The position numbers and the translations under genes were made by a program. This document shows positions 1 to 64,000 of a stretch of 64,000 nt of DNA, piece after piece (within the stretch, counting starts at the first letter, position 1; each line of letters begins with the position of its first letter). Under the pieces are notes generated by a model, which saw nothing but the letters and a program-made list of their open reading frames with translations, was not told the origin of the DNA and searched no databases. Origin of the DNA: Rhodococcus coprophilus NBRC 100603 (GTDB lineage Bacteria; Actinomycetota; Actinomycetes; Mycobacteriales; Mycobacteriaceae); NCBI RefSeq assembly GCF_001895045.1, contig NZ_BDAM01000003.1, forward strand, positions 434,001-498,000, written 5' to 3'.

Positions 1-36
1 CCACCGCCGTCCTGTCGGACCGTCTCCGCGATGTGG

Positions 37-345
37 CTATGCGCCGCTCTCGGTGGGCCGGCCGGAACGCGCCCACCCGTCGGTGCCGCCGGCGACGGAG
101 ACCGCGTCGATTCCCCGTCCCGCGAGGTAGTCGGCAGCCTGGAGGCTGCGTCCACCGACTGCGCAGATCACGTACACGGTCCCGGTCGCGGGAATCTCGT
201 CGATTCGGGCGACGAACTCGCTGAGCGGGATGTTGGTGACCCCGGGCACGCGCACCTGGGCGTATTCGTCGCGCTCGCGCACATCGATGACGGGTGCTCC
301 GTCGGCGCGTGCGGACTCGAAGGTAGCCAGGTCGACCTCACGCAT
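37..345 (-). CDS. Single-domain rhodanese-like sulfurtransferase
   Basis: A 102-residue, single-domain rhodanese, probably cytoplasmic because no signal or membrane segment is visible. Rhodaneses carry a persulfide on an active-site cysteine and pass sulfur to acceptors; here the likely nucleophile is Cys61 in the loop CAVGGRS, after the typical strand TVYVI. An aspartate-arginine pair (DVRERDEY, about residues 21-28) matches the family CH2-type motif. The ATG at 345 was chosen because a GAGAGG ribosome site lies just upstream; a longer reading to 438 adds an unlike N-terminus. It follows dnaE2 on the same strand after about 150 bp. The substrate is unknown. Family call is firm, role is not. 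Confidence 0.85.
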   Translation of the reverse strand: MREVDLATFESARADGAPVIDVRERDEYAQVRVPGVTNIPLSEFVARIDEIPATGTVYVICAVGGRSLQAADYLAGRGIDAVSVAGGTDGWARSGRPTESGA

Positions 346-499
346 CGGTGCGGGTCCTCTCGGTAGGGATTTTCGTCGGGTGTTCCGGATGAGCACCGCA
401 GAAGCCGATTCCACGCACACGATCAGGAACGCCATCACGGTAGCGCGACCCAGCCACCGACGGCCGAGGCACCCGGTATGTGCCGTCGGCGGGTGGAGG

Positions 500-3400
500 T
501 CAGCGGAAGTCGCGCGACTTTCCCGGCATCCTCAGGTCCATGGGCTCGAGGTGATCTGCGATGAGCGTCACCACCCAGTCGGCATTCTGGAGCCGTCCAC
601 GAACGAGTAGGGCCGACGCCGTGTGCGCAAGCGTTCGGTAACGCGCCCACAGACCGACCGAACACACCACGTTCACCATGCCCGTTTCGTCTTCCAGGTT
701 GATGAACGTGACCCCGGCGGCGGTCGCGGGTCGCTGCCGGTGTGTCACCGCCCCACCGACGAGCACCCTCGTTCCGTCGGGAACGTCGAGCAGTCGCGAC
801 GCCGGAACCACGCCGAGCGCGTCGAGCCGTTCGCGCAGGAACTGTGTCGGGTAGCTGTCCGGGGACACCCCGGTGGCCCAGACGTCGGCAGCAGCGAGTT
901 CGAGCGCACTCATGCCCGGTAACGACGGCGCCACGGCGGTCGCTCCGACGCCGGGCAGACGGCCCGGGCGCTGTGTGGCCGCGGGAGCAGCGGCCCACAG
1001 CGCCTCCCGCCGTGTCACGTCGTACCTGCCGAGCGCTCCCGCCGTCGCGAGCGCCTCGGCCTGCGCAGTGGTGAACTCGATCCGGGCGGTGAGGTCCAGG
1101 AACGAGGTGTAGGGGCCGTTCTCCTGCCGCTCGGTCACGATGCGCTCGGCCAGGTCGTCGCCGATGTGGCGCACCGACGCCAGACCCAGCCGCACTTCCT
1201 TCCCCGCGTTCTCCACCGTGGCATGTGCGAGGCTCACTCCCACGTCGGGACCGTGCACGATCACTCCGTGCCGACGCGCGTCGGCGACGAGCGACTGCGG
1301 CGAGTAGAAGCCCATCGGCTGCGCCCGGAGCAGACCCGCGCAGAAGGCGGCGGGATGATGCAGTTTGAACCAGGCGGAATAGAAGACGAGCGACGCGAAA
1401 CTCTGTGAATGACTTTCGGGGAAACCGAAATTCGCGAACGCGTGCAATTTCTCGTAGATGCCGTCGGCGACGGCACCGGTGATGCCGTGCAACTCGCGCA
1501 TCCCCTCGTAGAGACGGCCGCGGAGACGCTCCATCTTCTCGGGCGACCGCTTCGATCCCATCGCCCTCCGCAACTGGTCTGCCTCGGCCGCGGTGAACCC
1601 GGCAGCGTCGACCGCCATCTGCATCAACTGTTCCTGGAACAACGGGACGCCGAGGGTGCGTTCGAGCGACCGTTCGAGGCAGGGGTGATCGTAGGTGACG
1701 GGTTCGAGGCCATTGCGCCGACGGATGTACGGATGCACGGACCCGCCCTGGATGGGCCCGGGCCGGATGAGCGCCACTTCGATGACGAGGTCGTAGAAGT
1801 GCCTCGGTTTCAGGCGCGGCAGGGTGGCCATCTGCGCGCGCGACTCGACCTGGAACACGCCGACCGAATCGGCGCGGCGCAGCATCTCGTAGACGCCGTC
1901 CTCGGCCAGGTCTAGTTGTGCGAGGTCGACCCGGACGCCTTCGTGTTCGGCGACGAGGTCGATCATGTAGTGCAACGCGGAGAGCATGCCCAATCCGAGA
2001 AGGTCGAACTTCACAAGTCCCGCGGCCGCGCAATCGTCCTTGTCCCATTGCAGGACGGTGCGTCCCGGCATCCGCGCCCATTCGACAGGACAGACATCGG
2101 AGACGGGCCGGTCGCAGATCACCATGCCGCCCGAATGGATCCCGAGATGCCGTGGCAACCCTTCGATCTGTTCCGCGAGATCGAGCACAGGGGCAGGAAT
2201 GTCCACGTCGGTTTCGACGCTCACCCCTCCCCATCTGCTGATCTGCTTGCTCCACGCATCCTGCTGTCCCTGCGAGTAACCGAGGGCTCGCGCCATGTCC
2301 CGCACTGCGGATCTGCCTCGGTAGGTGATGACGTTGGCGACCTGCGCGGCGTGGGTGCGGCCGTATTTCGCATAGACGTGCTGGATGGCCTCTTCGCGCC
2401 GGTCGGATTCGATATCGAGATCGATATCGGGTGGACCGTCGCGTTCGGGCGACAGGAACCGCTCGAACAGCAGGCTGTTGCGCACGGGATCGACGTTGGT
2501 GATGCCGATGGCGTAGCAGACCGCGGAGTTGGCGGCCGAACCTCTTCCCTGACAGAGGATGTCGTTGGCCCGGCAGAACTCGACGATGTCGTGGACGACC
2601 AGGAAGTAGCCGGGAAAACCGAGACTGCCGATGATGCCGAGTTCGTGTTCGATCTGCCGGTAGGCCGCCGGGTTCCGCTCGGCAGGACCGTACCGGCGAC
2701 GCGCGCCGGCATAGGTGAGGGCACGCAGCCAGGTGAATTCGGTGTGTCCCTCGGGCACGTCGAACGGGGGCAGTTTCGGGGCGATGAGGCGCAGGTCGAA
2801 GGCGCATTCCCGGCCGAGTTCCGCCGCGGTGTGCACGACACCGGGGAAGGCCGCGAACAGCCTGGCCATCTCGGCTCCGGATCGGAGATGTCCGCCTCCG
2901 GTCGGCGGGAGGCGACTCGCTGCGTCGTCGAGGCTCTGCCGGTCGGAAATGGCGGCCATCGCCATGGCGAGGCGCCGGCGACCGGGTTGCGCGAAATGTG
3001 CCGCCGTACTGGCTATGGACGAAATCCCGTGCCGCTTCGCGAGTTCGAAGAGTGTGGCGTTGCATTCGTAGTCGGCAGGATCTCCGTGCCAGGTGAGTTC
3101 GACGGTGACGCGGTCGGGCCCGAACCGGTCGACGAGGTCGAGCAGAGCGGCTTCGGCTGCTCCCGCACCACCGCGGTCGAGAGCACCGCGTACATGCCCT
3201 CGACGGCACCCGGTGAGGATCTGCCAGTGACCGCCCGCAGCCTCGGTGAGCGCGTCGTAGTCGTAGCGGGGTTCGTTCTTCTCCCCACCGACCAGGTGCG
3301 CATCGGCGATCTGCCGTGACAACCGGCGATATCCCTCCTGGCCGCGGGCGAGCACCAGCAGATGGGCGTCGTCGAGCGACAGTTCCGCCCCGAACACCGT

Positions 3401-3760
3401 CCGCATGTCGAGTTCCCGCGCGGCTTCGGCGAAGCGCACTGCCCCGTACAGGCCGTTGTGGTCGGTGATCGCCAGAGCCTCGAGACCGAGGCGCACCGAT
3501 TCTTCGACGAGTTCTTCGGGGGTCGAAGCGCCGTCGAGGAAGCTGAACGCCGAGTGTGTATGCAGTTCCGCATAGGGCACCAACGGGCCGTCGGGGGGCC
3601 GAGCGCTGCCTTCGTACTCACCTCGAGTGCGACTCCATGCCGGGCTGTCGTTGCCGTCTCCGGGGTGGACGGGATCGCGCCGGGAGGTGCCGGGTGCGGG
3701 GCGGCCGGACAGGACACGTTCCATCTCCGACCAGGTCGGTGGGCCGTTTCCCCATCCCAT
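500..3760 (-). CDS. dnaE2: Error-prone DNA polymerase III alpha subunit DnaE2
   Basis: A 1086-residue C-family polymerase, the usual DnaE2 length. It is the catalytic subunit of the SOS mutasome, which also needs ImuA' and ImuB (here at 21.8-24.1 kb). The N-terminal PHP domain begins near residue 63 (AELHTHSAFSFLDG). The polymerase catalytic aspartates lie in PPDIDLDIESDR, about residues 441-452, and an OB-fold segment is visible near the C-terminus (VLVGGAVTHRQ, then INLEDETGMVNVV). The start at 3760 gives the family-typical MGWGNGPPTW and has a GGAGG site 6 nt upstream; an upstream in-frame ATG at 3787 lacks this support. A LexA-type box sits 36-51 bp upstream, so damage induction is expected. 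Confidence 0.96.
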   Translation of the reverse strand: MGWGNGPPTWSEMERVLSGRPAPGTSRRDPVHPGDGNDSPAWSRTRGEYEGSARPPDGPLVPYAELHTHSAFSFLDGASTPEELVEESVRLGLEALAITDHNGLYGAVRFAEAARELDMRTVFGAELSLDDAHLLVLARGQEGYRRLSRQIADAHLVGGEKNEPRYDYDALTEAAGGHWQILTGCRRGHVRGALDRGGAGAAEAALLDLVDRFGPDRVTVELTWHGDPADYECNATLFELAKRHGISSIASTAAHFAQPGRRRLAMAMAAISDRQSLDDAASRLPPTGGGHLRSGAEMARLFAAFPGVVHTAAELGRECAFDLRLIAPKLPPFDVPEGHTEFTWLRALTYAGARRRYGPAERNPAAYRQIEHELGIIGSLGFPGYFLVVHDIVEFCRANDILCQGRGSAANSAVCYAIGITNVDPVRNSLLFERFLSPERDGPPDIDLDIESDRREEAIQHVYAKYGRTHAAQVANVITYRGRSAVRDMARALGYSQGQQDAWSKQISRWGGVSVETDVDIPAPVLDLAEQIEGLPRHLGIHSGGMVICDRPVSDVCPVEWARMPGRTVLQWDKDDCAAAGLVKFDLLGLGMLSALHYMIDLVAEHEGVRVDLAQLDLAEDGVYEMLRRADSVGVFQVESRAQMATLPRLKPRHFYDLVIEVALIRPGPIQGGSVHPYIRRRNGLEPVTYDHPCLERSLERTLGVPLFQEQLMQMAVDAAGFTAAEADQLRRAMGSKRSPEKMERLRGRLYEGMRELHGITGAVADGIYEKLHAFANFGFPESHSQSFASLVFYSAWFKLHHPAAFCAGLLRAQPMGFYSPQSLVADARRHGVIVHGPDVGVSLAHATVENAGKEVRLGLASVRHIGDDLAERIVTERQENGPYTSFLDLTARIEFTTAQAEALATAGALGRYDVTRREALWAAAPAATQRPGRLPGVGATAVAPSLPGMSALELAAADVWATGVSPDSYPTQFLRERLDALGVVPASRLLDVPDGTRVLVGGAVTHRQRPATAAGVTFINLEDETGMVNVVCSVGLWARYRTLAHTASALLVRGRLQNADWVVTLIADHLEPMDLRMPGKSRDFR

Positions 3761-3795
3761 GGAATACCTCCAGCTGCATGTATCCACCCAGATTA

Positions 3796-3811
3796 TCGCA
3801 CGTATGTTCGA
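3796..3811 (-). promoter_or_regulatory. LexA/SOS box upstream of dnaE2
   Basis: On the minus strand the site reads TCGAACATACGTGCGA. It differs at one base from the actinobacterial SOS consensus TCGAAC-N4-GTTCGA. It lies 36-51 bp upstream of the dnaE2 start codon, a normal promoter distance. Known biology: LexA represses dnaE2 in mycobacteria. The assignment rests on sequence match and gene identity. Confidence 0.85.
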
Positions 3812-3864
3812 TACTTGGTAGAAGCGCAGCGTCGGTCGGTGGTGCCTATGTCGCTGATGTGCCC

Positions 3865-4788
3865 TCAGCCTCCGAACACCGGACCGCCACCGAAAAAAGC
3901 TCGATGCGAAATCGGCTGATTCCCATCGACATCCACAACTCCGTACTCCGGTCCCGTCTCCGCCGTGATGAGTGTCGAGCCGCTTCGGCGGTTCACCTCA
4001 GGATCCGACGCCAGCGCGACGACGACGCGACCGACGAACTCGGGAGTCTCGGCGTCGGCCAGCGGAAAACCCTGGAAGTTGTCGAGTCCGCGAGCCAGCA
4101 TGGCCTCGTTCTTTACCAGCCCCGGCCAGAGCGACAGCGTGGTGACGCCGGTGCCACGCAATTCCACCGCCATATCGGCAGCCATCTTGTCGAGGCCCGC
4201 CTTCGACATTCCGTACAGCACCGAGTGCAGGTGACCGCGCGTACCGAAAGACGAGATGTTGACGATCATTCCGGTGCTTCGCGGCACCATCATCCGGGCC
4301 GCCTCCACCGAGGCCACGTAGTGAGCGCGGAGGCCGACACCGACGAGGCTGTCCCAGTCCTCGACGGGGCGCTGCCAGAACGGCTCGGTGAAACCGGCGA
4401 AACCTTTCGGGGCGGCCCACACGTTGTTCACGAGCACATCGAGCCGCCCGTTCTGCTCGCGGGCGATGGCAGCGAAGAGATCGCGGATCTGGGAATCGTC
4501 GCGATGATCGCACTGCACCGCGATGCCGTGACCACCACGCTCGGTGACGATCTCTGCGGTGCGATCCAACGGCCCGTCCACACCGACGGGTCCGCGGCCC
4601 GTGACGTAGACCGTCCAGCCGGCGGATCCGAGCGCGCAGGCGATGCCCTTGCCGACACTTCGGCTGGCGCCGGTGACGAGAGCCACCTTCCGAACTGCTT
4701 CGGCTCCCGTCATGTCGGCTCCCGTCATGTCGGCTCCCGTCATGTCGGCTTCCGTCATGTCGGCTCCCGTCATGTCGGCTTCCGTCAT
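3865..4788 (-). CDS. SDR family NAD(P)-dependent oxidoreductase with repeated N-terminus
   Basis: A classical short-chain dehydrogenase/reductase of up to 307 residues. It shows the cofactor loop GASRSVGKGIA (about residues 40-50), the NNVW strand, a SSFG catalytic serine segment and the YGMSK Tyr/Lys pair. Substrate unknown. The first 30 residues are six copies of MTGAD/MTEAD, encoded by a perfect 15-bp tandem array (4701-4790). Every copy carries GGGAG or GGAAG, a 5-nt gap and ATG, so translation could start at any of the six. The last ATG gives a normal SDR N-terminus. It follows the SnoaL-like gene with a 1-nt gap (TGAcATG), suggesting an operon with coupled translation. Confidence 0.88.
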   Translation of the reverse strand: MTEADMTGADMTEADMTGADMTGADMTGAEAVRKVALVTGASRSVGKGIACALGSAGWTVYVTGRGPVGVDGPLDRTAEIVTERGGHGIAVQCDHRDDSQIRDLFAAIAREQNGRLDVLVNNVWAAPKGFAGFTEPFWQRPVEDWDSLVGVGLRAHYVASVEAARMMVPRSTGMIVNISSFGTRGHLHSVLYGMSKAGLDKMAADMAVELRGTGVTTLSLWPGLVKNEAMLARGLDNFQGFPLADAETPEFVGRVVVALASDPEVNRRSGSTLITAETGPEYGVVDVDGNQPISHRAFFGGGPVFGG

Positions 4789-4790
4789 GT
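4701..4790. repeat. Six tandem 15-bp repeats holding reiterated RBS-ATG units
   Basis: Six head-to-tail copies of CGGCTCCCGTCATGT (plus strand) at 4701, 4716, 4731, 4746, 4761 and 4776. Copies four and six differ by one base (CTTCC for CTCCC). On the coding minus strand each unit reads as a ribosome site followed by ATG, in frame with the SDR, and the array reaches the last bases before the upstream stop codon. The 15-bp period keeps frame, so copy-number change would alter the number of starts and N-terminal length without disrupting the gene. Confidence 0.97.
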
Positions 4791-5272
4791 CACTGCACCA
4801 CTTTCACGTCGTCGGTCAGAGCGCGTTCGATGGACCACAGGACGCGCACATGACACTTCGAGATCTTCCACTCGCCGTCCTCGACCACGTAGTCGTCGTC
4901 GTAGTCGAGTGCGGTGACCCGTTCGGTCCGAGCGCTCATATCCACCTGGCGAAACCGCAACGTCCATTCACCGGTCGCGGTCTCCGGACTCGTGAGGCGA
5001 ATACTGGGATGCATCCCGTGATGCATATCGAGGACGACGAATCGATCGTCGACGCGCTGAAGCGCGATCCGGGAGTACACGGCCACCAGGCCGTCTGCGT
5101 CGTCGAAGCTGCCGAGCGCCGGGCCGTAGTAGATGTCGGCGCCTTCTGCCACGAAGCACGCACGCATACCGGTGGGGTCCTTCGCGTCGCAGGCGCGAAA
5201 ATAACGGTGCTTGAGCATCCGGATCTCTTCGAGGGCTTCGAGTCGCGCCAATCGATCCTCGATGGTCGGCAT
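4790..5272 (-). CDS. SnoaL/NTF2-like domain protein
   Basis: A 160-residue protein with the SnoaL_4-type opening MPTIEDRLARLEALEEIRML followed by HRYFRACDAKD. This is the first helix set of the NTF2-like alpha+beta cone fold. Members act as small cyclases, hydratases, isomerases or ligand-binding subunits; nothing here fixes which. The start at 5272 has a GGGGG-rich site upstream and gives a standard N-terminus; the longer reading to 5350 adds unlike sequence. It precedes the SDR at 3865-4788 by 1 nt, so the two are probably co-transcribed and may act on one small-molecule substrate. Upstream is a 188-bp divergent gap facing the carotenoid-like genes. Confidence 0.8.
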   Translation of the reverse strand: MPTIEDRLARLEALEEIRMLKHRYFRACDAKDPTGMRACFVAEGADIYYGPALGSFDDADGLVAVYSRIALQRVDDRFVVLDMHHGMHPSIRLTSPETATGEWTLRFRQVDMSARTERVTALDYDDDYVVEDGEWKISKCHVRVLWSIERALTDDVKVVQ

Positions 5273-5460
5273 GCGTGGAACCCCCGTGCAGGTTGTGGCG
5301 TGGTCGGCTGGGCCATCCTGGCACAGATTCGCATTCTTCGGACCTTCCACCGAGTGCTTGTCTCCGCGGTTCGGGCATGGCCGACCCGATGTCGTGATTG
5401 GCTGTGTTCGCGGGTGTGCGCGGCACCGGCGACGGAGATCACCCGGAGGGAGACCGCCCG

Positions 5461-5649
5461 ATGACCACGACTTCCAGGACCCGCCCCCGGTACGAAGTAG
5501 CCGACCGGATCATCCCCGGGTCGGACGTCCTCGACTCCCAGAACACCCATCGCCCCCGGTGCCCGGTGCTGATCCCCGACCGTCACTGCTCCCCCGAGGA
5601 TGCTCCGGGCCCAGGCCTTCCTGCCCTCGGCGACACCGGACCCCGATGA
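5461..5649 (+). CDS. Short hypothetical ORF coupled to the CrtU-like gene
   Basis: A 62-residue open frame with a good GGAGGGA ribosome site about 8 nt before ATG. Its TGA overlaps the ATG of the next gene (ATGA), the usual sign of translational coupling. The product is rich in Pro, Arg, Asp and Gly and has four Cys/His-flanked segments (for example RPRCPVLIP and DRHCSPED), but I recognise no domain. It may be a real small protein, a translated leader that delivers ribosomes to the oxidoreductase, or a remnant of a longer gene. The function is unknown. Confidence 0.45.
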   Translation: MTTTSRTRPRYEVADRIIPGSDVLDSQNTHRPRCPVLIPDRHCSPEDAPGPGLPALGDTGPR

Positions 5650-7217
5650 CGACCCGCCCCCACGTCGATCCGCGGCGCGTGCGGCATTGCGCACCCCCTG
5701 GTCTCGACGACGCCGCACTGCTCCCGGCGCGCCCACACGTAGTCGTCGTCGGTGCCGGTATCGCCGGGCTCGCAGCGGCCACCGGCCTGGCCGAACGCGG
5801 CGTGGATGTGGACGTCGTCGAACGTGAAGACCACATCGGCGGGCGGGTCGGAGGCTGGACCGATCACCTCGCCGACGGCACCCCGGTCGCGGTCAACCGT
5901 GGATTCCACGCCTTCTTCCGGCAGTACTACAACCTGCGGGCACTGCTGCGCCGCGGCGACCCCGGACTCCGGGTCCTGACCGCGCTCGACGACTACCCAC
6001 TGATCGATGCATCCGGTCGACGAGACAGCTTCCGCGGTCTTCCCCGCACACCGCCGTGGAACGCACTCGGCTTCGCACTGCGCAGCCCCACCTTCAGCTT
6101 GCTCGACCTGATTCGCGTCGATCCGCGAGCCGCCGCGCCGCTGGCCGCCGTCTCGGTTCCCGAGATCTACCATCGGCTCGACCACCTCGACGCCGAAACG
6201 TTTCTCGAGCAGATCAACTTCCCACCCGCCGCCAGGCACCTCGCGTTCGAGGTGTTCTCACGCAGTTTCTTCACCGAACCGGGCAAGATGTCGGCTGCGG
6301 AGCTGGCCACGATGTTCCACATCTACTTCCTCGGCTCGAGCGAGGGCCTGCTCTTCGACGTGGCCGACACCAATTTCGACGAACTGTGGTTGCCGCTGCG
6401 CGAATACCTGACGGCCGAGCCGACCCCGTCCCGCACGGGCACCGTGCGCTTTCACACCGGTGTCGCCATCTCGACCGTCGACACCACCGCCGGTCCCCCG
6501 TTTCGGCTCTTCGACACCACAGGTGCGAGCATGGATGCCGACGGAGTGGTTCTGGCCACCGACGCCACTGCACTCCGTCGGATCGTGGCGGCCTCACCCA
6601 CCCTCGGCGACACCGCCTGGCAGACCAGGATCGGGAAGCTGGACGCTGCACCCGAATTCCTCGTACATCGGCTCTGGCTCGACCGGCCCGTCGACGACGA
6701 CCGCCCGGCGTTTCTCGGCACCGGCAGTCTCCACCCACTCGACAACATCAGCATCGTCGACCGCTACGAACGCCAGGCCCGCGAATGGGCGCAACGGCAC
6801 GGAGGCTCGGTGGTCGAACTCCACGCTTACGCGTTGCCCGAGCCCCCGGCCTCCGACCCGGACCGGGATGCACTGCAACAGCAGATCGTCGCGCGACTGC
6901 ACGCCCTGTATCCCGAAACCGCCCAGGCCCGCGTCCTCGGCGAACGGCTGTTGTATCGGCGGGACTGCCCCCGCCTCGGTCCCGGAGACTTCGCCGAGCG
7001 GCCCACCGTGGCTACTCCGCACCGCGGATTGGCGCTGGCCGGGGACGGAATCCGAATCGACCTGCCGGTGGCGTTGATGGAGCGGGCCGCCACCACCGGC
7101 TGGTCGGCCGCCAATCACCTGCTCGGCCAATGGGGTATTCGCGGCCACGATCTGTACACCGTGCCCACCCGAGGCCGGTCGGCACTGCTCCGGCGACTGG
7201 CGACTCAAGAAAGCTGA
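5646..7217 (+). CDS. FAD-dependent carotenoid desaturase/methyltransferase-like (CrtU-like)
   Basis: A 523-residue flavoprotein of the phytoene-desaturase superfamily. The FAD Rossmann motif VVVVGAGIAGLAAA is at about residues 36-49, followed by EREDHIGGRVGG. A C-terminal FAD signature reads LALAGDGIRIDLPVALMERA then TTGWSAANHLL. The length, the C-terminal ALMERAATTG segment and pairing with a DUF5914 Rieske protein fit CrtU-like enzymes that aromatise carotenoid end rings (isorenieratene or chlorobactene type), known in Rhodococcus and Streptomyces. No other carotenoid gene (crtE, crtB, crtI, crtY) is in the window, so the role is inferred. The start overlaps the short upstream ORF; the Rieske gene follows after 5 bp. 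Another FAD amine-oxidase-fold enzyme is possible. Confidence 0.68.
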   Translation: MTTRPHVDPRRVRHCAPPGLDDAALLPARPHVVVVGAGIAGLAAATGLAERGVDVDVVEREDHIGGRVGGWTDHLADGTPVAVNRGFHAFFRQYYNLRALLRRGDPGLRVLTALDDYPLIDASGRRDSFRGLPRTPPWNALGFALRSPTFSLLDLIRVDPRAAAPLAAVSVPEIYHRLDHLDAETFLEQINFPPAARHLAFEVFSRSFFTEPGKMSAAELATMFHIYFLGSSEGLLFDVADTNFDELWLPLREYLTAEPTPSRTGTVRFHTGVAISTVDTTAGPPFRLFDTTGASMDADGVVLATDATALRRIVAASPTLGDTAWQTRIGKLDAAPEFLVHRLWLDRPVDDDRPAFLGTGSLHPLDNISIVDRYERQAREWAQRHGGSVVELHAYALPEPPASDPDRDALQQQIVARLHALYPETAQARVLGERLLYRRDCPRLGPGDFAERPTVATPHRGLALAGDGIRIDLPVALMERAATTGWSAANHLLGQWGIRGHDLYTVPTRGRSALLRRLATQES

Positions 7218-7222
7218 CCGTG

Positions 7223-8266
7223 ATGAGCATTCTGGAACCGTTGTACCGGCGGTGGCCGCACAGCTGGCCGCTGCAACCCGTTGCGCCGAGCACCTGGACG
7301 AAACAGGAGCCGACCTATCGAGCCGCCGACCCTCGCCTGATCCGGACGATCCTCGATCGAACGCAGCAGCAGCCCTCCGGCAACTGGTACGTCTTCGCGG
7401 CCAGCAGCGACATTCGCACCGATCGCCCCACTGCCGCCACCGTCGCCGGCGTCGAACTCGTCGCCTGGCGCGACTCGGGGCGGCAACTTCGCGTCGGTCC
7501 CGGCGCCTGCCCCCACCTCGGCGCGCCCCTGGCGTCGGCAGTTCTCGACTGCGGCGCACTGGTATGCCGATGGCACGGTCTACGTCTGGGGCCTGACGGC
7601 GAACGCGGGTGGCCGCTCTATCCCAGTCACGACGACGGGGTCCTCACGTGGGTCCGCCTCGACCGGATCGGCGGAGAATCGCCGCTGGATACACCTGTCG
7701 TCCCGGCGAGGCCACCTGCCGACGCCCACCTGACGGCGGTAGCAACCCTCACCGGAGTCTGCGAACCGGCCGACATCGTCGCCAATCGTCTCGACCCGTG
7801 GCACGGTGCGTGGTTCCACCCCTATTCCTTCGCTCATCTCGAGGTCGTCGAGGCGCCCACGCGGGACCGAACCGGTGACGAGGACGACCGTTTCGTCGTC
7901 GCCGTGACCTTCCGCGTCGCCGGCCGGATCGGCGTCCCGGTCCTCGCCGAGTTCACCAGCCCAGAACCCCGCACTGTCGTCATGCGCATCATCGACGGTG
8001 AAGGCACCGGCAGTGTCATCGAAACGCACGCAACACCTCTGGGGCCAGGCCCGGACGGTCGCCCCCGCACCGCTGTGATCGAGGCCGTCATCGCCTACTC
8101 CCCCCGTGACGGATTCACCACTGCACGCCGTGTGGAGCGCGCCCTGACTCCGATGCTTCGCGGTGCGGCCAGACGTCTGTGGCGCGACGACCTCGCTTAC
8201 GCCGAAAGGCGTTACCTGCAACGCACCCGAACCGATCACACAACCCGCCCTCGGCCGCCGACCTGA
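7223..8266 (+). CDS. DUF5914-type Rieske [2Fe-2S] protein
   Basis: A 347-residue protein with an N-terminal Rieske domain. The ligands are visible as CPHLG (Cys96, His98) and CRWHG (Cys115, His118), the C-X-H...C-X2-H pattern of Rieske 2Fe-2S centres. The rest resembles the DUF5914 family and has no non-haem iron oxygenase motif that I can identify. It starts 5 bp after the CrtU-like gene (ATG at 7223, with an in-frame GTG just before), so it is almost surely co-transcribed and may carry electrons to the flavoenzyme or act on its product. No membrane segment is seen. The functional link to carotenoids is inference from adjacency. Confidence 0.75.
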   Translation: MSILEPLYRRWPHSWPLQPVAPSTWTKQEPTYRAADPRLIRTILDRTQQQPSGNWYVFAASSDIRTDRPTAATVAGVELVAWRDSGRQLRVGPGACPHLGAPLASAVLDCGALVCRWHGLRLGPDGERGWPLYPSHDDGVLTWVRLDRIGGESPLDTPVVPARPPADAHLTAVATLTGVCEPADIVANRLDPWHGAWFHPYSFAHLEVVEAPTRDRTGDEDDRFVVAVTFRVAGRIGVPVLAEFTSPEPRTVVMRIIDGEGTGSVIETHATPLGPGPDGRPRTAVIEAVIAYSPRDGFTTARRVERALTPMLRGAARRLWRDDLAYAERRYLQRTRTDHTTRPRPPT

Positions 8267-8390
8267 AGGGCCGAGCCGAGGCGAGAACCCGAATCGGGTC
8301 GTCACGAGTTCTCCTGTCGGCCGGTGAGTTTCACCCGATTCGCGGCGACCACGGAATTGTCTCTCCTGCTGCGGATTTCCCTGGACCACG

Positions 8391-8420
8391 ATTCGTCGAA
8401 CAGACCGTAGTTCGACGAAT
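8391..8420. promoter_or_regulatory. 11-bp perfect inverted repeat upstream of secreted-protein gene
   Basis: Arms ATTCGTCGAAC (8391-8401) and GTTCGACGAAT (8410-8420) are exact reverse complements around an 8-nt spacer. The site ends 72 bp before the start of the secreted protein at 8493. Its arm length and modest GC content fit a dimeric repressor operator, for example TetR type, better than a terminator. No regulator gene is adjacent. Confidence 0.5.
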
Positions 8421-8492
8421 GCACACCGGCGCGCTCACTAATCCGGTATGAACGGGGAGTTCTCTCGCCTTCGACTCGATTGGAGTATTTAC

Positions 8493-9026
8493 ATGGCCGA
8501 ACGAACATTTCGTCGCGTGAGTGCATCTGTACTCACGGCGGCGGGGATGGGACTTGCGATGATCGTGGGCAGCGGAGGTGCAGCGCAGGCCGCCCCCACC
8601 TCCACCACCATGACGTGCGCGAGCGCCAACCCCCTCTTCTGGGCACCGCCGTTCACCTGGACCGTCACTGCCTCGTCAGGAGAGTCCCGCCCCGGCGGCG
8701 TGGGAGAGTTCATACCTTCCATTCTGCTCAGCGGCGGCAATGAACTGCCCACTCCCCCCGGCGGTCTGATCCCCAGCATCGGACCGAACTGGTACGGCAC
8801 ACAGGTCCTCGTCGACTGGCGCAACACCACTACCGGACAGTCCGGTCGCAGCGTGAGCGATCAGGAAGCCTGGAAACAGAAGCCCAGCATTCCGGTCAAC
8901 CGCACCCTGACCGGTGCGGGAACCATCGACTTCACCGTCACGCTGCAAACCGGCGCGGGGTGGTGGTTCGTCAACCCGCAGAACGCCGTCTGCCAGGGCA
9001 CCATCGACGTCATCTCACGGTCATGA
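8493..9026 (+). CDS. Secreted protein of unknown function
   Basis: A 177-residue protein with a Sec signal peptide: a basic start (MAERTFRR), a hydrophobic stretch near residues 11-31 and a signal peptidase site near AQA-AP at 34-36. The mature part is rich in Gly, Pro, Thr and Trp and has two cysteines (TCASAN and VCQGT) positioned to form one disulfide across the domain. I do not recognise a family. The ATG at 8493 was chosen for the GGAG site 7 nt upstream; an ATG at 8448 would bury the signal peptide. It stands alone between a large palindrome and a hairpin terminator. Confidence 0.75.
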   Translation: MAERTFRRVSASVLTAAGMGLAMIVGSGGAAQAAPTSTTMTCASANPLFWAPPFTWTVTASSGESRPGGVGEFIPSILLSGGNELPTPPGGLIPSIGPNWYGTQVLVDWRNTTTGQSGRSVSDQEAWKQKPSIPVNRTLTGAGTIDFTVTLQTGAGWWFVNPQNAVCQGTIDVISRS

Positions 9027-9072
9027 CCTGACATTTTCTCGCTACCTGCAACCGAAGGGTTGCCGAGAGTCG

Positions 9073-9106
9073 ACCGGAGTGCAACCATTGAGTTGCACTC
9101 CGGTCT
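9073..9106 (+). terminator. Hairpin terminator after the secreted-protein gene
   Basis: A perfect 14-bp stem (GACCGGAGTGCAAC with its complement at 9093-9106) and a 6-nt loop CATTGA, followed by TTAT. It lies 46 bp after the stop codon at 9026 and ends 40 bp before the next start, so it should separate the two transcripts. Confidence 0.85.
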
Positions 9107-9145
9107 TATCGAATCACCTCCGGCCGCATCGAACGAGGAGCAGTC

Positions 9146-9604
9146 ATGACCGACGAACTCGACCGCATCGAACGGAAGATCACTATCGAAGCCCCGGCCG
9201 CACGCGTATGGGAACTGATTGCGGAGCCCGGCTGGTACATCAACGACCACGCGATCACCGAACATCGACTCGAACGCGACGGCGACCTCACTGTCGTCCA
9301 CGATCCGGTCCACGGCGCCTTCGCATTTCGGACCGAGACGCTGAAGGAACCGCACTACGCGGCGTTCCGCTGGCTGTCCGACGCTTCGAACCCCGACAGT
9401 CCGTCCACACTCGTCGAGTTCCGGATCGATGCCGTCTCGGAGTCCTCGACCGTTCTGCAGGTGACGGAAACCGGATTCGAGTCGCTTCCCGGCGACTCCG
9501 CCGAACGCCGCACCCGATACGAAGGAAATGTCGAAGGGTGGACCGTGGAACTGGATCTGGCACGCCAGTACCTCGAGAGCGGAAAATCCGTTGCCGCACA
9601 GTGA
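9146..9604 (+). CDS. SRPBCC (AHSA1-like) domain protein
   Basis: A 152-residue START/Bet v1-like fold protein. The N-terminus IERKITIEAPAARVWELI and the terminal helix GWTVELDLARQYLE are typical of AHSA1-type SRPBCC proteins, which bind hydrophobic ligands in a helix-grip cavity. In bacteria these are often co-transcribed with an ArsR-family regulator, as here. ATG at 9146 has a GAGGAG site. Its 3' end overlaps the ArsR-like gene. The ligand is unknown. Confidence 0.88.
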   Translation: MTDELDRIERKITIEAPAARVWELIAEPGWYINDHAITEHRLERDGDLTVVHDPVHGAFAFRTETLKEPHYAAFRWLSDASNPDSPSTLVEFRIDAVSESSTVLQVTETGFESLPGDSAERRTRYEGNVEGWTVELDLARQYLESGKSVAAQ

Positions 9605-9962
9605 CTCGGAATCGTCCGACGAACGCAACGACTCCGGCACGATCCGGGCGGCCGATCCGACCCGCGTATTCGCAGCACTCTCCGACGACACGAGGTGGCG
9701 TCTGCTGCAGCGACTCGGCCTCTCCCCCGCGTCCGCGTCCGGGCTGGCAGGTGAATTCACCGTCTCACGCCAGGCCATCGCCAAGCACCTGTCGATCCTC
9801 GAGGACTGCGGCCTGGTGACATCGGAGCGCGTCGGCCGCGAAGTCCGTTTCTCCGCAGCAGGCTCCCGGTTGAGTGCGGTGGGCAGGACGCTCGAAGCCG
9901 TGGGGTCGGGATGGGACCGGCGGCTCGCCGCAGTCAAGAAGGCGGCGGAGCGCCCACGTTGA
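9591..9962 (+). CDS. ArsR-family winged-helix transcriptional regulator
   Basis: About 123 residues of a compact winged-helix repressor: VFAALSDDTRWRLLQRL, then GLAGEFTVSRQAIAKHLSIL (recognition helix) and the wing GLVTSERVGREVRFS. No metal-binding Cys cluster of classical ArsR sensors is present, so it is probably not a metal sensor. The start is uncertain: TTG at 9591 gives a short overlap with the SRPBCC gene, while ATG at 9528 would overlap it by 77 nt. It is likely co-translated with the SRPBCC gene and may regulate this operon, sensing a ligand or the partner protein. That link is inferred from the common ArsR/SRPBCC pairing. Confidence 0.85.
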   Translation: MPHSDSESSDERNDSGTIRAADPTRVFAALSDDTRWRLLQRLGLSPASASGLAGEFTVSRQAIAKHLSILEDCGLVTSERVGREVRFSAAGSRLSAVGRTLEAVGSGWDRRLAAVKKAAERPR

Positions 9963-10171
9963 GCACAGGCTGCGTCCGGAAGCTGCCACTGCGGCGAGGT
10001 TGATCTTCGGGGTTGTCCTCCCGGGCAAGATCCGGTTCCGAACCGGAGGTGCCGTATCGCGCCGAGGGCAACCATGGATGTATGAAACGTCTGCTCCGGG
10101 ACCTCGTTGCGGCCTTCGCCGTCGCACTGGTGGCGGCTGTGGCCAATGCCTCCGCCGTGGCCTACACATAG

Positions 10172-10466
10172 ATGAGTGCGAATGTCGACACCGTCGGACG
10201 AGTCCGGTTCTGGTCAACGCGTCGACGGCGCGAGTGTTCAATTTCTCGTGGGCGTCCGGCATGCCCTTCGACCTTGTCGGCAGCGACGGTGGCCTGCTCG
10301 AACATCCCACGCCCGTGAGCAGCGTTCAGCTTTCTCCCGGTGAGCGCGCCGAGATAGTCGTGCGCCGCGGGTCGGCAGGCTCGACCGAGACCCTGACATG
10401 CCGTACATATGCCACTGCCACCTGTTGCGGCACGAGGACGACGGAGTGATGGCCCAGTTCGTCGAC
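10172..10466 (+). pseudogene. Remnant of a multicopper oxidase
   Basis: Three pieces of a CotA/CueO-like multicopper oxidase survive in different frames. NVDTVGRVRF (10181-10210) runs into LVNASTARVFNFSWASGMPF and DLVGSDGGLLEHPTPVSS up to GERAEIVV (about 10210-10360) after a one-base frameshift near 10210. Then, in a third frame, the C-terminal copper motif HCHLLRHEDDGVMAQF appears (10410-10460). The roughly 200 residues normally between IVV and HCH are missing, as are the N-terminal copper ligands. The last fragment has no stop and runs in frame toward the MMPL start. It cannot encode a working oxidase. The 291 bp after it, up to the MMPL start, hold no gene I can support. Confidence 0.8.
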
Positions 10467-10763
10467 ACGGCAGCTGACCTGCCCAAACGAACCGGGGAAT
10501 ACTTCCCGAACCCGCTGTGTTGGAATCGCATGGATCGGCGCGTCAGTACGCCCCGGAGCCAGTATGAATGGCCTTCGTGGAATACCGTCCGGCTGGAGCC
10601 ACGTTGCGCGAGACGCCGTGAGGCATCGGGCGCGTCGGTCCGCCTTCTTCTCTCTCCCGCGAGCGGCCCTCCGGTACCTCGTGAGTGGTACAGCTGCGGA
10701 CCCAGATTCTCCCGCCAGTACAGTTGCCGTTCGGTAACCGAGGCAACCGAAACGGGAGTGTGC

Positions 10764-12887
10764 ATGAACCGCTGGGCCGACATCGTGGTGACCCGAAGTC
10801 GGTGGGTTCTCGCCGCGGTTTTGTTGATTGTCCTCGCTGCCGGAATCTGGGGAGTGGGGGTGTTCGGAAAACTCTCCGGGACCGGCTACTACGTGGCGGA
10901 CAGTGAATCCATGCAGGCCCAGAAGATCATCTACGACACCTTCGGGCCGCAGACCGCAGACATCATCGCGATGTACACCGCTCCCGAGGGCGAGACCATC
11001 GACGACATCCGAGACGACGTCGAGCAGACGCTCGGTTCCTTCGCCGAGGATGTTCCGGTCACGTCCATCACCACCCATTGGACGGCACCTCCCCCGATGG
11101 ACCAGCTCCTGGTCTCCACCGATGGACGCAGTGTCGCGGCATCGATCATTCTGGGCGAGAACTCAGGGGTCACGAACGCGAACTTTCCGACCGTCCTCGA
11201 GATGCTCGAGGTCCCCGGGGTGGACTCGCAATTCGCAGGCGGAGCCGTAGTCGGCGTCGAATTCACCTCGACCCTCGAACACGATCTGATCGTCTCGGAG
11301 GCGATCGCGATTCCGGTGACGCTGTTGTTGCTGGTGTTCATCTTCGGCGGGGTCGTTGCCGCAGCGGTGCCCGTGTTCGTCGGTGTCCTCGCGATCTTCT
11401 CCTCGCTCGCGACCCTGCGGTTGCTCACGATGTTCACCGACGTGTCCTCGTACGCGCTGAACATCACCTCGTTGATCGGGCTGGGCCTCGCGATCGACTA
11501 CGGCCTGTTCATCGTCAGCAGATTCCGTGAAGAGCTCAACGCCGGCGCCGAGGTCGTCGCCGCCACCAAGCGCACGATGTTCACCGCCGGACGCACTGTC
11601 ATGTTCTCCGCAGCGCTGCTCATCTGCGCGTTCGCGGGCATGCTCGTGTTCCCGCAGGCGGTGCTGCGCTCGCTCGGACTGGGCGCCATGGCGTCGGTGT
11701 TCAGCGCCGCGGTCCTGTCGCTCACTGCCGTGCCGGCCGTGCTCGCACTGCTCGGTCACCGCATCAATGCCTGGACCTGGGACAGGGAAGCCTCGGTACG
11801 TAGCGAGGCCCGAGCCGTGCGTTTCTGGGGCGGTGTCGTGCGGAAGGTGATGCGACGGCCCGCCATCATCGCGGTCGTCATCACCGGCGGCTTGCTGGTG
11901 ATCGCGACCCCGGTTCTGAAAGCCGGATTCGGCGAGATCGAATACACCGCGCTGCCGGAAAACAGTCCCGCGCGCGCCGCCACCCAGAAACTCCTCGATG
12001 ACTTCTCCAGCAGCGGGAACGGCGCGACCCTCGTACTTCGTAGCGACGACGGACAAACCCCGTCGCCCGAGGAGGTTCGAGCGGTATCCCGCGCGGCGAC
12101 GTCCGTCGACGGCATCGAACAGACCGTCACCGTGGGCTCGGAGGGCGACGTGGCGGTGCTCCAGGCGCTCTACGCGCAGGGAGTCGACGGAACCCCCCGG
12201 GCGAGTGCCATCACCGACGAACTGCGTGCCGTTCCCACACCCGACGGGACCGACCTGCTGGTCGGCGGTGGCCGCGCGCTCGTGGACGACGCGAACGCCG
12301 CGATCGCCGACGCTCTGCCGTGGATGATCGCGATCATGGTGGCGTCCACCCTGGTGCTGTTGTTCCTCGCATTCGGCTCGGTGGTGTTGCCCGTCAAGGC
12401 TGTGCTGATGGCCGGGTTGAGCCTGGCTGCCACGTTCGGCGTACTGACCTGGGTGTTTCAGCTCGGACACGGCGCCTCGTGGATCGGGGTGGTGCCGAGT
12501 GCGCTCGAGCCGACATTCGTGGTCCTGATCCTGGCGGTCGTGTTCGGCCTCTCCACGGACTACGAGGTGTTCCTCATGTCCCGGATGGTCGAGGCCCGCG
12601 CGGCGGGTGCAACCACCGTCGAAGCCGTGGAATACGGCACCGCGCGGACCGGCCGGGTCGTCACCGCGGCCGCCCTGCTGCTGATCGTGGTGACCGGCGC
12701 CTTCACGATCTCCGGTCTGTCGATCATGCGGTTCCTGGGCATCGGCATGATCATCGCGCTGATCATCGACGCGACGATCATCCGGATGCTTCTGGTGCCG
12801 TCTCTGGTGAAGCTCATGGGTGAGGCGAACTGGTGGGCGCCGGCGTGGATGAAGCGAATTCATGAAAAGGTGGGGCTGGGCCACTAG
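10764..12887 (+). CDS. MMPL/RND-family membrane transporter
   Basis: A 707-residue inner-membrane protein with two homologous halves, each one TM helix, an extracytoplasmic domain and a bundle of five TM helices, the MMPL layout. The first half shows the TM4 charged motif ITSLIGLGLAIDYGLFIVSR; the second shows VFGLSTDYEVFLMSR. Both keep the Asp-Tyr pair that relays protons in this family. MMPL proteins export lipids or take part in drug efflux using proton flow. ATG at 10764 has a GGGAG site. The protein is shorter than mycobacterial MmpL3 and lacks a long C-terminal tail. Cargo is unknown; the following acyl reductase hints at lipids but only by position. Confidence 0.93.
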   Translation: MNRWADIVVTRSRWVLAAVLLIVLAAGIWGVGVFGKLSGTGYYVADSESMQAQKIIYDTFGPQTADIIAMYTAPEGETIDDIRDDVEQTLGSFAEDVPVTSITTHWTAPPPMDQLLVSTDGRSVAASIILGENSGVTNANFPTVLEMLEVPGVDSQFAGGAVVGVEFTSTLEHDLIVSEAIAIPVTLLLLVFIFGGVVAAAVPVFVGVLAIFSSLATLRLLTMFTDVSSYALNITSLIGLGLAIDYGLFIVSRFREELNAGAEVVAATKRTMFTAGRTVMFSAALLICAFAGMLVFPQAVLRSLGLGAMASVFSAAVLSLTAVPAVLALLGHRINAWTWDREASVRSEARAVRFWGGVVRKVMRRPAIIAVVITGGLLVIATPVLKAGFGEIEYTALPENSPARAATQKLLDDFSSSGNGATLVLRSDDGQTPSPEEVRAVSRAATSVDGIEQTVTVGSEGDVAVLQALYAQGVDGTPRASAITDELRAVPTPDGTDLLVGGGRALVDDANAAIADALPWMIAIMVASTLVLLFLAFGSVVLPVKAVLMAGLSLAATFGVLTWVFQLGHGASWIGVVPSALEPTFVVLILAVVFGLSTDYEVFLMSRMVEARAAGATTVEAVEYGTARTGRVVTAAALLLIVVTGAFTISGLSIMRFLGIGMIIALIIDATIIRMLLVPSLVKLMGEANWWAPAWMKRIHEKVGLGH

Positions 12888-12927
12888 ATCGCGACCCGGA
12901 TTTCCGGCCACGCTACTTACTTCAGAG

Positions 12928-12933
12928 TAGGTT
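12928..12933 (+). promoter_or_regulatory. -10 element of a probable leaderless transcript (acyl reductase)
   Basis: TAGGTT fits TANNNT and ends 7 nt before ATG at 12941; no Shine-Dalgarno is present between. This spacing puts the transcription start at or next to the start codon. Confidence 0.55.
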
Positions 12934-12940
12934 CTCGGGC

Positions 12941-14929
12941 ATGGCAACTTACCTGGTCACGGGCGGAACAGGATTTCTCGGCCGGCACGTCCTCGCACGA
13001 CTGCTCGCCACCAGGCCGGACGCCGAAGTGCACGTCCTGGTTCGCCGCGAATCCGTTCCCAAGTTCGAGGCGCTCGCCGGGTCGATGCCCAGCGGAGCGC
13101 GCCTGCATGCCTTGGTCGGCGACCTGACGGCGAGCGACCTCGGGGTCGAACCCGAGGCGATTCCCGAGGCCGATCACATCATCCACCTCGGCGCGATCTA
13201 CGACCTGACCGCCGGGGACGAGCAGGCCGCCACCAACGTCGACGGCACCGAGAAGGTCGTCGCGCTGGCGCGGCGACTCGACGCGACACTGCATCACGTC
13301 TCGTCGATCGCCGTCGCCGGTGACCATCGCGGCACCTTCACCGAGAACGATTTCGACCTCGGACAGCGGTTCCCGACGCCCTACCATCGCACCAAGTTCG
13401 AGGCCGAGCAGACAGTGCGCAAGAGCGACATCCGCTGGCGCACGTACCGCCCGTCCGCGATCGTCGGCGATTCCGTCACCGGTGCCATCGACAAGATCGA
13501 CGGCCCGTACTTCTTCTTCCCCGCGCTGGCGCGACTCGGAGCACTGCCCTCCGGGTTGCCCCTCGTCGTACCCGATCTGGGCGACACCAACCTGGTGCCC
13601 GTGGACTACGTCGCCGCTGCGATCGTCGAACTCGTGCACCGGCCCGGGCTCGACGGTCGCGCCTTCCACCTCGTGTCACCCCGTCCACAGCCGCTGCGGG
13701 AAGTGTTCGCGGCGTTCGCTTCCGCAGCGGGAGCACCCGTTCCCGTCGCCACCGTGCCCGGTGGTCTCGTTCGGCAACTCCTGTCGTCGACCGTTGTGCC
13801 CGGTCTCGACACCGCACGGCGGTTGGTGCTCGACCGCCTCGGCATCCCGCCGGTGATGCTCGACCATCTCACACTCCCGACCGTGTTCGACGACACGCTA
13901 ACCCGGGAAGTGTTGTACGACAGCGGTATCGAAGTTCCGGACCTGGCCGATTATGCACCGGCGCTGTGGCGGTACTGGAGCGAGCACCTCGATCCCGACC
14001 GCTCACGACGGGACGACCCTCGCGGCCCACTGGTCGACCGGCATGTGATCGTCACCGGCGCCTCCTCCGGTATCGGCCGGGCGACCGCGCTCGCCGTCGC
14101 GGAGCGCGGTGCGCGGGTATTCCTCCTGGCTCGCCGCAAAGAAGAACTCGACGCCGTGGTCGCGCAGATCCGCGCTGGGGACGGATGCGCGTACGCCTAT
14201 CCCTGCGACATCACCGACGCCGCATCGGTCGAACGGACCGTGTCGTCGCTCCTGGCCGACCACGGGCACGTCGACATGCTCGTCAACAATGCCGGCAGAT
14301 CGATTCGGCGGTCGCTGTACCACTCGACAGACCGGATGCACGACTTCGAACGGACGATGGCCGTCAACTACTTCGGTGCCGTCCGTCTGGTGCTGGCATT
14401 GCTTCCCCACATGCGCCGACGACGTTTCGGGCACATCGTGAACATCACCACCGCAGGCGTCCCCGCCCGCACGCCGCGGTTCGCGGCTTACATAGCCTCG
14501 AAAGCCGCGCTGGAAGCATTTGCCGAAGTCGCGGCCGGTGAAACACTGAGCGACGGGATCACTTTCACCACCGTGCGGATGCCGCTCGTGCGCACTCCGA
14601 TGATCGCACCGACCGACGAGTACACCGAGGCACCCGCCGCGAGTCCCGAAGCAGCAGCGGCGATGGTCGTGCGCGCCCTGATCGAAAGACCCACGCGCAT
14701 CGACGTCCCGGTCTCGACCCTCGCCGAGTTCGGGAGCCTCTTCGCCCCGTCGACCGCCAATCGCGTCCGGTCCCGGCTCCACCACACGTCATCGGATTCC
14801 GGGGCAGCACGAGGTGAGACCGAAGAACGGAAACCGACTCCACCCGCTCTTTTCGGCGCGCTTCCGGCGCTGACCGGCGGCACAACCCTGCGCCGCATCG
14901 GACGACTCGTTCCGGGCGTGCACTGGTAG
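12941..14929 (+). CDS. Two-domain SDR, probable fatty acyl-CoA/ACP reductase
   Basis: A 662-residue fusion. The N-terminal extended SDR domain starts YLVTGGTGFLGRHVLARLL (residues 4-22) and resembles the thioester-reductase/FAR Rossmann domain. The C-terminal classical SDR begins VTGASSGIGRATALAVAERG at about residue 371, with the catalytic YIASK at about 517. Length and order match bacterial alcohol-forming fatty acyl-CoA reductases of about 660 residues and the mycobacterial AcrA1 type. There is no adenylation or carrier domain, so it is not a carboxylic acid reductase. It would reduce acyl thioesters to aldehyde and then alcohol, for example for wax esters. Substrate is inferred. It appears leaderless. 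Confidence 0.72.
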   Translation: MATYLVTGGTGFLGRHVLARLLATRPDAEVHVLVRRESVPKFEALAGSMPSGARLHALVGDLTASDLGVEPEAIPEADHIIHLGAIYDLTAGDEQAATNVDGTEKVVALARRLDATLHHVSSIAVAGDHRGTFTENDFDLGQRFPTPYHRTKFEAEQTVRKSDIRWRTYRPSAIVGDSVTGAIDKIDGPYFFFPALARLGALPSGLPLVVPDLGDTNLVPVDYVAAAIVELVHRPGLDGRAFHLVSPRPQPLREVFAAFASAAGAPVPVATVPGGLVRQLLSSTVVPGLDTARRLVLDRLGIPPVMLDHLTLPTVFDDTLTREVLYDSGIEVPDLADYAPALWRYWSEHLDPDRSRRDDPRGPLVDRHVIVTGASSGIGRATALAVAERGARVFLLARRKEELDAVVAQIRAGDGCAYAYPCDITDAASVERTVSSLLADHGHVDMLVNNAGRSIRRSLYHSTDRMHDFERTMAVNYFGAVRLVLALLPHMRRRRFGHIVNITTAGVPARTPRFAAYIASKAALEAFAEVAAGETLSDGITFTTVRMPLVRTPMIAPTDEYTEAPAASPEAAAAMVVRALIERPTRIDVPVSTLAEFGSLFAPSTANRVRSRLHHTSSDSGAARGETEERKPTPPALFGALPALTGGTTLRRIGRLVPGVHW

Positions 14930-14973
14930 TCGTTCCGGACAACCGTGTTCGGCGCCCACGGCTGCGTACGCGG

Positions 14974-15897
14974 TCACCCGCGGTCGAATACCCCGATAAG
15001 CGTCGCCCGGGTCGCCACCACCGGACGCACCGGCTTGGGTGCAGCCCCACAACTCGCAGGCCGCGGCGGCAGATCACGTTTCTCGATGTCCACCCGCCAC
15101 GCCCGGCCGTCACGGTGATGCACGACCGGCACAGCGCTGTCGTCGACTGTGAACTCGTCGAGCTGGTCGGTGCCGGTGAGCGCGCGGACCGCGATCTCTG
15201 CCACCTGCCCCGCCGCGTCCCACGTGCTGCGCCCACGGAGGCCCGGGAGGTATACCCGGCCGGTTGTCGCGGCACGCACCGCCTCTGCGCTCTGTACGGA
15301 GTCGAGGCGACCGTAGGTGTAGCCGGTGGGCAGCAGGATCATCGATGGTGCGAAGCGGTGTCCCCCGGTGTGCGAGCACTCCCACACCGCGTCACCGAAT
15401 TCGTCGGCGAGCGCTGCCGCAACCGGGCGGCCCAGCACAGCGCAGCATCGGTCCCGCTTGCCGTGGGCGCAGACGAGCACGACCGGTTCGCCGACCGCAG
15501 TGCCGAGACCGGGAGGAGGCCCGGCCACCACGCGCGGCACGAGGTCGAGCAGGTCGTCGGGGTTCGCGATTTCGAGGCGCTCACACCACGTGTTGCCGGG
15601 CTCGGTGCGGGCAAGCAGCACCGTCCGGGTCGGACGCACGATGTCGCGTCCCGGTCGGCGGATGAACATGAACCGCACACCCGCCGCATCCGCGCGGGCG
15701 GAGATCTCGGCAGCGAGTTCCGCGCCGAGCGCCGAACCGTCGAGAACGTCCCGTCCCCACCCGGACGGAACTTCCAGGCACACGTACCCGGGCGCAGTTG
15801 CGGCAGTGCCGGGCAACGGCTCGTCGATGGCAGACAGCGCGGAGCAGGTTGTCGCAGCGATCGTCACCGGTTCATTGTCGCCACTCGGCTCGCTCAT
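14974..15897 (-). CDS. Sucrase/ferredoxin-like (thioredoxin-fold) protein
   Basis: A 307-residue Suc_Fer-like protein with a thioredoxin-like ferredoxin fold. Likely cluster ligands sit in VCAHGKRDRCCAVLG and WECSHTGGHRFAPS, the conserved C...CC...C-H pattern of this family. The N-terminal half is divergent (TCSALSAIDEPLPGT). Members are thought to bind a 2Fe-2S cluster, but the reaction is undefined. The ATG at 15897 gives MSEPSGDNEP and has AGGGC upstream; the open frame continues farther but with low-quality sequence. It is transcribed toward, and ends 45 bp from, the acyl reductase, so the two converge. The membrane protein at 15927 lies 29 bp upstream on the same strand. Confidence 0.8.
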   Translation of the reverse strand: MSEPSGDNEPVTIAATTCSALSAIDEPLPGTAATAPGYVCLEVPSGWGRDVLDGSALGAELAAEISARADAAGVRFMFIRRPGRDIVRPTRTVLLARTEPGNTWCERLEIANPDDLLDLVPRVVAGPPPGLGTAVGEPVVLVCAHGKRDRCCAVLGRPVAAALADEFGDAVWECSHTGGHRFAPSMILLPTGYTYGRLDSVQSAEAVRAATTGRVYLPGLRGRSTWDAAGQVAEIAVRALTGTDQLDEFTVDDSAVPVVHHRDGRAWRVDIEKRDLPPRPASCGAAPKPVRPVVATRATLIGVFDRG

Positions 15898-15926
15898 GGA
15901 ACCGGCGCCCTGGCGCGTTTCCCCGA

Positions 15927-16463
15927 TCAGCGTCTGTTTCCTCGCACCCGCCGCAGTCCTGCTCTCCCCCACACCCGCAGAAAACCTTGCGTGAGGTAGC
16001 CCAAGCAGCCGAGGGCCAGCACCCATTTGGTCAGGCTGATCGTCGTCGCGGCGCGCACGGTCGTATCGTCGATGCGGTTGCGATGGTCGAGCAGGTACAG
16101 CCCGGTGATGTTCTCTGCGTAATCCCCGGCCGCAGCGATCACGGGTGCGGCGGCGAGGAGCCTGCGTGTGCGGGGTGCCAGCGGACGGTGATGATCGAGG
16201 GCACGGGCACCGTCCCGGAGCGCGATGGCAAACGTCAACGGATGCACCATGTCCCAGTAGTAGTGCCGCCGGTACCGGCTGATCTCGTCCGGACCCAGGT
16301 TGTCGAGGATCTTCCGGTACTTGTCCGCCGAGAAAGTGGCCTGAATCGTGCCGACGGTGAGTGCGGTGGGGCCGAGGACGCGGCCCATGTTTGCCTGGGA
16401 CGCCAGGAACAACAGCGACGATCCGATGAGCCGGCGATCCGATTCGGTCAGTGCCATGCCCAT
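15927..16463 (-). CDS. Small integral membrane protein of unknown function
   Basis: About 178 residues with hydrophobic segments LIGSSLLFLAS near the N-terminus, HPLTFAIALRDG in the middle, AAAPVIAAAGDYAENITGLY, and WVLALGCLGYLTQGF at the C-terminus. This fits three or four TM helices ending in a basic tail (RVRGNRR). No family recognised. Several starts are possible: GTG 16478, ATG 16463 or ATG 16457, none with a clear ribosome site. It lies 29 bp before the Suc_Fer-like gene and may be its operon partner. Its start faces the type VII-like cassette at 16538. Confidence 0.65.
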   Translation of the reverse strand: MGMALTESDRRLIGSSLLFLASQANMGRVLGPTALTVGTIQATFSADKYRKILDNLGPDEISRYRRHYYWDMVHPLTFAIALRDGARALDHHRPLAPRTRRLLAAAPVIAAAGDYAENITGLYLLDHRNRIDDTTVRAATTISLTKWVLALGCLGYLTQGFLRVWGRAGLRRVRGNRR

Positions 16464-16537
16464 GATGGTAGCGCTCACACCCCCGGTGTCGGATTTGTGC
16501 GTTATGGTGTCCGCGCTACCGAACGTCTGGGGGGACG

Positions 16538-16843
16538 ATGGCGGATACGATCAGGGCAGACATCGACGAATTATTGTCGTTGTCAAAGGATTTCCAGGGA
16601 ATTGCAGGCCGTATCGGCCGTATCGACACCCGTTCGATCTCGGTGGGAGCAGCCGAGGGCTTCCCGGGCGGTGCCGCGGTCGTCGAGGCACTCGCAGCAG
16701 TCGAGTCCGCGTCGCAACGCGCAGTGTCACTCCTCGCCGACCGCGCCTGGTCGACGTCCGACACCATCGACCGGGTCGCCGCGGACTACGAGAACACCGA
16801 CGAGTACTTCGCCGCCGGATTGGCGCAGGCAGTTCCCGAGTGA
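16538..16843 (+). CDS. EspC/DUF2580-like small ESX-associated protein
   Basis: A 101-residue all-helical protein resembling the ESX-1 secretion-associated EspC/DUF2580 group: helix one RADIDELLSLSKDFQGIAGR, then a helix ending WSTSDTIDRVAADYENTDEYF. The Y-x3-D/E-like end (YENTDE) resembles the general type VII secretion signal. Such proteins are usually secreted as partners of larger ESX substrates. The next gene starts inside its stop codon (GTGA), so the two are translationally coupled. The nearest ESX apparatus gene in the window is eccC4, 46 kb away. Confidence 0.7.
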   Translation: MADTIRADIDELLSLSKDFQGIAGRIGRIDTRSISVGAAEGFPGGAAVVEALAAVESASQRAVSLLADRAWSTSDTIDRVAADYENTDEYFAAGLAQAVPE

Positions 16844-19275
16844 TCCCCACGATCACCGGTGTCCGCAACTGGACGCCCGCCGTCCTCCACGACAGAGCAA
16901 AAGCCGTCGACACGGTTGCTGCACACCTCGACAACGAACGCGGCGCTCTGACGGACACCGCAGGCACGCTGTGGCAGTCCTGGCAAGGACGTGCAGCAGA
17001 CGCGGCGGAGAAACACCTGTACACGGAACGTCGCTCCGTCGTGGCCGTCGTCGAGCATCTGCGGCACGTCGCCGACCAACTCCGCCGCGCCGATACCGCG
17101 CTCACCTGGTCGGTTCTGGCGGTGCGCAATGCGATCGCGAACGCCGAGCGGGCGGGTTTCACTGTCGACGACAGCGGCGTGAAAGCCGACCGCCACACGG
17201 ACGACTCGGCCGCTGCAACCCAGGACGCCGCCACTGAGCACGCCGAGGCGATCCGGCGCGCGCTGGTCACCCTCGGCGAACTGGACGATCACTATGCAGA
17301 AATCCTCCGGGAGATCGTTGCGGATCTCATCGCGAGCACTCCCAAACCTGCGCCGCTCTCCCCCGAGGAGGCAGTCCGCGACCGGGCCATCTTCGACGAC
17401 GGAAAACTCGACGGCGACGAGGTCGGGCGATTGCTGGCCAACCTGACCGCTGCCGGCCTCGACACCGACTCCCTCGCCGATCTCGCGACGGGCAGAGAGG
17501 TCACACACCTGCCCACCGGGGCGATCCGATACCTCGAAGAGTTGTATCACCGGGGTGGAGCCGAACAATTCCTTCTCTTGCAGAACGCACTCGACGAGGA
17601 CGGCAGCCCGCAGGCCGTGGCGGCGGGGCGGGCACTCAGCGCCGGAATCCTCACTCTGTCGAACGAGAACATCGTCGACGGCGACGGACACAGCGGTGGC
17701 TGGGACAGACTTCCGCCGGACGTTCGCGCCCTCGTGCAGTTGAATCCGGCCGACTCCGCACCGGCGACTCTCGACGACTACCTGCGCTCGCTTTCGCCGT
17801 TCGAGCGATCCCGGCTGGAAGCCGATCCGGGCGCGGCCGCCCGCGCACACGCCGAGATGCTGCGCGATCCGGGAAACCACTACGCCCAGCGCCTCGGCGT
17901 CCAAAACGAGTTCTGGGGACGAGTAGCCGGCGCCGAAGGTATCCCCGGCACTCGGCTCGGAGTAGAACTCGTCGAATCCGCAGCGATACAAGTGGGCCTC
18001 TCCGACTCCGATGGCCGTTCGGCAATCGCCTCCGCGTCGTACGCATTCCCGATCGGACTCGGCGAAGCCATGCTCGACGTCGGCACCCGGAACAACGAGA
18101 CCAACGCTCGTATCCTCACCGGCGACCTCGACGGCGACGGCAGTCCCGAGACTCGACGCGACGCCATCCTCACGCCGTTGTTCGTCCACGAGTGGAACGA
18201 CGACGGCGCCTCGCTCGGCCGGCTGACATCGTGGATGACGGAGGAGAGCCTCGCCGGGCACGGCGAGACCGGCTCGCTCGACACGGAACGCCGCGACCGC
18301 GCGGACCGTGCGGCTCTCGGACTGGCGCAATACCTTTCGGACGGTGAAAACTACTCACGCTTCATGGACATGAGCGGGCCCGACACCGCGAACCTCGGCG
18401 AGGTGAATCCTGCGCTGCTGCACGCGACGAGTCAGGGCCTCGTCGGGTACATCCCCCACCTCGCCGGCATCGACACCGACAGCCGCGAGTGGGGTCACCG
18501 TGCAGCAGAATCCAGTGACGCCGGCGACAAGCGTTTTGCCCATGCTCAGCGTGTGTTCGCCCTCATGTCGACGGGAACCGACGCGAACACCACCTTCATG
18601 GGCGGCGCCCTTGCGTTCCACGAAACCTACGATCGCGCGTTCGTTCGCAGCCTCATCGAGCCCGACAAGTGGGGTGAGATATCCCCCGATACCGCGGCCG
18701 CCGGAAACGCGGCCCACATCCAGGCACTCGTCGACACCGGCATCTACGCCGCCGCCGTCGAACAGTCTCGGGACCAGGAGAACATCGCGAACACGGTTGC
18801 CGAACGCCGCAGCCAGGCTTACGACACCGGCTACACGATGATGCGCAACGCGGTCGCGTCGTTCGTTCCCGCCAACTTCACGGTCGGCATGACTATGGAC
18901 ATGCTCAACCCGGGTGTTCGCGACACCTTCACGATTCCGGAAACGCCGGCGGAAGATTTCGCGTTCACCGTGAACGAGGCGCAGCTGACTGCGGAAAACG
19001 ATGTCCGGATCGCACGGTTGCTGGTCGGTACCAACTGGGAACCCGAGAGCCCAAGAGCGATCAGCGCTCTGACCGACGCAGGCATATTGGCGGACGACGG
19101 CAGGCTCTCGACTAATCCTGATCCGCTCTCGACGCGAAGCTCTCAGAGGGTGCACACACTCATCGAGGATGGCGTGGAGAACGGGTTCGGATCTGACTAT
19201 CTCAATCGTTACACGGAAGAATACCGGCGGAGTTACCACGACGTCGCTCCCACCGTTCACTTCACTTCGAACTGA
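16840..19275 (+). CDS. Large WXG-headed protein, probable type VII secretion substrate
   Basis: An 811-residue protein starting at a GTG that overlaps the previous stop. Residues 1-140 are helical and carry a WXG-type turn (LWQSWQGRAADAA, about residues 44-56), then long heptad-like helices. The remaining 650 residues match no domain that I can name, though they recall mycobacterial proteins labelled TPR repeat region. Three Asp-rich loops look like calcium-binding EF-hand/dockerin loops: FDDGKLDGDEVG (near 185), VDGDGHSGGWD (near 278) and GDLDGDGSPE (near 427). No TM helix or Sec signal is visible. The EspC-like partner and a following lipoprotein suggest an exported three-component system. 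A toxin or cell-wall enzyme role is possible but unsupported. Confidence 0.65.
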   Translation: MIPTITGVRNWTPAVLHDRAKAVDTVAAHLDNERGALTDTAGTLWQSWQGRAADAAEKHLYTERRSVVAVVEHLRHVADQLRRADTALTWSVLAVRNAIANAERAGFTVDDSGVKADRHTDDSAAATQDAATEHAEAIRRALVTLGELDDHYAEILREIVADLIASTPKPAPLSPEEAVRDRAIFDDGKLDGDEVGRLLANLTAAGLDTDSLADLATGREVTHLPTGAIRYLEELYHRGGAEQFLLLQNALDEDGSPQAVAAGRALSAGILTLSNENIVDGDGHSGGWDRLPPDVRALVQLNPADSAPATLDDYLRSLSPFERSRLEADPGAAARAHAEMLRDPGNHYAQRLGVQNEFWGRVAGAEGIPGTRLGVELVESAAIQVGLSDSDGRSAIASASYAFPIGLGEAMLDVGTRNNETNARILTGDLDGDGSPETRRDAILTPLFVHEWNDDGASLGRLTSWMTEESLAGHGETGSLDTERRDRADRAALGLAQYLSDGENYSRFMDMSGPDTANLGEVNPALLHATSQGLVGYIPHLAGIDTDSREWGHRAAESSDAGDKRFAHAQRVFALMSTGTDANTTFMGGALAFHETYDRAFVRSLIEPDKWGEISPDTAAAGNAAHIQALVDTGIYAAAVEQSRDQENIANTVAERRSQAYDTGYTMMRNAVASFVPANFTVGMTMDMLNPGVRDTFTIPETPAEDFAFTVNEAQLTAENDVRIARLLVGTNWEPESPRAISALTDAGILADDGRLSTNPDPLSTRSSQRVHTLIEDGVENGFGSDYLNRYTEEYRRSYHDVAPTVHFTSN

Positions 19276-19279
19276 GACG

Positions 19280-20047
19280 ATGCACCAGACAACAGCGATA
19301 CTCGCCGCTGCCTTCCTGACACTCTCGGCGGGGTGCGGCACGCCGACAGAACACACTGACAACACGCGTGTTGCCGAACCACAACCCCACGAGTGGGTCG
19401 CTATCGACGACGTTTCAGTCCGCTGGACCGCAGTTCCGGGCATCGACCTGGACGCACCCGAAGTTCTCCTTGCACGGGCGTTCGGAGAATCCGAACTGTT
19501 CTACGAAATCACCGGCCGGCTCGAATCGACCTATGAAGGATTCGCAGAGACAGTGCCATATCTTCTCGACAACGGCGGACGCACTTACCCTCGCATCGGG
19601 ACGGTGAACAATCACGTCTTCGAGGTGCGTCCACTCCCCGATAGATTCGGACGCCCGTCATATCTCGTCGCCTATTGCACCGACGAATCCGAGACAGCCG
19701 TACCCACAGGTGACGCGTGGAAAACGAGCAGCTACGCACTCAGCCATCCCCGCGTTCTCGCCATCACCCGCACCGGTTGGAATGTGCCGGCTCCTCAGGT
19801 GAATACGGCGGTCCGTACGTCCCACCCGTCCTGGAATGTCTTCGAGGGCTGGGAGATACGTCTCGGAACGAGCGTGGGGAATGACTTCTTCGCTCTCAGC
19901 AAACCCGAGGATCGAGCACTGAATGACTACTGCATCCTGGACCATCCGCCCAGCAACGGGGGTTTCGCCCGCGACCAGCCTCTCGAGACTCCTCCCGTTG
20001 CCCAACCTTCCGTTCCCGGATGGCCACAGCGCGTCGAGGGTCCCTGA
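19280..20047 (+). CDS. Lipoprotein of unknown function
   Basis: A 255-residue lipoprotein. The signal peptide MHQTTAILAAAFLTLSAGC ends in a lipobox (LSAGC) with Cys19 as the acylated residue. The mature part has two further cysteines (AYCTDE and DYCILD) and no domain I recognise. It starts only 4 nt after the stop of the 811-residue protein, so it belongs to the same operon as the EspC-like and WXG-headed genes. A lipoprotein could anchor, fold or neutralise the exported partner outside the membrane; this is inference from gene order. Confidence 0.75.
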   Translation: MHQTTAILAAAFLTLSAGCGTPTEHTDNTRVAEPQPHEWVAIDDVSVRWTAVPGIDLDAPEVLLARAFGESELFYEITGRLESTYEGFAETVPYLLDNGGRTYPRIGTVNNHVFEVRPLPDRFGRPSYLVAYCTDESETAVPTGDAWKTSSYALSHPRVLAITRTGWNVPAPQVNTAVRTSHPSWNVFEGWEIRLGTSVGNDFFALSKPEDRALNDYCILDHPPSNGGFARDQPLETPPVAQPSVPGWPQRVEGP

Positions 20048-20061
20048 CCCGAATTGCTGGA

Positions 20062-20976
20062 TCAGATGTCGTAGTCCACGACGACCGGTGCGTGGTCGCT
20101 CATCCGGCGATCCTCTGCGGGTTCCCGGTCGGTGCCCGCAGCGACAGCGGTTCGGGCCAATCCCGGTGTCGCAAGGTGGTAGTCGATCCGCCACCCGACA
20201 TCGCGTGTGAACGATCCGGGGATCCACGACCACCACGAATACGGGCCGTCCACACCCGGGTACTGCGTGCGGACGACGTCGACGAGGGTGCGCGGCGAGA
20301 GCAGCGAGTCGAACCATTCCCGCTCTTCCGGAAGGAATCCCTCGGCCTGATTGCTGCGCCGCCAGTTCCGGACGTCGTACCGGGTGTGGGCGATGTTGAG
20401 GTCACCCATCAACAGCAGTTCTCTGCCCCGTGCGCGCGCCTCACGGCGGGATCGCGTCAGTTGTCGAGCGAACGCGTCCAGAAAACGCATCTTGCGCGCA
20501 TACCGGATCCCGCCGTCCGGTTCGTCCCTCATGCGGCCAGGTTTCTGCAGGTGTGCCGGGATGCCACCTTTCGGCAGATACAGCGACGCGACGGTTATCG
20601 GCGCATCCGCGAGATCGACCTCGATATAGCGGCCTTCGTCTGCGAATTCCCTCAGTCCACGGGCCAGCGGTCCGCGCTCGAGGGTGATCGTGTCGCTGTG
20701 ATCTTCACCGGGAGCCCGCACCAGTGCCGTCCCGCTCCACGTCCGTACCGCGGCGGGAGGGTCCATCGTCAGGACCGCGACGCCGTTGCGGCCCGGAATG
20801 ACACCCTCTTCGTAGGTGAAGTGATATTTGCCGAATACTCCCGGCGGAACAGCAGCGGCAGGAGCGCGCACTTCTTGCAGTGCAACCACGTCGGGCTGGC
20901 GCTCACGGAGCCAATCTTCGAATCCGCGTCGCTGCGCCGCACGAATACCGTTGATATTGAAGGTCGCGATACGCAC
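20062..20976 (-). CDS. xthA: Exodeoxyribonuclease III / AP endonuclease
   Basis: A 304-residue EEP-fold nuclease. It shows ATFNINGIRAA at residues 4-14 (metal-binding Asn), LQEVRAP (catalytic Glu), LLLMGDLNIAHTRYDVRNW (metal and catalytic Asp/Asn), VGWRIDYHLATPGL, and the terminal SDHAPVVVDYD with the catalytic Asp-His. It cuts DNA 5' of abasic sites and removes 3' blocking groups. The GTG start has a TACACT element 8 nt upstream, so a separate leaderless transcript is possible. It also lies 24 bp downstream of the alpha/beta hydrolase, in line with imuA'-imuB, so SOS read-through is possible. Confidence 0.95.
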   Translation of the reverse strand: MRIATFNINGIRAAQRRGFEDWLRERQPDVVALQEVRAPAAAVPPGVFGKYHFTYEEGVIPGRNGVAVLTMDPPAAVRTWSGTALVRAPGEDHSDTITLERGPLARGLREFADEGRYIEVDLADAPITVASLYLPKGGIPAHLQKPGRMRDEPDGGIRYARKMRFLDAFARQLTRSRREARARGRELLLMGDLNIAHTRYDVRNWRRSNQAEGFLPEEREWFDSLLSPRTLVDVVRTQYPGVDGPYSWWSWIPGSFTRDVGWRIDYHLATPGLARTAVAAGTDREPAEDRRMSDHAPVVVDYDI

Positions 20977-20984
20977 GGAGAACC

Positions 20985-20990
20985 AGTGTA
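20985..20990 (-). promoter_or_regulatory. -10 element of a probable leaderless xthA transcript
   Basis: Minus-strand TACACT fits TANNNT and ends 8 nt before the GTG start. There is no ribosome site. Confidence 0.5.
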
Positions 20991-21000
20991 GGGACCGGGT

Positions 21001-21762
21001 TCAGTCCATGAGAAACGGCACGACCGCGGCCGCGAAGTCTTCGGCGCGGTCACGGTGGATGCTGTGGCCGCACCCGATCTCCCGCACCGTTCCGTCCGGA
21101 AGCGACGACAGCGCCGCGGCCAGCAACCTCGGGTCGACCAGACTGCCGCGGCGCACACCGCGCAGCAACATGGTCGAAGACCGGACATGTGGAAGCTGTT
21201 GCCACCACTGAGGATTCGGAGTGTGGAACTGGCCGACCACCGTCTCGGTCATCGACCGGTCGAAGGCGAGAACGGCGCGGGGATTGAGGATCATGCTGCT
21301 GGTCGCGTGCCACAATTCGGCGGGCGTGGGACGGGCGACGGGAATGCGCGGAACCGGATCGCCCGCTCGCAACGGCAACGGTGCCTCCTCGAGCACGAGA
21401 CGCCGGATGAGCCCCGGGTGCTTTTGCGCCATCAGTGAGCCGGTGTGCCCTCCGAGCGAATGGCCGACGAGATCGATCAGGTCGAATCGGAGGTGGGCGC
21501 ACAACCCCGCGACGTCGTCGGCGAAGTCGTGGAACCGGTACGACGCGGCGCGGCCGCTACGGCCGTGACCCCGCAGGTCGACGGCGACCACGCGCCGCCC
21601 TGCCCTCGCCAGCACCCGGGCGAAACGGGTCCAGGTGCGACTGTCACCGCCGAGTCCGTGCACCAGCACGACCGGAACAGGATGCGCGCGGCCGGACGGC
21701 ACGGTCTCGCGATACGAAACCACGACACCGTTCGGTTCGGCTGTACGCAGGAGGCTGTCCAC
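21001..21762 (-). CDS. Alpha/beta-fold hydrolase
   Basis: A 253-residue alpha/beta hydrolase. It shows the oxyanion strand VVLVHGLGG (about residues 31-39), VVAVDLRGHGRSG, the nucleophile elbow VGHSLGGHTG (Ser about 102) and a terminal CGHSIHRDRAEDF with the catalytic His. Substrate unknown; epoxide hydrolase or esterase relatives have this layout. It begins 15 bp after imuB and ends 24 bp before xthA. A TAGGCT element 8 nt before its GTG start could give its own leaderless transcript, but it overlaps the end of imuB and may be chance. Confidence 0.9.
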   Translation of the reverse strand: MDSLLRTAEPNGVVVSYRETVPSGRAHPVPVVLVHGLGGDSRTWTRFARVLARAGRRVVAVDLRGHGRSGRAASYRFHDFADDVAGLCAHLRFDLIDLVGHSLGGHTGSLMAQKHPGLIRRLVLEEAPLPLRAGDPVPRIPVARPTPAELWHATSSMILNPRAVLAFDRSMTETVVGQFHTPNPQWWQQLPHVRSSTMLLRGVRRGSLVDPRLLAAALSSLPDGTVREIGCGHSIHRDRAEDFAAAVVPFLMD

Positions 21763-21777
21763 GTCCGCCGAGCCTAC

Positions 21778-23364
21778 TCAGTCGTAGACCCCTTCCACCC
21801 GCCAGCCGTCGGCGCCGTAGACGACGAGCAGTGCGCGGGAGCCGTCGAGGAGCACCTGGAGCCGGGCGACATTCCGCGCCGACGCCGGATCCCACCAGTA
21901 CTCGTCCACCGGCCAGGGTCCCGCCCATCCGATCACCGTCCAATTGCGACTTCCCCATCGCAATCGGGCCGGTCGTCCGTCGAGCACCCCGCGCTCCGTG
22001 ACCGTCACCGGCGTGCCGGATTCGTCGGCCAGTGTGATGAGGGGCGGTTCCTGCAGGACCATGGCGGGGGCGGGTGGAGGAAGCCGACCGGGCCAGGGCG
22101 CGCTGGGATCCGACGTCGGGACGGCCTCCTCGCCCACGGGCACGAGTACGACGCGTTCACCCGGACCGCGGCCACCGCTGAGCACCCCCACCTGCACCGC
22201 GTCGCCGCCGAGAAGCCCTTGGACGCGCACCAGGGCTCGCCTGGCCCGTTCGTCCTCGTCTCCCACCCCACCCCACAGGCCCAATTGCAACGCACCGGAG
22301 GCCACCACTTCGACCGGTTCCAGACGCAACAGCACGATTCCCGCGGTGGGACGGGAGCCACTGCGGCCGGTGAGCCATCCGTCGAGTTGCCATCGCACCC
22401 GGTCGGCTGTCCCTTCCGGGGTCAACGGCTCGGCACAGCGCCACGTGCGGGTGTGCTCCTCGCCGTTTCCGGTGCGAGCGGCGACGAGCAACCGCGTGCA
22501 CGCCACGCCCGCCGCGGCAAGGCGTACGTGCAGGAGTCCGGCCAGCGTGCGGCCGACGAACGCGGCCGCGTCCACCCGTTCGATCGGAGGATCGCACGGG
22601 TACTCCACCACCAGGTCGGGAGGGATCGACCGTCCCGACGGCGGGCGTTCGGGCAGGGCCCGGGCACTCCGGTGCGCGGCGACCGCATCGGAACCGAACC
22701 GGGAGGCGACCTCGGCCGGGGTCAAGGCGGCGAACGTTCCGATCGCGCGTATCCCCAGCCGACGCAACAGATCCACCGTTTCACCGCGTTCGGGGGCTGC
22801 CAGGGCAGGTTCCACCGCCAGTTCCGAAATCGGCAGCGGCGCCAGGAATCCGGCGCCGGCACCGACTGGAACCAGGGTGGCGCGCCGCGCTGCGAGCACC
22901 GCGGTGGACAACTCGTCGGCGATGCCGACCTGGCACTCGACTCCGACCGCAGCGACCGCGTCGACCAGCCTTTCCGCCGCCGCCTCCTCCGTGCCGAACC
23001 ATCGGACGACACCGCGGGCTGCCAGCACCACCAGACCGGGACGCAACACTTCCACCCCCGGAGCAACCTCGTCGATCGCGGATACCACCGATTCGAACCG
23101 GATTGCATCACGGTCGGTATCGGACTGTGCCACATGCAGTTCCGGGCATCTCGCTTGCGCTTCCCGACGGCGCAGGCCACGTCGCACCCCTGCGGCGCGC
23201 GCGGTGGCAGAACACGCGATCACCCGATTGGCGGCGACCACCGCGATCGGGGTGGTCGCGGGCAGATCAGCGACCGCCGCTGCCGCCACCGCCGGCCAGT
23301 CCGGACACCACACGGCGACCACCCTGCCGGGAGCCTGCCCGGAGGTACTCACTGCGCCGCCCAT
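21778..23364 (-). CDS. imuB: ImuB, Y-family polymerase-like mutasome subunit
   Basis: A 528-residue Y-family polymerase homologue that bridges DnaE2, ImuA' and the beta clamp. The N-terminus VVAVWCPDWPAVAAAA replaces the D-x-D active site of true Y-family polymerases, consistent with a non-catalytic role. A beta-clamp binding motif QLGLWG is at residues 360-365, close to the QLPLWG position known for mycobacterial ImuB. The C-terminus ends in WRVEGVYD, the conserved ImuB tail. ATG 23364 lies 1 nt after the imuA' stop (TGAgATG), so the two are coupled; starts at 23394 or 23352 are alternatives. Expression should follow the SOS boxes upstream of imuA'. Confidence 0.94.
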   Translation of the reverse strand: MGGAVSTSGQAPGRVVAVWCPDWPAVAAAAVADLPATTPIAVVAANRVIACSATARAAGVRRGLRRREAQARCPELHVAQSDTDRDAIRFESVVSAIDEVAPGVEVLRPGLVVLAARGVVRWFGTEEAAAERLVDAVAAVGVECQVGIADELSTAVLAARRATLVPVGAGAGFLAPLPISELAVEPALAAPERGETVDLLRRLGIRAIGTFAALTPAEVASRFGSDAVAAHRSARALPERPPSGRSIPPDLVVEYPCDPPIERVDAAAFVGRTLAGLLHVRLAAAGVACTRLLVAARTGNGEEHTRTWRCAEPLTPEGTADRVRWQLDGWLTGRSGSRPTAGIVLLRLEPVEVVASGALQLGLWGGVGDEDERARRALVRVQGLLGGDAVQVGVLSGGRGPGERVVLVPVGEEAVPTSDPSAPWPGRLPPPAPAMVLQEPPLITLADESGTPVTVTERGVLDGRPARLRWGSRNWTVIGWAGPWPVDEYWWDPASARNVARLQVLLDGSRALLVVYGADGWRVEGVYD

Positions 23365-23365
23365 C

Positions 23366-24142
23366 TCACTGCGCCACCTGTCCTCGTCCGGCATCGCCAC
23401 CGATGCGACGGGGGTTACCGGACTCCCACAGCACTTTGCTGCGTTCGGCGCATACATCGACCTGGGTGGTGCGCAGAGGAAACGCCCGGCCGTGCGCCCG
23501 GACCGACAGCCGCGTCCCGCACAGCCTCCCGAGTCCGGGACCGTCCACCCCTTCGTAACCGCTGACCTGCGCTTCGAGCCGGATCTGTGCCCCTTCCCAC
23601 TGCCCGTCGGTGACGATCAGGACAGCCCCTTTGCTCCGCGCCCTGGCCGCGACAGCACGTGCTCGGGACGGCGGGACAGAGTTGCCACCCAACCCCAGAA
23701 CGACGAGATCCATCCCGTCGAGAAGGACGGCTGCGACCTCGACGGGATCCGGTCCGGGATCCGGGATCACCGCAAGTCGTTGCAGCCGGGCACCCATTTC
23801 CGCGGCAGCGAGCAATCCCAGCCGCCGCTGGCCGATCACCGCGGCATTGCCGCCCGACGAGGTCACCGAGGCGAGCACCCCCAGCAACAGGGACGCGGCA
23901 CCTGACACCGAGACGACGCTGCCGCGGACGAGACCGCCGTGCGGCAGCAGGTCGGCGAGTGGTGCGGGTACCGGGAGCACACCCTGGGACGCGACCTCCA
24001 CGGGTTCCGACACCGGCGTCGGCCGGGAGACCTCGCCGCGTGAGGGAACGGCGGCGATCCGTCGTCGTAGCGCCTCTATCTGCCGCGTCCGCTCCTGGCT
24101 CGCTCCGCCACCGACCGGAAATTCGGCTACCTCACCCAACAT
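23366..24142 (-). CDS. imuA': ImuA', RecA-fold mutasome accessory protein
   Basis: A 258-residue RecA/SulA-like protein of the actinobacterial ImuA' type. It opens with a helical arm ([17 protein letters not shown]), then a RecA-like core, [20 protein letters not shown], in which the Walker A loop is degraded, followed by [21 protein letters not shown] and a Walker B-like strand MDLVVLGLG. ImuA' binds ImuB and is needed for DnaE2-dependent mutagenesis. First gene of an apparent imuA'-imuB-hydrolase-xthA operon. A GGGG stretch precedes the ATG closely. Two overlapping LexA-type boxes lie 67-94 bp upstream. Confidence 0.93.
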
Positions 24143-24208
24143 GCACCCCTGTCATCCGCCTGCCGCGTTGCACACGACCGGCCGACCACGGGGAAGGCGT
24201 GGCCCAGC

Positions 24209-24236
24209 TCGAATTCGTATTCGAACATCCATTCGA
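24209..24236 (-). promoter_or_regulatory. Two overlapping LexA/SOS boxes upstream of imuA'
   Basis: Box A (24209-24224) reads TCGAATTCGTATTCGA and box B (24221-24236) reads TCGAACATCCATTCGA on the plus strand, sharing the four bases TCGA. Against TCGAAC-N4-GTTCGA, box A has two symmetric mismatches and box B one. They are 67-94 bp upstream of imuA' and 109-136 bp upstream of the divergent kinase, so LexA could in principle influence both. Confidence 0.8.
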
Positions 24237-24331
24237 ACATTTCCAGTAGACCCGATGCCGTCACTCGCCGTCAAGTGAGCGACCGGCCACACCTTCGCAG
24301 TCTCGGCACCGGTGCCTCCGCGCCCATCCAT

Positions 24332-24337
24332 TACTCT
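24332..24337 (+). promoter_or_regulatory. -10 element of a probable leaderless kinase transcript
   Basis: TACTCT fits TANNNT and ends 7 nt before GTG at 24345; there is no ribosome site. Confidence 0.55.
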
Positions 24338-24344
24338 TGGCAAG

Positions 24345-25544
24345 GTGGTCGATCAGGACAGAGCAGGACGAGTCGTCGGCCCGGACCACCTCGTGGCCGG
24401 GCGGTATCGACTCGATTCCAAGCTCGGTGGCGGCGGGATGGGTGCCGTCTGGCTCGCCCGCGACACCAGGCTCGGCCGCAATGTGGCTGTCAAGCAAGTG
24501 ATCTCCACCGCCGACCTCGACCACGCCGAAGCCGAGGAGATCCGTCGCCGCGCACTGCGCGAAGGCCGGGTCGCAGCCCAGCTCACCCACGAACACGCCA
24601 TCTCCATGTACGACGTAGCGCTGCACTACGGTGAGCCCTGGCTCGTCATGGAACACCTGCCGTCCCGGAGTCTGGCGCAGGTGATGAACGCCGTCGACAC
24701 GCTGCCGCCGTACGTCGTGGCCCAGATCGGGGCGAACGTCGCCGACGCCCTCACCGCCGCACACGCCGCCGGCATCGTCCACCGCGACGTCAAGCCCGGC
24801 AACATCCTCATCGCCGAGCGCGGCGACATCTCCGGTGTCGTGAAGATCAGCGACTTCGGCATCGCCCGGGTCAAGGGCGACAACGACCCGGCCGGTGTGA
24901 TCATCGGAACGCCCGCATATTTCGCACCGGAGGTCGCGCGCGGCAACGACCCGACCGAGGCCAGCGACGTCTTCTCGCTCGGCGCGACTCTCTACACCGC
25001 CATCGAGGGACAGCCGCCGTTCGGTTTCGAGCCCGATTCGATCGCCTTGCTGCACCGCGTCGCGCGTGCCGAGATCATCATGCCCACGAGCACCGGACCG
25101 CTCACCGACATCCTCCTGTCGATGCTCGAGCCGGACCCTTCCCGCCGGCCGACCATGGCCCAGGCCCGCGACCTGCTCGCCGCGGTGACGCTCGGCCCCG
25201 GAGGCACGGCCGCACAACTCCGCGGACGTCCCATCCTGTCGGAGGACGGGACCGTTCCATCCTGGGCGCAGCGCGCCACCCCTCTCGCCGAGCCCCTCCG
25301 GCTCCGCGGGTCGTTCGTCGACCGGCCGCTGGGCGAGATTCCCCCGGGACACAAACAGCAGGGATCGCCGAAGAAGAGCTTCCATCCGTCCGATCTGCTC
25401 GACCGTCTGCTCCCCAACGGACCGGCACCGAGCACCCTGCAGGACAAGGTCGTCGCCTACGCACCGCTCGCGATGGCCGCCATGGTCGCGCTGCTGGTCG
25501 CAGCGCTCGTGGCCGCCCTCGTCATCAACTTTCTCGTGACCTGA
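24345..25544 (+). CDS. Transmembrane Ser/Thr protein kinase (PknB-like kinase domain)
   Basis: A 399-residue Hanks-type kinase. It shows the glycine loop [12 protein letters not shown] (about residues 28-39), VAVKQV with the ATP lysine, the catalytic loop [12 protein letters not shown], the magnesium loop [17 protein letters not shown] as the P+1 region, and [11 protein letters not shown] juxtamembrane stretch rich in Pro/Lys precedes one TM helix at the C-terminus (about residues 373-397). Only one or two residues follow, so there is no PASTA or other external sensor. The GTG start fits a leaderless transcript. It is divergent from imuA'. Signal and substrates are unknown. Confidence 0.93.
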
Positions 25545-25650
25545 CACCTCCCGATCCGCATGGGCCGCGTCTGCGGTCCGAATTCGGCCGAGTGTGTCGG
25601 ATGTGCATGTGACGATCCTGCTCCCACCGAACAGCTAGAGGGAGCAGACC

Positions 25651-26139
25651 ATGAGCACTCCACCAGCAGATCCGACGATGACAGCTATTACCGACGCCGT
25701 AACCCTGGCTCGTGCGGGACGCACCTCCGACGCTCGTGCTTCGCTCGAAGAGTTGTGGGGCGAGGTGGGCCCCGGAGGAGATCCGCTCCATCGCTGCACC
25801 CTCGCTCACTATCTGGCCGATCTGTACGACAGCGCGGAAGCTTCACTCGAGTGGGACCTCAGAGCGCTGGCGGCTGCCGATGAATTGGACGACCAGCGCG
25901 TCCAGGAGCACCACGCTTCCCTCCACATTCGCGGCTTCTACCCGTCGCTGCACCTCAATCTCGCCGACGACTACCGCCGACTCGGCGACTTCGATTCCGC
26001 TGCCGGACATCTCACGGCTGCACGAAGCTACAGCGATGCGCTCACGGCCGACGGTTACGGAGCAGGCGTGCTCGGGGGAATCGACAATGTGGCCGCGGCG
26101 ATCGCCACGCGAAGCACCGAACGCCTCGCGACCCACTGA
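25651..26139 (+). CDS. Hypothetical TPR-like helical protein
   Basis: A 162-residue soluble protein with a strong ribosome site (AGAGGGAG) before ATG. It looks like paired helices of TPR type: VTLARAGRTSDARASLEELW, TLAHYLADLYDSAEASLEWD, and LHLNLADDYRRLGDFDSAAG, the last being a clear TPR-like motif. Rhodococcus and Streptomyces have similar short proteins of unknown role. It stands between the kinase and the convergent response-regulator gene and shares no obvious operon. Confidence 0.7.
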   Translation: MSTPPADPTMTAITDAVTLARAGRTSDARASLEELWGEVGPGGDPLHRCTLAHYLADLYDSAEASLEWDLRALAAADELDDQRVQEHHASLHIRGFYPSLHLNLADDYRRLGDFDSAAGHLTAARSYSDALTADGYGAGVLGGIDNVAAAIATRSTERLATH

Positions 26140-26143
26140 ACGA

Positions 26144-26830
26144 TCAGTCGATACGCCGCCGGTGCGCCCACCGGGTCAGTGCGTTGCGGTTGGACTGCTG
26201 CGTCTTACGAAGCACGTTCGACGCGTGGGTTTCGACCGTCTTCACCGAGATCACCAGTTCCTCGGCGATCTCCCGGTAGGTGTAACCGCGGGCGAGCAAC
26301 CGCAGAACCTCGAGTTCACGCGGGGTCAGCGAATCCAGTTCCGGATCGAGTGGGGGTTCCGGCGCCGACGATCTGCCGGTGAACGAATCGAGCACGAAAC
26401 CCGCGAGTCGCGGGCTGAACACCGCGTCCCCTCCGGCAACCCGGCGTACCGCATCGGCCAGATCGGGCCCGGAGATGGTCTTGGTCACGTACCCGCGCGC
26501 ACCCGCGCGGATGACGGCGATGACGTCTTCGGCCGCGTCGGACACACTGAGCGCCAAGCACACCGGGCCGTCCGTGATGCGGTTGAGTACGGCGACGCCG
26601 CCACCGTCGGGCATGTGCACGTCGAGCAGGACCACGTCGGGCCGGGCAGCCTCGATACCGGCGACGGCCTCGCCCACCCCACCGGCCTCCCCCACGATGT
26701 CCATGTCGTGTTCGCGCCCCAACTCGGTGCGGACACCCGAACGGAACACCGCGTGGTCGTCGACCAGGAACACGCGGAAGCGGCCGGAGCGTTCGGAAAC
26801 CTCGGACGCTGTCACCTGGGTCGATATCAC
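26144..26830 (-). CDS. LuxR/NarL-family response regulator (EsrR/LiaR-like)
   Basis: A 228-residue response regulator. The receiver domain shows VFLVDDHAVFRSGV (acidic pair 24-25), phospho-acceptor Asp70 in VVLLDVHMPDGG, and Lys in GYVTKTI. A C-terminal LuxR HTH reads LTPRELEVLRLLARGYTYRE and then IAEELVISVKTVETHASNVL. The GTG at 26830 overlaps the sensor-kinase stop (GTGA), so kinase and regulator are translated together. It probably binds the 20-bp inverted repeat in the promoter shared by the kinase and the PspC membrane protein. The set recalls EsrISR of Corynebacterium and LiaFSR of Bacillus. Confidence 0.93.
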   Translation of the reverse strand: MISTQVTASEVSERSGRFRVFLVDDHAVFRSGVRTELGREHDMDIVGEAGGVGEAVAGIEAARPDVVLLDVHMPDGGGVAVLNRITDGPVCLALSVSDAAEDVIAVIRAGARGYVTKTISGPDLADAVRRVAGGDAVFSPRLAGFVLDSFTGRSSAPEPPLDPELDSLTPRELEVLRLLARGYTYREIAEELVISVKTVETHASNVLRKTQQSNRNALTRWAHRRRID

Positions 26831-28134
26831 TGCGTCTGCTCCTCGGGGTGGGGGTCGGTCACCTCCCACTCTAAGGTCGTGTCGTCACTCTGCTCACGTC
26901 CGGCGCGCGGCATATGGATGCGAATTTCGGTGCCTTTGCCCGGATTCGACTTCACCACCGTCCGTCCGCCGCGCCGTTCGATCCGGGTCCGGATCGAACG
27001 GGCGAGTCCCTGCCGGTCCGCAGGCACCGTCTCAGGATCGAATCCCACGCCGCGATCGCGGACGAACACGCTGACCTGGTCGGGTTCGACCTCGGCGAAC
27101 AGATCGACGTTATCCACCTGCGCGTGCTTGGCGGCATTGACGAGCGCCTCGCGCGTCGCGCCCAGCACGGCGGTGACCGCTTCGGCGGAGAGGTCGTCGT
27201 CTTCCGGTGCCACGTCGCCGACGATGACGGGCACGACCGACACCCCGTACTGGTCCTCGACCTCACCCGCGATGGTCCGCAGTGCTTCCGCGAGCGAAGT
27301 CCGCGGCGACTCGTCCCCGCCGAACAGCCAGCGCCGCAGTTCCCGTTCCTGACTACGTGCGAGCCGGAGCACTTCCTGCTGGTCCGCCGCCTGCTTCTGG
27401 ATGAGGGCGAGGGTTTGCAGCACCGAGTCGTGCAGATGCGACGCGATCTCGTCGCGCTCCTCGTTCCGGACCCGCGCGGCCCGTTCGGATTCGAGCGCCC
27501 GCCACATCCGGATCCAGATGGGCACGGACAGCAGCGCCGCGCCGATCAGTGTCACCACCACGGCGAGAAGCGACGATCGCAACGCCGCCACGTCCACCTG
27601 AGCGAGGACGATCACCCCCAGTCCGGTCACCACGAGGGTGAGACCACCGAGGACGCGGGCCCACGCCAGCACCGTCGGTTTGGCCGGGAGGCCGAAGACC
27701 GACCTGGGTCCTTCCGCATCGAATTCCCGCCACACGAGGGCCGCGCCCACCGCAACCACGAGCACCGGCGTGATCACCGACGCCGCGCCGCCGCTGAAGA
27801 GCCACGACAGGCCTATCGCGAGGGCGAGGCCCATGACGGCGAGGCCCACGGCCCGGCGGCGCTCCCCCGGTTCGGGACGGACGTCGTCCGATCCGGGCGG
27901 GACGAACATCCACAACATTCCGTACGCGACGATGCCGACCCCGCCGAGCGCGGCCAGTACTGTGAACGCGACCCGGACCTTCGTGACGTCGACGCCGAGA
28001 TGGTCGGCCAGTCCGCCGGCGACACCGCCCACAACACGACCGCCCACCCGTCGTTCGAGACGAGGGACGGTGGTGGGCGATCCGGCGACAGGCTGCACCC
28101 TTCGATACTGACACGGTTGCTGCCCGTCCGTCAT
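26827..28134 (-). CDS. Sensor histidine kinase with N-terminal PspC domain (EsrS/LiaS-like)
   Basis: A 435-residue membrane kinase. A PspC domain occupies about residues 28-80 (GRVVGGVAGGLADHLGVDV, then GVGIVAYGMLWMFVPPG), followed by several TM helices to about residue 215. The HisKA_3 dimerisation helix carries the phospho-His in EIASHLHDSVLQTLAL (about residues 230-245). The HATPase region shows REALVNAAKHAQ (N box), DRGVGFDPE and GRTVVKSNPGKGTE. ATG 28134 lies inside the left arm of a 20-bp inverted repeat. Family knowledge suggests it senses cell-envelope stress together with the divergent PspC protein. Confidence 0.92.
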   Translation of the reverse strand: MTDGQQPCQYRRVQPVAGSPTTVPRLERRVGGRVVGGVAGGLADHLGVDVTKVRVAFTVLAALGGVGIVAYGMLWMFVPPGSDDVRPEPGERRRAVGLAVMGLALAIGLSWLFSGGAASVITPVLVVAVGAALVWREFDAEGPRSVFGLPAKPTVLAWARVLGGLTLVVTGLGVIVLAQVDVAALRSSLLAVVVTLIGAALLSVPIWIRMWRALESERAARVRNEERDEIASHLHDSVLQTLALIQKQAADQQEVLRLARSQERELRRWLFGGDESPRTSLAEALRTIAGEVEDQYGVSVVPVIVGDVAPEDDDLSAEAVTAVLGATREALVNAAKHAQVDNVDLFAEVEPDQVSVFVRDRGVGFDPETVPADRQGLARSIRTRIERRGGRTVVKSNPGKGTEIRIHMPRAGREQSDDTTLEWEVTDPHPEEQTQ

Positions 28135-28197
28135 CGGGGACGAACCCTGATGTCGGGGTCTTTCCGGGTCGCCGGATATCAGGGTCCGTCCCCGATG
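28132..28197. promoter_or_regulatory. 20-bp inverted repeat in the divergent kinase/PspC promoter
   Basis: Left arm CATCGGGGACGAACCCTGAT (28132-28151) and the reverse complement of the right arm (28178-28197) match at 19 of 20 positions. They are separated by 26 bp. The left arm contains the kinase start codon; the right arm ends 33 bp before the PspC gene start. Two inverted copies in a shared promoter suggest paired response-regulator sites and autoregulation. Confidence 0.75.
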
Positions 28198-28229
28198 TGC
28201 CGAACGCTCCCAGGAGACAGGATGGTCCC

Positions 28230-29642
28230 ATGACCACGAGGAACTTTCCCGAGCAGCTGTCGGATATGTGGCGCACTCGCCCGGTGCGCCTGCCCGATCA
28301 GGGGCATGTCGCCGGGGTGTGCGCGGGTATCGGGATGCGCTACGGCGTCGACCCGGTACTCGTTCGCGTCGCCTTCGTCGTCTCGGCGATATTCGGCGGC
28401 TCCGGGATCGTGCTGTACCTGGCGGCGTGGGTATTGTTCACCCGCCACGGCGACCAGGCGTCGCCGCTCGAGTCTCTGATGGGACGCGGGACCAGCTCGG
28501 ATTCGTCCACCAAGGTGATCGTGATCCTCGTGGCGCTGGCCATCTCGGCGAGCGCGATCGGACCGGTCGGAGCGGGCTTCGGCGGATCCGGCTTCATCGG
28601 TGCATTCCTGATGCTCGCTGGATGGTGGTTGCTCTACCAGCGCCGGCCGGAAGCTCCTGCACTGCCGATGCCGGACGGTGGATTCACGTCCGATCCGTCC
28701 GCGTATCCGCAGCCGCCCTTCCAGAACGGCATCTTCTCGCACGGGATGTTCATGCACAACGCGTTCATACGGAGCATGTACACGCAAGCGACCGCGTCGA
28801 ACCCGCCCCCCAGCGGGCCGGCGCCCGGCGACCCGGATTACCTGCAGACCGGCACGCCGGACGCCGCGGCCGGGACTGCGCAGCCGGACACGGCTCCCGG
28901 ATCCGGGCCCAACTTGCGCAAGGAACCGGCCGAGTCCGGACCTTCGACGAAGGACAACTCCGGAGTCGCCGCCGGGCCACCGGCGTGGGATCCGCTGGGC
29001 GTCGCGCCGTTCGCGTGGGATCTCCCCGAACCCGCACCAGTCCGTGATCTCGTCCCCACCCGGAAGCGGCGGTCGCGGCTGACCACCACAGTGCTCGGAC
29101 TCGCGGTGCTCGCCGCCGCAGCTGCGGGAGCGGTGGCCGTATCGGGTGACGTCACATGGATGACCCCGGCTCGAGTCGGTGCGATCGCACTCGCGGTCAT
29201 CGGCGCAGGCATGATCGTGGGTGCGTTCCTGCATCGCGGTCACGGACTGCTGGTCGTCACCGGTCCGCTGCTCGGTTTCGTGGTGCTGGCCTCGATCGTC
29301 GGCCCGATGGACCGCTCGAACTGGGGTGACCGTGACTGGGCACCGACCTCGGCGGCAGAACTGCAGCCCGTCTACACCTCGAAGTTCGGTCAGATGAGTC
29401 TGGACCTGCGGAATCTCGAGCTCAGCGAGGACCACACCGTCGCGGTCGACGGTAGCTTCGGCAACGTCGAGGTGCTGCTGCCGGAAAACCTCGATGTCCG
29501 CACGACGTGTTCGGTCGACGCCGGCCAGATCACACAATGCCCCGAGCCCGGCCTCGATGTCGGCAGGGACGGCGAGAAAGGGCCGGTCCTGACGTTGGAC
29601 GCGGCCGTCGACTTCGGCAACCTGGAGGTGCGTCGTGGCTGA
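28230..29642 (+). CDS. PspC-domain membrane protein (EsrI/LiaF-like)
   Basis: A 470-residue membrane protein divergent from the kinase. The N-terminal PspC domain (RLPDQGHVAGVCAGIGMRYG to VLYLAAWVLF, about residues 20-72) leads into further TM helices. A long cytosolic Pro/Ala/Gly-rich linker (about 150-275), three more TM helices (about 286-365) and a C-terminal LiaF-like beta domain follow (SLDLRNLELSEDHTVAVDGS, then FGNVEVLLPE and FGNLEVRRG). In LiaFSR/EsrISR systems the LiaF/EsrI protein inhibits the kinase until envelope stress relieves it. The start has an AGGAT site. The next small membrane gene overlaps its stop. Confidence 0.88.
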   Translation: MTTRNFPEQLSDMWRTRPVRLPDQGHVAGVCAGIGMRYGVDPVLVRVAFVVSAIFGGSGIVLYLAAWVLFTRHGDQASPLESLMGRGTSSDSSTKVIVILVALAISASAIGPVGAGFGGSGFIGAFLMLAGWWLLYQRRPEAPALPMPDGGFTSDPSAYPQPPFQNGIFSHGMFMHNAFIRSMYTQATASNPPPSGPAPGDPDYLQTGTPDAAAGTAQPDTAPGSGPNLRKEPAESGPSTKDNSGVAAGPPAWDPLGVAPFAWDLPEPAPVRDLVPTRKRRSRLTTTVLGLAVLAAAAAGAVAVSGDVTWMTPARVGAIALAVIGAGMIVGAFLHRGHGLLVVTGPLLGFVVLASIVGPMDRSNWGDRDWAPTSAAELQPVYTSKFGQMSLDLRNLELSEDHTVAVDGSFGNVEVLLPENLDVRTTCSVDAGQITQCPEPGLDVGRDGEKGPVLTLDAAVDFGNLEVRRG

Positions 29643-29883
29643 GTACAACACCGGATTCGATGCCGGATCCTCGGAGGAAGACCAGGCTCGGCCCTGCCGC
29701 CGAGGTCCCTCGCTCCTGCTCCTGCTGTCCGGCCTCGCCGCGCTCGTGGTGAGCGGATGGGCGTTGCTCGGACCGTTCTCGCTCGATTTCCTCGCCACCT
29801 TCGACGGGGGCTGGATTCTCGTCGGCGCAGCGGTCGTGATCGGTGCCGTGCTGGTGTTCCTGCCGAGCAGGCGCAGCAAGTAG
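29635..29883 (+). CDS. Small two-helix membrane protein
   Basis: An 82-residue protein with two hydrophobic segments, SLLLLLSGLAALVVSGWALL and GWILVGAAVVIGAVLVFLP, and a basic tail RRSK. The GTG start lies inside the end of the PspC gene (8-nt overlap), so the pair is translationally coupled. No family recognised beyond small membrane partners common next to PspC genes. It may modulate the LiaF-like protein or be an effector of the stress response. Confidence 0.75.
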   Translation: MAEYNTGFDAGSSEEDQARPCRRGPSLLLLLSGLAALVVSGWALLGPFSLDFLATFDGGWILVGAAVVIGAVLVFLPSRRSK

Positions 29884-29911
29884 CCGGACGAGAACGACCC
29901 CACCGGCGTAG

Positions 29912-31237
29912 TCAGCCCGGAGTGCGGGCCGCCTCGTCCGGGCCGGAGCGGCGTCGCCGGGTCAGCCGCAGTCGAGCGATGCGGCGACCGTCGAGTTCGG
30001 TGACGGTCAGCCGGTTGCCGTCGAGAACGACGCCTTCCCCCACCTGCGGCAGATGGTCGAGCCGGTACAGGACGTAGCCGGCGATCGTCTCGTACGGACC
30101 TTCGGGCACGGCGATGCCGGTCTGCCGGGCGAAATCCTCGACGTGGAGCAGTCCGTCGACGTCGTCGTACAGCGCCGGCGGGCTTCCCGCTCCCGGAGTG
30201 CCGGACGCACCGTCGACCGGGTCGAACTCGTCTCCGATCTCACCGACGATTTCCTCGACGATGTCCTCCACCGTGACGATGCCCGCGGTGCCTCCGTACT
30301 CGTCGACGACGAGCGCTATCTGCGCATTGCCACTCCGCATCACGGTCAGAGCGGCGAGGGCGGCCTTGGACCCCGGCAGGGAGACGATGGACCGGCAGAG
30401 ATCGGCGACGGTCCCCCGCGGTCGCTCGGCGAGCAGCAGATCGCGTAGATGCACGAATCCGATGACGTGATCCGCGCTTTCGGCGATGACGGGATATCGC
30501 GTATGGCCGAGACGGAGCGCGAGCGAGCGGGCATCGGGAATCGACGTATCGCCGCGCAGGAAGTCCACTTCGGTGCGTGGCCGCATCACCTCGGACAAGT
30601 GCCGGGATCCGACGTCGAAAACCTCGGTGAGCACGCTGCGTTCGTCTTCCGGCAGCGCCTCGTGACTGACGAGCATGTCGCGCAGTTCTTCGTGGGTGAT
30701 CTGCTCGTTCTTGAGCGACGGATCGGATCCGAGGAGCCGCACGAGCGCATCCGTGGAGACCGAGAGCAGCCAGATGACCGGGCGCATGATGCTCGCGAAG
30801 CGGTCCAGAGCCGGAGCCGTCGCCAGCGCCGTCCCGGTCGACCGCTGCAACGCGATGCGCTTTGGCACCAACTCACCGAGCACCAGTGACAGGTAGGCGA
30901 TGACCAATGTGGTGCCGACGAGAGCGAGTGCATCGGCGACCGCGGGCCCGAGACCCCAGCCGCGCAGTGTCGGTGCCACATCGGGGGCGAGAGTGGATGC
31001 GCCGAAGGCGGCGGAAAAGAACCCGGCGACGGTGACGCCGATCTGCACGGCGGACAGGAACCGGTTGGGGTCACGCGCGAGGGCGGCGGTGCGGCGACCA
31101 CGCCCGCCGCGCCGGGCCAACTCCAGAAGCTGACTCTCCCGCAACGACACCAACGCCATCTCGGTGGCGGCGAACACCCCGCCCACGAGAACGAACAGCA
31201 GCACCGCCCCCACGTTGACGAGCGTGCCGCCCGTCAT
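29912..31237 (-). CDS. Hemolysin C/CorC-type membrane protein with CBS pair
   Basis: A 441-residue protein with the DUF21 (CNNM) membrane domain (VGAVLLFVLVGGVFAATEMA to SLVLGELVPKRIALQ, about residues 8-130). It then has a CBS pair (VMRPRTEVDFLRGDTSIPDA, HTRYPVIAES, and VDEYGGTAGIVTVEDIVEEI) and a C-terminal CorC/HlyC domain. Such proteins are linked to magnesium or cobalt transport and membrane homeostasis; the hemolysin name is historical. It reads toward the PspC operon and ends 29 bp from it. Single gene; upstream, 161 bp separate it from guaA. Confidence 0.92.
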   Translation of the reverse strand: MTGGTLVNVGAVLLFVLVGGVFAATEMALVSLRESQLLELARRGGRGRRTAALARDPNRFLSAVQIGVTVAGFFSAAFGASTLAPDVAPTLRGWGLGPAVADALALVGTTLVIAYLSLVLGELVPKRIALQRSTGTALATAPALDRFASIMRPVIWLLSVSTDALVRLLGSDPSLKNEQITHEELRDMLVSHEALPEDERSVLTEVFDVGSRHLSEVMRPRTEVDFLRGDTSIPDARSLALRLGHTRYPVIAESADHVIGFVHLRDLLLAERPRGTVADLCRSIVSLPGSKAALAALTVMRSGNAQIALVVDEYGGTAGIVTVEDIVEEIVGEIGDEFDPVDGASGTPGAGSPPALYDDVDGLLHVEDFARQTGIAVPEGPYETIAGYVLYRLDHLPQVGEGVVLDGNRLTVTELDGRRIARLRLTRRRRSGPDEAARTPG

Positions 31238-31398
31238 GCCGTGGACCTGCGGTGAATGCGGCGGGACTCAGATCCCGGGTCGTGGTCCAATGTTCCGCGC
31301 TCCTCGCCGGGGACGTTTCAGTCTAGGCAGAGGAGGCGGCGTCACGGAGCAGGTCGAGCATCGTCGACCTGCTCTCGTGCATTACGGCGTGGGGGAGA

Positions 31399-32970
<1,572 letters not shown>

Positions 32971-32976
32971 CCGAAC

Positions 32977-32982
32977 AGTCTA
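32977..32982 (-). promoter_or_regulatory. -10 element of a probable leaderless guaA transcript
   Basis: Minus-strand TAGACT fits TANNNT and ends 6 nt before GTG; no ribosome site lies between. Confidence 0.5.
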
Positions 32983-33028
32983 AGCGGCCGCGCCGGGTGC
33001 TCCCGACGCGGCCGGACCGGCACGAAGA

Positions 33029-34756
33029 TCAGGCGGCCCCGGTCGAGCCGGTGATCTCGACGATGGGCAGGTGCAGCGCTCCGGGAGCGCCATGGGGGAC
33101 CACCGGATTCTTCGGCGCGATCGGCTGCAGTCTGCGGTACGGCTCGCCCTGGGCGGGACGCTGATCCTGCTCACCCTTGTTAGGCCAGAGCGATGCCGCG
33201 CGTTCCGCCTGCGCTGCGATGGTAAGCGACGGGTTCACTCCGAGGTTCGCCGAGACCGCGGCGCCGTCCGCGATGCTGAGAGTCGGGTAACCGTGGACTC
33301 GCTGGTACGGATCGATCACACCGTGCTCGGCATCCGTCCCGATGACGGCCCCGCCGAGGAAGTGAGCGGTGAGCGGAATGTTGAAGATCTCACCCCACGT
33401 GCCGCCGGCCACGCCGTCGATCTTCTCCGCGATGCGCCGGGTCGCTTCGTTTCCGGCGGGAATCCAGGTGGGGTTGGGCTGACCGTGGCCCTGCTTGCTC
33501 GTGACCTTCCGTCGGCCGAAGGGACTCTTCTTCGTGTACGTCGTGATGGAGTTGTCCAGGTTCTGCATGACGAGCGCGATGATCGTGCGTTCGCTCCAGT
33601 TCCGCACCGACAGCATGCGCAGCATCTTGCGCGGATTCTTCGCCACCTGGCCGAGGAACTTGACCCAGCGCGGTGTCGGGCCGTCGCCGTCGGTCATCAG
33701 GGTCTGCAGCAGACCCATCGCATTCGAGCCCTTGCCGTACCGCACGGGTTCGATGTGGGTGTCGGGAGTCGGATGGAACGACGAGGTGATCGCGACGCCC
33801 TGCGTGATGTCGAGATCGGGATCTAGCTCGTACATGCCCGCTCCGACGATCGATTCGGAGTTGGTGCGGGTCAGTTCGCCGACACGATCGGAGAGTGCGG
33901 GCAGCGCACCGGTGTCCTTGAGGTGGTGCAGCAGATGTTGGGTGCCCCATGTGCCGGCAGCGAGCACGACGTGGGACGCCGTGTAGGTCCGGCGGCCCTT
34001 GCGCACCCACGAGCCGGTGCGTTCGGTGATCACGTCCCACGTACCGTCGCGCGCCTCACGCAGATCGGTGACGGTCGTCAGCGGAATGATCTCGGCCCCT
34101 GCGCTTTCCGCAAGTCCGAGGTAGTTCTTGACCAAGGTGTTCTTCGCTCCGTGGCGGCAACCGGTCATGCACTCGCCGCACTCGAGGCAGCCGGCGCGGT
34201 CCGGGCCGACGCCACCGAAGTAGGGGTCGGGCACGGTGCGGCCGGGTTCACCGAAGTAGACCCCCACGGGGGTCTGGATGAAGGTGTCGCCCACGCCCAT
34301 GTCGTCCGCGACGGATTTGATGACCTTGTCCGCCGCGGTCATCCGGTTGTACTGCACGACGCCGAGCATCCGGCGTGCCTGGTCGTAGAAGGGGCTCAGT
34401 TCGTCGTGCCAGTCGGTGATGCCGGCCCATTGACGGTCCTCGAAGAACGCGGCGGGCGGCTTGTACAGCGTGTTGGCGTAGTTGAGCGAGCCGCCGCCGA
34501 CACCCGCGCCGGCGAGGATCAGGCAGTCGCGCAGCAGGTGCACGCGCTGGATGCCGAAGCAGCCGAGTTTAGGCGCCCACAGGAACCGCCGAAGGTCCCA
34601 GCTGGTCTTCGCGAAGTCGGCGTCGGCGAATCGGCGGCCCGCTTCGACGATTCCGACCTTGTATCCCTTCTCCACCAGTCGAAGCGCGGTGACGCTTCCA
34701 CCGAACCCGGATCCGACGATCAGAACGTCGTAGTCCGTAACCCGTTGCTGACTCAT
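33029..34756 (-). CDS. choD: GMC-family oxidoreductase, ChoD-like
   Basis: A 575-residue flavoprotein with the FAD motif VLIVGSGFGGSVTALRLVEK at about residues 10-29, ILAGAGVGGGSLNYAN, and a four-cysteine segment CLECGECMTGCRHGAKNTL that is unusual for plain cholesterol oxidases. The C-terminal GMC motif is FLGGAVIGTDAEHGVIDPY with the catalytic His. Length and position next to guaB3 match mycobacterial ChoD, annotated as cholesterol oxidase although that activity is disputed. ATG 34756 has a GGAGG site. The true substrate may be another sterol or a hydroxylated lipid. No signal peptide, so intracellular. Confidence 0.85.
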   Translation of the reverse strand: MSQQRVTDYDVLIVGSGFGGSVTALRLVEKGYKVGIVEAGRRFADADFAKTSWDLRRFLWAPKLGCFGIQRVHLLRDCLILAGAGVGGGSLNYANTLYKPPAAFFEDRQWAGITDWHDELSPFYDQARRMLGVVQYNRMTAADKVIKSVADDMGVGDTFIQTPVGVYFGEPGRTVPDPYFGGVGPDRAGCLECGECMTGCRHGAKNTLVKNYLGLAESAGAEIIPLTTVTDLREARDGTWDVITERTGSWVRKGRRTYTASHVVLAAGTWGTQHLLHHLKDTGALPALSDRVGELTRTNSESIVGAGMYELDPDLDITQGVAITSSFHPTPDTHIEPVRYGKGSNAMGLLQTLMTDGDGPTPRWVKFLGQVAKNPRKMLRMLSVRNWSERTIIALVMQNLDNSITTYTKKSPFGRRKVTSKQGHGQPNPTWIPAGNEATRRIAEKIDGVAGGTWGEIFNIPLTAHFLGGAVIGTDAEHGVIDPYQRVHGYPTLSIADGAAVSANLGVNPSLTIAAQAERAASLWPNKGEQDQRPAQGEPYRRLQPIAPKNPVVPHGAPGALHLPIVEITGSTGAA

Positions 34757-34877
34757 GGCGACCTCCACCGAACGGCATTTGTTACCGGCCAGTATGCACC
34801 CTGGCCGTGTGACTAACGGCACAAGGCCACCCTAACCGTTACCGGGAGTTGCACCAAGGCCCGCCGGTCCGGAAACG

Positions 34878-34929
34878 GCTGTGGCCGGAGGCCCAACGCA
34901 TCGCAGCGCAGGTGTCCTCCGGCCACAGC
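34878..34929 (-). terminator. Hairpin terminator after guaB3
   Basis: A perfect 14-bp stem (GCTGTGGCCGGAGG at 34878-34891 with its complement at 34916-34929) and a 24-nt loop. It starts 24 bp past the guaB3 stop, between guaB3 and the ChoD-like gene on the same strand. No U-tract follows. Confidence 0.65.
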
Positions 34930-34952
34930 GAAGCCGAACGGGAAAGCGAAGG

Positions 34953-36092
34953 TCAGGCACGCACCGAAAGGCCGACCTTCTGGAATTCCTTCAGGTCGGA
35001 ATATCCGGCCTTGGCCATCGAGCGTCGCAGGCCGCCCACGAGATTGAGCGAACCGAACGGATCGTCGGACGGACCCGACAGAACCCGATCGAGACTCGGA
35101 CGCTCGTCGTACGCGACCTGAAGTACCGCACCGCGCGGCATCGACGGGTGCGCCGCCACCGACGGCCAGTACCAGCCGTGTCCGGCAGCTTCTGCCGCCA
35201 CCGCGAGCGGGGCGCCGAGCACCGCGGCGTCGGCACCGCAGGCAATCGCCTTCGCCAGGTCGCCGGCGGTTTCGATATCCCCGTCCGCGATCACGTGGAC
35301 GTACCGGCCACCGGTCTCGTCGAGGTAGTCGCGGCGCGCCGCGGCCGCATCCGCGATCGCTGTCGCCATCGGGATTCCGATCCCGAGCGAAGGACTCGTG
35401 GTGGTCGCTTCCGCCGTCGATCCGAAACCGACGATGACGCCCGCGGCACCCGTGCGCATCAGGTGCAGGGCTGTCCGATGGTCGCTCACGCCGCCGGCAA
35501 CCACCGGCACGTCGAGTTCGGAGATGAACGTCTTCAAATTGAGCGGCTCGTCCTCGCCGTGCGCGACGTGCTCGGCGGAGATGATGGTGCCCTGCACGAC
35601 GAGCAGGTCGATGCCGGCCTTCACGAGCGCGGGGGTGAGCGTGCGCGCGTTCTGCGGGCTCACGCGCACCGCAGTGGTGACGCCCTCGTCACGCACCTGT
35701 GCGACGGCGGCGGCCAGCAGGTCGGGCTTGAGCGGGGCGGCATGCAGCTCCTGCAGGTACCGGATCGCGGCACTCGGATCCGGATCGGAGTCAGCGATTT
35801 CGGTGAGCCGGGTGATCACCGCGTCGACGTCGGCGTGCCGGCCCCACAGACCTTCGCCGTTGATGACTCCGAGGCCGCCGGCCTTGCCCAGTGCCACCGC
35901 GAACGACGGCGAGACGAGGGCGTCGGTGGGATGCGCGAGCACGGGGATGTCGAACCGGTACGCATCGAGCTGCCAGGCGGTCGACACCTCCTTGGACGAA
36001 CGCGTCCGCCGGGACGGAACGATGTCGATGTCGTCCAGCTCGTAGGTGCGTCGAGCCGTGCGGCCCATGCCGATTTCAACGAGGTCGCGCAC
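34953..36092 (-). CDS. guaB3: IMP dehydrogenase-family protein GuaB3
   Basis: A 379-residue IMPDH/GMP reductase-fold barrel without CBS domains, the actinobacterial GuaB3 type. It opens VEIGMGRTARRTYELDDIDI and PSRRTRSSKEVSTAWQ, which is diagnostic. The catalytic Cys loop of IMPDH is replaced by GAAGVIVGFGSTAEAT, so it lacks ordinary IMPDH chemistry; some actinobacterial GuaB3 act as GMP reductases. The GTG at 36092 gives the family-like start MRDLVEIGMG and has an AAAGGGG site; a longer GTG reading begins at 36131. It follows guaB2 by 72 bp, so the two are likely co-transcribed. Confidence 0.94.
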   Translation of the reverse strand: MRDLVEIGMGRTARRTYELDDIDIVPSRRTRSSKEVSTAWQLDAYRFDIPVLAHPTDALVSPSFAVALGKAGGLGVINGEGLWGRHADVDAVITRLTEIADSDPDPSAAIRYLQELHAAPLKPDLLAAAVAQVRDEGVTTAVRVSPQNARTLTPALVKAGIDLLVVQGTIISAEHVAHGEDEPLNLKTFISELDVPVVAGGVSDHRTALHLMRTGAAGVIVGFGSTAEATTTSPSLGIGIPMATAIADAAAARRDYLDETGGRYVHVIADGDIETAGDLAKAIACGADAAVLGAPLAVAAEAAGHGWYWPSVAAHPSMPRGAVLQVAYDERPSLDRVLSGPSDDPFGSLNLVGGLRRSMAKAGYSDLKEFQKVGLSVRA

Positions 36093-36164
36093 ACGCGCCC
36101 CTTTCTCCTGAATTGACGGTGTTCCCGTCACACCTGAGACGGGACCTGCTGCGGACTCGATGCC

Positions 36165-37769
<1,605 letters not shown>

Positions 37770-37972
37770 CTACCTGCAGGACCGCCGCCGCGGCGTCCCC
37801 TTCCGGCACTGCCGGAGAGGGTGGTGCACGCACTTGTCCATGGTATCTGTTGGCTGCAGCCGCCCTCCCCCAACCCTGGCACCGCGGCCTTTCCAGTGCG
37901 GATTCGATGCGGGATACGTCGGGTTCCGGCGTGTCCGGGCCGTACCGCTGGCGCAGAACCCCTCGGGCTGCG

Positions 37973-37978
37973 TACCGT
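37973..37978 (+). promoter_or_regulatory. -10 element of a probable leaderless DUF5319 transcript
   Basis: TACCGT fits TANNNT and ends 6 nt before the GTG at 37985. A GGAG lies only 2 nt from the GTG, too close for a normal ribosome site. Confidence 0.5.
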
Positions 37979-37984
37979 GGAGTC

Positions 37985-38395
37985 GTGCGTGATCAGTTGC
38001 CCCCCGGGCTTCCCCCGGACCCGTTCGCAGGAGATCCCGACGATCCGTCCGCCGCTCTGGACGCGATCGAACCGGGACAGCCACTCGACCCTGCCGAGCG
38101 CCTCGCGGTGGAAGAAGACCTCGCCGACCTCGCGGTTTACGAGGCATTGCTGGCCCCACGTGGGGTCCGCGGTCTCGTCGTCTGCTGTGAGGACTGCCAC
38201 CAGGACCACTACCACGACTGGGACATGCTCCGCGCGAACCTTCTCCAGTTGCTCGTCGACGGCACCGTACGTCCTCACGAGCCGGCGTTCGATCCCGCGC
38301 CCGACGCGTACGTGACCTGGGACTACTGCCGTGGGTACGCCGACGCCTCGATGAACGAGGCCCTGCCGGTGGATCCATACGGGCGCGAACCCTGA
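37985..38395 (+). CDS. DUF5319 protein (Rv3412-like)
   Basis: A 136-residue acidic protein, the same length as M. tuberculosis Rv3412. Distinctive segments are MRDQLPPGLPPDPFAGDP, ALDAIEPGQPLDPAERLAVE, and a Cys/His-rich stretch LVVCCEDCHQDHYHDWDMLR that looks able to bind a metal, then VTWDYCRGYADASMNE. Function unknown; conserved next to guaB2 and sigD across Mycobacteriales. Translation from GTG with TACCGT 6 nt before suggests a leaderless mRNA. It converges with rsdA; a strong hairpin separates them. Confidence 0.88.
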   Translation: MRDQLPPGLPPDPFAGDPDDPSAALDAIEPGQPLDPAERLAVEEDLADLAVYEALLAPRGVRGLVVCCEDCHQDHYHDWDMLRANLLQLLVDGTVRPHEPAFDPAPDAYVTWDYCRGYADASMNEALPVDPYGREP

Positions 38396-38410
38396 TCCGA
38401 ACCACAAAAC

Positions 38411-38453
38411 GAAGACGAGGGCCCGGCAGCATTGCTGCCGGGCCCTCGTCTTC
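38411..38453. terminator. Perfect 20-bp hairpin, bidirectional terminator
   Basis: The 20-nt arm at 38411-38430 and its exact complement at 38434-38453 flank a 3-nt ATT loop. The stem is about 70 percent GC. It lies between the convergent DUF5319 gene and rsdA, 16 and 25 bp from their stops, so it can end transcripts from both sides. Confidence 0.92.
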
Positions 38454-38477
38454 GGGGCGGCCGAGCCGCCGTGAGTA

Positions 38478-39500
38478 CTACTCGGTCTCGGAGTTCGCCG
38501 TGGTCTGCGAAATCGAAGCCGACGCAGGAGTCGTGGGCTGCTGCGACGACGCGTCGCCGGGCGTCCCACTGGGAGGCTCCGTACTGCCGGAACCGGTACC
38601 GGGCTGGCTCGCCGGAGGAGTCGAAGTCGGAGTCGGAGTCGGCGACACGGTATCGGACGCAGGCGGCGCATCGAGGATCGTGGGATCTATCGGTGAGGGC
38701 GACGGCGGCGCAGGTGCCGGCGACGGCTCCACGGGCTGGGTCGTCCCCGGCAGTGGTGCCGGTACGACCGGTGGCGGAAGCACCGGCGGCAGCTGCCCGG
38801 CATCCGGTGCGGGAACCTCTGCGGGACCAGGCTGCGGAGGTGGGGGCGGCACGGGTGGAGCCAGCTTCTCGATTTCTGCCGACAACCGCTGCAACCATTC
38901 GCCGAGGGCGTCGCGGTCGGCCGAATCGGTGACGGCCGACGACCGCGCCTCAGCCGACGCCAGCAACTGCTGGGCTTCGTTCGCCTTACCGTCGGCGATC
39001 AGTTGCTCGGCCCGCTCGAGAGTTGTGGTGGTGTCGATTCGGGCTTCCGTCGAATGAGCCCGCTCGCTGAACACGACCTGTTTGACGCCCCACAGAGGGT
39101 CGCCGGGTTCTGCGCTGTAGGAGACCGCAGCCGCGCCACCGAGGGCAACAGCGACGAGCGCGGCGGCACCGGCGATCGGGCGGATCACGCGAAGCTGACG
39201 ACTCGATCGCTCACGCCGTGACGCGAGTGTGTCGCGGGCGCCGAGCTCCCGGTGGACCGCGGCGACGACTTGGTCGAGGTCCGGTCCTGCAGGCACGGGG
39301 TCGGACAGGATCTCGGCGCGCCATCCGGCGAGCAGAGTCGCAAGTTCGTATTCCTCGGTCGATTCGGTCTCGACGAGGCCGTTGCCCGAGATCGCATCGA
39401 TGAGGGCATCATCGCGCCGAACTGCGGAGATGTCCACGGTGGCGTCACCGTCGGGGAGGTCCTCGGAGAAGCTCTCGCCCGAATCGCGCCTCCTACCCAT
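38478..39500 (-). CDS. rsdA: Anti-sigma-D factor RsdA
   Basis: A 340-residue membrane anti-sigma factor. The cytosolic N-terminal part contains the sigma-binding segment (DGDATVDISAVRRDDALIDA, then EYELATLLAGWRAEI). One TM helix follows (VIRPIAGAAALVAVALGGAA, about residues 107-127), then an external helix pair and a Pro/Ser/Thr-rich tail of about 150 residues. ATG 39500 overlaps the sigD stop (ATGGGTAG), so sigma and anti-sigma are translated together. Known biology: SigD is released when RsdA is degraded by regulated proteolysis. The tail probably spans the periplasm or cell wall. Confidence 0.9.
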   Translation of the reverse strand: MGRRRDSGESFSEDLPDGDATVDISAVRRDDALIDAISGNGLVETESTEEYELATLLAGWRAEILSDPVPAGPDLDQVVAAVHRELGARDTLASRRERSSRQLRVIRPIAGAAALVAVALGGAAAVSYSAEPGDPLWGVKQVVFSERAHSTEARIDTTTTLERAEQLIADGKANEAQQLLASAEARSSAVTDSADRDALGEWLQRLSAEIEKLAPPVPPPPPQPGPAEVPAPDAGQLPPVLPPPVVPAPLPGTTQPVEPSPAPAPPSPSPIDPTILDAPPASDTVSPTPTPTSTPPASQPGTGSGSTEPPSGTPGDASSQQPTTPASASISQTTANSETE

Positions 39501-40071
39501 TCCTTTCACCTGCTCTCGTGACTTCCTTCTTGAGTCTGGCGATGGCTCGGTGCTGAGCCACTCGTATCGCTCCCGCTGTGCTTCCGACCGCGGCGGCCGT
39601 TTCCTCGGCGGACAACCCCATCACCAGACGCAAGATCAAGATCTCACGCTGTTTCTCCGGGAGAACCTGCAACAGCCTCTTCATCTCCCGGCTCGATTCG
39701 GAATTGAGCGCAAAGTCCTCCGGGCTGCCGTCGACCGACATCACTTCCGGCACATCCGCAACGGGCTCGGCGCGATTACGCGCCGCGCTGCGGTGTGCAT
39801 CGGCGACCTTGTGGGCCGCAATGCCGTAGACGAACGCCATGAAGGGACGTCCCTGGTCCTGATATCTCGGCAACGCAGTCATCACAGCCAGGCACACCTC
39901 CTGCGCTACGTCGTCCGCAGAGAGCTGGCCGCGCTCTGCAGAGCCGACCCGTGCGCGGCAGTACCGCACGACGAGGGGTCGAACAGTTTCGAGAACTTGG
40001 GAAAGAGCAGCACGATCACCCTGCGCAGCCGCAACAACGGCGGCGTCCCACTCCTCACCCATAACAGTCAT
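39493..40071 (-). CDS. sigD: ECF RNA polymerase sigma factor SigD
   Basis: About 192 residues of an ECF sigma factor. Region 2 includes LSADDVAQEVCLAVMTALPR and FMAFVYGIAAHKVADAHR; region 4 includes LPEKQREILILRLVMGLSAE and ETAAAVGSTAGAIRVAQHRA. The sequence and linkage to rsdA, an Rv3415c-like gene and whiB3 match sigD. The start is uncertain: ATG 40071 is chosen with AGGAC about 12 nt upstream, but GTG 40113 is also open and M. tuberculosis SigD is longer. It is controlled by RsdA, whose gene overlaps its end. SigD regulons in mycobacteria include lipid metabolism and envelope genes. Confidence 0.94.
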   Translation of the reverse strand: MTVMGEEWDAAVVAAAQGDRAALSQVLETVRPLVVRYCRARVGSAERGQLSADDVAQEVCLAVMTALPRYQDQGRPFMAFVYGIAAHKVADAHRSAARNRAEPVADVPEVMSVDGSPEDFALNSESSREMKRLLQVLPEKQREILILRLVMGLSAEETAAAVGSTAGAIRVAQHRAIARLKKEVTRAGERNG

Positions 40072-40191
40072 CGATTGCGCAAGTCCTGGCGTTACAGCGA
40101 CACGATCCCCCACCCGGGCGTGCTTCCACGGAGACGTGGAACTCTCACAGCGTAGCGATAGTCTCCGACAGATCGTGTACGGCCGTACCGA

Positions 40192-41109
40192 CTATCGCCC
40201 GATCGGTGCAAATCGCCCACCGCGGCGGATGATCGTTGTGGCGCATGCCTTCCCCGCCGCGGCCGCGTCGGCGCCACCCCCGATCCCGTCGAGCAGCATT
40301 GCGGCCGCCCAGCGGAGTGGGATCAGCCCGTGTTCCCCCGTGCGCTCGAAGACCTCTCTCGCGAGATTGCGCGCCGGGTCACGGTCGGTGTCGCCGGTCA
40401 GGGACGCTGCCCGGATCAGATCGGACTTCACCGCATGCCTCACCGAGCCGTACCGGGCTGCGACAGCAACCGCACGATCCGCGAACGCGCGGGCTCTTTC
40501 GAAATCCGCGAAAGCGAGCGCGGACTCCGCGCTCACCCACGCGAGACGGATCTGCTGACGGAGGAACGGTGTCTCGCCCTCGGCGTCCTCCGCCTCGTCG
40601 AGTACTGCAGCACATCGATTCAGGAGATCGCGGGCGAGCACGGGCCCGGCAGTTCCGAGCGAATCGGCAGCGAGGCCCGTCAGGGCGTCGCACCGCGCAC
40701 GGACAGCTCTGATGCGGGTCTCCGGATCCTCCTGGGGCGCATTCCCCGTTCCTATCGCCGCGAGGGCAGCACCGTCCGATGCGGCCGCCGTACAGTGGTC
40801 CCCGAGCTGCCGGAGCAGCGACCCCTCGGTGCTTGCGACGAGCGACGCCCACGAACCCGTAGGCCCGGTCTGCCGCCGGAGAAGTGAGAGTTCGGATCGC
40901 GCGGCGGCGTAACGGCCCTGACCACCCAGCGCCACGGCGCGATGCCATCTCTGTTCCACGTCGTGTGCTGCCGGAATCGGGTACAGCCCCGGAGCACTGC
41001 CGAATGCCGCATCGGCCGTCGCGGCCGCCGGATCGGAGATGTTCGGTCCCGGCATGCGCTGCGGCCGTGCCGATTCGGTGTCATCCTTCGTGTGGCGGGT
41101 GGCAAACAT
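40192..41109 (-). CDS. Hypothetical helical protein (Rv3415c-like)
   Basis: A 305-residue soluble protein of repeated helices rich in Ala, Arg and Leu, with TPR-like pairs (RWHRAVALGGQGRYAAARSE; SALAFADFERARAFADRAVA). It occupies the same place between sigD and whiB3 as M. tuberculosis Rv3415c, also a protein of unknown role. ATG 41109 was chosen because the longer open frame upstream enters AT-rich, non-coding-like sequence. There is no membrane segment. Its promoter must lie in the AT-rich region shared with whiB3. Confidence 0.78.
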   Translation of the reverse strand: MFATRHTKDDTESARPQRMPGPNISDPAAATADAAFGSAPGLYPIPAAHDVEQRWHRAVALGGQGRYAAARSELSLLRRQTGPTGSWASLVASTEGSLLRQLGDHCTAAASDGAALAAIGTGNAPQEDPETRIRAVRARCDALTGLAADSLGTAGPVLARDLLNRCAAVLDEAEDAEGETPFLRQQIRLAWVSAESALAFADFERARAFADRAVAVAARYGSVRHAVKSDLIRAASLTGDTDRDPARNLAREVFERTGEHGLIPLRWAAAMLLDGIGGGADAAAAGKACATTIIRRGGRFAPIGR

Positions 41110-41511
41110 CGGACAATCATCGCACTGCCCGCCGAACCGGGCAGATGCCGGCCGAATGATTCGAAATAAATACGCACCGAGCGCGCAAATAGTCTTGCAG
41201 AGTGGAATAGGACAAACGTCCAACCAACCGAATTCGAACATTTCGTTTAACGGGTCGTTAAGAACATACAATATGTATGTCGCCCGTTTACGGCGGCGGG
41301 AACACCCCGCGGTGCTGCAACGACTCTCCCGAAACACCTTGCCGACGCGTTCGCACTGGTCGCGAAGCCGGCACGAGCGCACATCGGCCACGGTCCCGAT
41401 TTACGAAGGTCTCCTCGTGTCCGTGTTGCATCATGCCCCGGTCGCAATGTAAATATTTCAGGGGTTAATTCTTGTCGTTTTCGTTATGGAGTTCGCCACT
41501 GATCCGAAGCC
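41110..41511. other. AT-rich intergenic region between Rv3415c-like gene and whiB3
   Basis: Part of a 538-bp gap between divergent genes, visibly richer in A and T than the rest of the window, especially 41155-41280 and 41445-41500. It holds two close palindromes (41247-41261 and 41264-41280). Short open frames inside it have no codon bias, ribosome site or recognisable product. It probably acts as a binding region for nucleoid or regulatory proteins. Confidence 0.6.
41247..41280. promoter_or_regulatory. Two adjacent palindromes upstream of whiB3
   Basis: TTAACG-GGT-CGTTAA (41247-41261) and ACATAC-AATAT-GTATGT (41264-41280) are both perfect in their arms and only 2 bp apart. They lie about 140-170 bp from the Rv3415c-like start and 370-400 bp from whiB3. 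They look like operators for two dimeric regulators or one complex site. Confidence 0.5.
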
Positions 41512-41541
41512 TTGACGGTGAATCGATAACGCTTTTACGGT
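41512..41541 (+). promoter_or_regulatory. whiB3: Probable sigma-A type promoter of whiB3
   Basis: A -35 TTGACG (41512-41517) and -10 TACGGT (41536-41541) with an 18-nt spacer. Transcription would start near 41548, giving a 5' UTR of about 100 nt before ATG 41648. Confidence 0.55.
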
Positions 41542-41647
41542 GAGTTCGCTCGAAAGAAAGATTGGCTCGGTCCTACGGGGGGTATCCCTCCTACCGAACT
41601 ACGGTCCGCTCGCCCCTGATGCGAGCAACGCTGCGAAGGAGTGCCAC

Positions 41648-41941
41648 ATGCCTGCACCGAATCACTTGCCCGGACCCAACGCGGATCTGTGGGATTGGCA
41701 GATGGACGGCAAGTGTCGCGGAGTGGACTCCTCGATGTTCTTCCACCCCGACGGTGAACGTGGACGCGCACGAGCGCAGCGTGAGAGCCGTGCGAAGGAT
41801 CTGTGCCGCAGCTGCCCTGTCCTCGAGCAGTGCCGCGAGCACGCGCTCACGGTCGCCGAGCCGTACGGCATCTGGGGTGGGATGTCGGAGACCGAACGGG
41901 AGATGTACGCGCGCCATCGCCGGCGCAAAGTCGCCGTGTGA
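41648..41941 (+). CDS. whiB3: WhiB3-type iron-sulfur redox regulator
   Basis: A 97-residue Wbl protein. Four cluster ligands are Cys23, Cys53, Cys56 and Cys62, the same spacing as M. tuberculosis WhiB3. The G-I-W-G-G turn (EPYGIWGGMSETERE) and basic C-terminus (RHRRRK) are present, and SSMFFHPDGERGRAR is nearly identical to the WhiB3 family. It binds a 4Fe-4S cluster and SigA region 4, sensing redox state and NO, and tunes lipid metabolism. ATG 41648 has a GAAGGAG site. The very long upstream region suggests complex control. Confidence 0.95.
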   Translation: MPAPNHLPGPNADLWDWQMDGKCRGVDSSMFFHPDGERGRARAQRESRAKDLCRSCPVLEQCREHALTVAEPYGIWGGMSETEREMYARHRRRKVAV

Positions 41942-42059
41942 CGGCGCGGCCGCGCCCAGTGGGTTTTCCCGCCCGGTGCACCGTACGTTCGAAGATCGCA
42001 CTCGGCAGCGCTACCACTCGAACGGTTCCCGACCGTCCCGAGACACGAACCCGAGACAC

Positions 42060-42099
42060 GACGAAGCCCCGCGCAGGGAACTCCGCGCGGGGCTTCGTC
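42060..42099. terminator. Hairpin terminator between whiB3 and groEL1
   Basis: A perfect 15-bp stem (GACGAAGCCCCGCGC at 42060-42074, complement at 42085-42099) with a 10-nt loop, followed by TTT. It lies 15 bp past the groEL1 stop side and about 120 bp past whiB3, between convergent genes, so it can serve both. Confidence 0.88.
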
Positions 42100-42113
42100 T
42101 TTCGGGTTTCTCG

Positions 42114-43739
<1,626 letters not shown>

Positions 43740-43817
43740 CTACTCCTGGAATCGGATGATCCGCAACAGATTCCGCCCCGGGTCCATGACGGAACTCCGG
43801 GGCGGAATGTGTGCGGC

Positions 43818-44120
43818 CTACTTGGCGACGACAGCCAGGACGTCGCGCGCAGACAGGATCAGGTACTCCTCGCCGGCGTACTTGATCTCGGTTCCGCCGT
43901 ACTTGCTGTAGATGACGACGTCGCCTTCCTTGACGTCGAGCGGGATGCGCTTGTCGCCATCTTCGTCCCAGCGGCCGGGGCCTACAGCGACGACGGTGCC
44001 CTCCTGGGGCTTCTCCTTCGCCGTATCCGGGATGACGAGGCCGGAGGCAGTCGTCGTCTCGGCCTCGTTGGCCTGGACGAGGATCTTGTCCTCGAGCGGC
44101 TTGATGTTCACGCTCGCCAC
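43818..44120 (-). CDS. groES: Co-chaperonin GroES
   Basis: A 100-residue Hsp10 with the opening [20 protein letters not shown], a mobile loop ([20 protein letters not shown]) that binds GroEL, and the roof/core strands VVAVGPGRW and [16 protein letters not shown]. It caps GroEL during folding. A GGAGGG site precedes the ATG. First gene of the groES-groEL1 operon. A CIRCE inverted repeat lies 134-160 bp upstream of the start, so HrcA repression and heat induction are expected. Confidence 0.98.
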
Positions 44121-44253
44121 GATGAGCCCTCCACTTTCAGGGGTTTTTGGGTCCGAGGCTCTGGATGTCCTCGGACGCGGGGTTGTTCAGTCACCACGGG
44201 TGACGCCGCACGCAGACCCGTCGTCGCGGGTGCCGGGTCAACGCTCGGTGTCA

Positions 44254-44280
44254 CTAGCACTCTATACATGAGAGTGCCAG
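44254..44280 (-). promoter_or_regulatory. CIRCE operator (HrcA) of groES-groEL1
   Basis: Plus strand CTAGCACTC-N9-GAGTGCCAG, one arm pair mismatch from a perfect TAGCACTC-N9-GAGTGCTA CIRCE. It overlaps a minus-strand promoter with TTGAGC and TAGAGT spaced 17 nt, so HrcA binding would block RNA polymerase. It lies in a 336-bp gap shared with the divergent Hsp70-like gene. Confidence 0.9.
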
Positions 44281-44352
44281 CGCTCAAGAGGGGACAGTGC
44301 CGACACCCCGAGGGGTAGGCACCGACGCCGCTCCAAGTCATGACATACAGAA

Positions 44353-44371
44353 TTATGTTACGGTTGCATAA
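44353..44371. promoter_or_regulatory. TTATG-N9-CATAA inverted repeat upstream of Hsp70-like gene
   Basis: Five-base perfect arms around 9 nt, in a locally AT-rich stretch 86-104 bp upstream of ATG 44457. It is separate from CIRCE (73 bp away) and could be an operator for the Hsp70-like gene. Arms are short, so chance is possible. Confidence 0.3.
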
Positions 44372-44456
44372 CGAAATCGAGAGCGCGACTATACGGTCGC
44401 CGGGGTGAGGGAACAGAACCCTGTCCGAAGATCGGTCGCGCACGAGAGGTGAACTT

Positions 44457-46070
44457 ATGCCCACGTCGCTAGGCATCTCCGTGGGAGCGTCAGGCGTCGG
44501 TTCGGCCCTTCGGGTCGACACTCCGACCGGACCCGCCACCGAGTACCGCCGACTGGCCGCGGATTCCGACCGAAGTCGCGAACTCGGTGATCTTGTGTTC
44601 GACGCCGTCTCCCTGCGATGCGCACATCTGGTGGAGCGTCCCGTCGTCACCGTCGCGCATCGCACCGACGAACAAGCCGAGAGCATTCGTTCCGCCGCGG
44701 AACGCGCGGGACGACACGTCCGGCTCGTCCCCGAAACCGCCGCGATCCTCGCATTCCTCCGTACCGCAGGAGGTGTCCGCTCCGAGGCGGGCACCGTCGC
44801 GATCGCCGACCTCGGCGCGACAGGCACCACCGTGTCCGTCCTCGACCAGGCGACCGGCACCGTCCTGCGCTCCGCCCGTACCGAAGAAGTCAGCGGCAAC
44901 GCACTCGGCGCCCGGATCTACGACCGGGTACTCCGGTCCACCAGCACGATGCGTTCACGCCGCCAGATCGACCCCGGACTGCTCGCCGCCCGGTGCCAGG
45001 GCGCGCAGGAAGTCCTGACCACGGCCGAAGTCGCCCGCATCGACATCGCGGAAGCGGGGCCGGAGGCATCCGTCACCCTGACCCGCGAAGACCTGCGCGT
45101 ACTGAGCGCCGACCTCGCCGACACTGCGGCCGCCTTCACCCGGCGGATATGCGCGGGATCTGCACCGCAACCGCAAATCCTTGCGCTCGTCGGCGGCGCG
45201 GCCGGCGTTCCCGCTCTCGCCGACGCGATCGCCGCGGCGTTCGGCGGCGAGACCGTGCGCGTGGCCGAACCGGCCTCTGCCGCGGCTCAAGGCGCTGCGC
45301 TGATCGGCGACTCCCCCGCCGCACGGGCATACCCGACCGTCGGATCATCGAGACACGGTCGAGCCAGGTCGGGCGGACGACTCTCGGGCGCGGTCGCCGG
45401 GGTACTCGTGCTGAGCGCGATCCTCGCCGGGTTCGCCACCGAACACTTCACGGCTCGCGATACCACCGACGGAGCGGTCTCACCGCTGATGACGAGCGGG
45501 GCCGTGCCCTCGCCGGACGACGACGCACCACCTGCGTCGTCCGATACCGCGATTCCCGCGCAGGATCCGGACTCGCTGCCGATCTCGACGCTCACGTCCG
45601 ATCAGCAGGTTCCGTCGAGGCCGGCCACGGGCCTTCTTCCTCCGGTGATACCCGAGCCCCAGCGGAGCACCACCGATTCCTGGACGGGTTCGACCACGGT
45701 GACTCCCACGCCGATCGATCAGGTGCCCACGCCCGAGGTGTCGCCCGAGACCTTCCCGGATCGCGACACCACCACGGCGCCGCCGAGCACCACGACGCCG
45801 AACCCCTCCGATCTGCCCGGCACGGACGACACGACGCCTCCCGTCGAGTCGAGCCCGCAGCCGGTGTCGCCGGACCCGAGCACACCTCCGGAGTCCGAAC
45901 CGGCACCGGTCGAGGTCGCTCCGTCGCCTACCTCTCCGGCTGTCCCGGACGGCACACCGTTCGAGTCCGAAGCGCCCGCGCCACCGGCCTCGGGGGAAAG
46001 TGGCGTTGCGCCGGCACTCGACACGCCCGATTCCTCCGTCCCGGAGGGAAGCGCCGACACAACCGGCTGA
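44457..46070 (+). CDS. Membrane-anchored Hsp70/actin-fold ATPase-like protein
   Basis: A 537-residue protein. Residues 1-290 resemble an Hsp70 nucleotide-binding domain: LGISVGASGVGSALRVDTPT (phosphate 1), ETAAILAFLRTAGG and AIADLGATGTTVSVLD (phosphate 2), and ALVGGAAGVPALADAI (adenosine motif), then AEPASAAAQGAAL. The usual Hsp70 substrate domain is absent. Instead comes one TM helix (about 306-326) and a 200-residue Pro/Ser/Thr/Asp/Glu-rich tail, presumably outside. It may be a degenerate sensor or scaffold, not a folding chaperone. GAGAGGTG precedes the ATG. It is divergent from groES. Function unknown. Confidence 0.75.
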   Translation: MPTSLGISVGASGVGSALRVDTPTGPATEYRRLAADSDRSRELGDLVFDAVSLRCAHLVERPVVTVAHRTDEQAESIRSAAERAGRHVRLVPETAAILAFLRTAGGVRSEAGTVAIADLGATGTTVSVLDQATGTVLRSARTEEVSGNALGARIYDRVLRSTSTMRSRRQIDPGLLAARCQGAQEVLTTAEVARIDIAEAGPEASVTLTREDLRVLSADLADTAAAFTRRICAGSAPQPQILALVGGAAGVPALADAIAAAFGGETVRVAEPASAAAQGAALIGDSPAARAYPTVGSSRHGRARSGGRLSGAVAGVLVLSAILAGFATEHFTARDTTDGAVSPLMTSGAVPSPDDDAPPASSDTAIPAQDPDSLPISTLTSDQQVPSRPATGLLPPVIPEPQRSTTDSWTGSTTVTPTPIDQVPTPEVSPETFPDRDTTTAPPSTTTPNPSDLPGTDDTTPPVESSPQPVSPDPSTPPESEPAPVEVAPSPTSPAVPDGTPFESEAPAPPASGESGVAPALDTPDSSVPEGSADTTG

Positions 46071-46107
46071 TCTCAGCAGGCGGGCGACCGACAGATCGCC
46101 GCAGCGG

Positions 46108-47175
46108 TCAGACGGACACCTGCGACACGGACACGGGAAGGCCGGGATCGGTCGCCGCGCCCAGTTCCGACGGTGCCGCACCGCCGGCGATCAGATGCGC
46201 GCCGAGCGCCGCGATCATGACGCCGTTGTCCGTGCACAATTTCGGGCGGGGTACCCGCAGCGTCATACCCGCTGCCGCACACCGCTCTTCTGCGAGTTCA
46301 CGCAGCCTGCTGTTCGCTGTCGCGCCGCCACCGAGCACGAGGGTATCGACGCCGAGGTCCTTCGCCGCCCGGACCGCCTTCATGGTGAGCACGTCGGCGA
46401 CAGCCTCCTGGAACCCGGCGGCGACATCGGCGACCGGAACGGGTTCGCCCGCCCGCTGTTTCGCCTCGACGAAACGGGCCACGGCCGTCTTGAGTCCGGA
46501 GAACGAGAAATCGTGGCGGGCGTCGCGAGAGCCCGTCATGCCACGCGGGAACACCACCGCGGTGCGATCCCCTTCCCGCGCAAGACGATCGACCTCGGGT
46601 CCACCGGGATAACCGAGACCGAGCAACCGGGCGACCTTGTCGAACGCTTCTCCCGCGGCGTCGTCGACGGTGGTACCCAGTTCCACGATGGGCTTGCCGA
46701 TGTCCTCGACGTGCAGCAGGTGCGTGTGCCCACCGGAGACGAGCAGCGCCACGCACGGCGGCATCGGACCGTGTTCGAGGGTGTCCACCGCGACGTGCCC
46801 GCCCAGATGGTTGATCGCGTAGAAGGGCACGTCCCACGCCGCCGCGTACGCCTTGGCGGCGGCAACGCCGACGAGCAGGGCACCGGCGAGGCCCGGCCCG
46901 ATGGTCACGCACACCGCGTCGGGCTTGTCGATCCCGGCGGCGGCGAGAGCGCGTCGCATGGTCGGCACCATTGCTTCGAGGTGGGCTCTCGACGCGATCT
47001 CCGGCACGACGCCACCGAAGCGGGCGTGCTCGTCGACGCTCGAGGCGACTTCGTCGGCGAGAAGTTCGAGGGTGCCGTCACCGGTCCACCGCACGATGCC
47101 CACACCGGTCTCGTCGCACGAACTCTCGATACCCATCACGATGGGGTTCTTCGGCAGTGCGCTTCCCGTGGTCAC
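46108..47175 (-). CDS. tsaD: tRNA N6-threonylcarbamoyladenosine transferase TsaD
   Basis: A 355-residue ASKHA-fold enzyme (Gcp/YgjD). It joins threonylcarbamoyl from TsaC to A37 of ANN-decoding tRNAs together with TsaB and TsaE. It opens [18 protein letters not shown]; iron ligands are the H-x3-H in [21 protein letters not shown] and [16 protein letters not shown] are ATP-site motifs. The GTG at 47175 overlaps the rimI stop (GTGA). The whole t6A set apart from tsaC is here as tsaE-tsaB-rimI-tsaD. Confidence 0.97.
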
Positions 47176-47654
47176 GGTTGTCGCTCCTCTCGCGGATCCG
47201 GACGCTTCATCGTGTACGCGTCCGCGCCGCTCGGCTGGTAGTAATGCTTTCTGGTGCCCACGATCTCGAACCCCTCGCGCCGGTACAGCGCGATCGCGGC
47301 GTCGTTGTCGGTGCGCACTTCGAGGAAAACCGGGCCACCCCATCGGTCGGCGACCGCGAGCAGGTCCGCGAGCAGTGCCCCGCCGACCCCTTGCCTGCGA
47401 ACAGAGGGATCCACACCGATCGTGTGCACCTCGGATTCGGGAAAGACGGCGGTACCCAGTCGCGCGAGTCCGGCATAACCCACCAGGTGGCCGTCCCCGT
47501 CCCGCGCCGCGACGTAATGGTTGTACGGCGACGCCATCGCGGACCGGAACGCGTCCGCACTCCACGGATCGTCACCCGGAAACAAGATCTTTTCGAGTTC
47601 TGCACAACGCTCGGCGTCCTCCGGCGTCAGTGCGTCGATCGTCGTGCGGGTCAT
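47172..47654 (-). CDS. rimI: Ribosomal protein alanine N-acetyltransferase RimI
   Basis: A 160-residue GNAT acetyltransferase. The acetyl-CoA loop is [14 protein letters not shown] (about residues 89-102), with [12 protein letters not shown] before it and [20 protein letters not shown] after, the RimI-type C-terminus. It acetylates the N-terminus of ribosomal protein S18 and perhaps others. It overlaps tsaB upstream (ATGA) and tsaD downstream (GTGA), a common arrangement in Actinobacteria; in some relatives it is fused to tsaB or tsaD. Confidence 0.95.
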
Positions 47655-48331
47655 GCTCGCCGGTCCGCTGTCTCCACCGCATCAGGTCGGCGCAGGTACA
47701 GCGGTACGAGCGGTTCGGGGGTCGCTCCGGCGCGGACGGCCTCGGCCGCCACCGCGACCAGACCGGCGGGCGACGGAGACTGCACATCCACCACCGGCAC
47801 CTCGAACATCGCCGCATGCGGCGCCGAACCGGCGACCCGCACCGACGGTGCCGCGGTGATCTCGGCGGGTTTGCGAACTTCCGGCCCCTCGACGCGCTGA
47901 TCCTGCTTGTACCGCGCCCAGTAGATCTCCCGACGACGTGCATCGGTGACGACGAGCAGGTCGCCGCCGTCGGCATCGCGACCGTCACTGCCGTCGAGTC
48001 GGCGCACATCGGCGGCGATCGCGTCGAGGGTGCACACCCCGTACACGGGAACACCGAGTGCGTCGCCGAAGGCTGCGGCCGTCACCATGCCCACGCGCAG
48101 GCCGGTGAACGGACCGGGCCCGACACCGACGACGATCGCATCGAGTTCCGCCGGCGTATGCCCAGCTTCGGCGAGGCATTCGAGAATCTGGGGAGTGAGC
48201 ACTTCCGCGTGTGCGCGGGGATTGTCGGTGACACGCGCAGCGAGGGTTTCCGGCCACGCTCCGTCGCCGCCGAGACGGACGAGTCCGGAGGTCACGGCGG
48301 GGGTGGCGGTATCGACGGCGAGCACGAGCAC
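47651..48331 (-). CDS. tsaB: t6A biosynthesis protein TsaB
   Basis: A 226-residue ASKHA-fold partner of TsaD. It opens VLAVDTATPAVTSGLVRLGG and carries VVGVGPGPFTGLRVGMVTAA, the conserved TsaB segment. It is a scaffold that binds TsaD and TsaE rather than a transferase itself. The start is GTG 48331 or GTG 48325; neither has a clear ribosome site. Its stop overlaps the rimI ATG. tsaE lies 31 bp upstream. Confidence 0.95.
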   Translation of the reverse strand: MLVLAVDTATPAVTSGLVRLGGDGAWPETLAARVTDNPRAHAEVLTPQILECLAEAGHTPAELDAIVVGVGPGPFTGLRVGMVTAAAFGDALGVPVYGVCTLDAIAADVRRLDGSDGRDADGGDLLVVTDARRREIYWARYKQDQRVEGPEVRKPAEITAAPSVRVAGSAPHAAMFEVPVVDVQSPSPAGLVAVAAEAVRAGATPEPLVPLYLRRPDAVETADRRA

Positions 48332-48362
48332 GATGTACCAGCGTACCCGCCGTGCGGGCCGG

Positions 48363-48845
48363 TCATCCCACCCAGGTCCACTCCGCGCGGCGGACGTCAC
48401 TGTCGGGATCTCGCCGCAGACGCACACGCAGGTGCCGGTCCGTGAGCTTCTCGACGAGACCCTCGCCCCACTCCACGACCACCACGGCGTCTGCCAGATC
48501 GGTGTCGAGATCGAGCGCATCGAGTTCGTCGAGGGCACCTGGTCCGTTGCCGAGACGGTACGCGTCGACGTGCACGAGACCGACCGGCGACCGGCCGTCG
48601 GCGGCGCCCGGGCGATGTTCGCGGGCGATGACGAAGGTCGGCGACGTCACACGTCCCTGGACCCCGAGTCCGGCTGCGATCCCGCGGGTCAGCGCGGTCT
48701 TGCCCGCTCCGAGCGGGCCGTCGAGAACCACGAGGTCCCCCGCGCGAAGGTCGGCGGCGAGCCGCCTCCCGAACGCTTCGGTGTCCTCCACGGTGTGCAG
48801 TTCGATGCTGTTCGACCCGGTGTCCCGGGCCTGGTCGTCAGACAA
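48363..48845 (-). CDS. tsaE: t6A biosynthesis ATPase TsaE
   Basis: About 160 residues. The P-loop is LDGPLGAGKTALTRGIAAGL, followed by VTSPTFVIAREH, HVDAYRL and VVVVEWGEGL, all family motifs. TsaE hydrolyses ATP to reset the TsaBD complex. The likely start is TTG 48845, which overlaps the stop of the upstream hydrolase and gives a family-like length; the open frame itself extends farther. First gene of the t6A run, co-directional with the hydrolase and alr. Confidence 0.93.
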   Translation of the reverse strand: MSDDQARDTGSNSIELHTVEDTEAFGRRLAADLRAGDLVVLDGPLGAGKTALTRGIAAGLGVQGRVTSPTFVIAREHRPGAADGRSPVGLVHVDAYRLGNGPGALDELDALDLDTDLADAVVVVEWGEGLVEKLTDRHLRVRLRRDPDSDVRRAEWTWVG

Positions 48846-49896
48846 TTGCGGTCCGCCTGGTCGATACGTCGTGCGCGAATCCGCGCTGGATGAGCCGGTC
48901 CACTGCCCGGTTGACGACTTCGGGGAATTCGAGTTGCACGAGGTGCCCTGCCCCGCGCACCCGCTTGAGCTCGACATCGGGCAACGCGGCGGCGAGATCC
49001 TCGGAACTTGCATACGGGATCACCATGTCCGCATCCCCGGAGAGCACCAAGGCCGGGACGGTGCCCAGTACAGGGAGAGCCGCCGACTCGTCGTGCAGTT
49101 CGAGCGTGCGCAGGAAGTTCACGATGGTGAGCACCGGCGTCTCGTCCAGCATCCGATCGGACAACCGGACCAGACGTGGGCTGACCACCGTCCCGTACGA
49201 CGCGGCACGCAGGATCGGCGACACGATTGCACGGGCCATACCGCGTGCCTGCTGCACGAAGCCCGGCGCCGTGCGCGCCGCGTACCGGAACGCGTCGATG
49301 ACCGGGTTGTCGAGGTTCCGCCCGATCCCGGTCTTGCTGAGACCGGCAGCGGTGGTGGCGAGCAGACCCACACCGACCACCCGCGACTCGAACAGTTCCG
49401 GTCGCTGCGCGGCCAGGGCGATGGCGGTCATGCCACCCATCGAATGCCCCACCACCACGACCGGGCCGGTCGGGGCCGTCACGTCGATGACCCGTCCGAG
49501 ATCGCGGCCGAGCTGCGCGATGGTGCACGATTTCGACCCCGAGGCACCAGATTCACCGTGACCCCGCTGGTCGAAGAACACCATCCGCACGTCGCGGCCC
49601 CAGCGCTCGGCAATGTGCCGGTACTGCATGTGCCACGATTGCATTCGCAGGCAGTAACCGTGCACAAAGACGACGGTGAGCGGCGCGAACGGCGACCCGG
49701 ACTCCCGGACGACCAGCGGAACGTCGTCCTCGGCGGTGATCACCTTCTTCGGCAACCGCAGGATCGCGTCGAAGTCCTCGTCCCCGTACAACTCGTGAGC
49801 GGGCATTCCCGCGGTGCGTACCGCGTAGAGCCCTGCCGACGACGCGAGTGTGGCCAGGCTCGATCCGAGCATGCCCATCCGGCCCAGGACCGTCAT
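48838..49896 (-). CDS. Alpha/beta-fold hydrolase between alr and tsaE
   Basis: A 352-residue alpha/beta hydrolase. It has VVFVHGYCLRMQSWHMQYRH (oxyanion strand), VFFDQRGHGESG, nucleophile elbow VVVGHSMGGMTA (Ser about 163), SGDADMVIP (acid) and RGAGHLVQLEFPE (His). A hydrophobic N-terminal segment (MLGSSLATLASSAGLYAV) could be a membrane anchor or weak signal. ATG 49896 overlaps the alr stop (ATGA) and has AAGGGAG upstream. Substrate unknown. This gene sits in the alr-tsaE junction in many Mycobacteriales. Confidence 0.9.
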   Translation of the reverse strand: MTVLGRMGMLGSSLATLASSAGLYAVRTAGMPAHELYGDEDFDAILRLPKKVITAEDDVPLVVRESGSPFAPLTVVFVHGYCLRMQSWHMQYRHIAERWGRDVRMVFFDQRGHGESGASGSKSCTIAQLGRDLGRVIDVTAPTGPVVVVGHSMGGMTAIALAAQRPELFESRVVGVGLLATTAAGLSKTGIGRNLDNPVIDAFRYAARTAPGFVQQARGMARAIVSPILRAASYGTVVSPRLVRLSDRMLDETPVLTIVNFLRTLELHDESAALPVLGTVPALVLSGDADMVIPYASSEDLAAALPDVELKRVRGAGHLVQLEFPEVVNRAVDRLIQRGFAHDVSTRRTAIV

Positions 49897-51074
49897 GGCT
49901 TCACGCTCCCTTCGCCTCCGACGTAGGTACGGACGGTGCGACCGCCGATACCGGTAACGATCTCGTAATTGATCGTGTCGAGCTTGTCGGCCCAATCCTG
50001 GGCACCCGGCTCGCCGTGCCGGCCGTCTCCGAAGAACAACGCCTCGTCACCTTCGTTTACTCCGGCGCCGTCCGGCCCGAGGTCGACGACGACCTGATCC
50101 ATGCAGATCCGGCCGATCTGCGGGTGCCGCCGACCGCCGATCTGCACCTCGATCCGTCCGCTGAGATTGCGACGGATGCCGTCCGCATAGCCCATCGGCA
50201 GAAGTGCCAGCGTGGTGTCGCGCGGAGCGATCCAGCTGTGCCCGTACGACACACCCGACCCTGCCTCGACCTTCTTCACGAGAATCACCTTCGTCCGTAC
50301 CGTCATCACCGGCCGGAACCCGAAGTCGCCGCGTTCCGGAATCGGTGTCAGACCGTACATCGCAATTCCGGGCCGAACCATATCGAATCGCAGGTCAGGG
50401 CGGGTGAGCGTGGCAGCGGAGTTCGCCAGGTGCACCACCTCGGGTGCCAACGACCGGCGCCGCAGATCCGCGACCGCCTCACTCAGACGATCACGCTGCT
50501 CACCGTTGACGCGATGCTCGGGTTCGTCCCCGTGCGCGAGATGGGAGAACACGCCGCGCAAGCGCACCGAGCCCTCGGCCTGGGCACGCGCAAGATCGTC
50601 GACGAACACGTCCCATTCGTCGCGGGCGACGCCGTTGCGGTTCAATCCGGTGTCGACCTTCACCGTGATCGTCGCCGTCATCGCGGCGGCCTGCGCCGCC
50701 GCGACGATCGACTCGAGGTGTCGCGGGGAGGAGACACCGAGTTCGACGTTCGCCGCGATCGCCGGCGCGAAATCCGCGTCCGAGGCGTGCAGCCACGACA
50801 GCACGGGCGCTTCGATCCCGGCGCGGCGCAGTTCGAGGGCTTCGTCGAGCGTGGTCACCCCGAGTTCGCGCGCTCCGGCGGCCAAGGCTGTGCGCGCGAC
50901 CGGCACGGCCCCGTGGTTGTACGCGTCGGCCTTGACCACCGCCATGATCGCGGCGTCGCCGGCGAACTCCCGCAGGCGCCGGACGTTGTAGGTGACCGCA
51001 TCCAGATCGATGAGCGCCTCCGCTTGCGGGCGGGCATTCCGGGCTGAAGGCACAGTGTGCTGGGTCGTGGTCAC
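49893..51074 (-). CDS. alr: Alanine racemase
   Basis: A 393-residue PLP enzyme making D-alanine for peptidoglycan. The PLP lysine is in AVVKADAYNHGAVPVA (about residues 43-58); the catalytic tyrosine region is SGVSYGHSWIAPRD, followed by LLPMGYADGIRR and a C-terminal beta domain with GRICMDQVVVDLG. GTG 51074 has GAGAGA upstream. It is followed by the hydrolase at a 4-nt overlap and so heads a run alr-hydrolase-tsaE-tsaB-rimI-tsaD. nnr is 58 bp upstream on the same strand. Confidence 0.97.
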   Translation of the reverse strand: MTTTQHTVPSARNARPQAEALIDLDAVTYNVRRLREFAGDAAIMAVVKADAYNHGAVPVARTALAAGARELGVTTLDEALELRRAGIEAPVLSWLHASDADFAPAIAANVELGVSSPRHLESIVAAAQAAAMTATITVKVDTGLNRNGVARDEWDVFVDDLARAQAEGSVRLRGVFSHLAHGDEPEHRVNGEQRDRLSEAVADLRRRSLAPEVVHLANSAATLTRPDLRFDMVRPGIAMYGLTPIPERGDFGFRPVMTVRTKVILVKKVEAGSGVSYGHSWIAPRDTTLALLPMGYADGIRRNLSGRIEVQIGGRRHPQIGRICMDQVVVDLGPDGAGVNEGDEALFFGDGRHGEPGAQDWADKLDTINYEIVTGIGGRTVRTYVGGEGSVKP

Positions 51075-51132
51075 GTCTCTCGATCCTGCCACTGCCCGAT
51101 TCTCCGTCGACGCCGTGGTCCTGCGCGTCGCG

Positions 51133-52602
51133 TCACGATTCGGGCATATAGGTACGAAGCAACCGCACTGCGTCGCGCAGTGCGGCCAAGATGGCGCTCG
51201 CCGATACCGGCGCCGCAGAAGCCTCCGGAAGAGCCTCACCGGACGTACCGCTGCGCGCGGCGAGGTTCGCGGCCAGCGCGTGTGCGCGAGCACCGGCGGC
51301 GGCCGCGAGGTCGACGGGCATCCCGGACGACAGCAGCGCCCCGATCGTGCCCGACAGCACGTCGCCTGCTCCTGCCGTCGACGCCCAGGACCCTCCCGCG
51401 TCGTTGACGAAGACATGGCCGTCGGGTCGTGCGATCAGCGTCGCGTGTCCTTTGAGCAGTACGTGGACACCCCACTCGGCGGCGAGGGTGCGCACCGCCG
51501 CGACCCGGTCCGGTTCGGGCCGAGATCCGGTGAGCCGAGCGAACTCTCCCGCGTGAGGAGTGAGCAGGGTCGGCGCCGCGCGTCCCCGAACCAGGTCCGG
51601 GTTTCGCGCGAGCACCGTGAGCCCGTCGGCGTCGACGAGAACCGGCAGATCGGTCGCCAGAACCGCGCGCAGCGTCTCGGCGGCATCGTCGCCGGTGCCG
51701 CCGCCCGGGCCGACCACCCACGCCTGGACGCGACCGGCGTCCGCGATCGAGGTCGCGGCGACGACCTCCGGCCGGTGGGCAAGCACCTCGGCCGACGCGG
51801 ATCCCGCGTAGCGGACCATGCCGGAGGTCGCGGCGACCGCTGCTCCCGCGCACAGGACCGCAGCCCCGGGATACCTCGCGCTCCCCGCGGAGACACCCAC
51901 CACGCCCTGGCTGTATTTGTCGTCGTCCGGGCCCGGCACCGGCCAGATCGCCCCCACCTCGGCGGGCTCCGCCGCGACGAGATCGGATTCGGGCAGTTCG
52001 AGACCGATGTCGACGAACTCGACACGGCCGCAACGGGGCGATGCGAGGGCGTGGACCGGTTTGAGGGCTCCGAATGCGACGGTGACGGCTGCGGTCACCG
52101 CGGGACCGTCCACGGCGCCGGTGTCGGGGTCGACGCCGCTCGGGGTGTCCACCGCGACGATCGGCGCGGTGATCGCGTCGACGATGTCGGCGGCGGCGGG
52201 ACGCAGCGGGCCGCGACCGGAGATTCCGACGATCCCGTCGATCACCAGGTCGGGGTCACCGAGATGCTCGGGCCGGGCGGGCACGGCACGGCCCCCGGCC
52301 GACTTCAATGCGGCGAGACCCGCTGGGTGCGCGCGTTCCGGATCGAGCAGCAACGCCGTGACCGCGCATCCGCGGCGGCGCAGGAAGGTGCCCGCCCACA
52401 GGGCGTCCCCACCGTTGTCGCCGGATCCCACGAGCAGAACCACCCGCCGGCCCACGACACCCCCGGTGAGGGCACGCAACTCCCCGGCTACGACGGTGGC
52501 CAGCCCGTGCGCCGCGCGGCGCATCAGCGTGCCGTCGGGCAGCGAGGCGAGCAGCGGTGCCTCCGCGGCCCGCACGATCTCACACGGGTAGTAGCTGCGC
52601 AT
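51133..52602 (-). CDS. nnr: Bifunctional NAD(P)H-hydrate epimerase/dehydratase
   Basis: A 489-residue metabolite-repair enzyme. The N-terminal YjeF epimerase domain carries VVLLVGSGDNGGDALWAGTF (about residues 54-73); the C-terminal YjeF/CARKD dehydratase domain carries LLTPHAGEFARLTG and GAGDVLSGTIGALLSSG. Together they repair damaged (hydrated) NADH and NADPH, using ADP. ATG 52602 has a GGAGGGG site. It lies between glmS and alr, same strand; glmS ends 44 bp downstream... of which it is the next gene in transcription order. Confidence 0.95.
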   Translation of the reverse strand: MRSYYPCEIVRAAEAPLLASLPDGTLMRRAAHGLATVVAGELRALTGGVVGRRVVLLVGSGDNGGDALWAGTFLRRRGCAVTALLLDPERAHPAGLAALKSAGGRAVPARPEHLGDPDLVIDGIVGISGRGPLRPAAADIVDAITAPIVAVDTPSGVDPDTGAVDGPAVTAAVTVAFGALKPVHALASPRCGRVEFVDIGLELPESDLVAAEPAEVGAIWPVPGPDDDKYSQGVVGVSAGSARYPGAAVLCAGAAVAATSGMVRYAGSASAEVLAHRPEVVAATSIADAGRVQAWVVGPGGGTGDDAAETLRAVLATDLPVLVDADGLTVLARNPDLVRGRAAPTLLTPHAGEFARLTGSRPEPDRVAAVRTLAAEWGVHVLLKGHATLIARPDGHVFVNDAGGSWASTAGAGDVLSGTIGALLSSGMPVDLAAAAGARAHALAANLAARSGTSGEALPEASAAPVSASAILAALRDAVRLLRTYMPES

Positions 52603-52645
52603 CGCCCCTCCTGGGAACCTCGTGCCGGTCCGCCACGCGGTCGGT

Positions 52646-54511
52646 TTACTCGACGGTCACGGATTTCGCGAGGTTGCGGGGCTTGTCGACGTCGTACCCG
52701 CGCGCCTGCGCGACTTCTGCCGCGAACACCTGCAACGGCACCGTCGACAACAACGGCTGCAACAGCGACGGCGCCGACGGGATCTCGACGAGATGATCGG
52801 CGAACGGGCGCACGGTCTCGTCGCCCTCCTCCGCGATCACCACGGTCAGGGCGCCGCGCGCCTGGATTTCGCGGATGTTGCTGAGCAACTTGCTGTGCAG
52901 CACCGCGCGGCCCTTCGGCGACGGCATGACCACGATGACCGGAAGGCCGTCCTCGATCAGCGCGATCGGGCCGTGCTTGAGCTCACCGGCCGCAAATCCC
53001 TCGGCGTGCATGTACGCCAGTTCCTTGAGCTTGAGAGCACCCTCGAGCGCGACCGGGTATCCGACATGGCGGCCCAGGAACAGCACCGCCGGCGAGTCCG
53101 ACAGATCCCGCGCGAGCTGCCGGACAGCATCCATGCCCTCGAGGAGCTGAGCGATCTTGTCGGGCATCGCGGCGAGGTCTTCGTACTCGCGTGCCACTTC
53201 ATCGGGGTACTTCGTGCCGCGGGCCTGCGCCAGCGCCAAGCCGACGAGGTAGTTGGCGGCCATCTGTGCGAGGAACGCCTTCGTCGACGCCACACCGATC
53301 TCGGGACCGGTACGGGTGTACAAGACCGCGTCCGCCTCGCGGGGGATCTGGGCACCGTTGGTGTTGCAGACCGCCAGGACGCGCGCCTTCTGGTCCTTGG
53401 CGTGCCGCACCGCTTCGAGGGTGTCGGCGGTCTCACCCGACTGGGACACCGCTACGACCAGTGTCGACCGGTCCAGGACCGGATCGCGATAACGGAACTC
53501 GGAGGCGAGTTCCACCTCTACCGGGAGCCGGGTCCAGTGTTCGATCGCATACTTGGCGACCAGACCGGAGTGGTACGAGCTACCGCACGCGACGACGAAG
53601 ACCTTGTCGATGTCGCGCAGTTCCTGATCGGACAGTCGCTGCTCGTCGAGCACGATGCGGTTGTCGACGAAGTGGCCGCGCAAGGTGTCGGCCACCGCGT
53701 CGGGCTGCTCCTCGATCTCCTTGAGCATGAAGTAGTCGTGGCCGCCCTTCTCTGCGGCGGCGAGATCCCAGTCGATGACGAACGGCTGGGTGCGCACATT
53801 CGTGTTGCCGTCGAAGTCGGTGACCTCGTACGAATCGGCGGTGATGACGACGACCTGATCCTGGCCCAGTTCGACGGCGTCCCGCGTGAACTCGATGAAT
53901 GCGGCGACGTCGGACGCGACGAACATCTCGCCGTCGCCCACGCCGACGACCAGCGGGGTCGAGCGCCGGGCGGCGACGATCGTGCCGGGATGGTCCGCAT
54001 GGGTGAACACGAGGGTGAACGCGCCTTCGAGGCGGCGCAGCACGCTGCGGGCGCTTTCGACGAAGTTCCCCGCCGTCGGCCCTTCGGCGTAGGCGCGCGA
54101 CACCAGGTGCACCGCGACTTCGGTGTCGGTGTCGCTGGCCAGTTCCACGCCGTCCTTCTCGAGTTCCTCGCGCAGCGGCGCGAAGTTCTCGATGATGCCG
54201 TTGTGCACGACCGCGACCTTGCCGGTCACGTCACGGTGGGGGTGCGCGTTGCGGTCGGTCGGACGGCCGTGGGTCGCCCACCGGGTGTGGCCCATCCCGG
54301 CGGTGCCGTCGAAGTGTTCCTCACCGATCTCGGCGAGTTCGGCCTCCAGGTTGGCCAGGCGTCCGGCCTTCCGCTCGACAGCCAGCCCGCCTCGCCCGTC
54401 GAGAATGGCGATTCCGGCCGAGTCGTAACCCCGGTACTCCATCCGCCGCAGCGCTTCGACTACGACGTCGAGAGCACGACGGTGCCCGACATACCCCACG
54501 ATTCCGCACAT
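52646..54511 (-). CDS. glmS: Glucosamine-6-phosphate synthase (isomerising)
   Basis: A 621-residue enzyme making glucosamine-6-phosphate from fructose-6-phosphate and glutamine for peptidoglycan and mycothiol. It begins MCGIVGYVGHR, where Cys2 becomes the N-terminal nucleophile, with GMGHTRWATHG as the glutaminase loop. Two SIS isomerase domains follow (VACGSSYHSGLVAKYAIEH, AVSQSGETADTL), and it ends DVDKPRNLAKSVTVE. No Shine-Dalgarno is seen; TACCCT lies 7 nt before the ATG, so it is probably leaderless. No glmS ribozyme-like sequence is visible in the 161-bp divergent gap. Confidence 0.98.
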   Translation of the reverse strand: MCGIVGYVGHRRALDVVVEALRRMEYRGYDSAGIAILDGRGGLAVERKAGRLANLEAELAEIGEEHFDGTAGMGHTRWATHGRPTDRNAHPHRDVTGKVAVVHNGIIENFAPLREELEKDGVELASDTDTEVAVHLVSRAYAEGPTAGNFVESARSVLRRLEGAFTLVFTHADHPGTIVAARRSTPLVVGVGDGEMFVASDVAAFIEFTRDAVELGQDQVVVITADSYEVTDFDGNTNVRTQPFVIDWDLAAAEKGGHDYFMLKEIEEQPDAVADTLRGHFVDNRIVLDEQRLSDQELRDIDKVFVVACGSSYHSGLVAKYAIEHWTRLPVEVELASEFRYRDPVLDRSTLVVAVSQSGETADTLEAVRHAKDQKARVLAVCNTNGAQIPREADAVLYTRTGPEIGVASTKAFLAQMAANYLVGLALAQARGTKYPDEVAREYEDLAAMPDKIAQLLEGMDAVRQLARDLSDSPAVLFLGRHVGYPVALEGALKLKELAYMHAEGFAAGELKHGPIALIEDGLPVIVVMPSPKGRAVLHSKLLSNIREIQARGALTVVIAEEGDETVRPFADHLVEIPSAPSLLQPLLSTVPLQVFAAEVAQARGYDVDKPRNLAKSVTVE

Positions 54512-54518
54512 GGTTAGC

Positions 54519-54524
54519 AGGGTA
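54519..54524 (-). promoter_or_regulatory. -10 element of a probable leaderless glmS transcript
   Basis: Minus-strand TACCCT fits TANNNT and ends 7 nt before ATG 54511; no ribosome site between. Confidence 0.55.
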
Positions 54525-54659
54525 CTGGTCGCGGCCGGAACGACTGCAACTCATCTGCAACTCGGTGGAACCCCGGCAACGCCTTGGACGCAGCGCGCGC
54601 GGACTCCGGACGACACGCACGTCCGGGGCACAGCGGGCCCGCCTCCGCCACGTATCCGC

Positions 54660-54665
54660 TAACGT
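54660..54665 (+). promoter_or_regulatory. -10 element of a probable leaderless transcript (Rv3438-like gene)
   Basis: TAACGT fits TANNNT and ends 7 nt before GTG 54673. With the glmS element it makes a back-to-back pair of leaderless promoters 136 bp apart. Confidence 0.55.
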
Positions 54666-54672
54666 TCTCGCC

Positions 54673-55518
54673 GTGGCGGCGAACCCGAAATCCCTGGCTA
54701 AGGAACTGTCCAAGCGCGGTCCGCACTCGGTGCTGCGCGGCGACCTGTCGCTCGCGGGACAACCCGGCGTGGTCTATACCCCCGCCGAGGGGTTCAATCT
54801 GCCGGCGGTGGCGTTCGGGCACGGCTGGCTCACCGGTGTAGGCAAGTACACAGCGTTGTTCGAGCATCTCGCGTCGTGGGGCTTCGTCGTCGGGGCGCCC
54901 AGCACCGAACGCGGGCCCGTCCCGTCCGCGGTCGGATTGTCCACCGATCTGCTCACCACACTCGACATCTGCCTCGGCGTGCGACTGGGCACGGGACGAA
55001 TCAGTGTCCACCCGGACCGTCTGGCACTCGTCGGGCACGGTTTCGGTGCCGGTGCCGCCGTGCTGGCCGCCGCGCGCCGTGAGGTCGCTGCCGTGGCCTC
55101 GCTGTATCCGGCACCCACCTCGCCGCGCGCGTCCGACGCTGCGGCGCATGTCACCGCTCCCGGCCTCGTCCTCGTCGGCGACAAGAGCGTCGGTTCGATG
55201 ACCAGCGATGCGGCAGCTGTGGCCGAATCGTGGGGCGGCGACGTGCAGCTGCGTGTCGTGGACAAGGCCGACGACAACGGTCTCGCACAAGGCCGGCGCA
55301 TGATGGCTGCACTCGGTATCGGCGGGAACGAGCGGCACACGCAGCAGCGCACCCGGTATCTCCTCACCGGCTTCCTGCTCCACCGTCTGACCGGCGACAA
55401 GACCTATGCGGCCTTTTCCGATCCCACCAGTGAGCTTCCCGGCACCACGTCGCTCACCGATCCCGGTTCGATCGACCGGGAACTCGGCAGCCAGATCAAT
55501 CAGCTCCTCGGACGCTGA
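54673..55518 (+). CDS. Alpha/beta-hydrolase-fold protein (Rv3438-like)
   Basis: A 281-residue protein resembling dienelactone-hydrolase/chlorophyllase-type folds. It shows GVVYTPAEGFNLPAVAFGHG (oxyanion strand), GRISVHPDRLALVGHGFGAG (elbow G-H-G-F-G, where Gly replaces the nucleophile Ser) and LVLVGDKSVGSMTSD. M. tuberculosis Rv3438 has the same length and place beside glmS. With the nucleophile Ser seemingly absent it may be a non-catalytic or atypical hydrolase. GTG 54673 with TAACGT 7 nt upstream suggests leaderless translation. Confidence 0.85.
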   Translation: MAANPKSLAKELSKRGPHSVLRGDLSLAGQPGVVYTPAEGFNLPAVAFGHGWLTGVGKYTALFEHLASWGFVVGAPSTERGPVPSAVGLSTDLLTTLDICLGVRLGTGRISVHPDRLALVGHGFGAGAAVLAAARREVAAVASLYPAPTSPRASDAAAHVTAPGLVLVGDKSVGSMTSDAAAVAESWGGDVQLRVVDKADDNGLAQGRRMMAALGIGGNERHTQQRTRYLLTGFLLHRLTGDKTYAAFSDPTSELPGTTSLTDPGSIDRELGSQINQLLGR

Positions 55519-55565
55519 TCTCACGCGGTCGAGGTGTGTCACCGGCACCTCGGCGCCGGGTGTAG

Positions 55566-56963
55566 TCAGAGCGGTCCGGCCTCCGCGAGTACGGCCCCGC
55601 CATCGGTGGCCGCCCTTCCTTCGGCGGGCTCAGCCGGTTCGCCGGCCTGATCCGAGCCCGCTGCCACGGGTGTCTCGCGCGAGTTCGTCTTTTCGCGCCG
55701 GATTGAGCCAGGTGGGACCGTCGCCGGGGTGACACCGTTCTCCTTCGTCCCCGGCGCGTCGTTTTCCTCACCCGTCGGCTCGGCCCGCGTCGCCGCCGCA
55801 TCGCCCGGATCGCTGATGCCGGCGTCCGGTCCGGCTTCGGGTGGCGGGCCGGCCGGGATGTCGACGGGCGGTGGGGCGGATGGAGTGCCGGACGCCGGTG
55901 CGTTCACCGGGTGTCGGTCCTCCGGGCCGGTGGGCGTCACTCCGCCCTCCTCCCGGGTGACCGGCGGTGCTTCCGGACCGGCTTCGGGCAGAACTGCGTC
56001 GGGTGTCGTCGGTTCGGGCAGTGTCTCGACGGCGGCGTCGAGCAGCGCCGTCGCGGCCTTCACGCCCGAGGTTGCGAGGTCGAGGACGGCACCGGCGAGT
56101 CCGGCGGCTGCACCGAGGAGGTCTGCTCCCGCCTGTACGGCGTCAGTGCCGGGGCCGGACGATGACCCGTTCCGTCCGGAACCGAGCGGAGCACCGGATG
56201 TCGGCAACCGGCCGTACCCCGAGGGCACCCCCGCTTCACCGGATCGTTCGATGAGGTCGAACAGTCTTGCAAGAGAGTCGAATTCGTTCATCACTACCCA
56301 GTCGGTGTCGTCACATGCCCGTAGAAAGGTGTCGACCGCAGTGCCGAGTGCCGGTGCGAATCTCTCGCTGAGCCACCGCGCGCAAGGCTCCGCTGTGCTC
56401 ACCGGGTCGTCGCCGCCGGCGGAGTGAAACCACCGGGAGATTTGCCCGGGGGTGGGGCCTCCCGGTTCGCCGGCGGCCCCGGCGAGAATCATCGCGACCT
56501 CGTCGGAAGTACGTCCGTCGACAAGCTTCCCTTCGAAAAGTCCTACGATCCGCGCCTTCTCGGTCACTGCAGCGCCGACGTTCGCCGCCGCGACGGTGAG
56601 AGCATGCGACAGCTCCTGCACACCACTCTGCAACGCCCGTCCCCGGGCGACGACGGTGTCGAGGCGGGACCGGGCGGTGTCGGCGGCATCCCCTTCCCAG
56701 GCTCGGGGCAGGAACCGAACTTGCCCGTCCTGTTCGAGGATGGGACCGGCGAGAACAGTTGCGAGCCGGGTGAGGTCGGAGGCGTCGGCGACGAGCGTCG
56801 CGAGGTCGAGGTCGCGTTGTTCGTCGTATCTCTCCCGCAGTGATTCGACGGTCGTGGAGGTGGCGGCACCCCATCGATGCGCGCAGGGCAGGTACTCGGC
56901 GAAAAACGTCAGTCCACCGACACCCGCGTCGAGAATGCGTCCCGGATCGGGCGCCGGGGTCAT
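55566..56963 (-). CDS. WXG-headed Ala/Pro-rich protein (Rv3439c-like)
   Basis: A 465-residue protein. The N-terminal 200 residues are helical with a W-x-G turn (RAWEGDAADTARSRLDTVVA) and long amphipathic helices, like the large partner of WXG100 pairs. The second half is disordered, rich in Pro, Ala, Gly, Glu and Thr (for example PSAPPPVDIPAGPPPEAGPD). Its position between glmS and glmM, its length (about 467 in M. tuberculosis Rv3439c) and its composition match that family; function unknown. ATG 56963 overlaps the stop of the small upstream gene (ATGA). No signal peptide, so a type VII export route or a cytosolic role are both open. Confidence 0.8.
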   Translation of the reverse strand: MTPAPDPGRILDAGVGGLTFFAEYLPCAHRWGAATSTTVESLRERYDEQRDLDLATLVADASDLTRLATVLAGPILEQDGQVRFLPRAWEGDAADTARSRLDTVVARGRALQSGVQELSHALTVAAANVGAAVTEKARIVGLFEGKLVDGRTSDEVAMILAGAAGEPGGPTPGQISRWFHSAGGDDPVSTAEPCARWLSERFAPALGTAVDTFLRACDDTDWVVMNEFDSLARLFDLIERSGEAGVPSGYGRLPTSGAPLGSGRNGSSSGPGTDAVQAGADLLGAAAGLAGAVLDLATSGVKAATALLDAAVETLPEPTTPDAVLPEAGPEAPPVTREEGGVTPTGPEDRHPVNAPASGTPSAPPPVDIPAGPPPEAGPDAGISDPGDAAATRAEPTGEENDAPGTKENGVTPATVPPGSIRREKTNSRETPVAAGSDQAGEPAEPAEGRAATDGGAVLAEAGPL

Positions 56964-57313
56964 TGCGGCCGGCGGTCGAGGTGTGTGAGGGCGTCGTTGC
57001 CGGAAAGCCGGTTCAGGTTCTGCGCGACGCCCGCGTCGCGCTCGGTGTACCGGTCCGACACCGACCGCAAGTCGTCCGCCTGCGCGTTCACGACCGTCAC
57101 CCACTCGCCGAATGCGGTGCGTATGCGTCGATATCCTTCCTCGACCACGGCACCGCCCGTCCGGTAGCGCGCGCCGGCCGCACGAGGACCGAACTCCAGG
57201 TTCCCGAGAATGCGACGGCATTCGTGATCTGCGTCGTCCGCCGATCTCTCCAACCGGCCGGCGATCGCCGCGACGCCCTGTTCGTCGAACCGCACGCGAT
57301 CCTGTGCTGCCAT
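56960..57313 (-). CDS. Small helical ESX/WXG100-like protein (Rv3440c-like)
   Basis: A 117-residue all-helical protein (AAIAGRLERSADDADHECRR, then RTAFGEWVTVVNAQADDLRS and SDRYTERDAGVAQNL). It looks like the small EspC/WXG100-type partner of the Rv3439c-like protein and overlaps it by 4 nt. Matches M. tuberculosis Rv3440c in place and size. It has no classical W-x-G, but the two-helix shape and the YTERD tail are like type VII secretion partners. The pair is not next to ESX apparatus genes but only 3 kb from the ESX-4 locus. Confidence 0.75.
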   Translation of the reverse strand: MAAQDRVRFDEQGVAAIAGRLERSADDADHECRRILGNLEFGPRAAGARYRTGGAVVEEGYRRIRTAFGEWVTVVNAQADDLRSVSDRYTERDAGVAQNLNRLSGNDALTHLDRRPQ

Positions 57314-57363
57314 GCCCGCTCCGTTCCGCCCCAGGTTTGCGTCTCGGTTGTATTGGACGCAGC

Positions 57364-57414
57364 GACGCCCCCTCCGGTTCCCTCTTGTCGAGAAGAGGTG
57401 GGAAAGGGGGCGTC
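57364..57414 (-). terminator. Nested hairpin after glmM
   Basis: Outer arms GACGCCCCC (57364-57372) and GGGGGCGTC (57406-57414) pair perfectly, and inside them CCTCTT and AAGAGG (57381-57386, 57393-57398) form a second stem. It lies 49-99 bp past the glmM stop, upstream of the Rv3440c-like gene on the same strand. It may end or attenuate glmM transcription. Confidence 0.6.
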
Positions 57415-57462
57415 GGTGGATCGCACGCGGTCCCGACAGGGATCGGCAGCAAGCCGCTGCTG

Positions 57463-58803
57463 TCAGACGGCTGCTACGACATCGGCCAGGCGGTCGGCGA
57501 GTCTACGGGCATGGTTGTCGTCGGCGGCTTCGACCATGACGCGGACCAATTGCTCCGTGCCGGAAGGCCGCAGCAGCACGCGTCCTGTCTCACCGAGTTC
57601 GCGTTCGGCGTCGGCGACCGCATTTGCGACGGTGGGATCGCTCGCCACCGCGGCCTTGTCGCTCACCCGGACGTTGACGAGAACCTGCGGGAGAGTCGTC
57701 ATCACCGCTGCCAGTTCGGCGAGGGAACGACCGGTCGACGACATCCGTTCCATCAGCCGCAGTCCGGTGAGCACCCCGTCGCCGGTGGTGCCGTGAGCGG
57801 GCAGCACGATGTGCCCGGACTGCTCACCACCGAGGCTGAAGCCACCGCGTCTCAGTTCCTCGAGCACATAGCGGTCCCCGACCCCGACCGTGCGCACCTC
57901 GATGCTCGCCTCCCGCATGGCGAGATGAAGTCCGAGGTTGCTCATCACGGTCGTGACGAGTGTGTTGTCGTGCAGTTCGCCTGCTTCGCTCATGCTCAGC
58001 GCCAGGATCGCCATGATGGCGTCGCCGTCGACGACCGCACCGGACGCGTCCACCGCGAGGCAACGGTCGGCATCTCCGTCGTGAGCGAGACCCAGATCCG
58101 CACCGTGTTCGAGCACGGCCTTCTGCAAGCCTTCGAGATGTGTCGAGCCACAATCGAGATTGATGTTGAGTCCGTCGGGCTCCGCACCGATCGCGATCAC
58201 CGTCGCGCCGGCGGCCTCATAGGCTTCGGGACCGACGCGCGACGCCGCGCCGTGCGCACAGTCGACGACGACCGTCAGACCCGTGAGGGGATGATGCATG
58301 GTCGACACGAGGTGGGCAAGATAACGGTCGACGGCGTCTTCGGCGACGCGGACGCGTCCGATCCCTGCTCCGGTGGGGCGTGCCGGTGATCCGTTCTCGC
58401 CTTGGAGTACCGCTTCGATGCGGTCCTCGACCGAGTCCTCGAGCTTGTGCCCACCCGCCGCGAAGATCTTGATGCCGTTGTCCGGCATGGGATTGTGCGA
58501 CGCGGAGATCATCACTCCGAGGTCGGCGCCGTAGGCGGCGGTGAGGTAGGCGACTGCGGGAGTGGGCTGCACACCCACCGACAGCACATCGACGCCGGCT
58601 GCGGTGAGCCCGGCGGTGACGGCGGCCTCGAGCATCTCACCGCTCGCACGTGGGTCCCGTCCGACCACAGCCACCGGCCGCTGCCCGGAATTTGCCGGCG
58701 CCAGCACGGCGGCGGCGCCCCCGGCCAGACGCAGTGCCAACTCGACCGTCAACTCGGCATTCGCCAAGCCTCGAACACCGTCGGTGCCGAACAACCGACC
58801 CAT
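57463..58803 (-). CDS. glmM: Phosphoglucosamine mutase
   Basis: A 446-residue alpha-D-phosphohexomutase that turns glucosamine-6-phosphate into glucosamine-1-phosphate for UDP-GlcNAc. It begins [20 protein letters not shown]; the phosphoserine is Ser102 in [13 protein letters not shown]; magnesium is held by HDGDADRC; the sugar loop is GEQSGH; and the phosphate loop is [16 protein letters not shown] 58803 has a GAGGGG site. It acts in the same pathway as GlmS 3 kb away. It lies downstream of rpsI with a hairpin between. Confidence 0.98.
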
Positions 58804-58910
58804 AGACACGCCCCTCAAATTTTCAGTGCGGTCACAACCGCGCACATCTCCCCGGTTCCGCAGCACGGTGTACCCGGCCCCGGAATCTGACGGAGGACAG
58901 AATGCACGAA

Positions 58911-58947
58911 AGCAGGCACCGGTAGCGAATCTCTACCGACGCCTGCT
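58911..58947 (-). terminator. Hairpin terminator after rpsI
   Basis: AGCAGGC-ACC-GGTAG pairs with CTACC-GAC-GCCTGCT, two stems of 7 and 5 bp split by a 3-nt internal loop, with a 7-nt apical loop. It lies 51-87 bp past the rpsI stop. Confidence 0.7.
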
Positions 58948-58997
58948 CTCGTGGTCGAACAAGTGCCGAGGCTGACGAGGTCAGCATCGGCGACACA

Positions 58998-59513
58998 TCA
59001 GCGCTTGGAGTACTGAGATGCCTTACGGGCCTTCTTCAGGCCGTACTTCTTACGCTCGACGGCACGCGGGTCACGCGTGAGGAAGCCGGCGCGCTTGAGC
59101 GCGGGGCGATCCTCGGGAGTGACCTCGATGAGTGCACGTGCGATGGCGAGACGCAGCGCGCCGGCCTGGCCGGACGGGCCGCCACCATGCAGGCGAGCGT
59201 GGATGTCGAAGCCCTCGGCGCGCTCGACGGTCACCAGCGGCGACTTCACGAGCTGCTGGTGCACCTTGTTCGGGAAGTAATCCTCGATGGTGCGACCGTT
59301 GAGGACGAAGTTGCCGGAACCGGGCACGAGACGCACACGGACCACGGCCTCCTTACGGCGACCGACGGTCTGGATCGGACGGTCGAGCACGATCGGAGCA
59401 ACAGGCTCCGCCACGACCTCTTCGGCCACGTACTCGTCTGCAGCGACCTCGACGTTGTCGGCGAACTCTTCGACGTTCGTCACGTTCTCGTTCTGTTCCT
59501 CGGGCGTCGTCAC
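58998..59513 (-). CDS. rpsI: 30S ribosomal protein S9
   Basis: A 171-residue S9 with the actinobacterial acidic N-terminal extension (about 45 residues, [20 protein letters not shown]). The core begins [19 protein letters not shown] and continues [14 protein letters not shown]; it ends in the conserved [25 protein letters not shown] tail. GTG 59513 overlaps the rplM stop (GTGA), so L13 and S9 are co-translated as usual. Confidence 0.98.
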
Positions 59514-59953
59514 TGTGCCACCTGCTTGATCTCGAACGGCACCGGCTGCTGCGCGGCGTGGGGATGGTTCGGGCCCGCGTAGACCTTCAGCTTCTTGGCG
59601 ATGGCGCGGCCGAGCTTGTTCTTCGGGAGCATGCCGGTGACGGCCTTCTCCACGAGACGATCGGGGTTCTTGTCGAGAACCTCGCCGACCGAACGACCCC
59701 GCAGACCACCCGGGTAGCCGGAGTGGTGGTAGAGGAACTTGTCGGTCCGCTTGTTGCCGGAGATGGCGACCTTGTCGGCGTTGATGATGACGACGAAATC
59801 ACCGCCGTCCATGTGCGGAGCAAAAGTGGGCTTGTGCTTGCCGCGGAGCAGGCCTGCTGCCTGGACCGCGAGGCGGCCGAGGACCACGTCGGTGGCGTCG
59901 ATGACGTGCCACTCGTGGGTCAGCTCGCTGGCCTTCGGTGTGTACGTAGACAC
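59510..59953 (-). CDS. rplM: 50S ribosomal protein L13
   Basis: A 147-residue L13. It carries [40 protein letters not shown] and [14 protein letters not shown], then [23 protein letters not shown] 59953 has GAGGAA upstream; the frame opens farther up but with non-homologous sequence. First gene of rplM-rpsI. The 257-bp gap between it and esxT holds its promoter and a hairpin. Confidence 0.98.
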
Positions 59954-60135
59954 AGAATTTCCTCGTCTATCGTTTCGCTGCTGGCCCGCATGCCACCGAT
60001 GGTCCCACCCGGCGGCCAGTTGAGACCCGGGATGAGATGTTCGCCGTGCACAAGGCAACGACGACGGACGACACGCCGAGGATCAACGATACCGGTGCCG
60101 CGCCCGGTAGGTCAAAACACACCCGGACAGCACAA

Positions 60136-60165
60136 CGTCCCGGCGGCCTCTCCACCACCGGGACG
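60136..60165 (-). terminator. Hairpin downstream of the esx operon
   Basis: CGTCCCGG (60136-60143) pairs with CCGGGACG (60158-60165) around a 14-nt loop. It lies 46-75 bp past the esxT stop and may end the ESX-4 transcript before rplM. Confidence 0.5.
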
Positions 60166-60210
60166 CTGTGCCCGTGGGCCCTCCCCTTCACCCACCGGAC
60201 GCACCGGGTG

Positions 60211-60516
60211 TCACCCCGGAAAGCGAGCCTGATTCCGTCGTTCGGTCGCCATCATGTCGTCGTTTCCGCTCGACACGATCCGGCCGATGTCCTGCAGCAC
60301 CTGGATGAGGCCGGCTTCGGCCCGGTTCCACCGCTGCTGCGTCGCGACGTAGTCGGCCTGAGCGTCACCACTCCACGTCGACACCAGCGGCGCTACCTGC
60401 GCTTCGATTCGATCGAGGGTGTCCCTGATCGCTTTCTCGCCCGAGACGAGACGCGAATGCAGATCTGCGACGCCCGCAAAGTTCTGGAAGATCTCGGTTC
60501 CACCATCGACTGCCAC
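60211..60516 (-). CDS. esxT: ESX-4 WXG100 protein EsxT
   Basis: A 101-residue WXG100 protein. The hairpin turn motif Trp48-Ser-Gly50 lies between two long helices (GEKAIRDTLDRIEAQVAPLV; DAQADYVATQQRWNRAEAGL). GTG 60516 has a clear AAAGGAG site. It should form a heterodimer with EsxU and leave through the ESX-4 machinery (EccB4, EccC4, EccD4, MycP4). It is 46 bp downstream of esxU. ESX-4 is the ancestral ESX system, linked to DNA transfer and toxin export in some species. Confidence 0.93.
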   Translation of the reverse strand: MAVDGGTEIFQNFAGVADLHSRLVSGEKAIRDTLDRIEAQVAPLVSTWSGDAQADYVATQQRWNRAEAGLIQVLQDIGRIVSSGNDDMMATERRNQARFPG

Positions 60517-60562
60517 TGTTCGTGCTCCTTTGCTGGATTCAGGGTGCGGGACGGACCCGGGG

Positions 60563-60925
60563 TCAGAACGAACCGTGGAGAAGGGAACCGGCACCGGGAT
60601 CGACGGCACCGAGCGCCCGCGCGTTCTCCTGTTCGGTCGCGTAGTACGAGCGACCGCTGGTCCGGACCGCTTCCGCCAGTTCGTCGAGCGCGGCGGTCAG
60701 GTTGGTGTTGTTGACGTTCCAGCGCTCCATGATTCCTGCGAACCTGGTCGCGGACACGCCCCGCCAGACCGACGGCGCGGACTGCACGACGTCGCCGAGC
60801 ACTCGAAGAATTCCCACGAGTTCGTTACGAGAATCCTGAAGTTGCCCCGCGACCACCTCCATGGTCGCGACATCTGTGCTCAAGCCATTGTTGCCGGACC
60901 CTGCTCCGGCCGACGGTGCGGTCAC
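60563..60925 (-). CDS. esxU: ESX-4 WXG100 protein EsxU
   Basis: A 120-residue WXG100 protein, the partner of EsxT. The turn Trp54-Arg-Gly56 (SVWRGVSATRFAGIMERW) joins two helices, and the C-terminal helix ends YYATEQE, a Y-x3-D/E-like type VII export signal. GTG 60925 has an AAGGAG site. A Gly/Ser-rich 15-residue N-terminus precedes the first helix. It lies 136 bp after the Rv3446c-like gene. Confidence 0.92.
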   Translation of the reverse strand: MTAPSAGAGSGNNGLSTDVATMEVVAGQLQDSRNELVGILRVLGDVVQSAPSVWRGVSATRFAGIMERWNVNNTNLTAALDELAEAVRTSGRSYYATEQENARALGAVDPGAGSLLHGSF

Positions 60926-61061
60926 GAGTGCTCCTTCGATTGTTCCGCGCACCGGCTGTCTCAGCCCCCCAGTCGGTCTGAGCCGGATGCGTTTACAGAA
61001 GGTTGGACGCCGCGACCGGCCGGACGGTTCCATTCCGTGCGGAATCGGTCGCGAATTGTTT

Positions 61062-62537
61062 TCAACCGGTCCGGATCGTGTGCACCGCCTGTTCGCATTC
61101 GCTCCGGATCCCCGCCCATTCGCCGCCGAGATATTGGCACCCCACCGCCGCCTGCAAGCCGGGAAAGACCACCACCGACCATCGCACCTCCGAGAACTCG
61201 TCGGGTACTTCGGTGTAAGCGATCACACTTCTGTCTGCAAATGTGGTGTCCGAGTCCAAGTTTCGTATCACCTGGCCGCGCTCGGCCGCTCGCGCGCCGA
61301 GGACAGCCGCTACCGCCCCCTCGTCCATTCCGCTCGCCAGGACGCTGTAGACGATGACGATCCGTCGATCACTACCCGACGAGGGGACCAACTCGGCGCG
61401 TCCCGACTCGGCGGTCTCCGGATTGCGCAGTCGCCAGGAACTCGGTAGATCGAGTTGCACCGGGCCGACGTCGAAGCGCGTCGCGCCACGCTCGCCGTGT
61501 TCGGTGCCGGGTGGCCCGTCTCCCTCCGGACTCCGGCCGACGGCGATCTCGGTGTCGAGGTCGGTGGCCGTTGCGCCCGGTCTCTCCGGCCGGCGAGATT
61601 CGGGTGCGCCGACCCACAAGAACAGCGCCGCGAGTACACCCGCGGTCGCCACTCCGACCAGCACTGTGCCGATCCGCCTGGTCCGAGCGTCCGGTGCGGG
61701 CCCCGACGGCCGGACCTCCTGCAACCACGGCACCGGTGAGGACACCTCTGCGCGGGAGGGGTTCTCAGGGAGTGGGCTCGCCATCGATCTCGTCATTTCG
61801 GCGGCGTCGACCGAAACCACCGGCGGGGTCCCGATCCCGTCGCCGCTCCGGTCCCACGCGGATACGGGCGCGGGTCCACCACCCGCGACGATCAGAACGA
61901 AGGTGCCGTCCTGATCGGCTGTCACCGCCGTGATCAACGACGCGACAGTCTGTTCTGCCGCGAGGTCTGGGACAGCGGCGAGATCCGCCACAGTGATGTC
62001 CGGGGCGCGAGCGACGCGGCCGATCTCCGGGCTGTCGTGTACCGGTCCCGGCACCACCGATGTGGCGGTGACACCACGCTCGCCGATCTCGAGTACGACG
62101 TACCCCTCGGCGCCCTCGTGCGGTGAGGCACGGCACGCCGCGATCGCCACCGGAACCAGCACCGCGTTCTGCGCGATCTGGCGAGCGGCGCTGTGCAACA
62201 GTCGGCGACGACGCTCGTTCCACCACGTCGGATGCACGACGACCGCGGTGTCCACCGTGGGCGGCGCACCGACCGCCGCGGCTGCGTACCGCACGAGGCC
62301 GGTCAGGAGGACGCCGGGATCGGGCACCTCCGCCGGCGACGAGGCCGTCCCACCGAGGTGGTCGACGGTCTCGACGACGTCGACCGGGTCCGGGGAGTCG
62401 CGGGCAGCGTCGCCGAACAACCATCCGACGCCGAGCCGGGCAGCGTCCGCCGGTATCGACTTGGACGTCTCTCCCCACCGCGCTTGGATTCGACCCGGCA
62501 GCACGGCCAGGACCAGCGTGTCGGACGGCGAAGTCAC
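61062..62537 (-). CDS. ESX-4 associated membrane protein (Rv3446c-like)
   Basis: A 491-residue type VII secretion-associated protein. The N-terminal half (about residues 1-290) looks like a degenerate Hsp70/actin-type ATPase fold (LVLAVLPGRIQARWG; VDTAVVVHPTWWNERRRRLL; YVVLEIGERGVTATSV). A TM helix follows (GTVLVGVATAGVLAALFLWV, about residues 305-324), then an outer domain with VQLDLPSSWRL and ending CQYLGGEWAGIRSECEQAVH. The start is GTG 62537 (overlap GTGA with eccC4) or ATG 62552. The outer part has two Cys that may pair. It may couple EccC4 activity to the cell wall; function unproven. Confidence 0.85.
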   Translation of the reverse strand: MTSPSDTLVLAVLPGRIQARWGETSKSIPADAARLGVGWLFGDAARDSPDPVDVVETVDHLGGTASSPAEVPDPGVLLTGLVRYAAAAVGAPPTVDTAVVVHPTWWNERRRRLLHSAARQIAQNAVLVPVAIAACRASPHEGAEGYVVLEIGERGVTATSVVPGPVHDSPEIGRVARAPDITVADLAAVPDLAAEQTVASLITAVTADQDGTFVLIVAGGGPAPVSAWDRSGDGIGTPPVVSVDAAEMTRSMASPLPENPSRAEVSSPVPWLQEVRPSGPAPDARTRRIGTVLVGVATAGVLAALFLWVGAPESRRPERPGATATDLDTEIAVGRSPEGDGPPGTEHGERGATRFDVGPVQLDLPSSWRLRNPETAESGRAELVPSSGSDRRIVIVYSVLASGMDEGAVAAVLGARAAERGQVIRNLDSDTTFADRSVIAYTEVPDEFSEVRWSVVVFPGLQAAVGCQYLGGEWAGIRSECEQAVHTIRTG

Positions 62538-64000
62538 GGCAGCGGCGACCATGCGGTCTGTACGAGTGCCACACCGTTGCGCCGCACCAGCATTCCCCGC
62601 CCCGGCGGCATCGGCGCAGGACGCACCGCTCCTACGAGAGCACCTTCTTCGCGGTTGCCGCTCATCACCAGACCGGGGCTGGAAAGCTCGCGCAAGCGGG
62701 CGAGGACCGGCTCGAACAGTGCCCGGCCGGCTCCCCCGGCTCGGCGTGCGACCACGAGATGCAACCCGATGTCCTTGGCCTGTGGCAGATAGTCGAGCAG
62801 CGGGGTCAGTGGGTTCTGTCCGCTGGTCGCGACCATGTCGTAGTCGTCGACGATCACGAAGACCTCCGGCCCGGTCCACCACGAGCGGTCGCGCAACTGC
62901 TGCTGGGTGGTATCCGGTCCCGGGAGGCGACGCTCGAAGATGCCGGCGAGTTCCTGCGCCATCGCGGCCAGGACGCTCGCGGCCGGCGCGTAACCACCGA
63001 GGTGGTCTCCCTCGACCACGCCGAGCAGGGCGCGGCGGTAGTCGCCGACGATGATGCGTACCTGGTCTGCGGTGTTCGATTCCGTCAACCCGCGGCAGAT
63101 CCCCCGCAGCAGTGCCGTCTTGCCGCAGCCGGAATCGCCGAACACCAGGAGGTGCGGACTGTCGGTGAAGTCCACGGCGGCCGGGGCGAGTTCGGCTTCG
63201 TCGATGCCGATCGGAATCGTGAGACGCACCGCGGCAGGCGCATCCGTGGTGCTCGGCCGTGGAAGCGCCGCGAGCACATCGGCGCGGTCGACGATTTCCG
63301 GCAGCATCCTGACCCGCGGCGCAGCACCTCTGGTGGCCCCCGCGATCGCCGCGACGGCTCCCGCCACACCGGCACCGAGGTCGGTAGTGTCCGAGAGCCC
63401 GTCCACTCGCGGCAGCGCCACCAGGATATGGAGCCCGTCGCGGTCGATTCCGCGACCCGGACGCCCCTCGGGCACCGTCGCCGCCTTCTTCCGCCCGTAC
63501 TCCGAATCGGACGGGTCACCGAGGCGCAGTTCGAGTCGGGTACCGAACTGGTCGCGCATCGCCGGTCGGACGTCCCCCCACCGAGGAGCACTCAGCACCA
63601 CATGTATTCCGTACGAAAGCCCCTGGGAAGCCAGGACACTCACGATCTGTTCGAGAGCCTCGAAATCGTTGCGGATGCTGGGCCACCCGTCGATCACGAG
63701 GAACACGTCGCCGAACGGGTCGATGGATGCGTCGAACGTGCCGTCCGCCCGACGCCGGCGCAATTCGGCCATGGACTCGATACCGAGTTCACCGAACAGT
63801 CGTTCGCGGCTCCGCAACAACGACACGAGTTCCGCGACAGTGCGCCGTACCCGGTCGGCATCGAGCCGGGTTGCCACCGATCCCACGTGCGGCAGAGCCG
63901 CCACACCCGCGAGCGCCCCGCCTCCGAAGTCGAGGCAGTAGAACTGCACCTGTTCGGCGGTGTGCGTGAGCGCCGTCGACAACACGAGTGTGCGCAACAG
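62534..64000 (-). CDS. eccC4: ESX-4 FtsK/SpoIIIE-type ATPase EccC4 (partial)
   Basis: The C-terminal 488 residues of EccC4; the 5' end lies beyond the window. The stretch covers the end of ATPase domain 2 (FGDVFLVIDGWPSIRNDFEA, then YGIHVVLSAPRWGDVRPAMR) and all of domain 3, with Walker A FGDSGCGKTALLRGI and a Walker B-like EVFVIVDDYDMV. EccC is the motor that recognises WXG100 substrates, here EsxT/EsxU, and drives export across the inner membrane. It reads into the Rv3446c-like gene with a 4-nt overlap. Confidence 0.95.
   Translation of the reverse strand: MLRTLVLSTALTHTAEQVQFYCLDFGGGALAGVAALPHVGSVATRLDADRVRRTVAELVSLLRSRERLFGELGIESMAELRRRRADGTFDASIDPFGDVFLVIDGWPSIRNDFEALEQIVSVLASQGLSYGIHVVLSAPRWGDVRPAMRDQFGTRLELRLGDPSDSEYGRKKAATVPEGRPGRGIDRDGLHILVALPRVDGLSDTTDLGAGVAGAVAAIAGATRGAAPRVRMLPEIVDRADVLAALPRPSTTDAPAAVRLTIPIGIDEAELAPAAVDFTDSPHLLVFGDSGCGKTALLRGICRGLTESNTADQVRIIVGDYRRALLGVVEGDHLGGYAPAASVLAAMAQELAGIFERRLPGPDTTQQQLRDRSWWTGPEVFVIVDDYDMVATSGQNPLTPLLDYLPQAKDIGLHLVVARRAGGAGRALFEPVLARLRELSSPGLVMSGNREEGALVGAVRPAPMPPGRGMLVRRNGVALVQTAWSPLP

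Follow-up and report, generated by a model that had tools for sequence, protein, structure and literature searches.

The three genes at 16538..20047 of the window (the whole 64,000-nucleotide stretch of Rhodococcus coprophilus NBRC 100603 that was analysed) encode a module that we regard, with moderate confidence, as an interbacterial effector-immunity pair exported by ESX-4. Sequence comparison points to a polymorphic, membrane-acting antibacterial effector with a lipoprotein as its putative immunity protein, and the target would probably be kin. The first-pass annotation had offered an exported toxin or an envelope enzyme without choosing between them; the comparative evidence favours the polymorphic effector with lipoprotein immunity.

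The trio, its domains and its genomic context

The module and the related features of the window are as follows.

16538..16843, + strand: gene A, EspC-like protein of 101 aa and putative export partner, with a C-terminal YENTD (Y84-D88)
16840..19275, + strand: gene B, 811-aa TPR_23 protein, the proposed effector, with WXG100-like head, TPR_23 domain, conserved body and variable tail
16870..17103, + strand: WXG100-like head of B, aa 11-88, with W48-Q49-G50
17449..18234, + strand: TPR_23 domain of B (PF23275, Pfam), aa 204-465
18742..19005, + strand: block of B, aa 635-722, aligned with the segment missing from the mycobacterial effector-derived lipoproteins; hydrophobic peak at aa 671-689
18985..19272, + strand: variable tail of B, aa 716-811, of low GC3
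18901..20100, + strand: divergence island against a sister strain, covering the B tail and C, with limits good to about 300 bases
19280..20047, + strand: gene C, 255-aa lipoprotein (Cys19), perhaps NTF2-like, the proposed immunity protein
60211..63985, - strand: nearest T7SS genes, comprising a WXG100 pair, an Rv3446c-like gene and EccCb (ESX-4)

The three genes are closely packed, with exactly the coordinates and layout first described. B starts with GTG and overlaps A through GTGA; C starts with ATG 4 bases past the B stop, and LSAG precedes its Cys19. No sigma-70-like promoter was found within 16400-20200 (0.5 expected).

A is EspC-like, as had been proposed, by a weak match to PF10824 (E 0.002, 18.9 bits, cut-off 23.5); 9 of 21 A proteins match this family at E 0.01 or better, the best at 1e-4. 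The tyrosine of the YxxxD/E signal, which follows the helical hairpin, is invariant in all 21 aligned A proteins, and the complete signal is present in 19 of them (28% in shuffles). The WXG head noted for B is also recovered. It falls just short of the PF06013 cut-off (E 6.5e-6, 26.8 bits against 27.3) and lies under that of TIGR03930 (E 6.8e-6, 26.2 bits against 44.85); PDB matches of B to EsxB, covering aa 14-89, reach no better than E about 0.3. The body of B, first described as unknown and as fitting no named family, carries PF23275 (TPR_23; E 2e-38, 132.9 bits, gathering cut-off 27), which Pfam labels 'EspA-like'. Pfam, NCBIfam, PADLOC and PHROGs, which leave many toxins unmodelled, recognise no toxin domain in B; neither a lipase match nor a significant solved homologue by sequence was found.

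C has GC3 lower than all 660 control windows. None of the 23 C members has a Pfam match at 0.01, and window C has none up to E 1, including to TilA (DUF576) or LpqN-like families; nor does sequence search return a solved homologue up to E 1. Derivation of C from B was rejected, the two having no sequence relation (blastp best E 3.2; probability 0.8% when their families are compared by hhalign).

The cassette had been termed an orphan, which is incorrect: the trio recurs across the genus, more than expected by chance. Of 25 same-genus loci, 24 have A upstream of B and 24 have C downstream of it, both misses being at contig ends; of the 24 loci other than that of the window, 22 carry both partners on the same strand and a contig end truncates the remaining two. 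The possibility, raised at first pass, that homologues mostly occur without the two partners fails within the genus; outside it, only 11 of 18 regions have a small gene immediately ahead of the TPR_23 gene. The cassette lies between chromosomal genes that are conserved in relatives, and in four relatives the same slot is occupied by unrelated genes. A phage origin was rejected (no match in phage records, no viral-contig relative confirmed), as was a plasmid origin, for which a single plasmid-collection record was found, a Nocardia farcinica replicon matching at 26.5% over 36% of B.

As first noted, no ESX apparatus gene is adjacent and an ESX locus lies at a distance. That locus, starting at about 60.2 kb, is the sole one in the source genome with an EccC above the cut-off, and one such EccC locus is present in each of 18 genus genomes. 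Its Rv3446c-like gene presumably marks it as ESX-4, the identity also given by the first-pass annotation. Two of the loci scanned in other actinobacteria, L040 and L039, have a TPR_23 pair adjoining EccC genes (E 5e-216 and 5e-277). The WXG100-like head, the invariant tyrosine, TPR_23 beside EccC and the conserved trio support the original reading of partner, effector and lipoprotein as a type VII substrate trio, apart from its lack of a named family.

The recombining block of B tail and C

Comparison of related loci indicates that the last ~100 residues of B form a recombining block with C. Per 300 bases, identity in two closely related pairs is 89-99% over the body and 72-87% over tail plus C, an island flanked by conserved stretches both in window/L001 and in L060/L061. 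Tail and C are likewise less similar than the body in L049/L046. The synonymous divergence of the tail is ~2- to 26-fold that of the body in four pairs, with C equal to the tail in the one pair tested. For window/L001, dS is 0.23 in A, 0.16-0.30 in the B body, 0.64 in the tail and 0.62 in C; for L060/L061 it is 0.06-0.08 in the body and 1.58 in the tail. All 37 within-group pairs, drawn from 18 loci, show tail and C to be less conserved than the body. The distance correlation, computed on 18 loci with L050, L055, L056, L059, L064, L067, L068 and L069 left out, gives a Spearman value of 0.78 for tail-C, no higher than the 0.85 for body-C, so that specific co-evolution of tail and C beyond phylogeny is not shown. 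Point mutations in the tail give no support for positive selection (omega at most 0.42, and below 0.5 in every segment), and recombination fits the tail divergence better.

Displaced copies and arrays accompany the block. Of the five lipoprotein copies in L066, the last follows the decayed remnant of a tail and shares 84% identity with the C of L065; identity of the other four to that C is 47-53%. The C of L060 is 59% identical to the second copy of L061 and 49% to the first, with a nucleotide match to the second (72%) barely above that to the first (71%). In L052, tail stubs precede two extra lipoprotein copies. In L001, an Imm21 gene (E 1e-49) sits between lipoprotein copies; Imm21 is listed as found in heterogeneous polyimmunity loci (PMC3482391). 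EsaG and TipC are described as tandem immunity paralogues that evolve through recombination (PMC9484751), features shared by the C arrays, for which an immunity role is proposed here; the EsaG/TipC arrays consist of other proteins, in Bacillota.

B combines a conserved, putative delivery part with a variable C-terminus, as polymorphic toxins do, and the 4-bp gap, common island, dS and displaced cassettes indicate that its downstream partner gene is exchanged with that C-terminus. The tails are divergent alleles of one domain, not unrelated toxin domains as in classical polymorphic toxins.

An unlikely alternative is an EspA-like envelope or surface factor, in which A and B would remain at the surface after export by ESX-4, C would be their membrane receptor, and exposure to phage or predators would vary the tail-C block. 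In ESX-1, the small EspC is found beside the large substrate EspA; here too an EspC-like small protein adjoins a large 'EspA-like' (TPR_23) protein, and one mycobacterial member, L028, carries both EspA_EspE and TPR_23. EspA has been linked to cell-wall integrity (PMC2891827). Exposed pairs diversify too, and a receptor must match its ligand. B itself, however, has no EspA_EspE (PF18879) match up to E 1, there is no ESX-1 here, and the recombining tail and lipoprotein further separate the module from EspA/EspC. A receptor role would also poorly explain up to five C copies, displaced C genes with decayed tails, the Imm21 neighbour and lipoproteins that lack a full effector.

Anchored effector copies in Mycobacterium

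The lipoprotein beside the effector in Mycobacterium relatives copies the C-terminal half of that effector but lacks a ~65-residue hydrophobic block. This block is fully missing in 19 of 21 mycobacterial lipoproteins; the other two retain 2 and 7 residues. In pairwise alignments of lipoprotein and effector the gaps are scattered, several falling outside the hydrophobic peak; the multiple alignment of lipoproteins and effectors, which omitted L077, a locus with neither a Cys nor an intact effector, and L085, for which the wrong frame had been taken, resolves one common deletion. Three loci in which gene calling recovers no more of the effector than an N-terminal stub have kept the anchored copy. 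No solved homologue of these lipoproteins was found by sequence up to E 1.

The hydrophobic peak is modest, 1.15 in window B and 0.66 in L028. A GxxxG zipper was not seen by eye in the segment of window B; some relatives, for example L029, are glycine-rich.

We tentatively suggest, as a less than even prospect, that the protector of this family can arise from the effector itself: a lipobox would replace the export head, the membrane-inserting segment would be deleted, and the lipoprotein would co-assemble with the incoming effector at the membrane and poison the pore (anchored dominant-negative immunity). Rhodococcus may have replaced or complemented this arrangement with an unrelated lipoprotein exchanged with the effector tail. 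Between window C and B no sequence relation is seen, which gives no ground for extending the mycobacterial design to this lipoprotein.

Proposed mechanism and meaning

In the effector-immunity model, A and the WXG head of B would form a helical heterodimer of the EsxA/EsxB or EspC/EspA kind that bears the YxxxD export signal, for which ESX-4 is the predicted route, and TPR_23 with the conserved body would serve as carrier. The weakly hydrophobic segment (around aa 661-700) may act on the cytoplasmic membrane of the target, the adjoining C-terminal ~100 residues determining specificity. C, a lipoprotein facing outward from the producer membrane, would bind this end of B and block action on self or siblings. 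Homologous recombination would exchange tail and C together, leaving displaced cassettes and tandem C arrays.

Eukaryotic cells are a frequent target of ESX substrates. B could by this precedent act on an amoeba or host, and C would then serve as its chaperone or anchor in the periplasm; this we consider improbable, as Pfam finds no host-targeting domain and a chaperone has no need of recombining tandem copies or of persisting once its effector is lost. Least likely is a mating or kin-recognition module tied to ESX-4 or conjugation, given that no called neighbour is a transfer gene by name (judged by eye) and that unrelated genes fill the slot in four relatives.

The effector-immunity model has several described parallels. 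Among the closest are the polymorphic toxin-immunity cassettes of M. abscessus prophages, in which a small WXG-100 partner accompanies a large WXG-100-headed protein with variable C-terminus, the immunity proteins, several of them predicted lipoproteins, match the C-terminal variation, and ESX-3 or ESX-4 is the proposed exporter (PMC8092301). The trio shares the small partner, a large protein with a WXG100-like head, the variable C-terminus and the lipoprotein; it differs in its TPR_23 backbone, its EspC-like partner and a C without Pfam family. The M. abscessus cassettes are prophage-borne beside attachment junctions, some with TNT-like toxin domains, whereas the trio is chromosomal, with no match in phage records and no confirmed viral-contig match. 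TslA of the S. aureus T7SSb is described as a toxin accompanied by small helical partners, and TilA as its extracellular immunity lipoprotein, which occurs in variable tandem copies (PMC10730906). A small, presumably helical partner and a lipoprotein in variable tandem copies are common to the trio; TslA has its domains in reversed order and is a phospholipase, whereas B gives no lipase match, and TilA, unlike C, belongs to a Pfam family (DUF576). In the glycine-zipper T7SS toxins EsxX, TelE and TspA, a hydrophobic C-terminal segment acts on the membrane, as we propose for B, and EsxX and TspA are reported to be blocked from outside by membrane-bound immunity proteins (PMC12744356). Window B, in contrast, lacks the zipper, and its candidate immunity protein is a lipoprotein. 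Among the open-licence matches listed, no title or abstract opening describes TPR_23 proteins with lipoprotein immunity.

Antibacterial killing by T7SS is well described in Bacillota (reviewed in PMC10765036). In our judgement, any antibacterial role of ESX systems in Actinomycetota, ESX-4 above all, is much less clear. The family is a chromosomal, conserved and testable candidate for such a role in rhodococci with one EccC locus. It gives TPR_23 a proposed function, and its Mycobacterium members suggest an unusual immunity design.

The gene trio and its recurrence in the genus

Three genes lie in the window at the coordinates given by the first-pass annotation:

16538-16843, + strand: gene A, 101-aa EspC-like protein; the EspC match is weak (Pfam, E 0.002, below cut-off)
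16840-19275, + strand: gene B, 811-aa candidate effector; GTG start within the GTGA overlap with A
19280-20047, + strand: gene C, 255-aa lipoprotein, putative immunity protein; starts after a 4-base gap from B

The head of B (aa 11-88) resembles WXG100 (Pfam, E 6.5e-6, slightly under cut-off). Further along, aa 204-465 match TPR_23 strongly (E 2e-38), a domain that Pfam lists under 'ESX-1 secretion-associated protein EspA-like, TPR repeats'; Pfam, NCBIfam, PADLOC and PHROGs recognise no toxin domain in B. C carries a lipoprotein signal ending at LSAG-C19 and matches nothing in Pfam or NCBIfam. Its GC3, 0.66, is below all 660 control windows (overlapping, of C's length, from 53 other called genes); GC3 of the variable tail of B (aa 716-811), 0.69, is equalled or undercut in 10 of 1271.

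The cassette had been described as an orphan, which does not hold for the genus. Eight relatives of B were found, and the four named are all Rhodococcus; together with the sister locus L001, from Rhodococcus sp. 105337, they place the window in that genus or close to it. Counting the window's own genome, TPR_23 was detected in 12 of the 18 genomes of the genus and in 12 of 150 across the order. We compared 25 genus loci: the window plus 24 fetched regions, which take in the remaining matches listed for the genus (L056 comes from the genome of L001). An A homologue lies immediately upstream of B in 24 of them, matching only in pieces in L048, L068 and L069; the exception, L059, is at a contig start. 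Downstream, 24 loci have a same-strand C homologue, the exception being L064, at a contig end. C mostly adjoins B directly; in L055 about 1.9 kb, with an opposite-strand gene, separate the two. The C-terminal signal Tyr is invariant among 21 aligned A proteins, and YxxxD/E occurs in 19 of them (28% of shuffles). Directly after C in L051 (8362-10134, +) is a second TPR_23 protein, with a signal peptide and lipobox instead of the WXG head, which retains the hydrophobic segment.

On one side of the trio in the window stands a 183-aa gene and on the other an exonuclease III-like one (15927-20976). A search of 12 genus genomes placed close homologues of these flanks 1.2-2.1 kb from each other in 10. 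In the four of these that were fetched, the slot has no trio homologue and holds either a dehydrogenase-like gene or genes resembling hydrolases and regulators, as judged by eye.

Divergence of the tail and its lipoprotein

Between close relatives, the identity of B drops near aa 680-730 and recovers over the final residues: from 82-100% to 58-65% for the window and L001, from 92-100% to 41-50% for L060/L061 and from 72-95% to 30-52% for L062/L063. In 300-base nucleotide bins, the window and L001 are 89-96% identical over 16201-18900, 78-82% over the tail and C (18901-20100) and 82-91% afterwards. L060 and L061 stand at 80% in bin 4501-4800, 95-99% over 4801-8400, 72-87% across tail and lipoprotein (where one bin has just 36 aligned bases), then 95%, 80%, 92% and again 95-99%. 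Synonymous divergence follows the same pattern, dS rising from body to tail in L060/L061 (0.06-0.08 to 1.58), L062/L063 (0.55-0.65 to 2.29) and L065/L066 (0.15-0.47 to 0.96). For the window and L001, the one pair for which C was computed, dS is 0.23 in A, 0.16-0.30 in the body, 0.64 in the tail and 0.62 in C. Since omega stays below 0.5 throughout, point-wise positive selection on the tail is not supported, and replacement by recombination fits the divergence better.

Tail and C form a recombining block that moves as a unit, and both are less conserved than the body in all 37 within-group pairs (18 loci). Across these loci, identity correlates no better between tail and C (0.78) than between body and C (0.85), which gives no support to a specific co-evolution of tail and C over and above phylogeny. 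One shared tract is not limited to tail and C: L048 and L050 diverge over the start of the effector (bins 89-97%) but are 96-100% identical in its remainder, the tail, C and downstream genes (C proteins 99.6%).

Seven of the 25 loci have at least two downstream C copies (L047, L052, L057, L061, L063, L066, L067); two hits in L059 may be one frame-shifted gene. The last of five copies in L066 is 84% identical to the single C of L065 and follows what remains of a decayed tail like that of L065; the other four are 47-53% identical to that C. The C of L060 is collinear with the second L061 copy (59% identity; first copy 49%), although at nucleotide level the first bin of C barely separates the two copies (72 versus 71%). 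L052 has two extra copies, each after a 39-residue tail stub. L001 has a degenerate second C copy, with an opposite-strand Imm21 gene (E 9.6e-50) between the two; PMC3482391 lists that family among 'heterogeneous polyimmunity loci'.

Effector-derived lipoproteins in mycobacteria

In L028, from a genome (G034) taken to be Mycobacterium from its gene content, three tandem lipoproteins follow an effector of 738 aa that carries EspA_EspE and TPR_23. The lipoproteins align to the effector's own C-terminal half at 29-32% (E 8e-14 to 2e-21) and 38-42% (E 2e-10 to 3e-8) identity, omitting effector aa ~573-661. A survey of that genus with one of them gave matches in 90 of 248 genomes, many of them to effectors; among the matches listed, a separate frame of 301-484 aa occurs in 21 genomes, including G034, and is broken in G330 and G336. 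A lipobox (hydrophobic run before Cys) is found in 18 of 20 fetched frames; in L085 it lies in the called gene instead, and L077 lacks one.

In a multiple alignment of 16 effectors with 21 lipoproteins, L028 contributing three of the latter, one block of ~65 residues (44-70 in effectors) was wholly missing from 19 lipoproteins, with flanks aligned; the others retain two (L078) and seven (L080) residues. Pairwise alignments are noisier, and several cover the hydrophobic peak. In the effectors, the block contains a conserved Pro within a stretch of weak hydrophobicity; it maps to aa 635-722 of B.

Three loci of this genus (L091-L093) have an intact effector-derived lipoprotein after a 146-161-aa N-terminal effector stub, the only effector part found by the gene caller, as an orphan immunity gene would look; their genomes carry full-length effector matches elsewhere. 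In L032, from a genome of the same genus as G034, a Rhodococcus-type lipoprotein relative (9932-10732, +) lies just 3' of a TPR_23 gene.

Export and proposed action

Each of the 18 genus genomes has a single EccC locus over cut-off, fragmented in G152 and G158, and the weaker matches fall below it; the locus in the window's genome includes a WXG100 pair and an Rv3446c-like gene. Because of this inventory, ESX-4 would be the only obvious exporter for A and B. In 11 of 18 regions from other genera (L030, L033, L034, L036-L042, L045), a 91-130-aa gene lies directly 5' of TPR_23; none was called there in the other seven. The pair adjoins EccC genes in L039 (E 5e-277) and L040 (E 5e-216). One genome of the order, G004, has six TPR_23 genes (L034-L039), five preceded by a 106-121-aa gene and one near an EccC gene. 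About 3 kb from ESX-4 in the window, overlapping genes for 117 and 465 aa (55566-57313, -), matching nothing in Pfam or NCBIfam, are possibly another ESX-4 substrate pair.

We propose that A and B most likely exit through ESX-4 as a helical heterodimer, that the C-terminal half of B would reach the cytoplasmic membrane of a neighbouring cell on its outer face and its hydrophobic segment disturb that membrane, and that C, on the producer's membrane, would bind the variable end of B. Two features point to the membrane as the predicted site of action: (i) the candidate immunity proteins are predicted to be lipid-anchored outside; (ii) the mycobacterial lipoproteins lost the hydrophobic block. Precedents appear in four papers: PT-Imm cassettes of M. 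abscessus prophages, with lipoprotein immunity (PMC8092301), TslA-TilA (PMC10730906), EsxX-ExiCD (PMC12744356) and EsaG/TipC tandem arrays (PMC9484751). The open-licence literature searched yielded no description of the TPR_23 backbone, the C lipoprotein family or the anchored shortened copies. The layout itself is already known from type VII polymorphic effector-immunity systems, and the trio is a candidate member of that kind.
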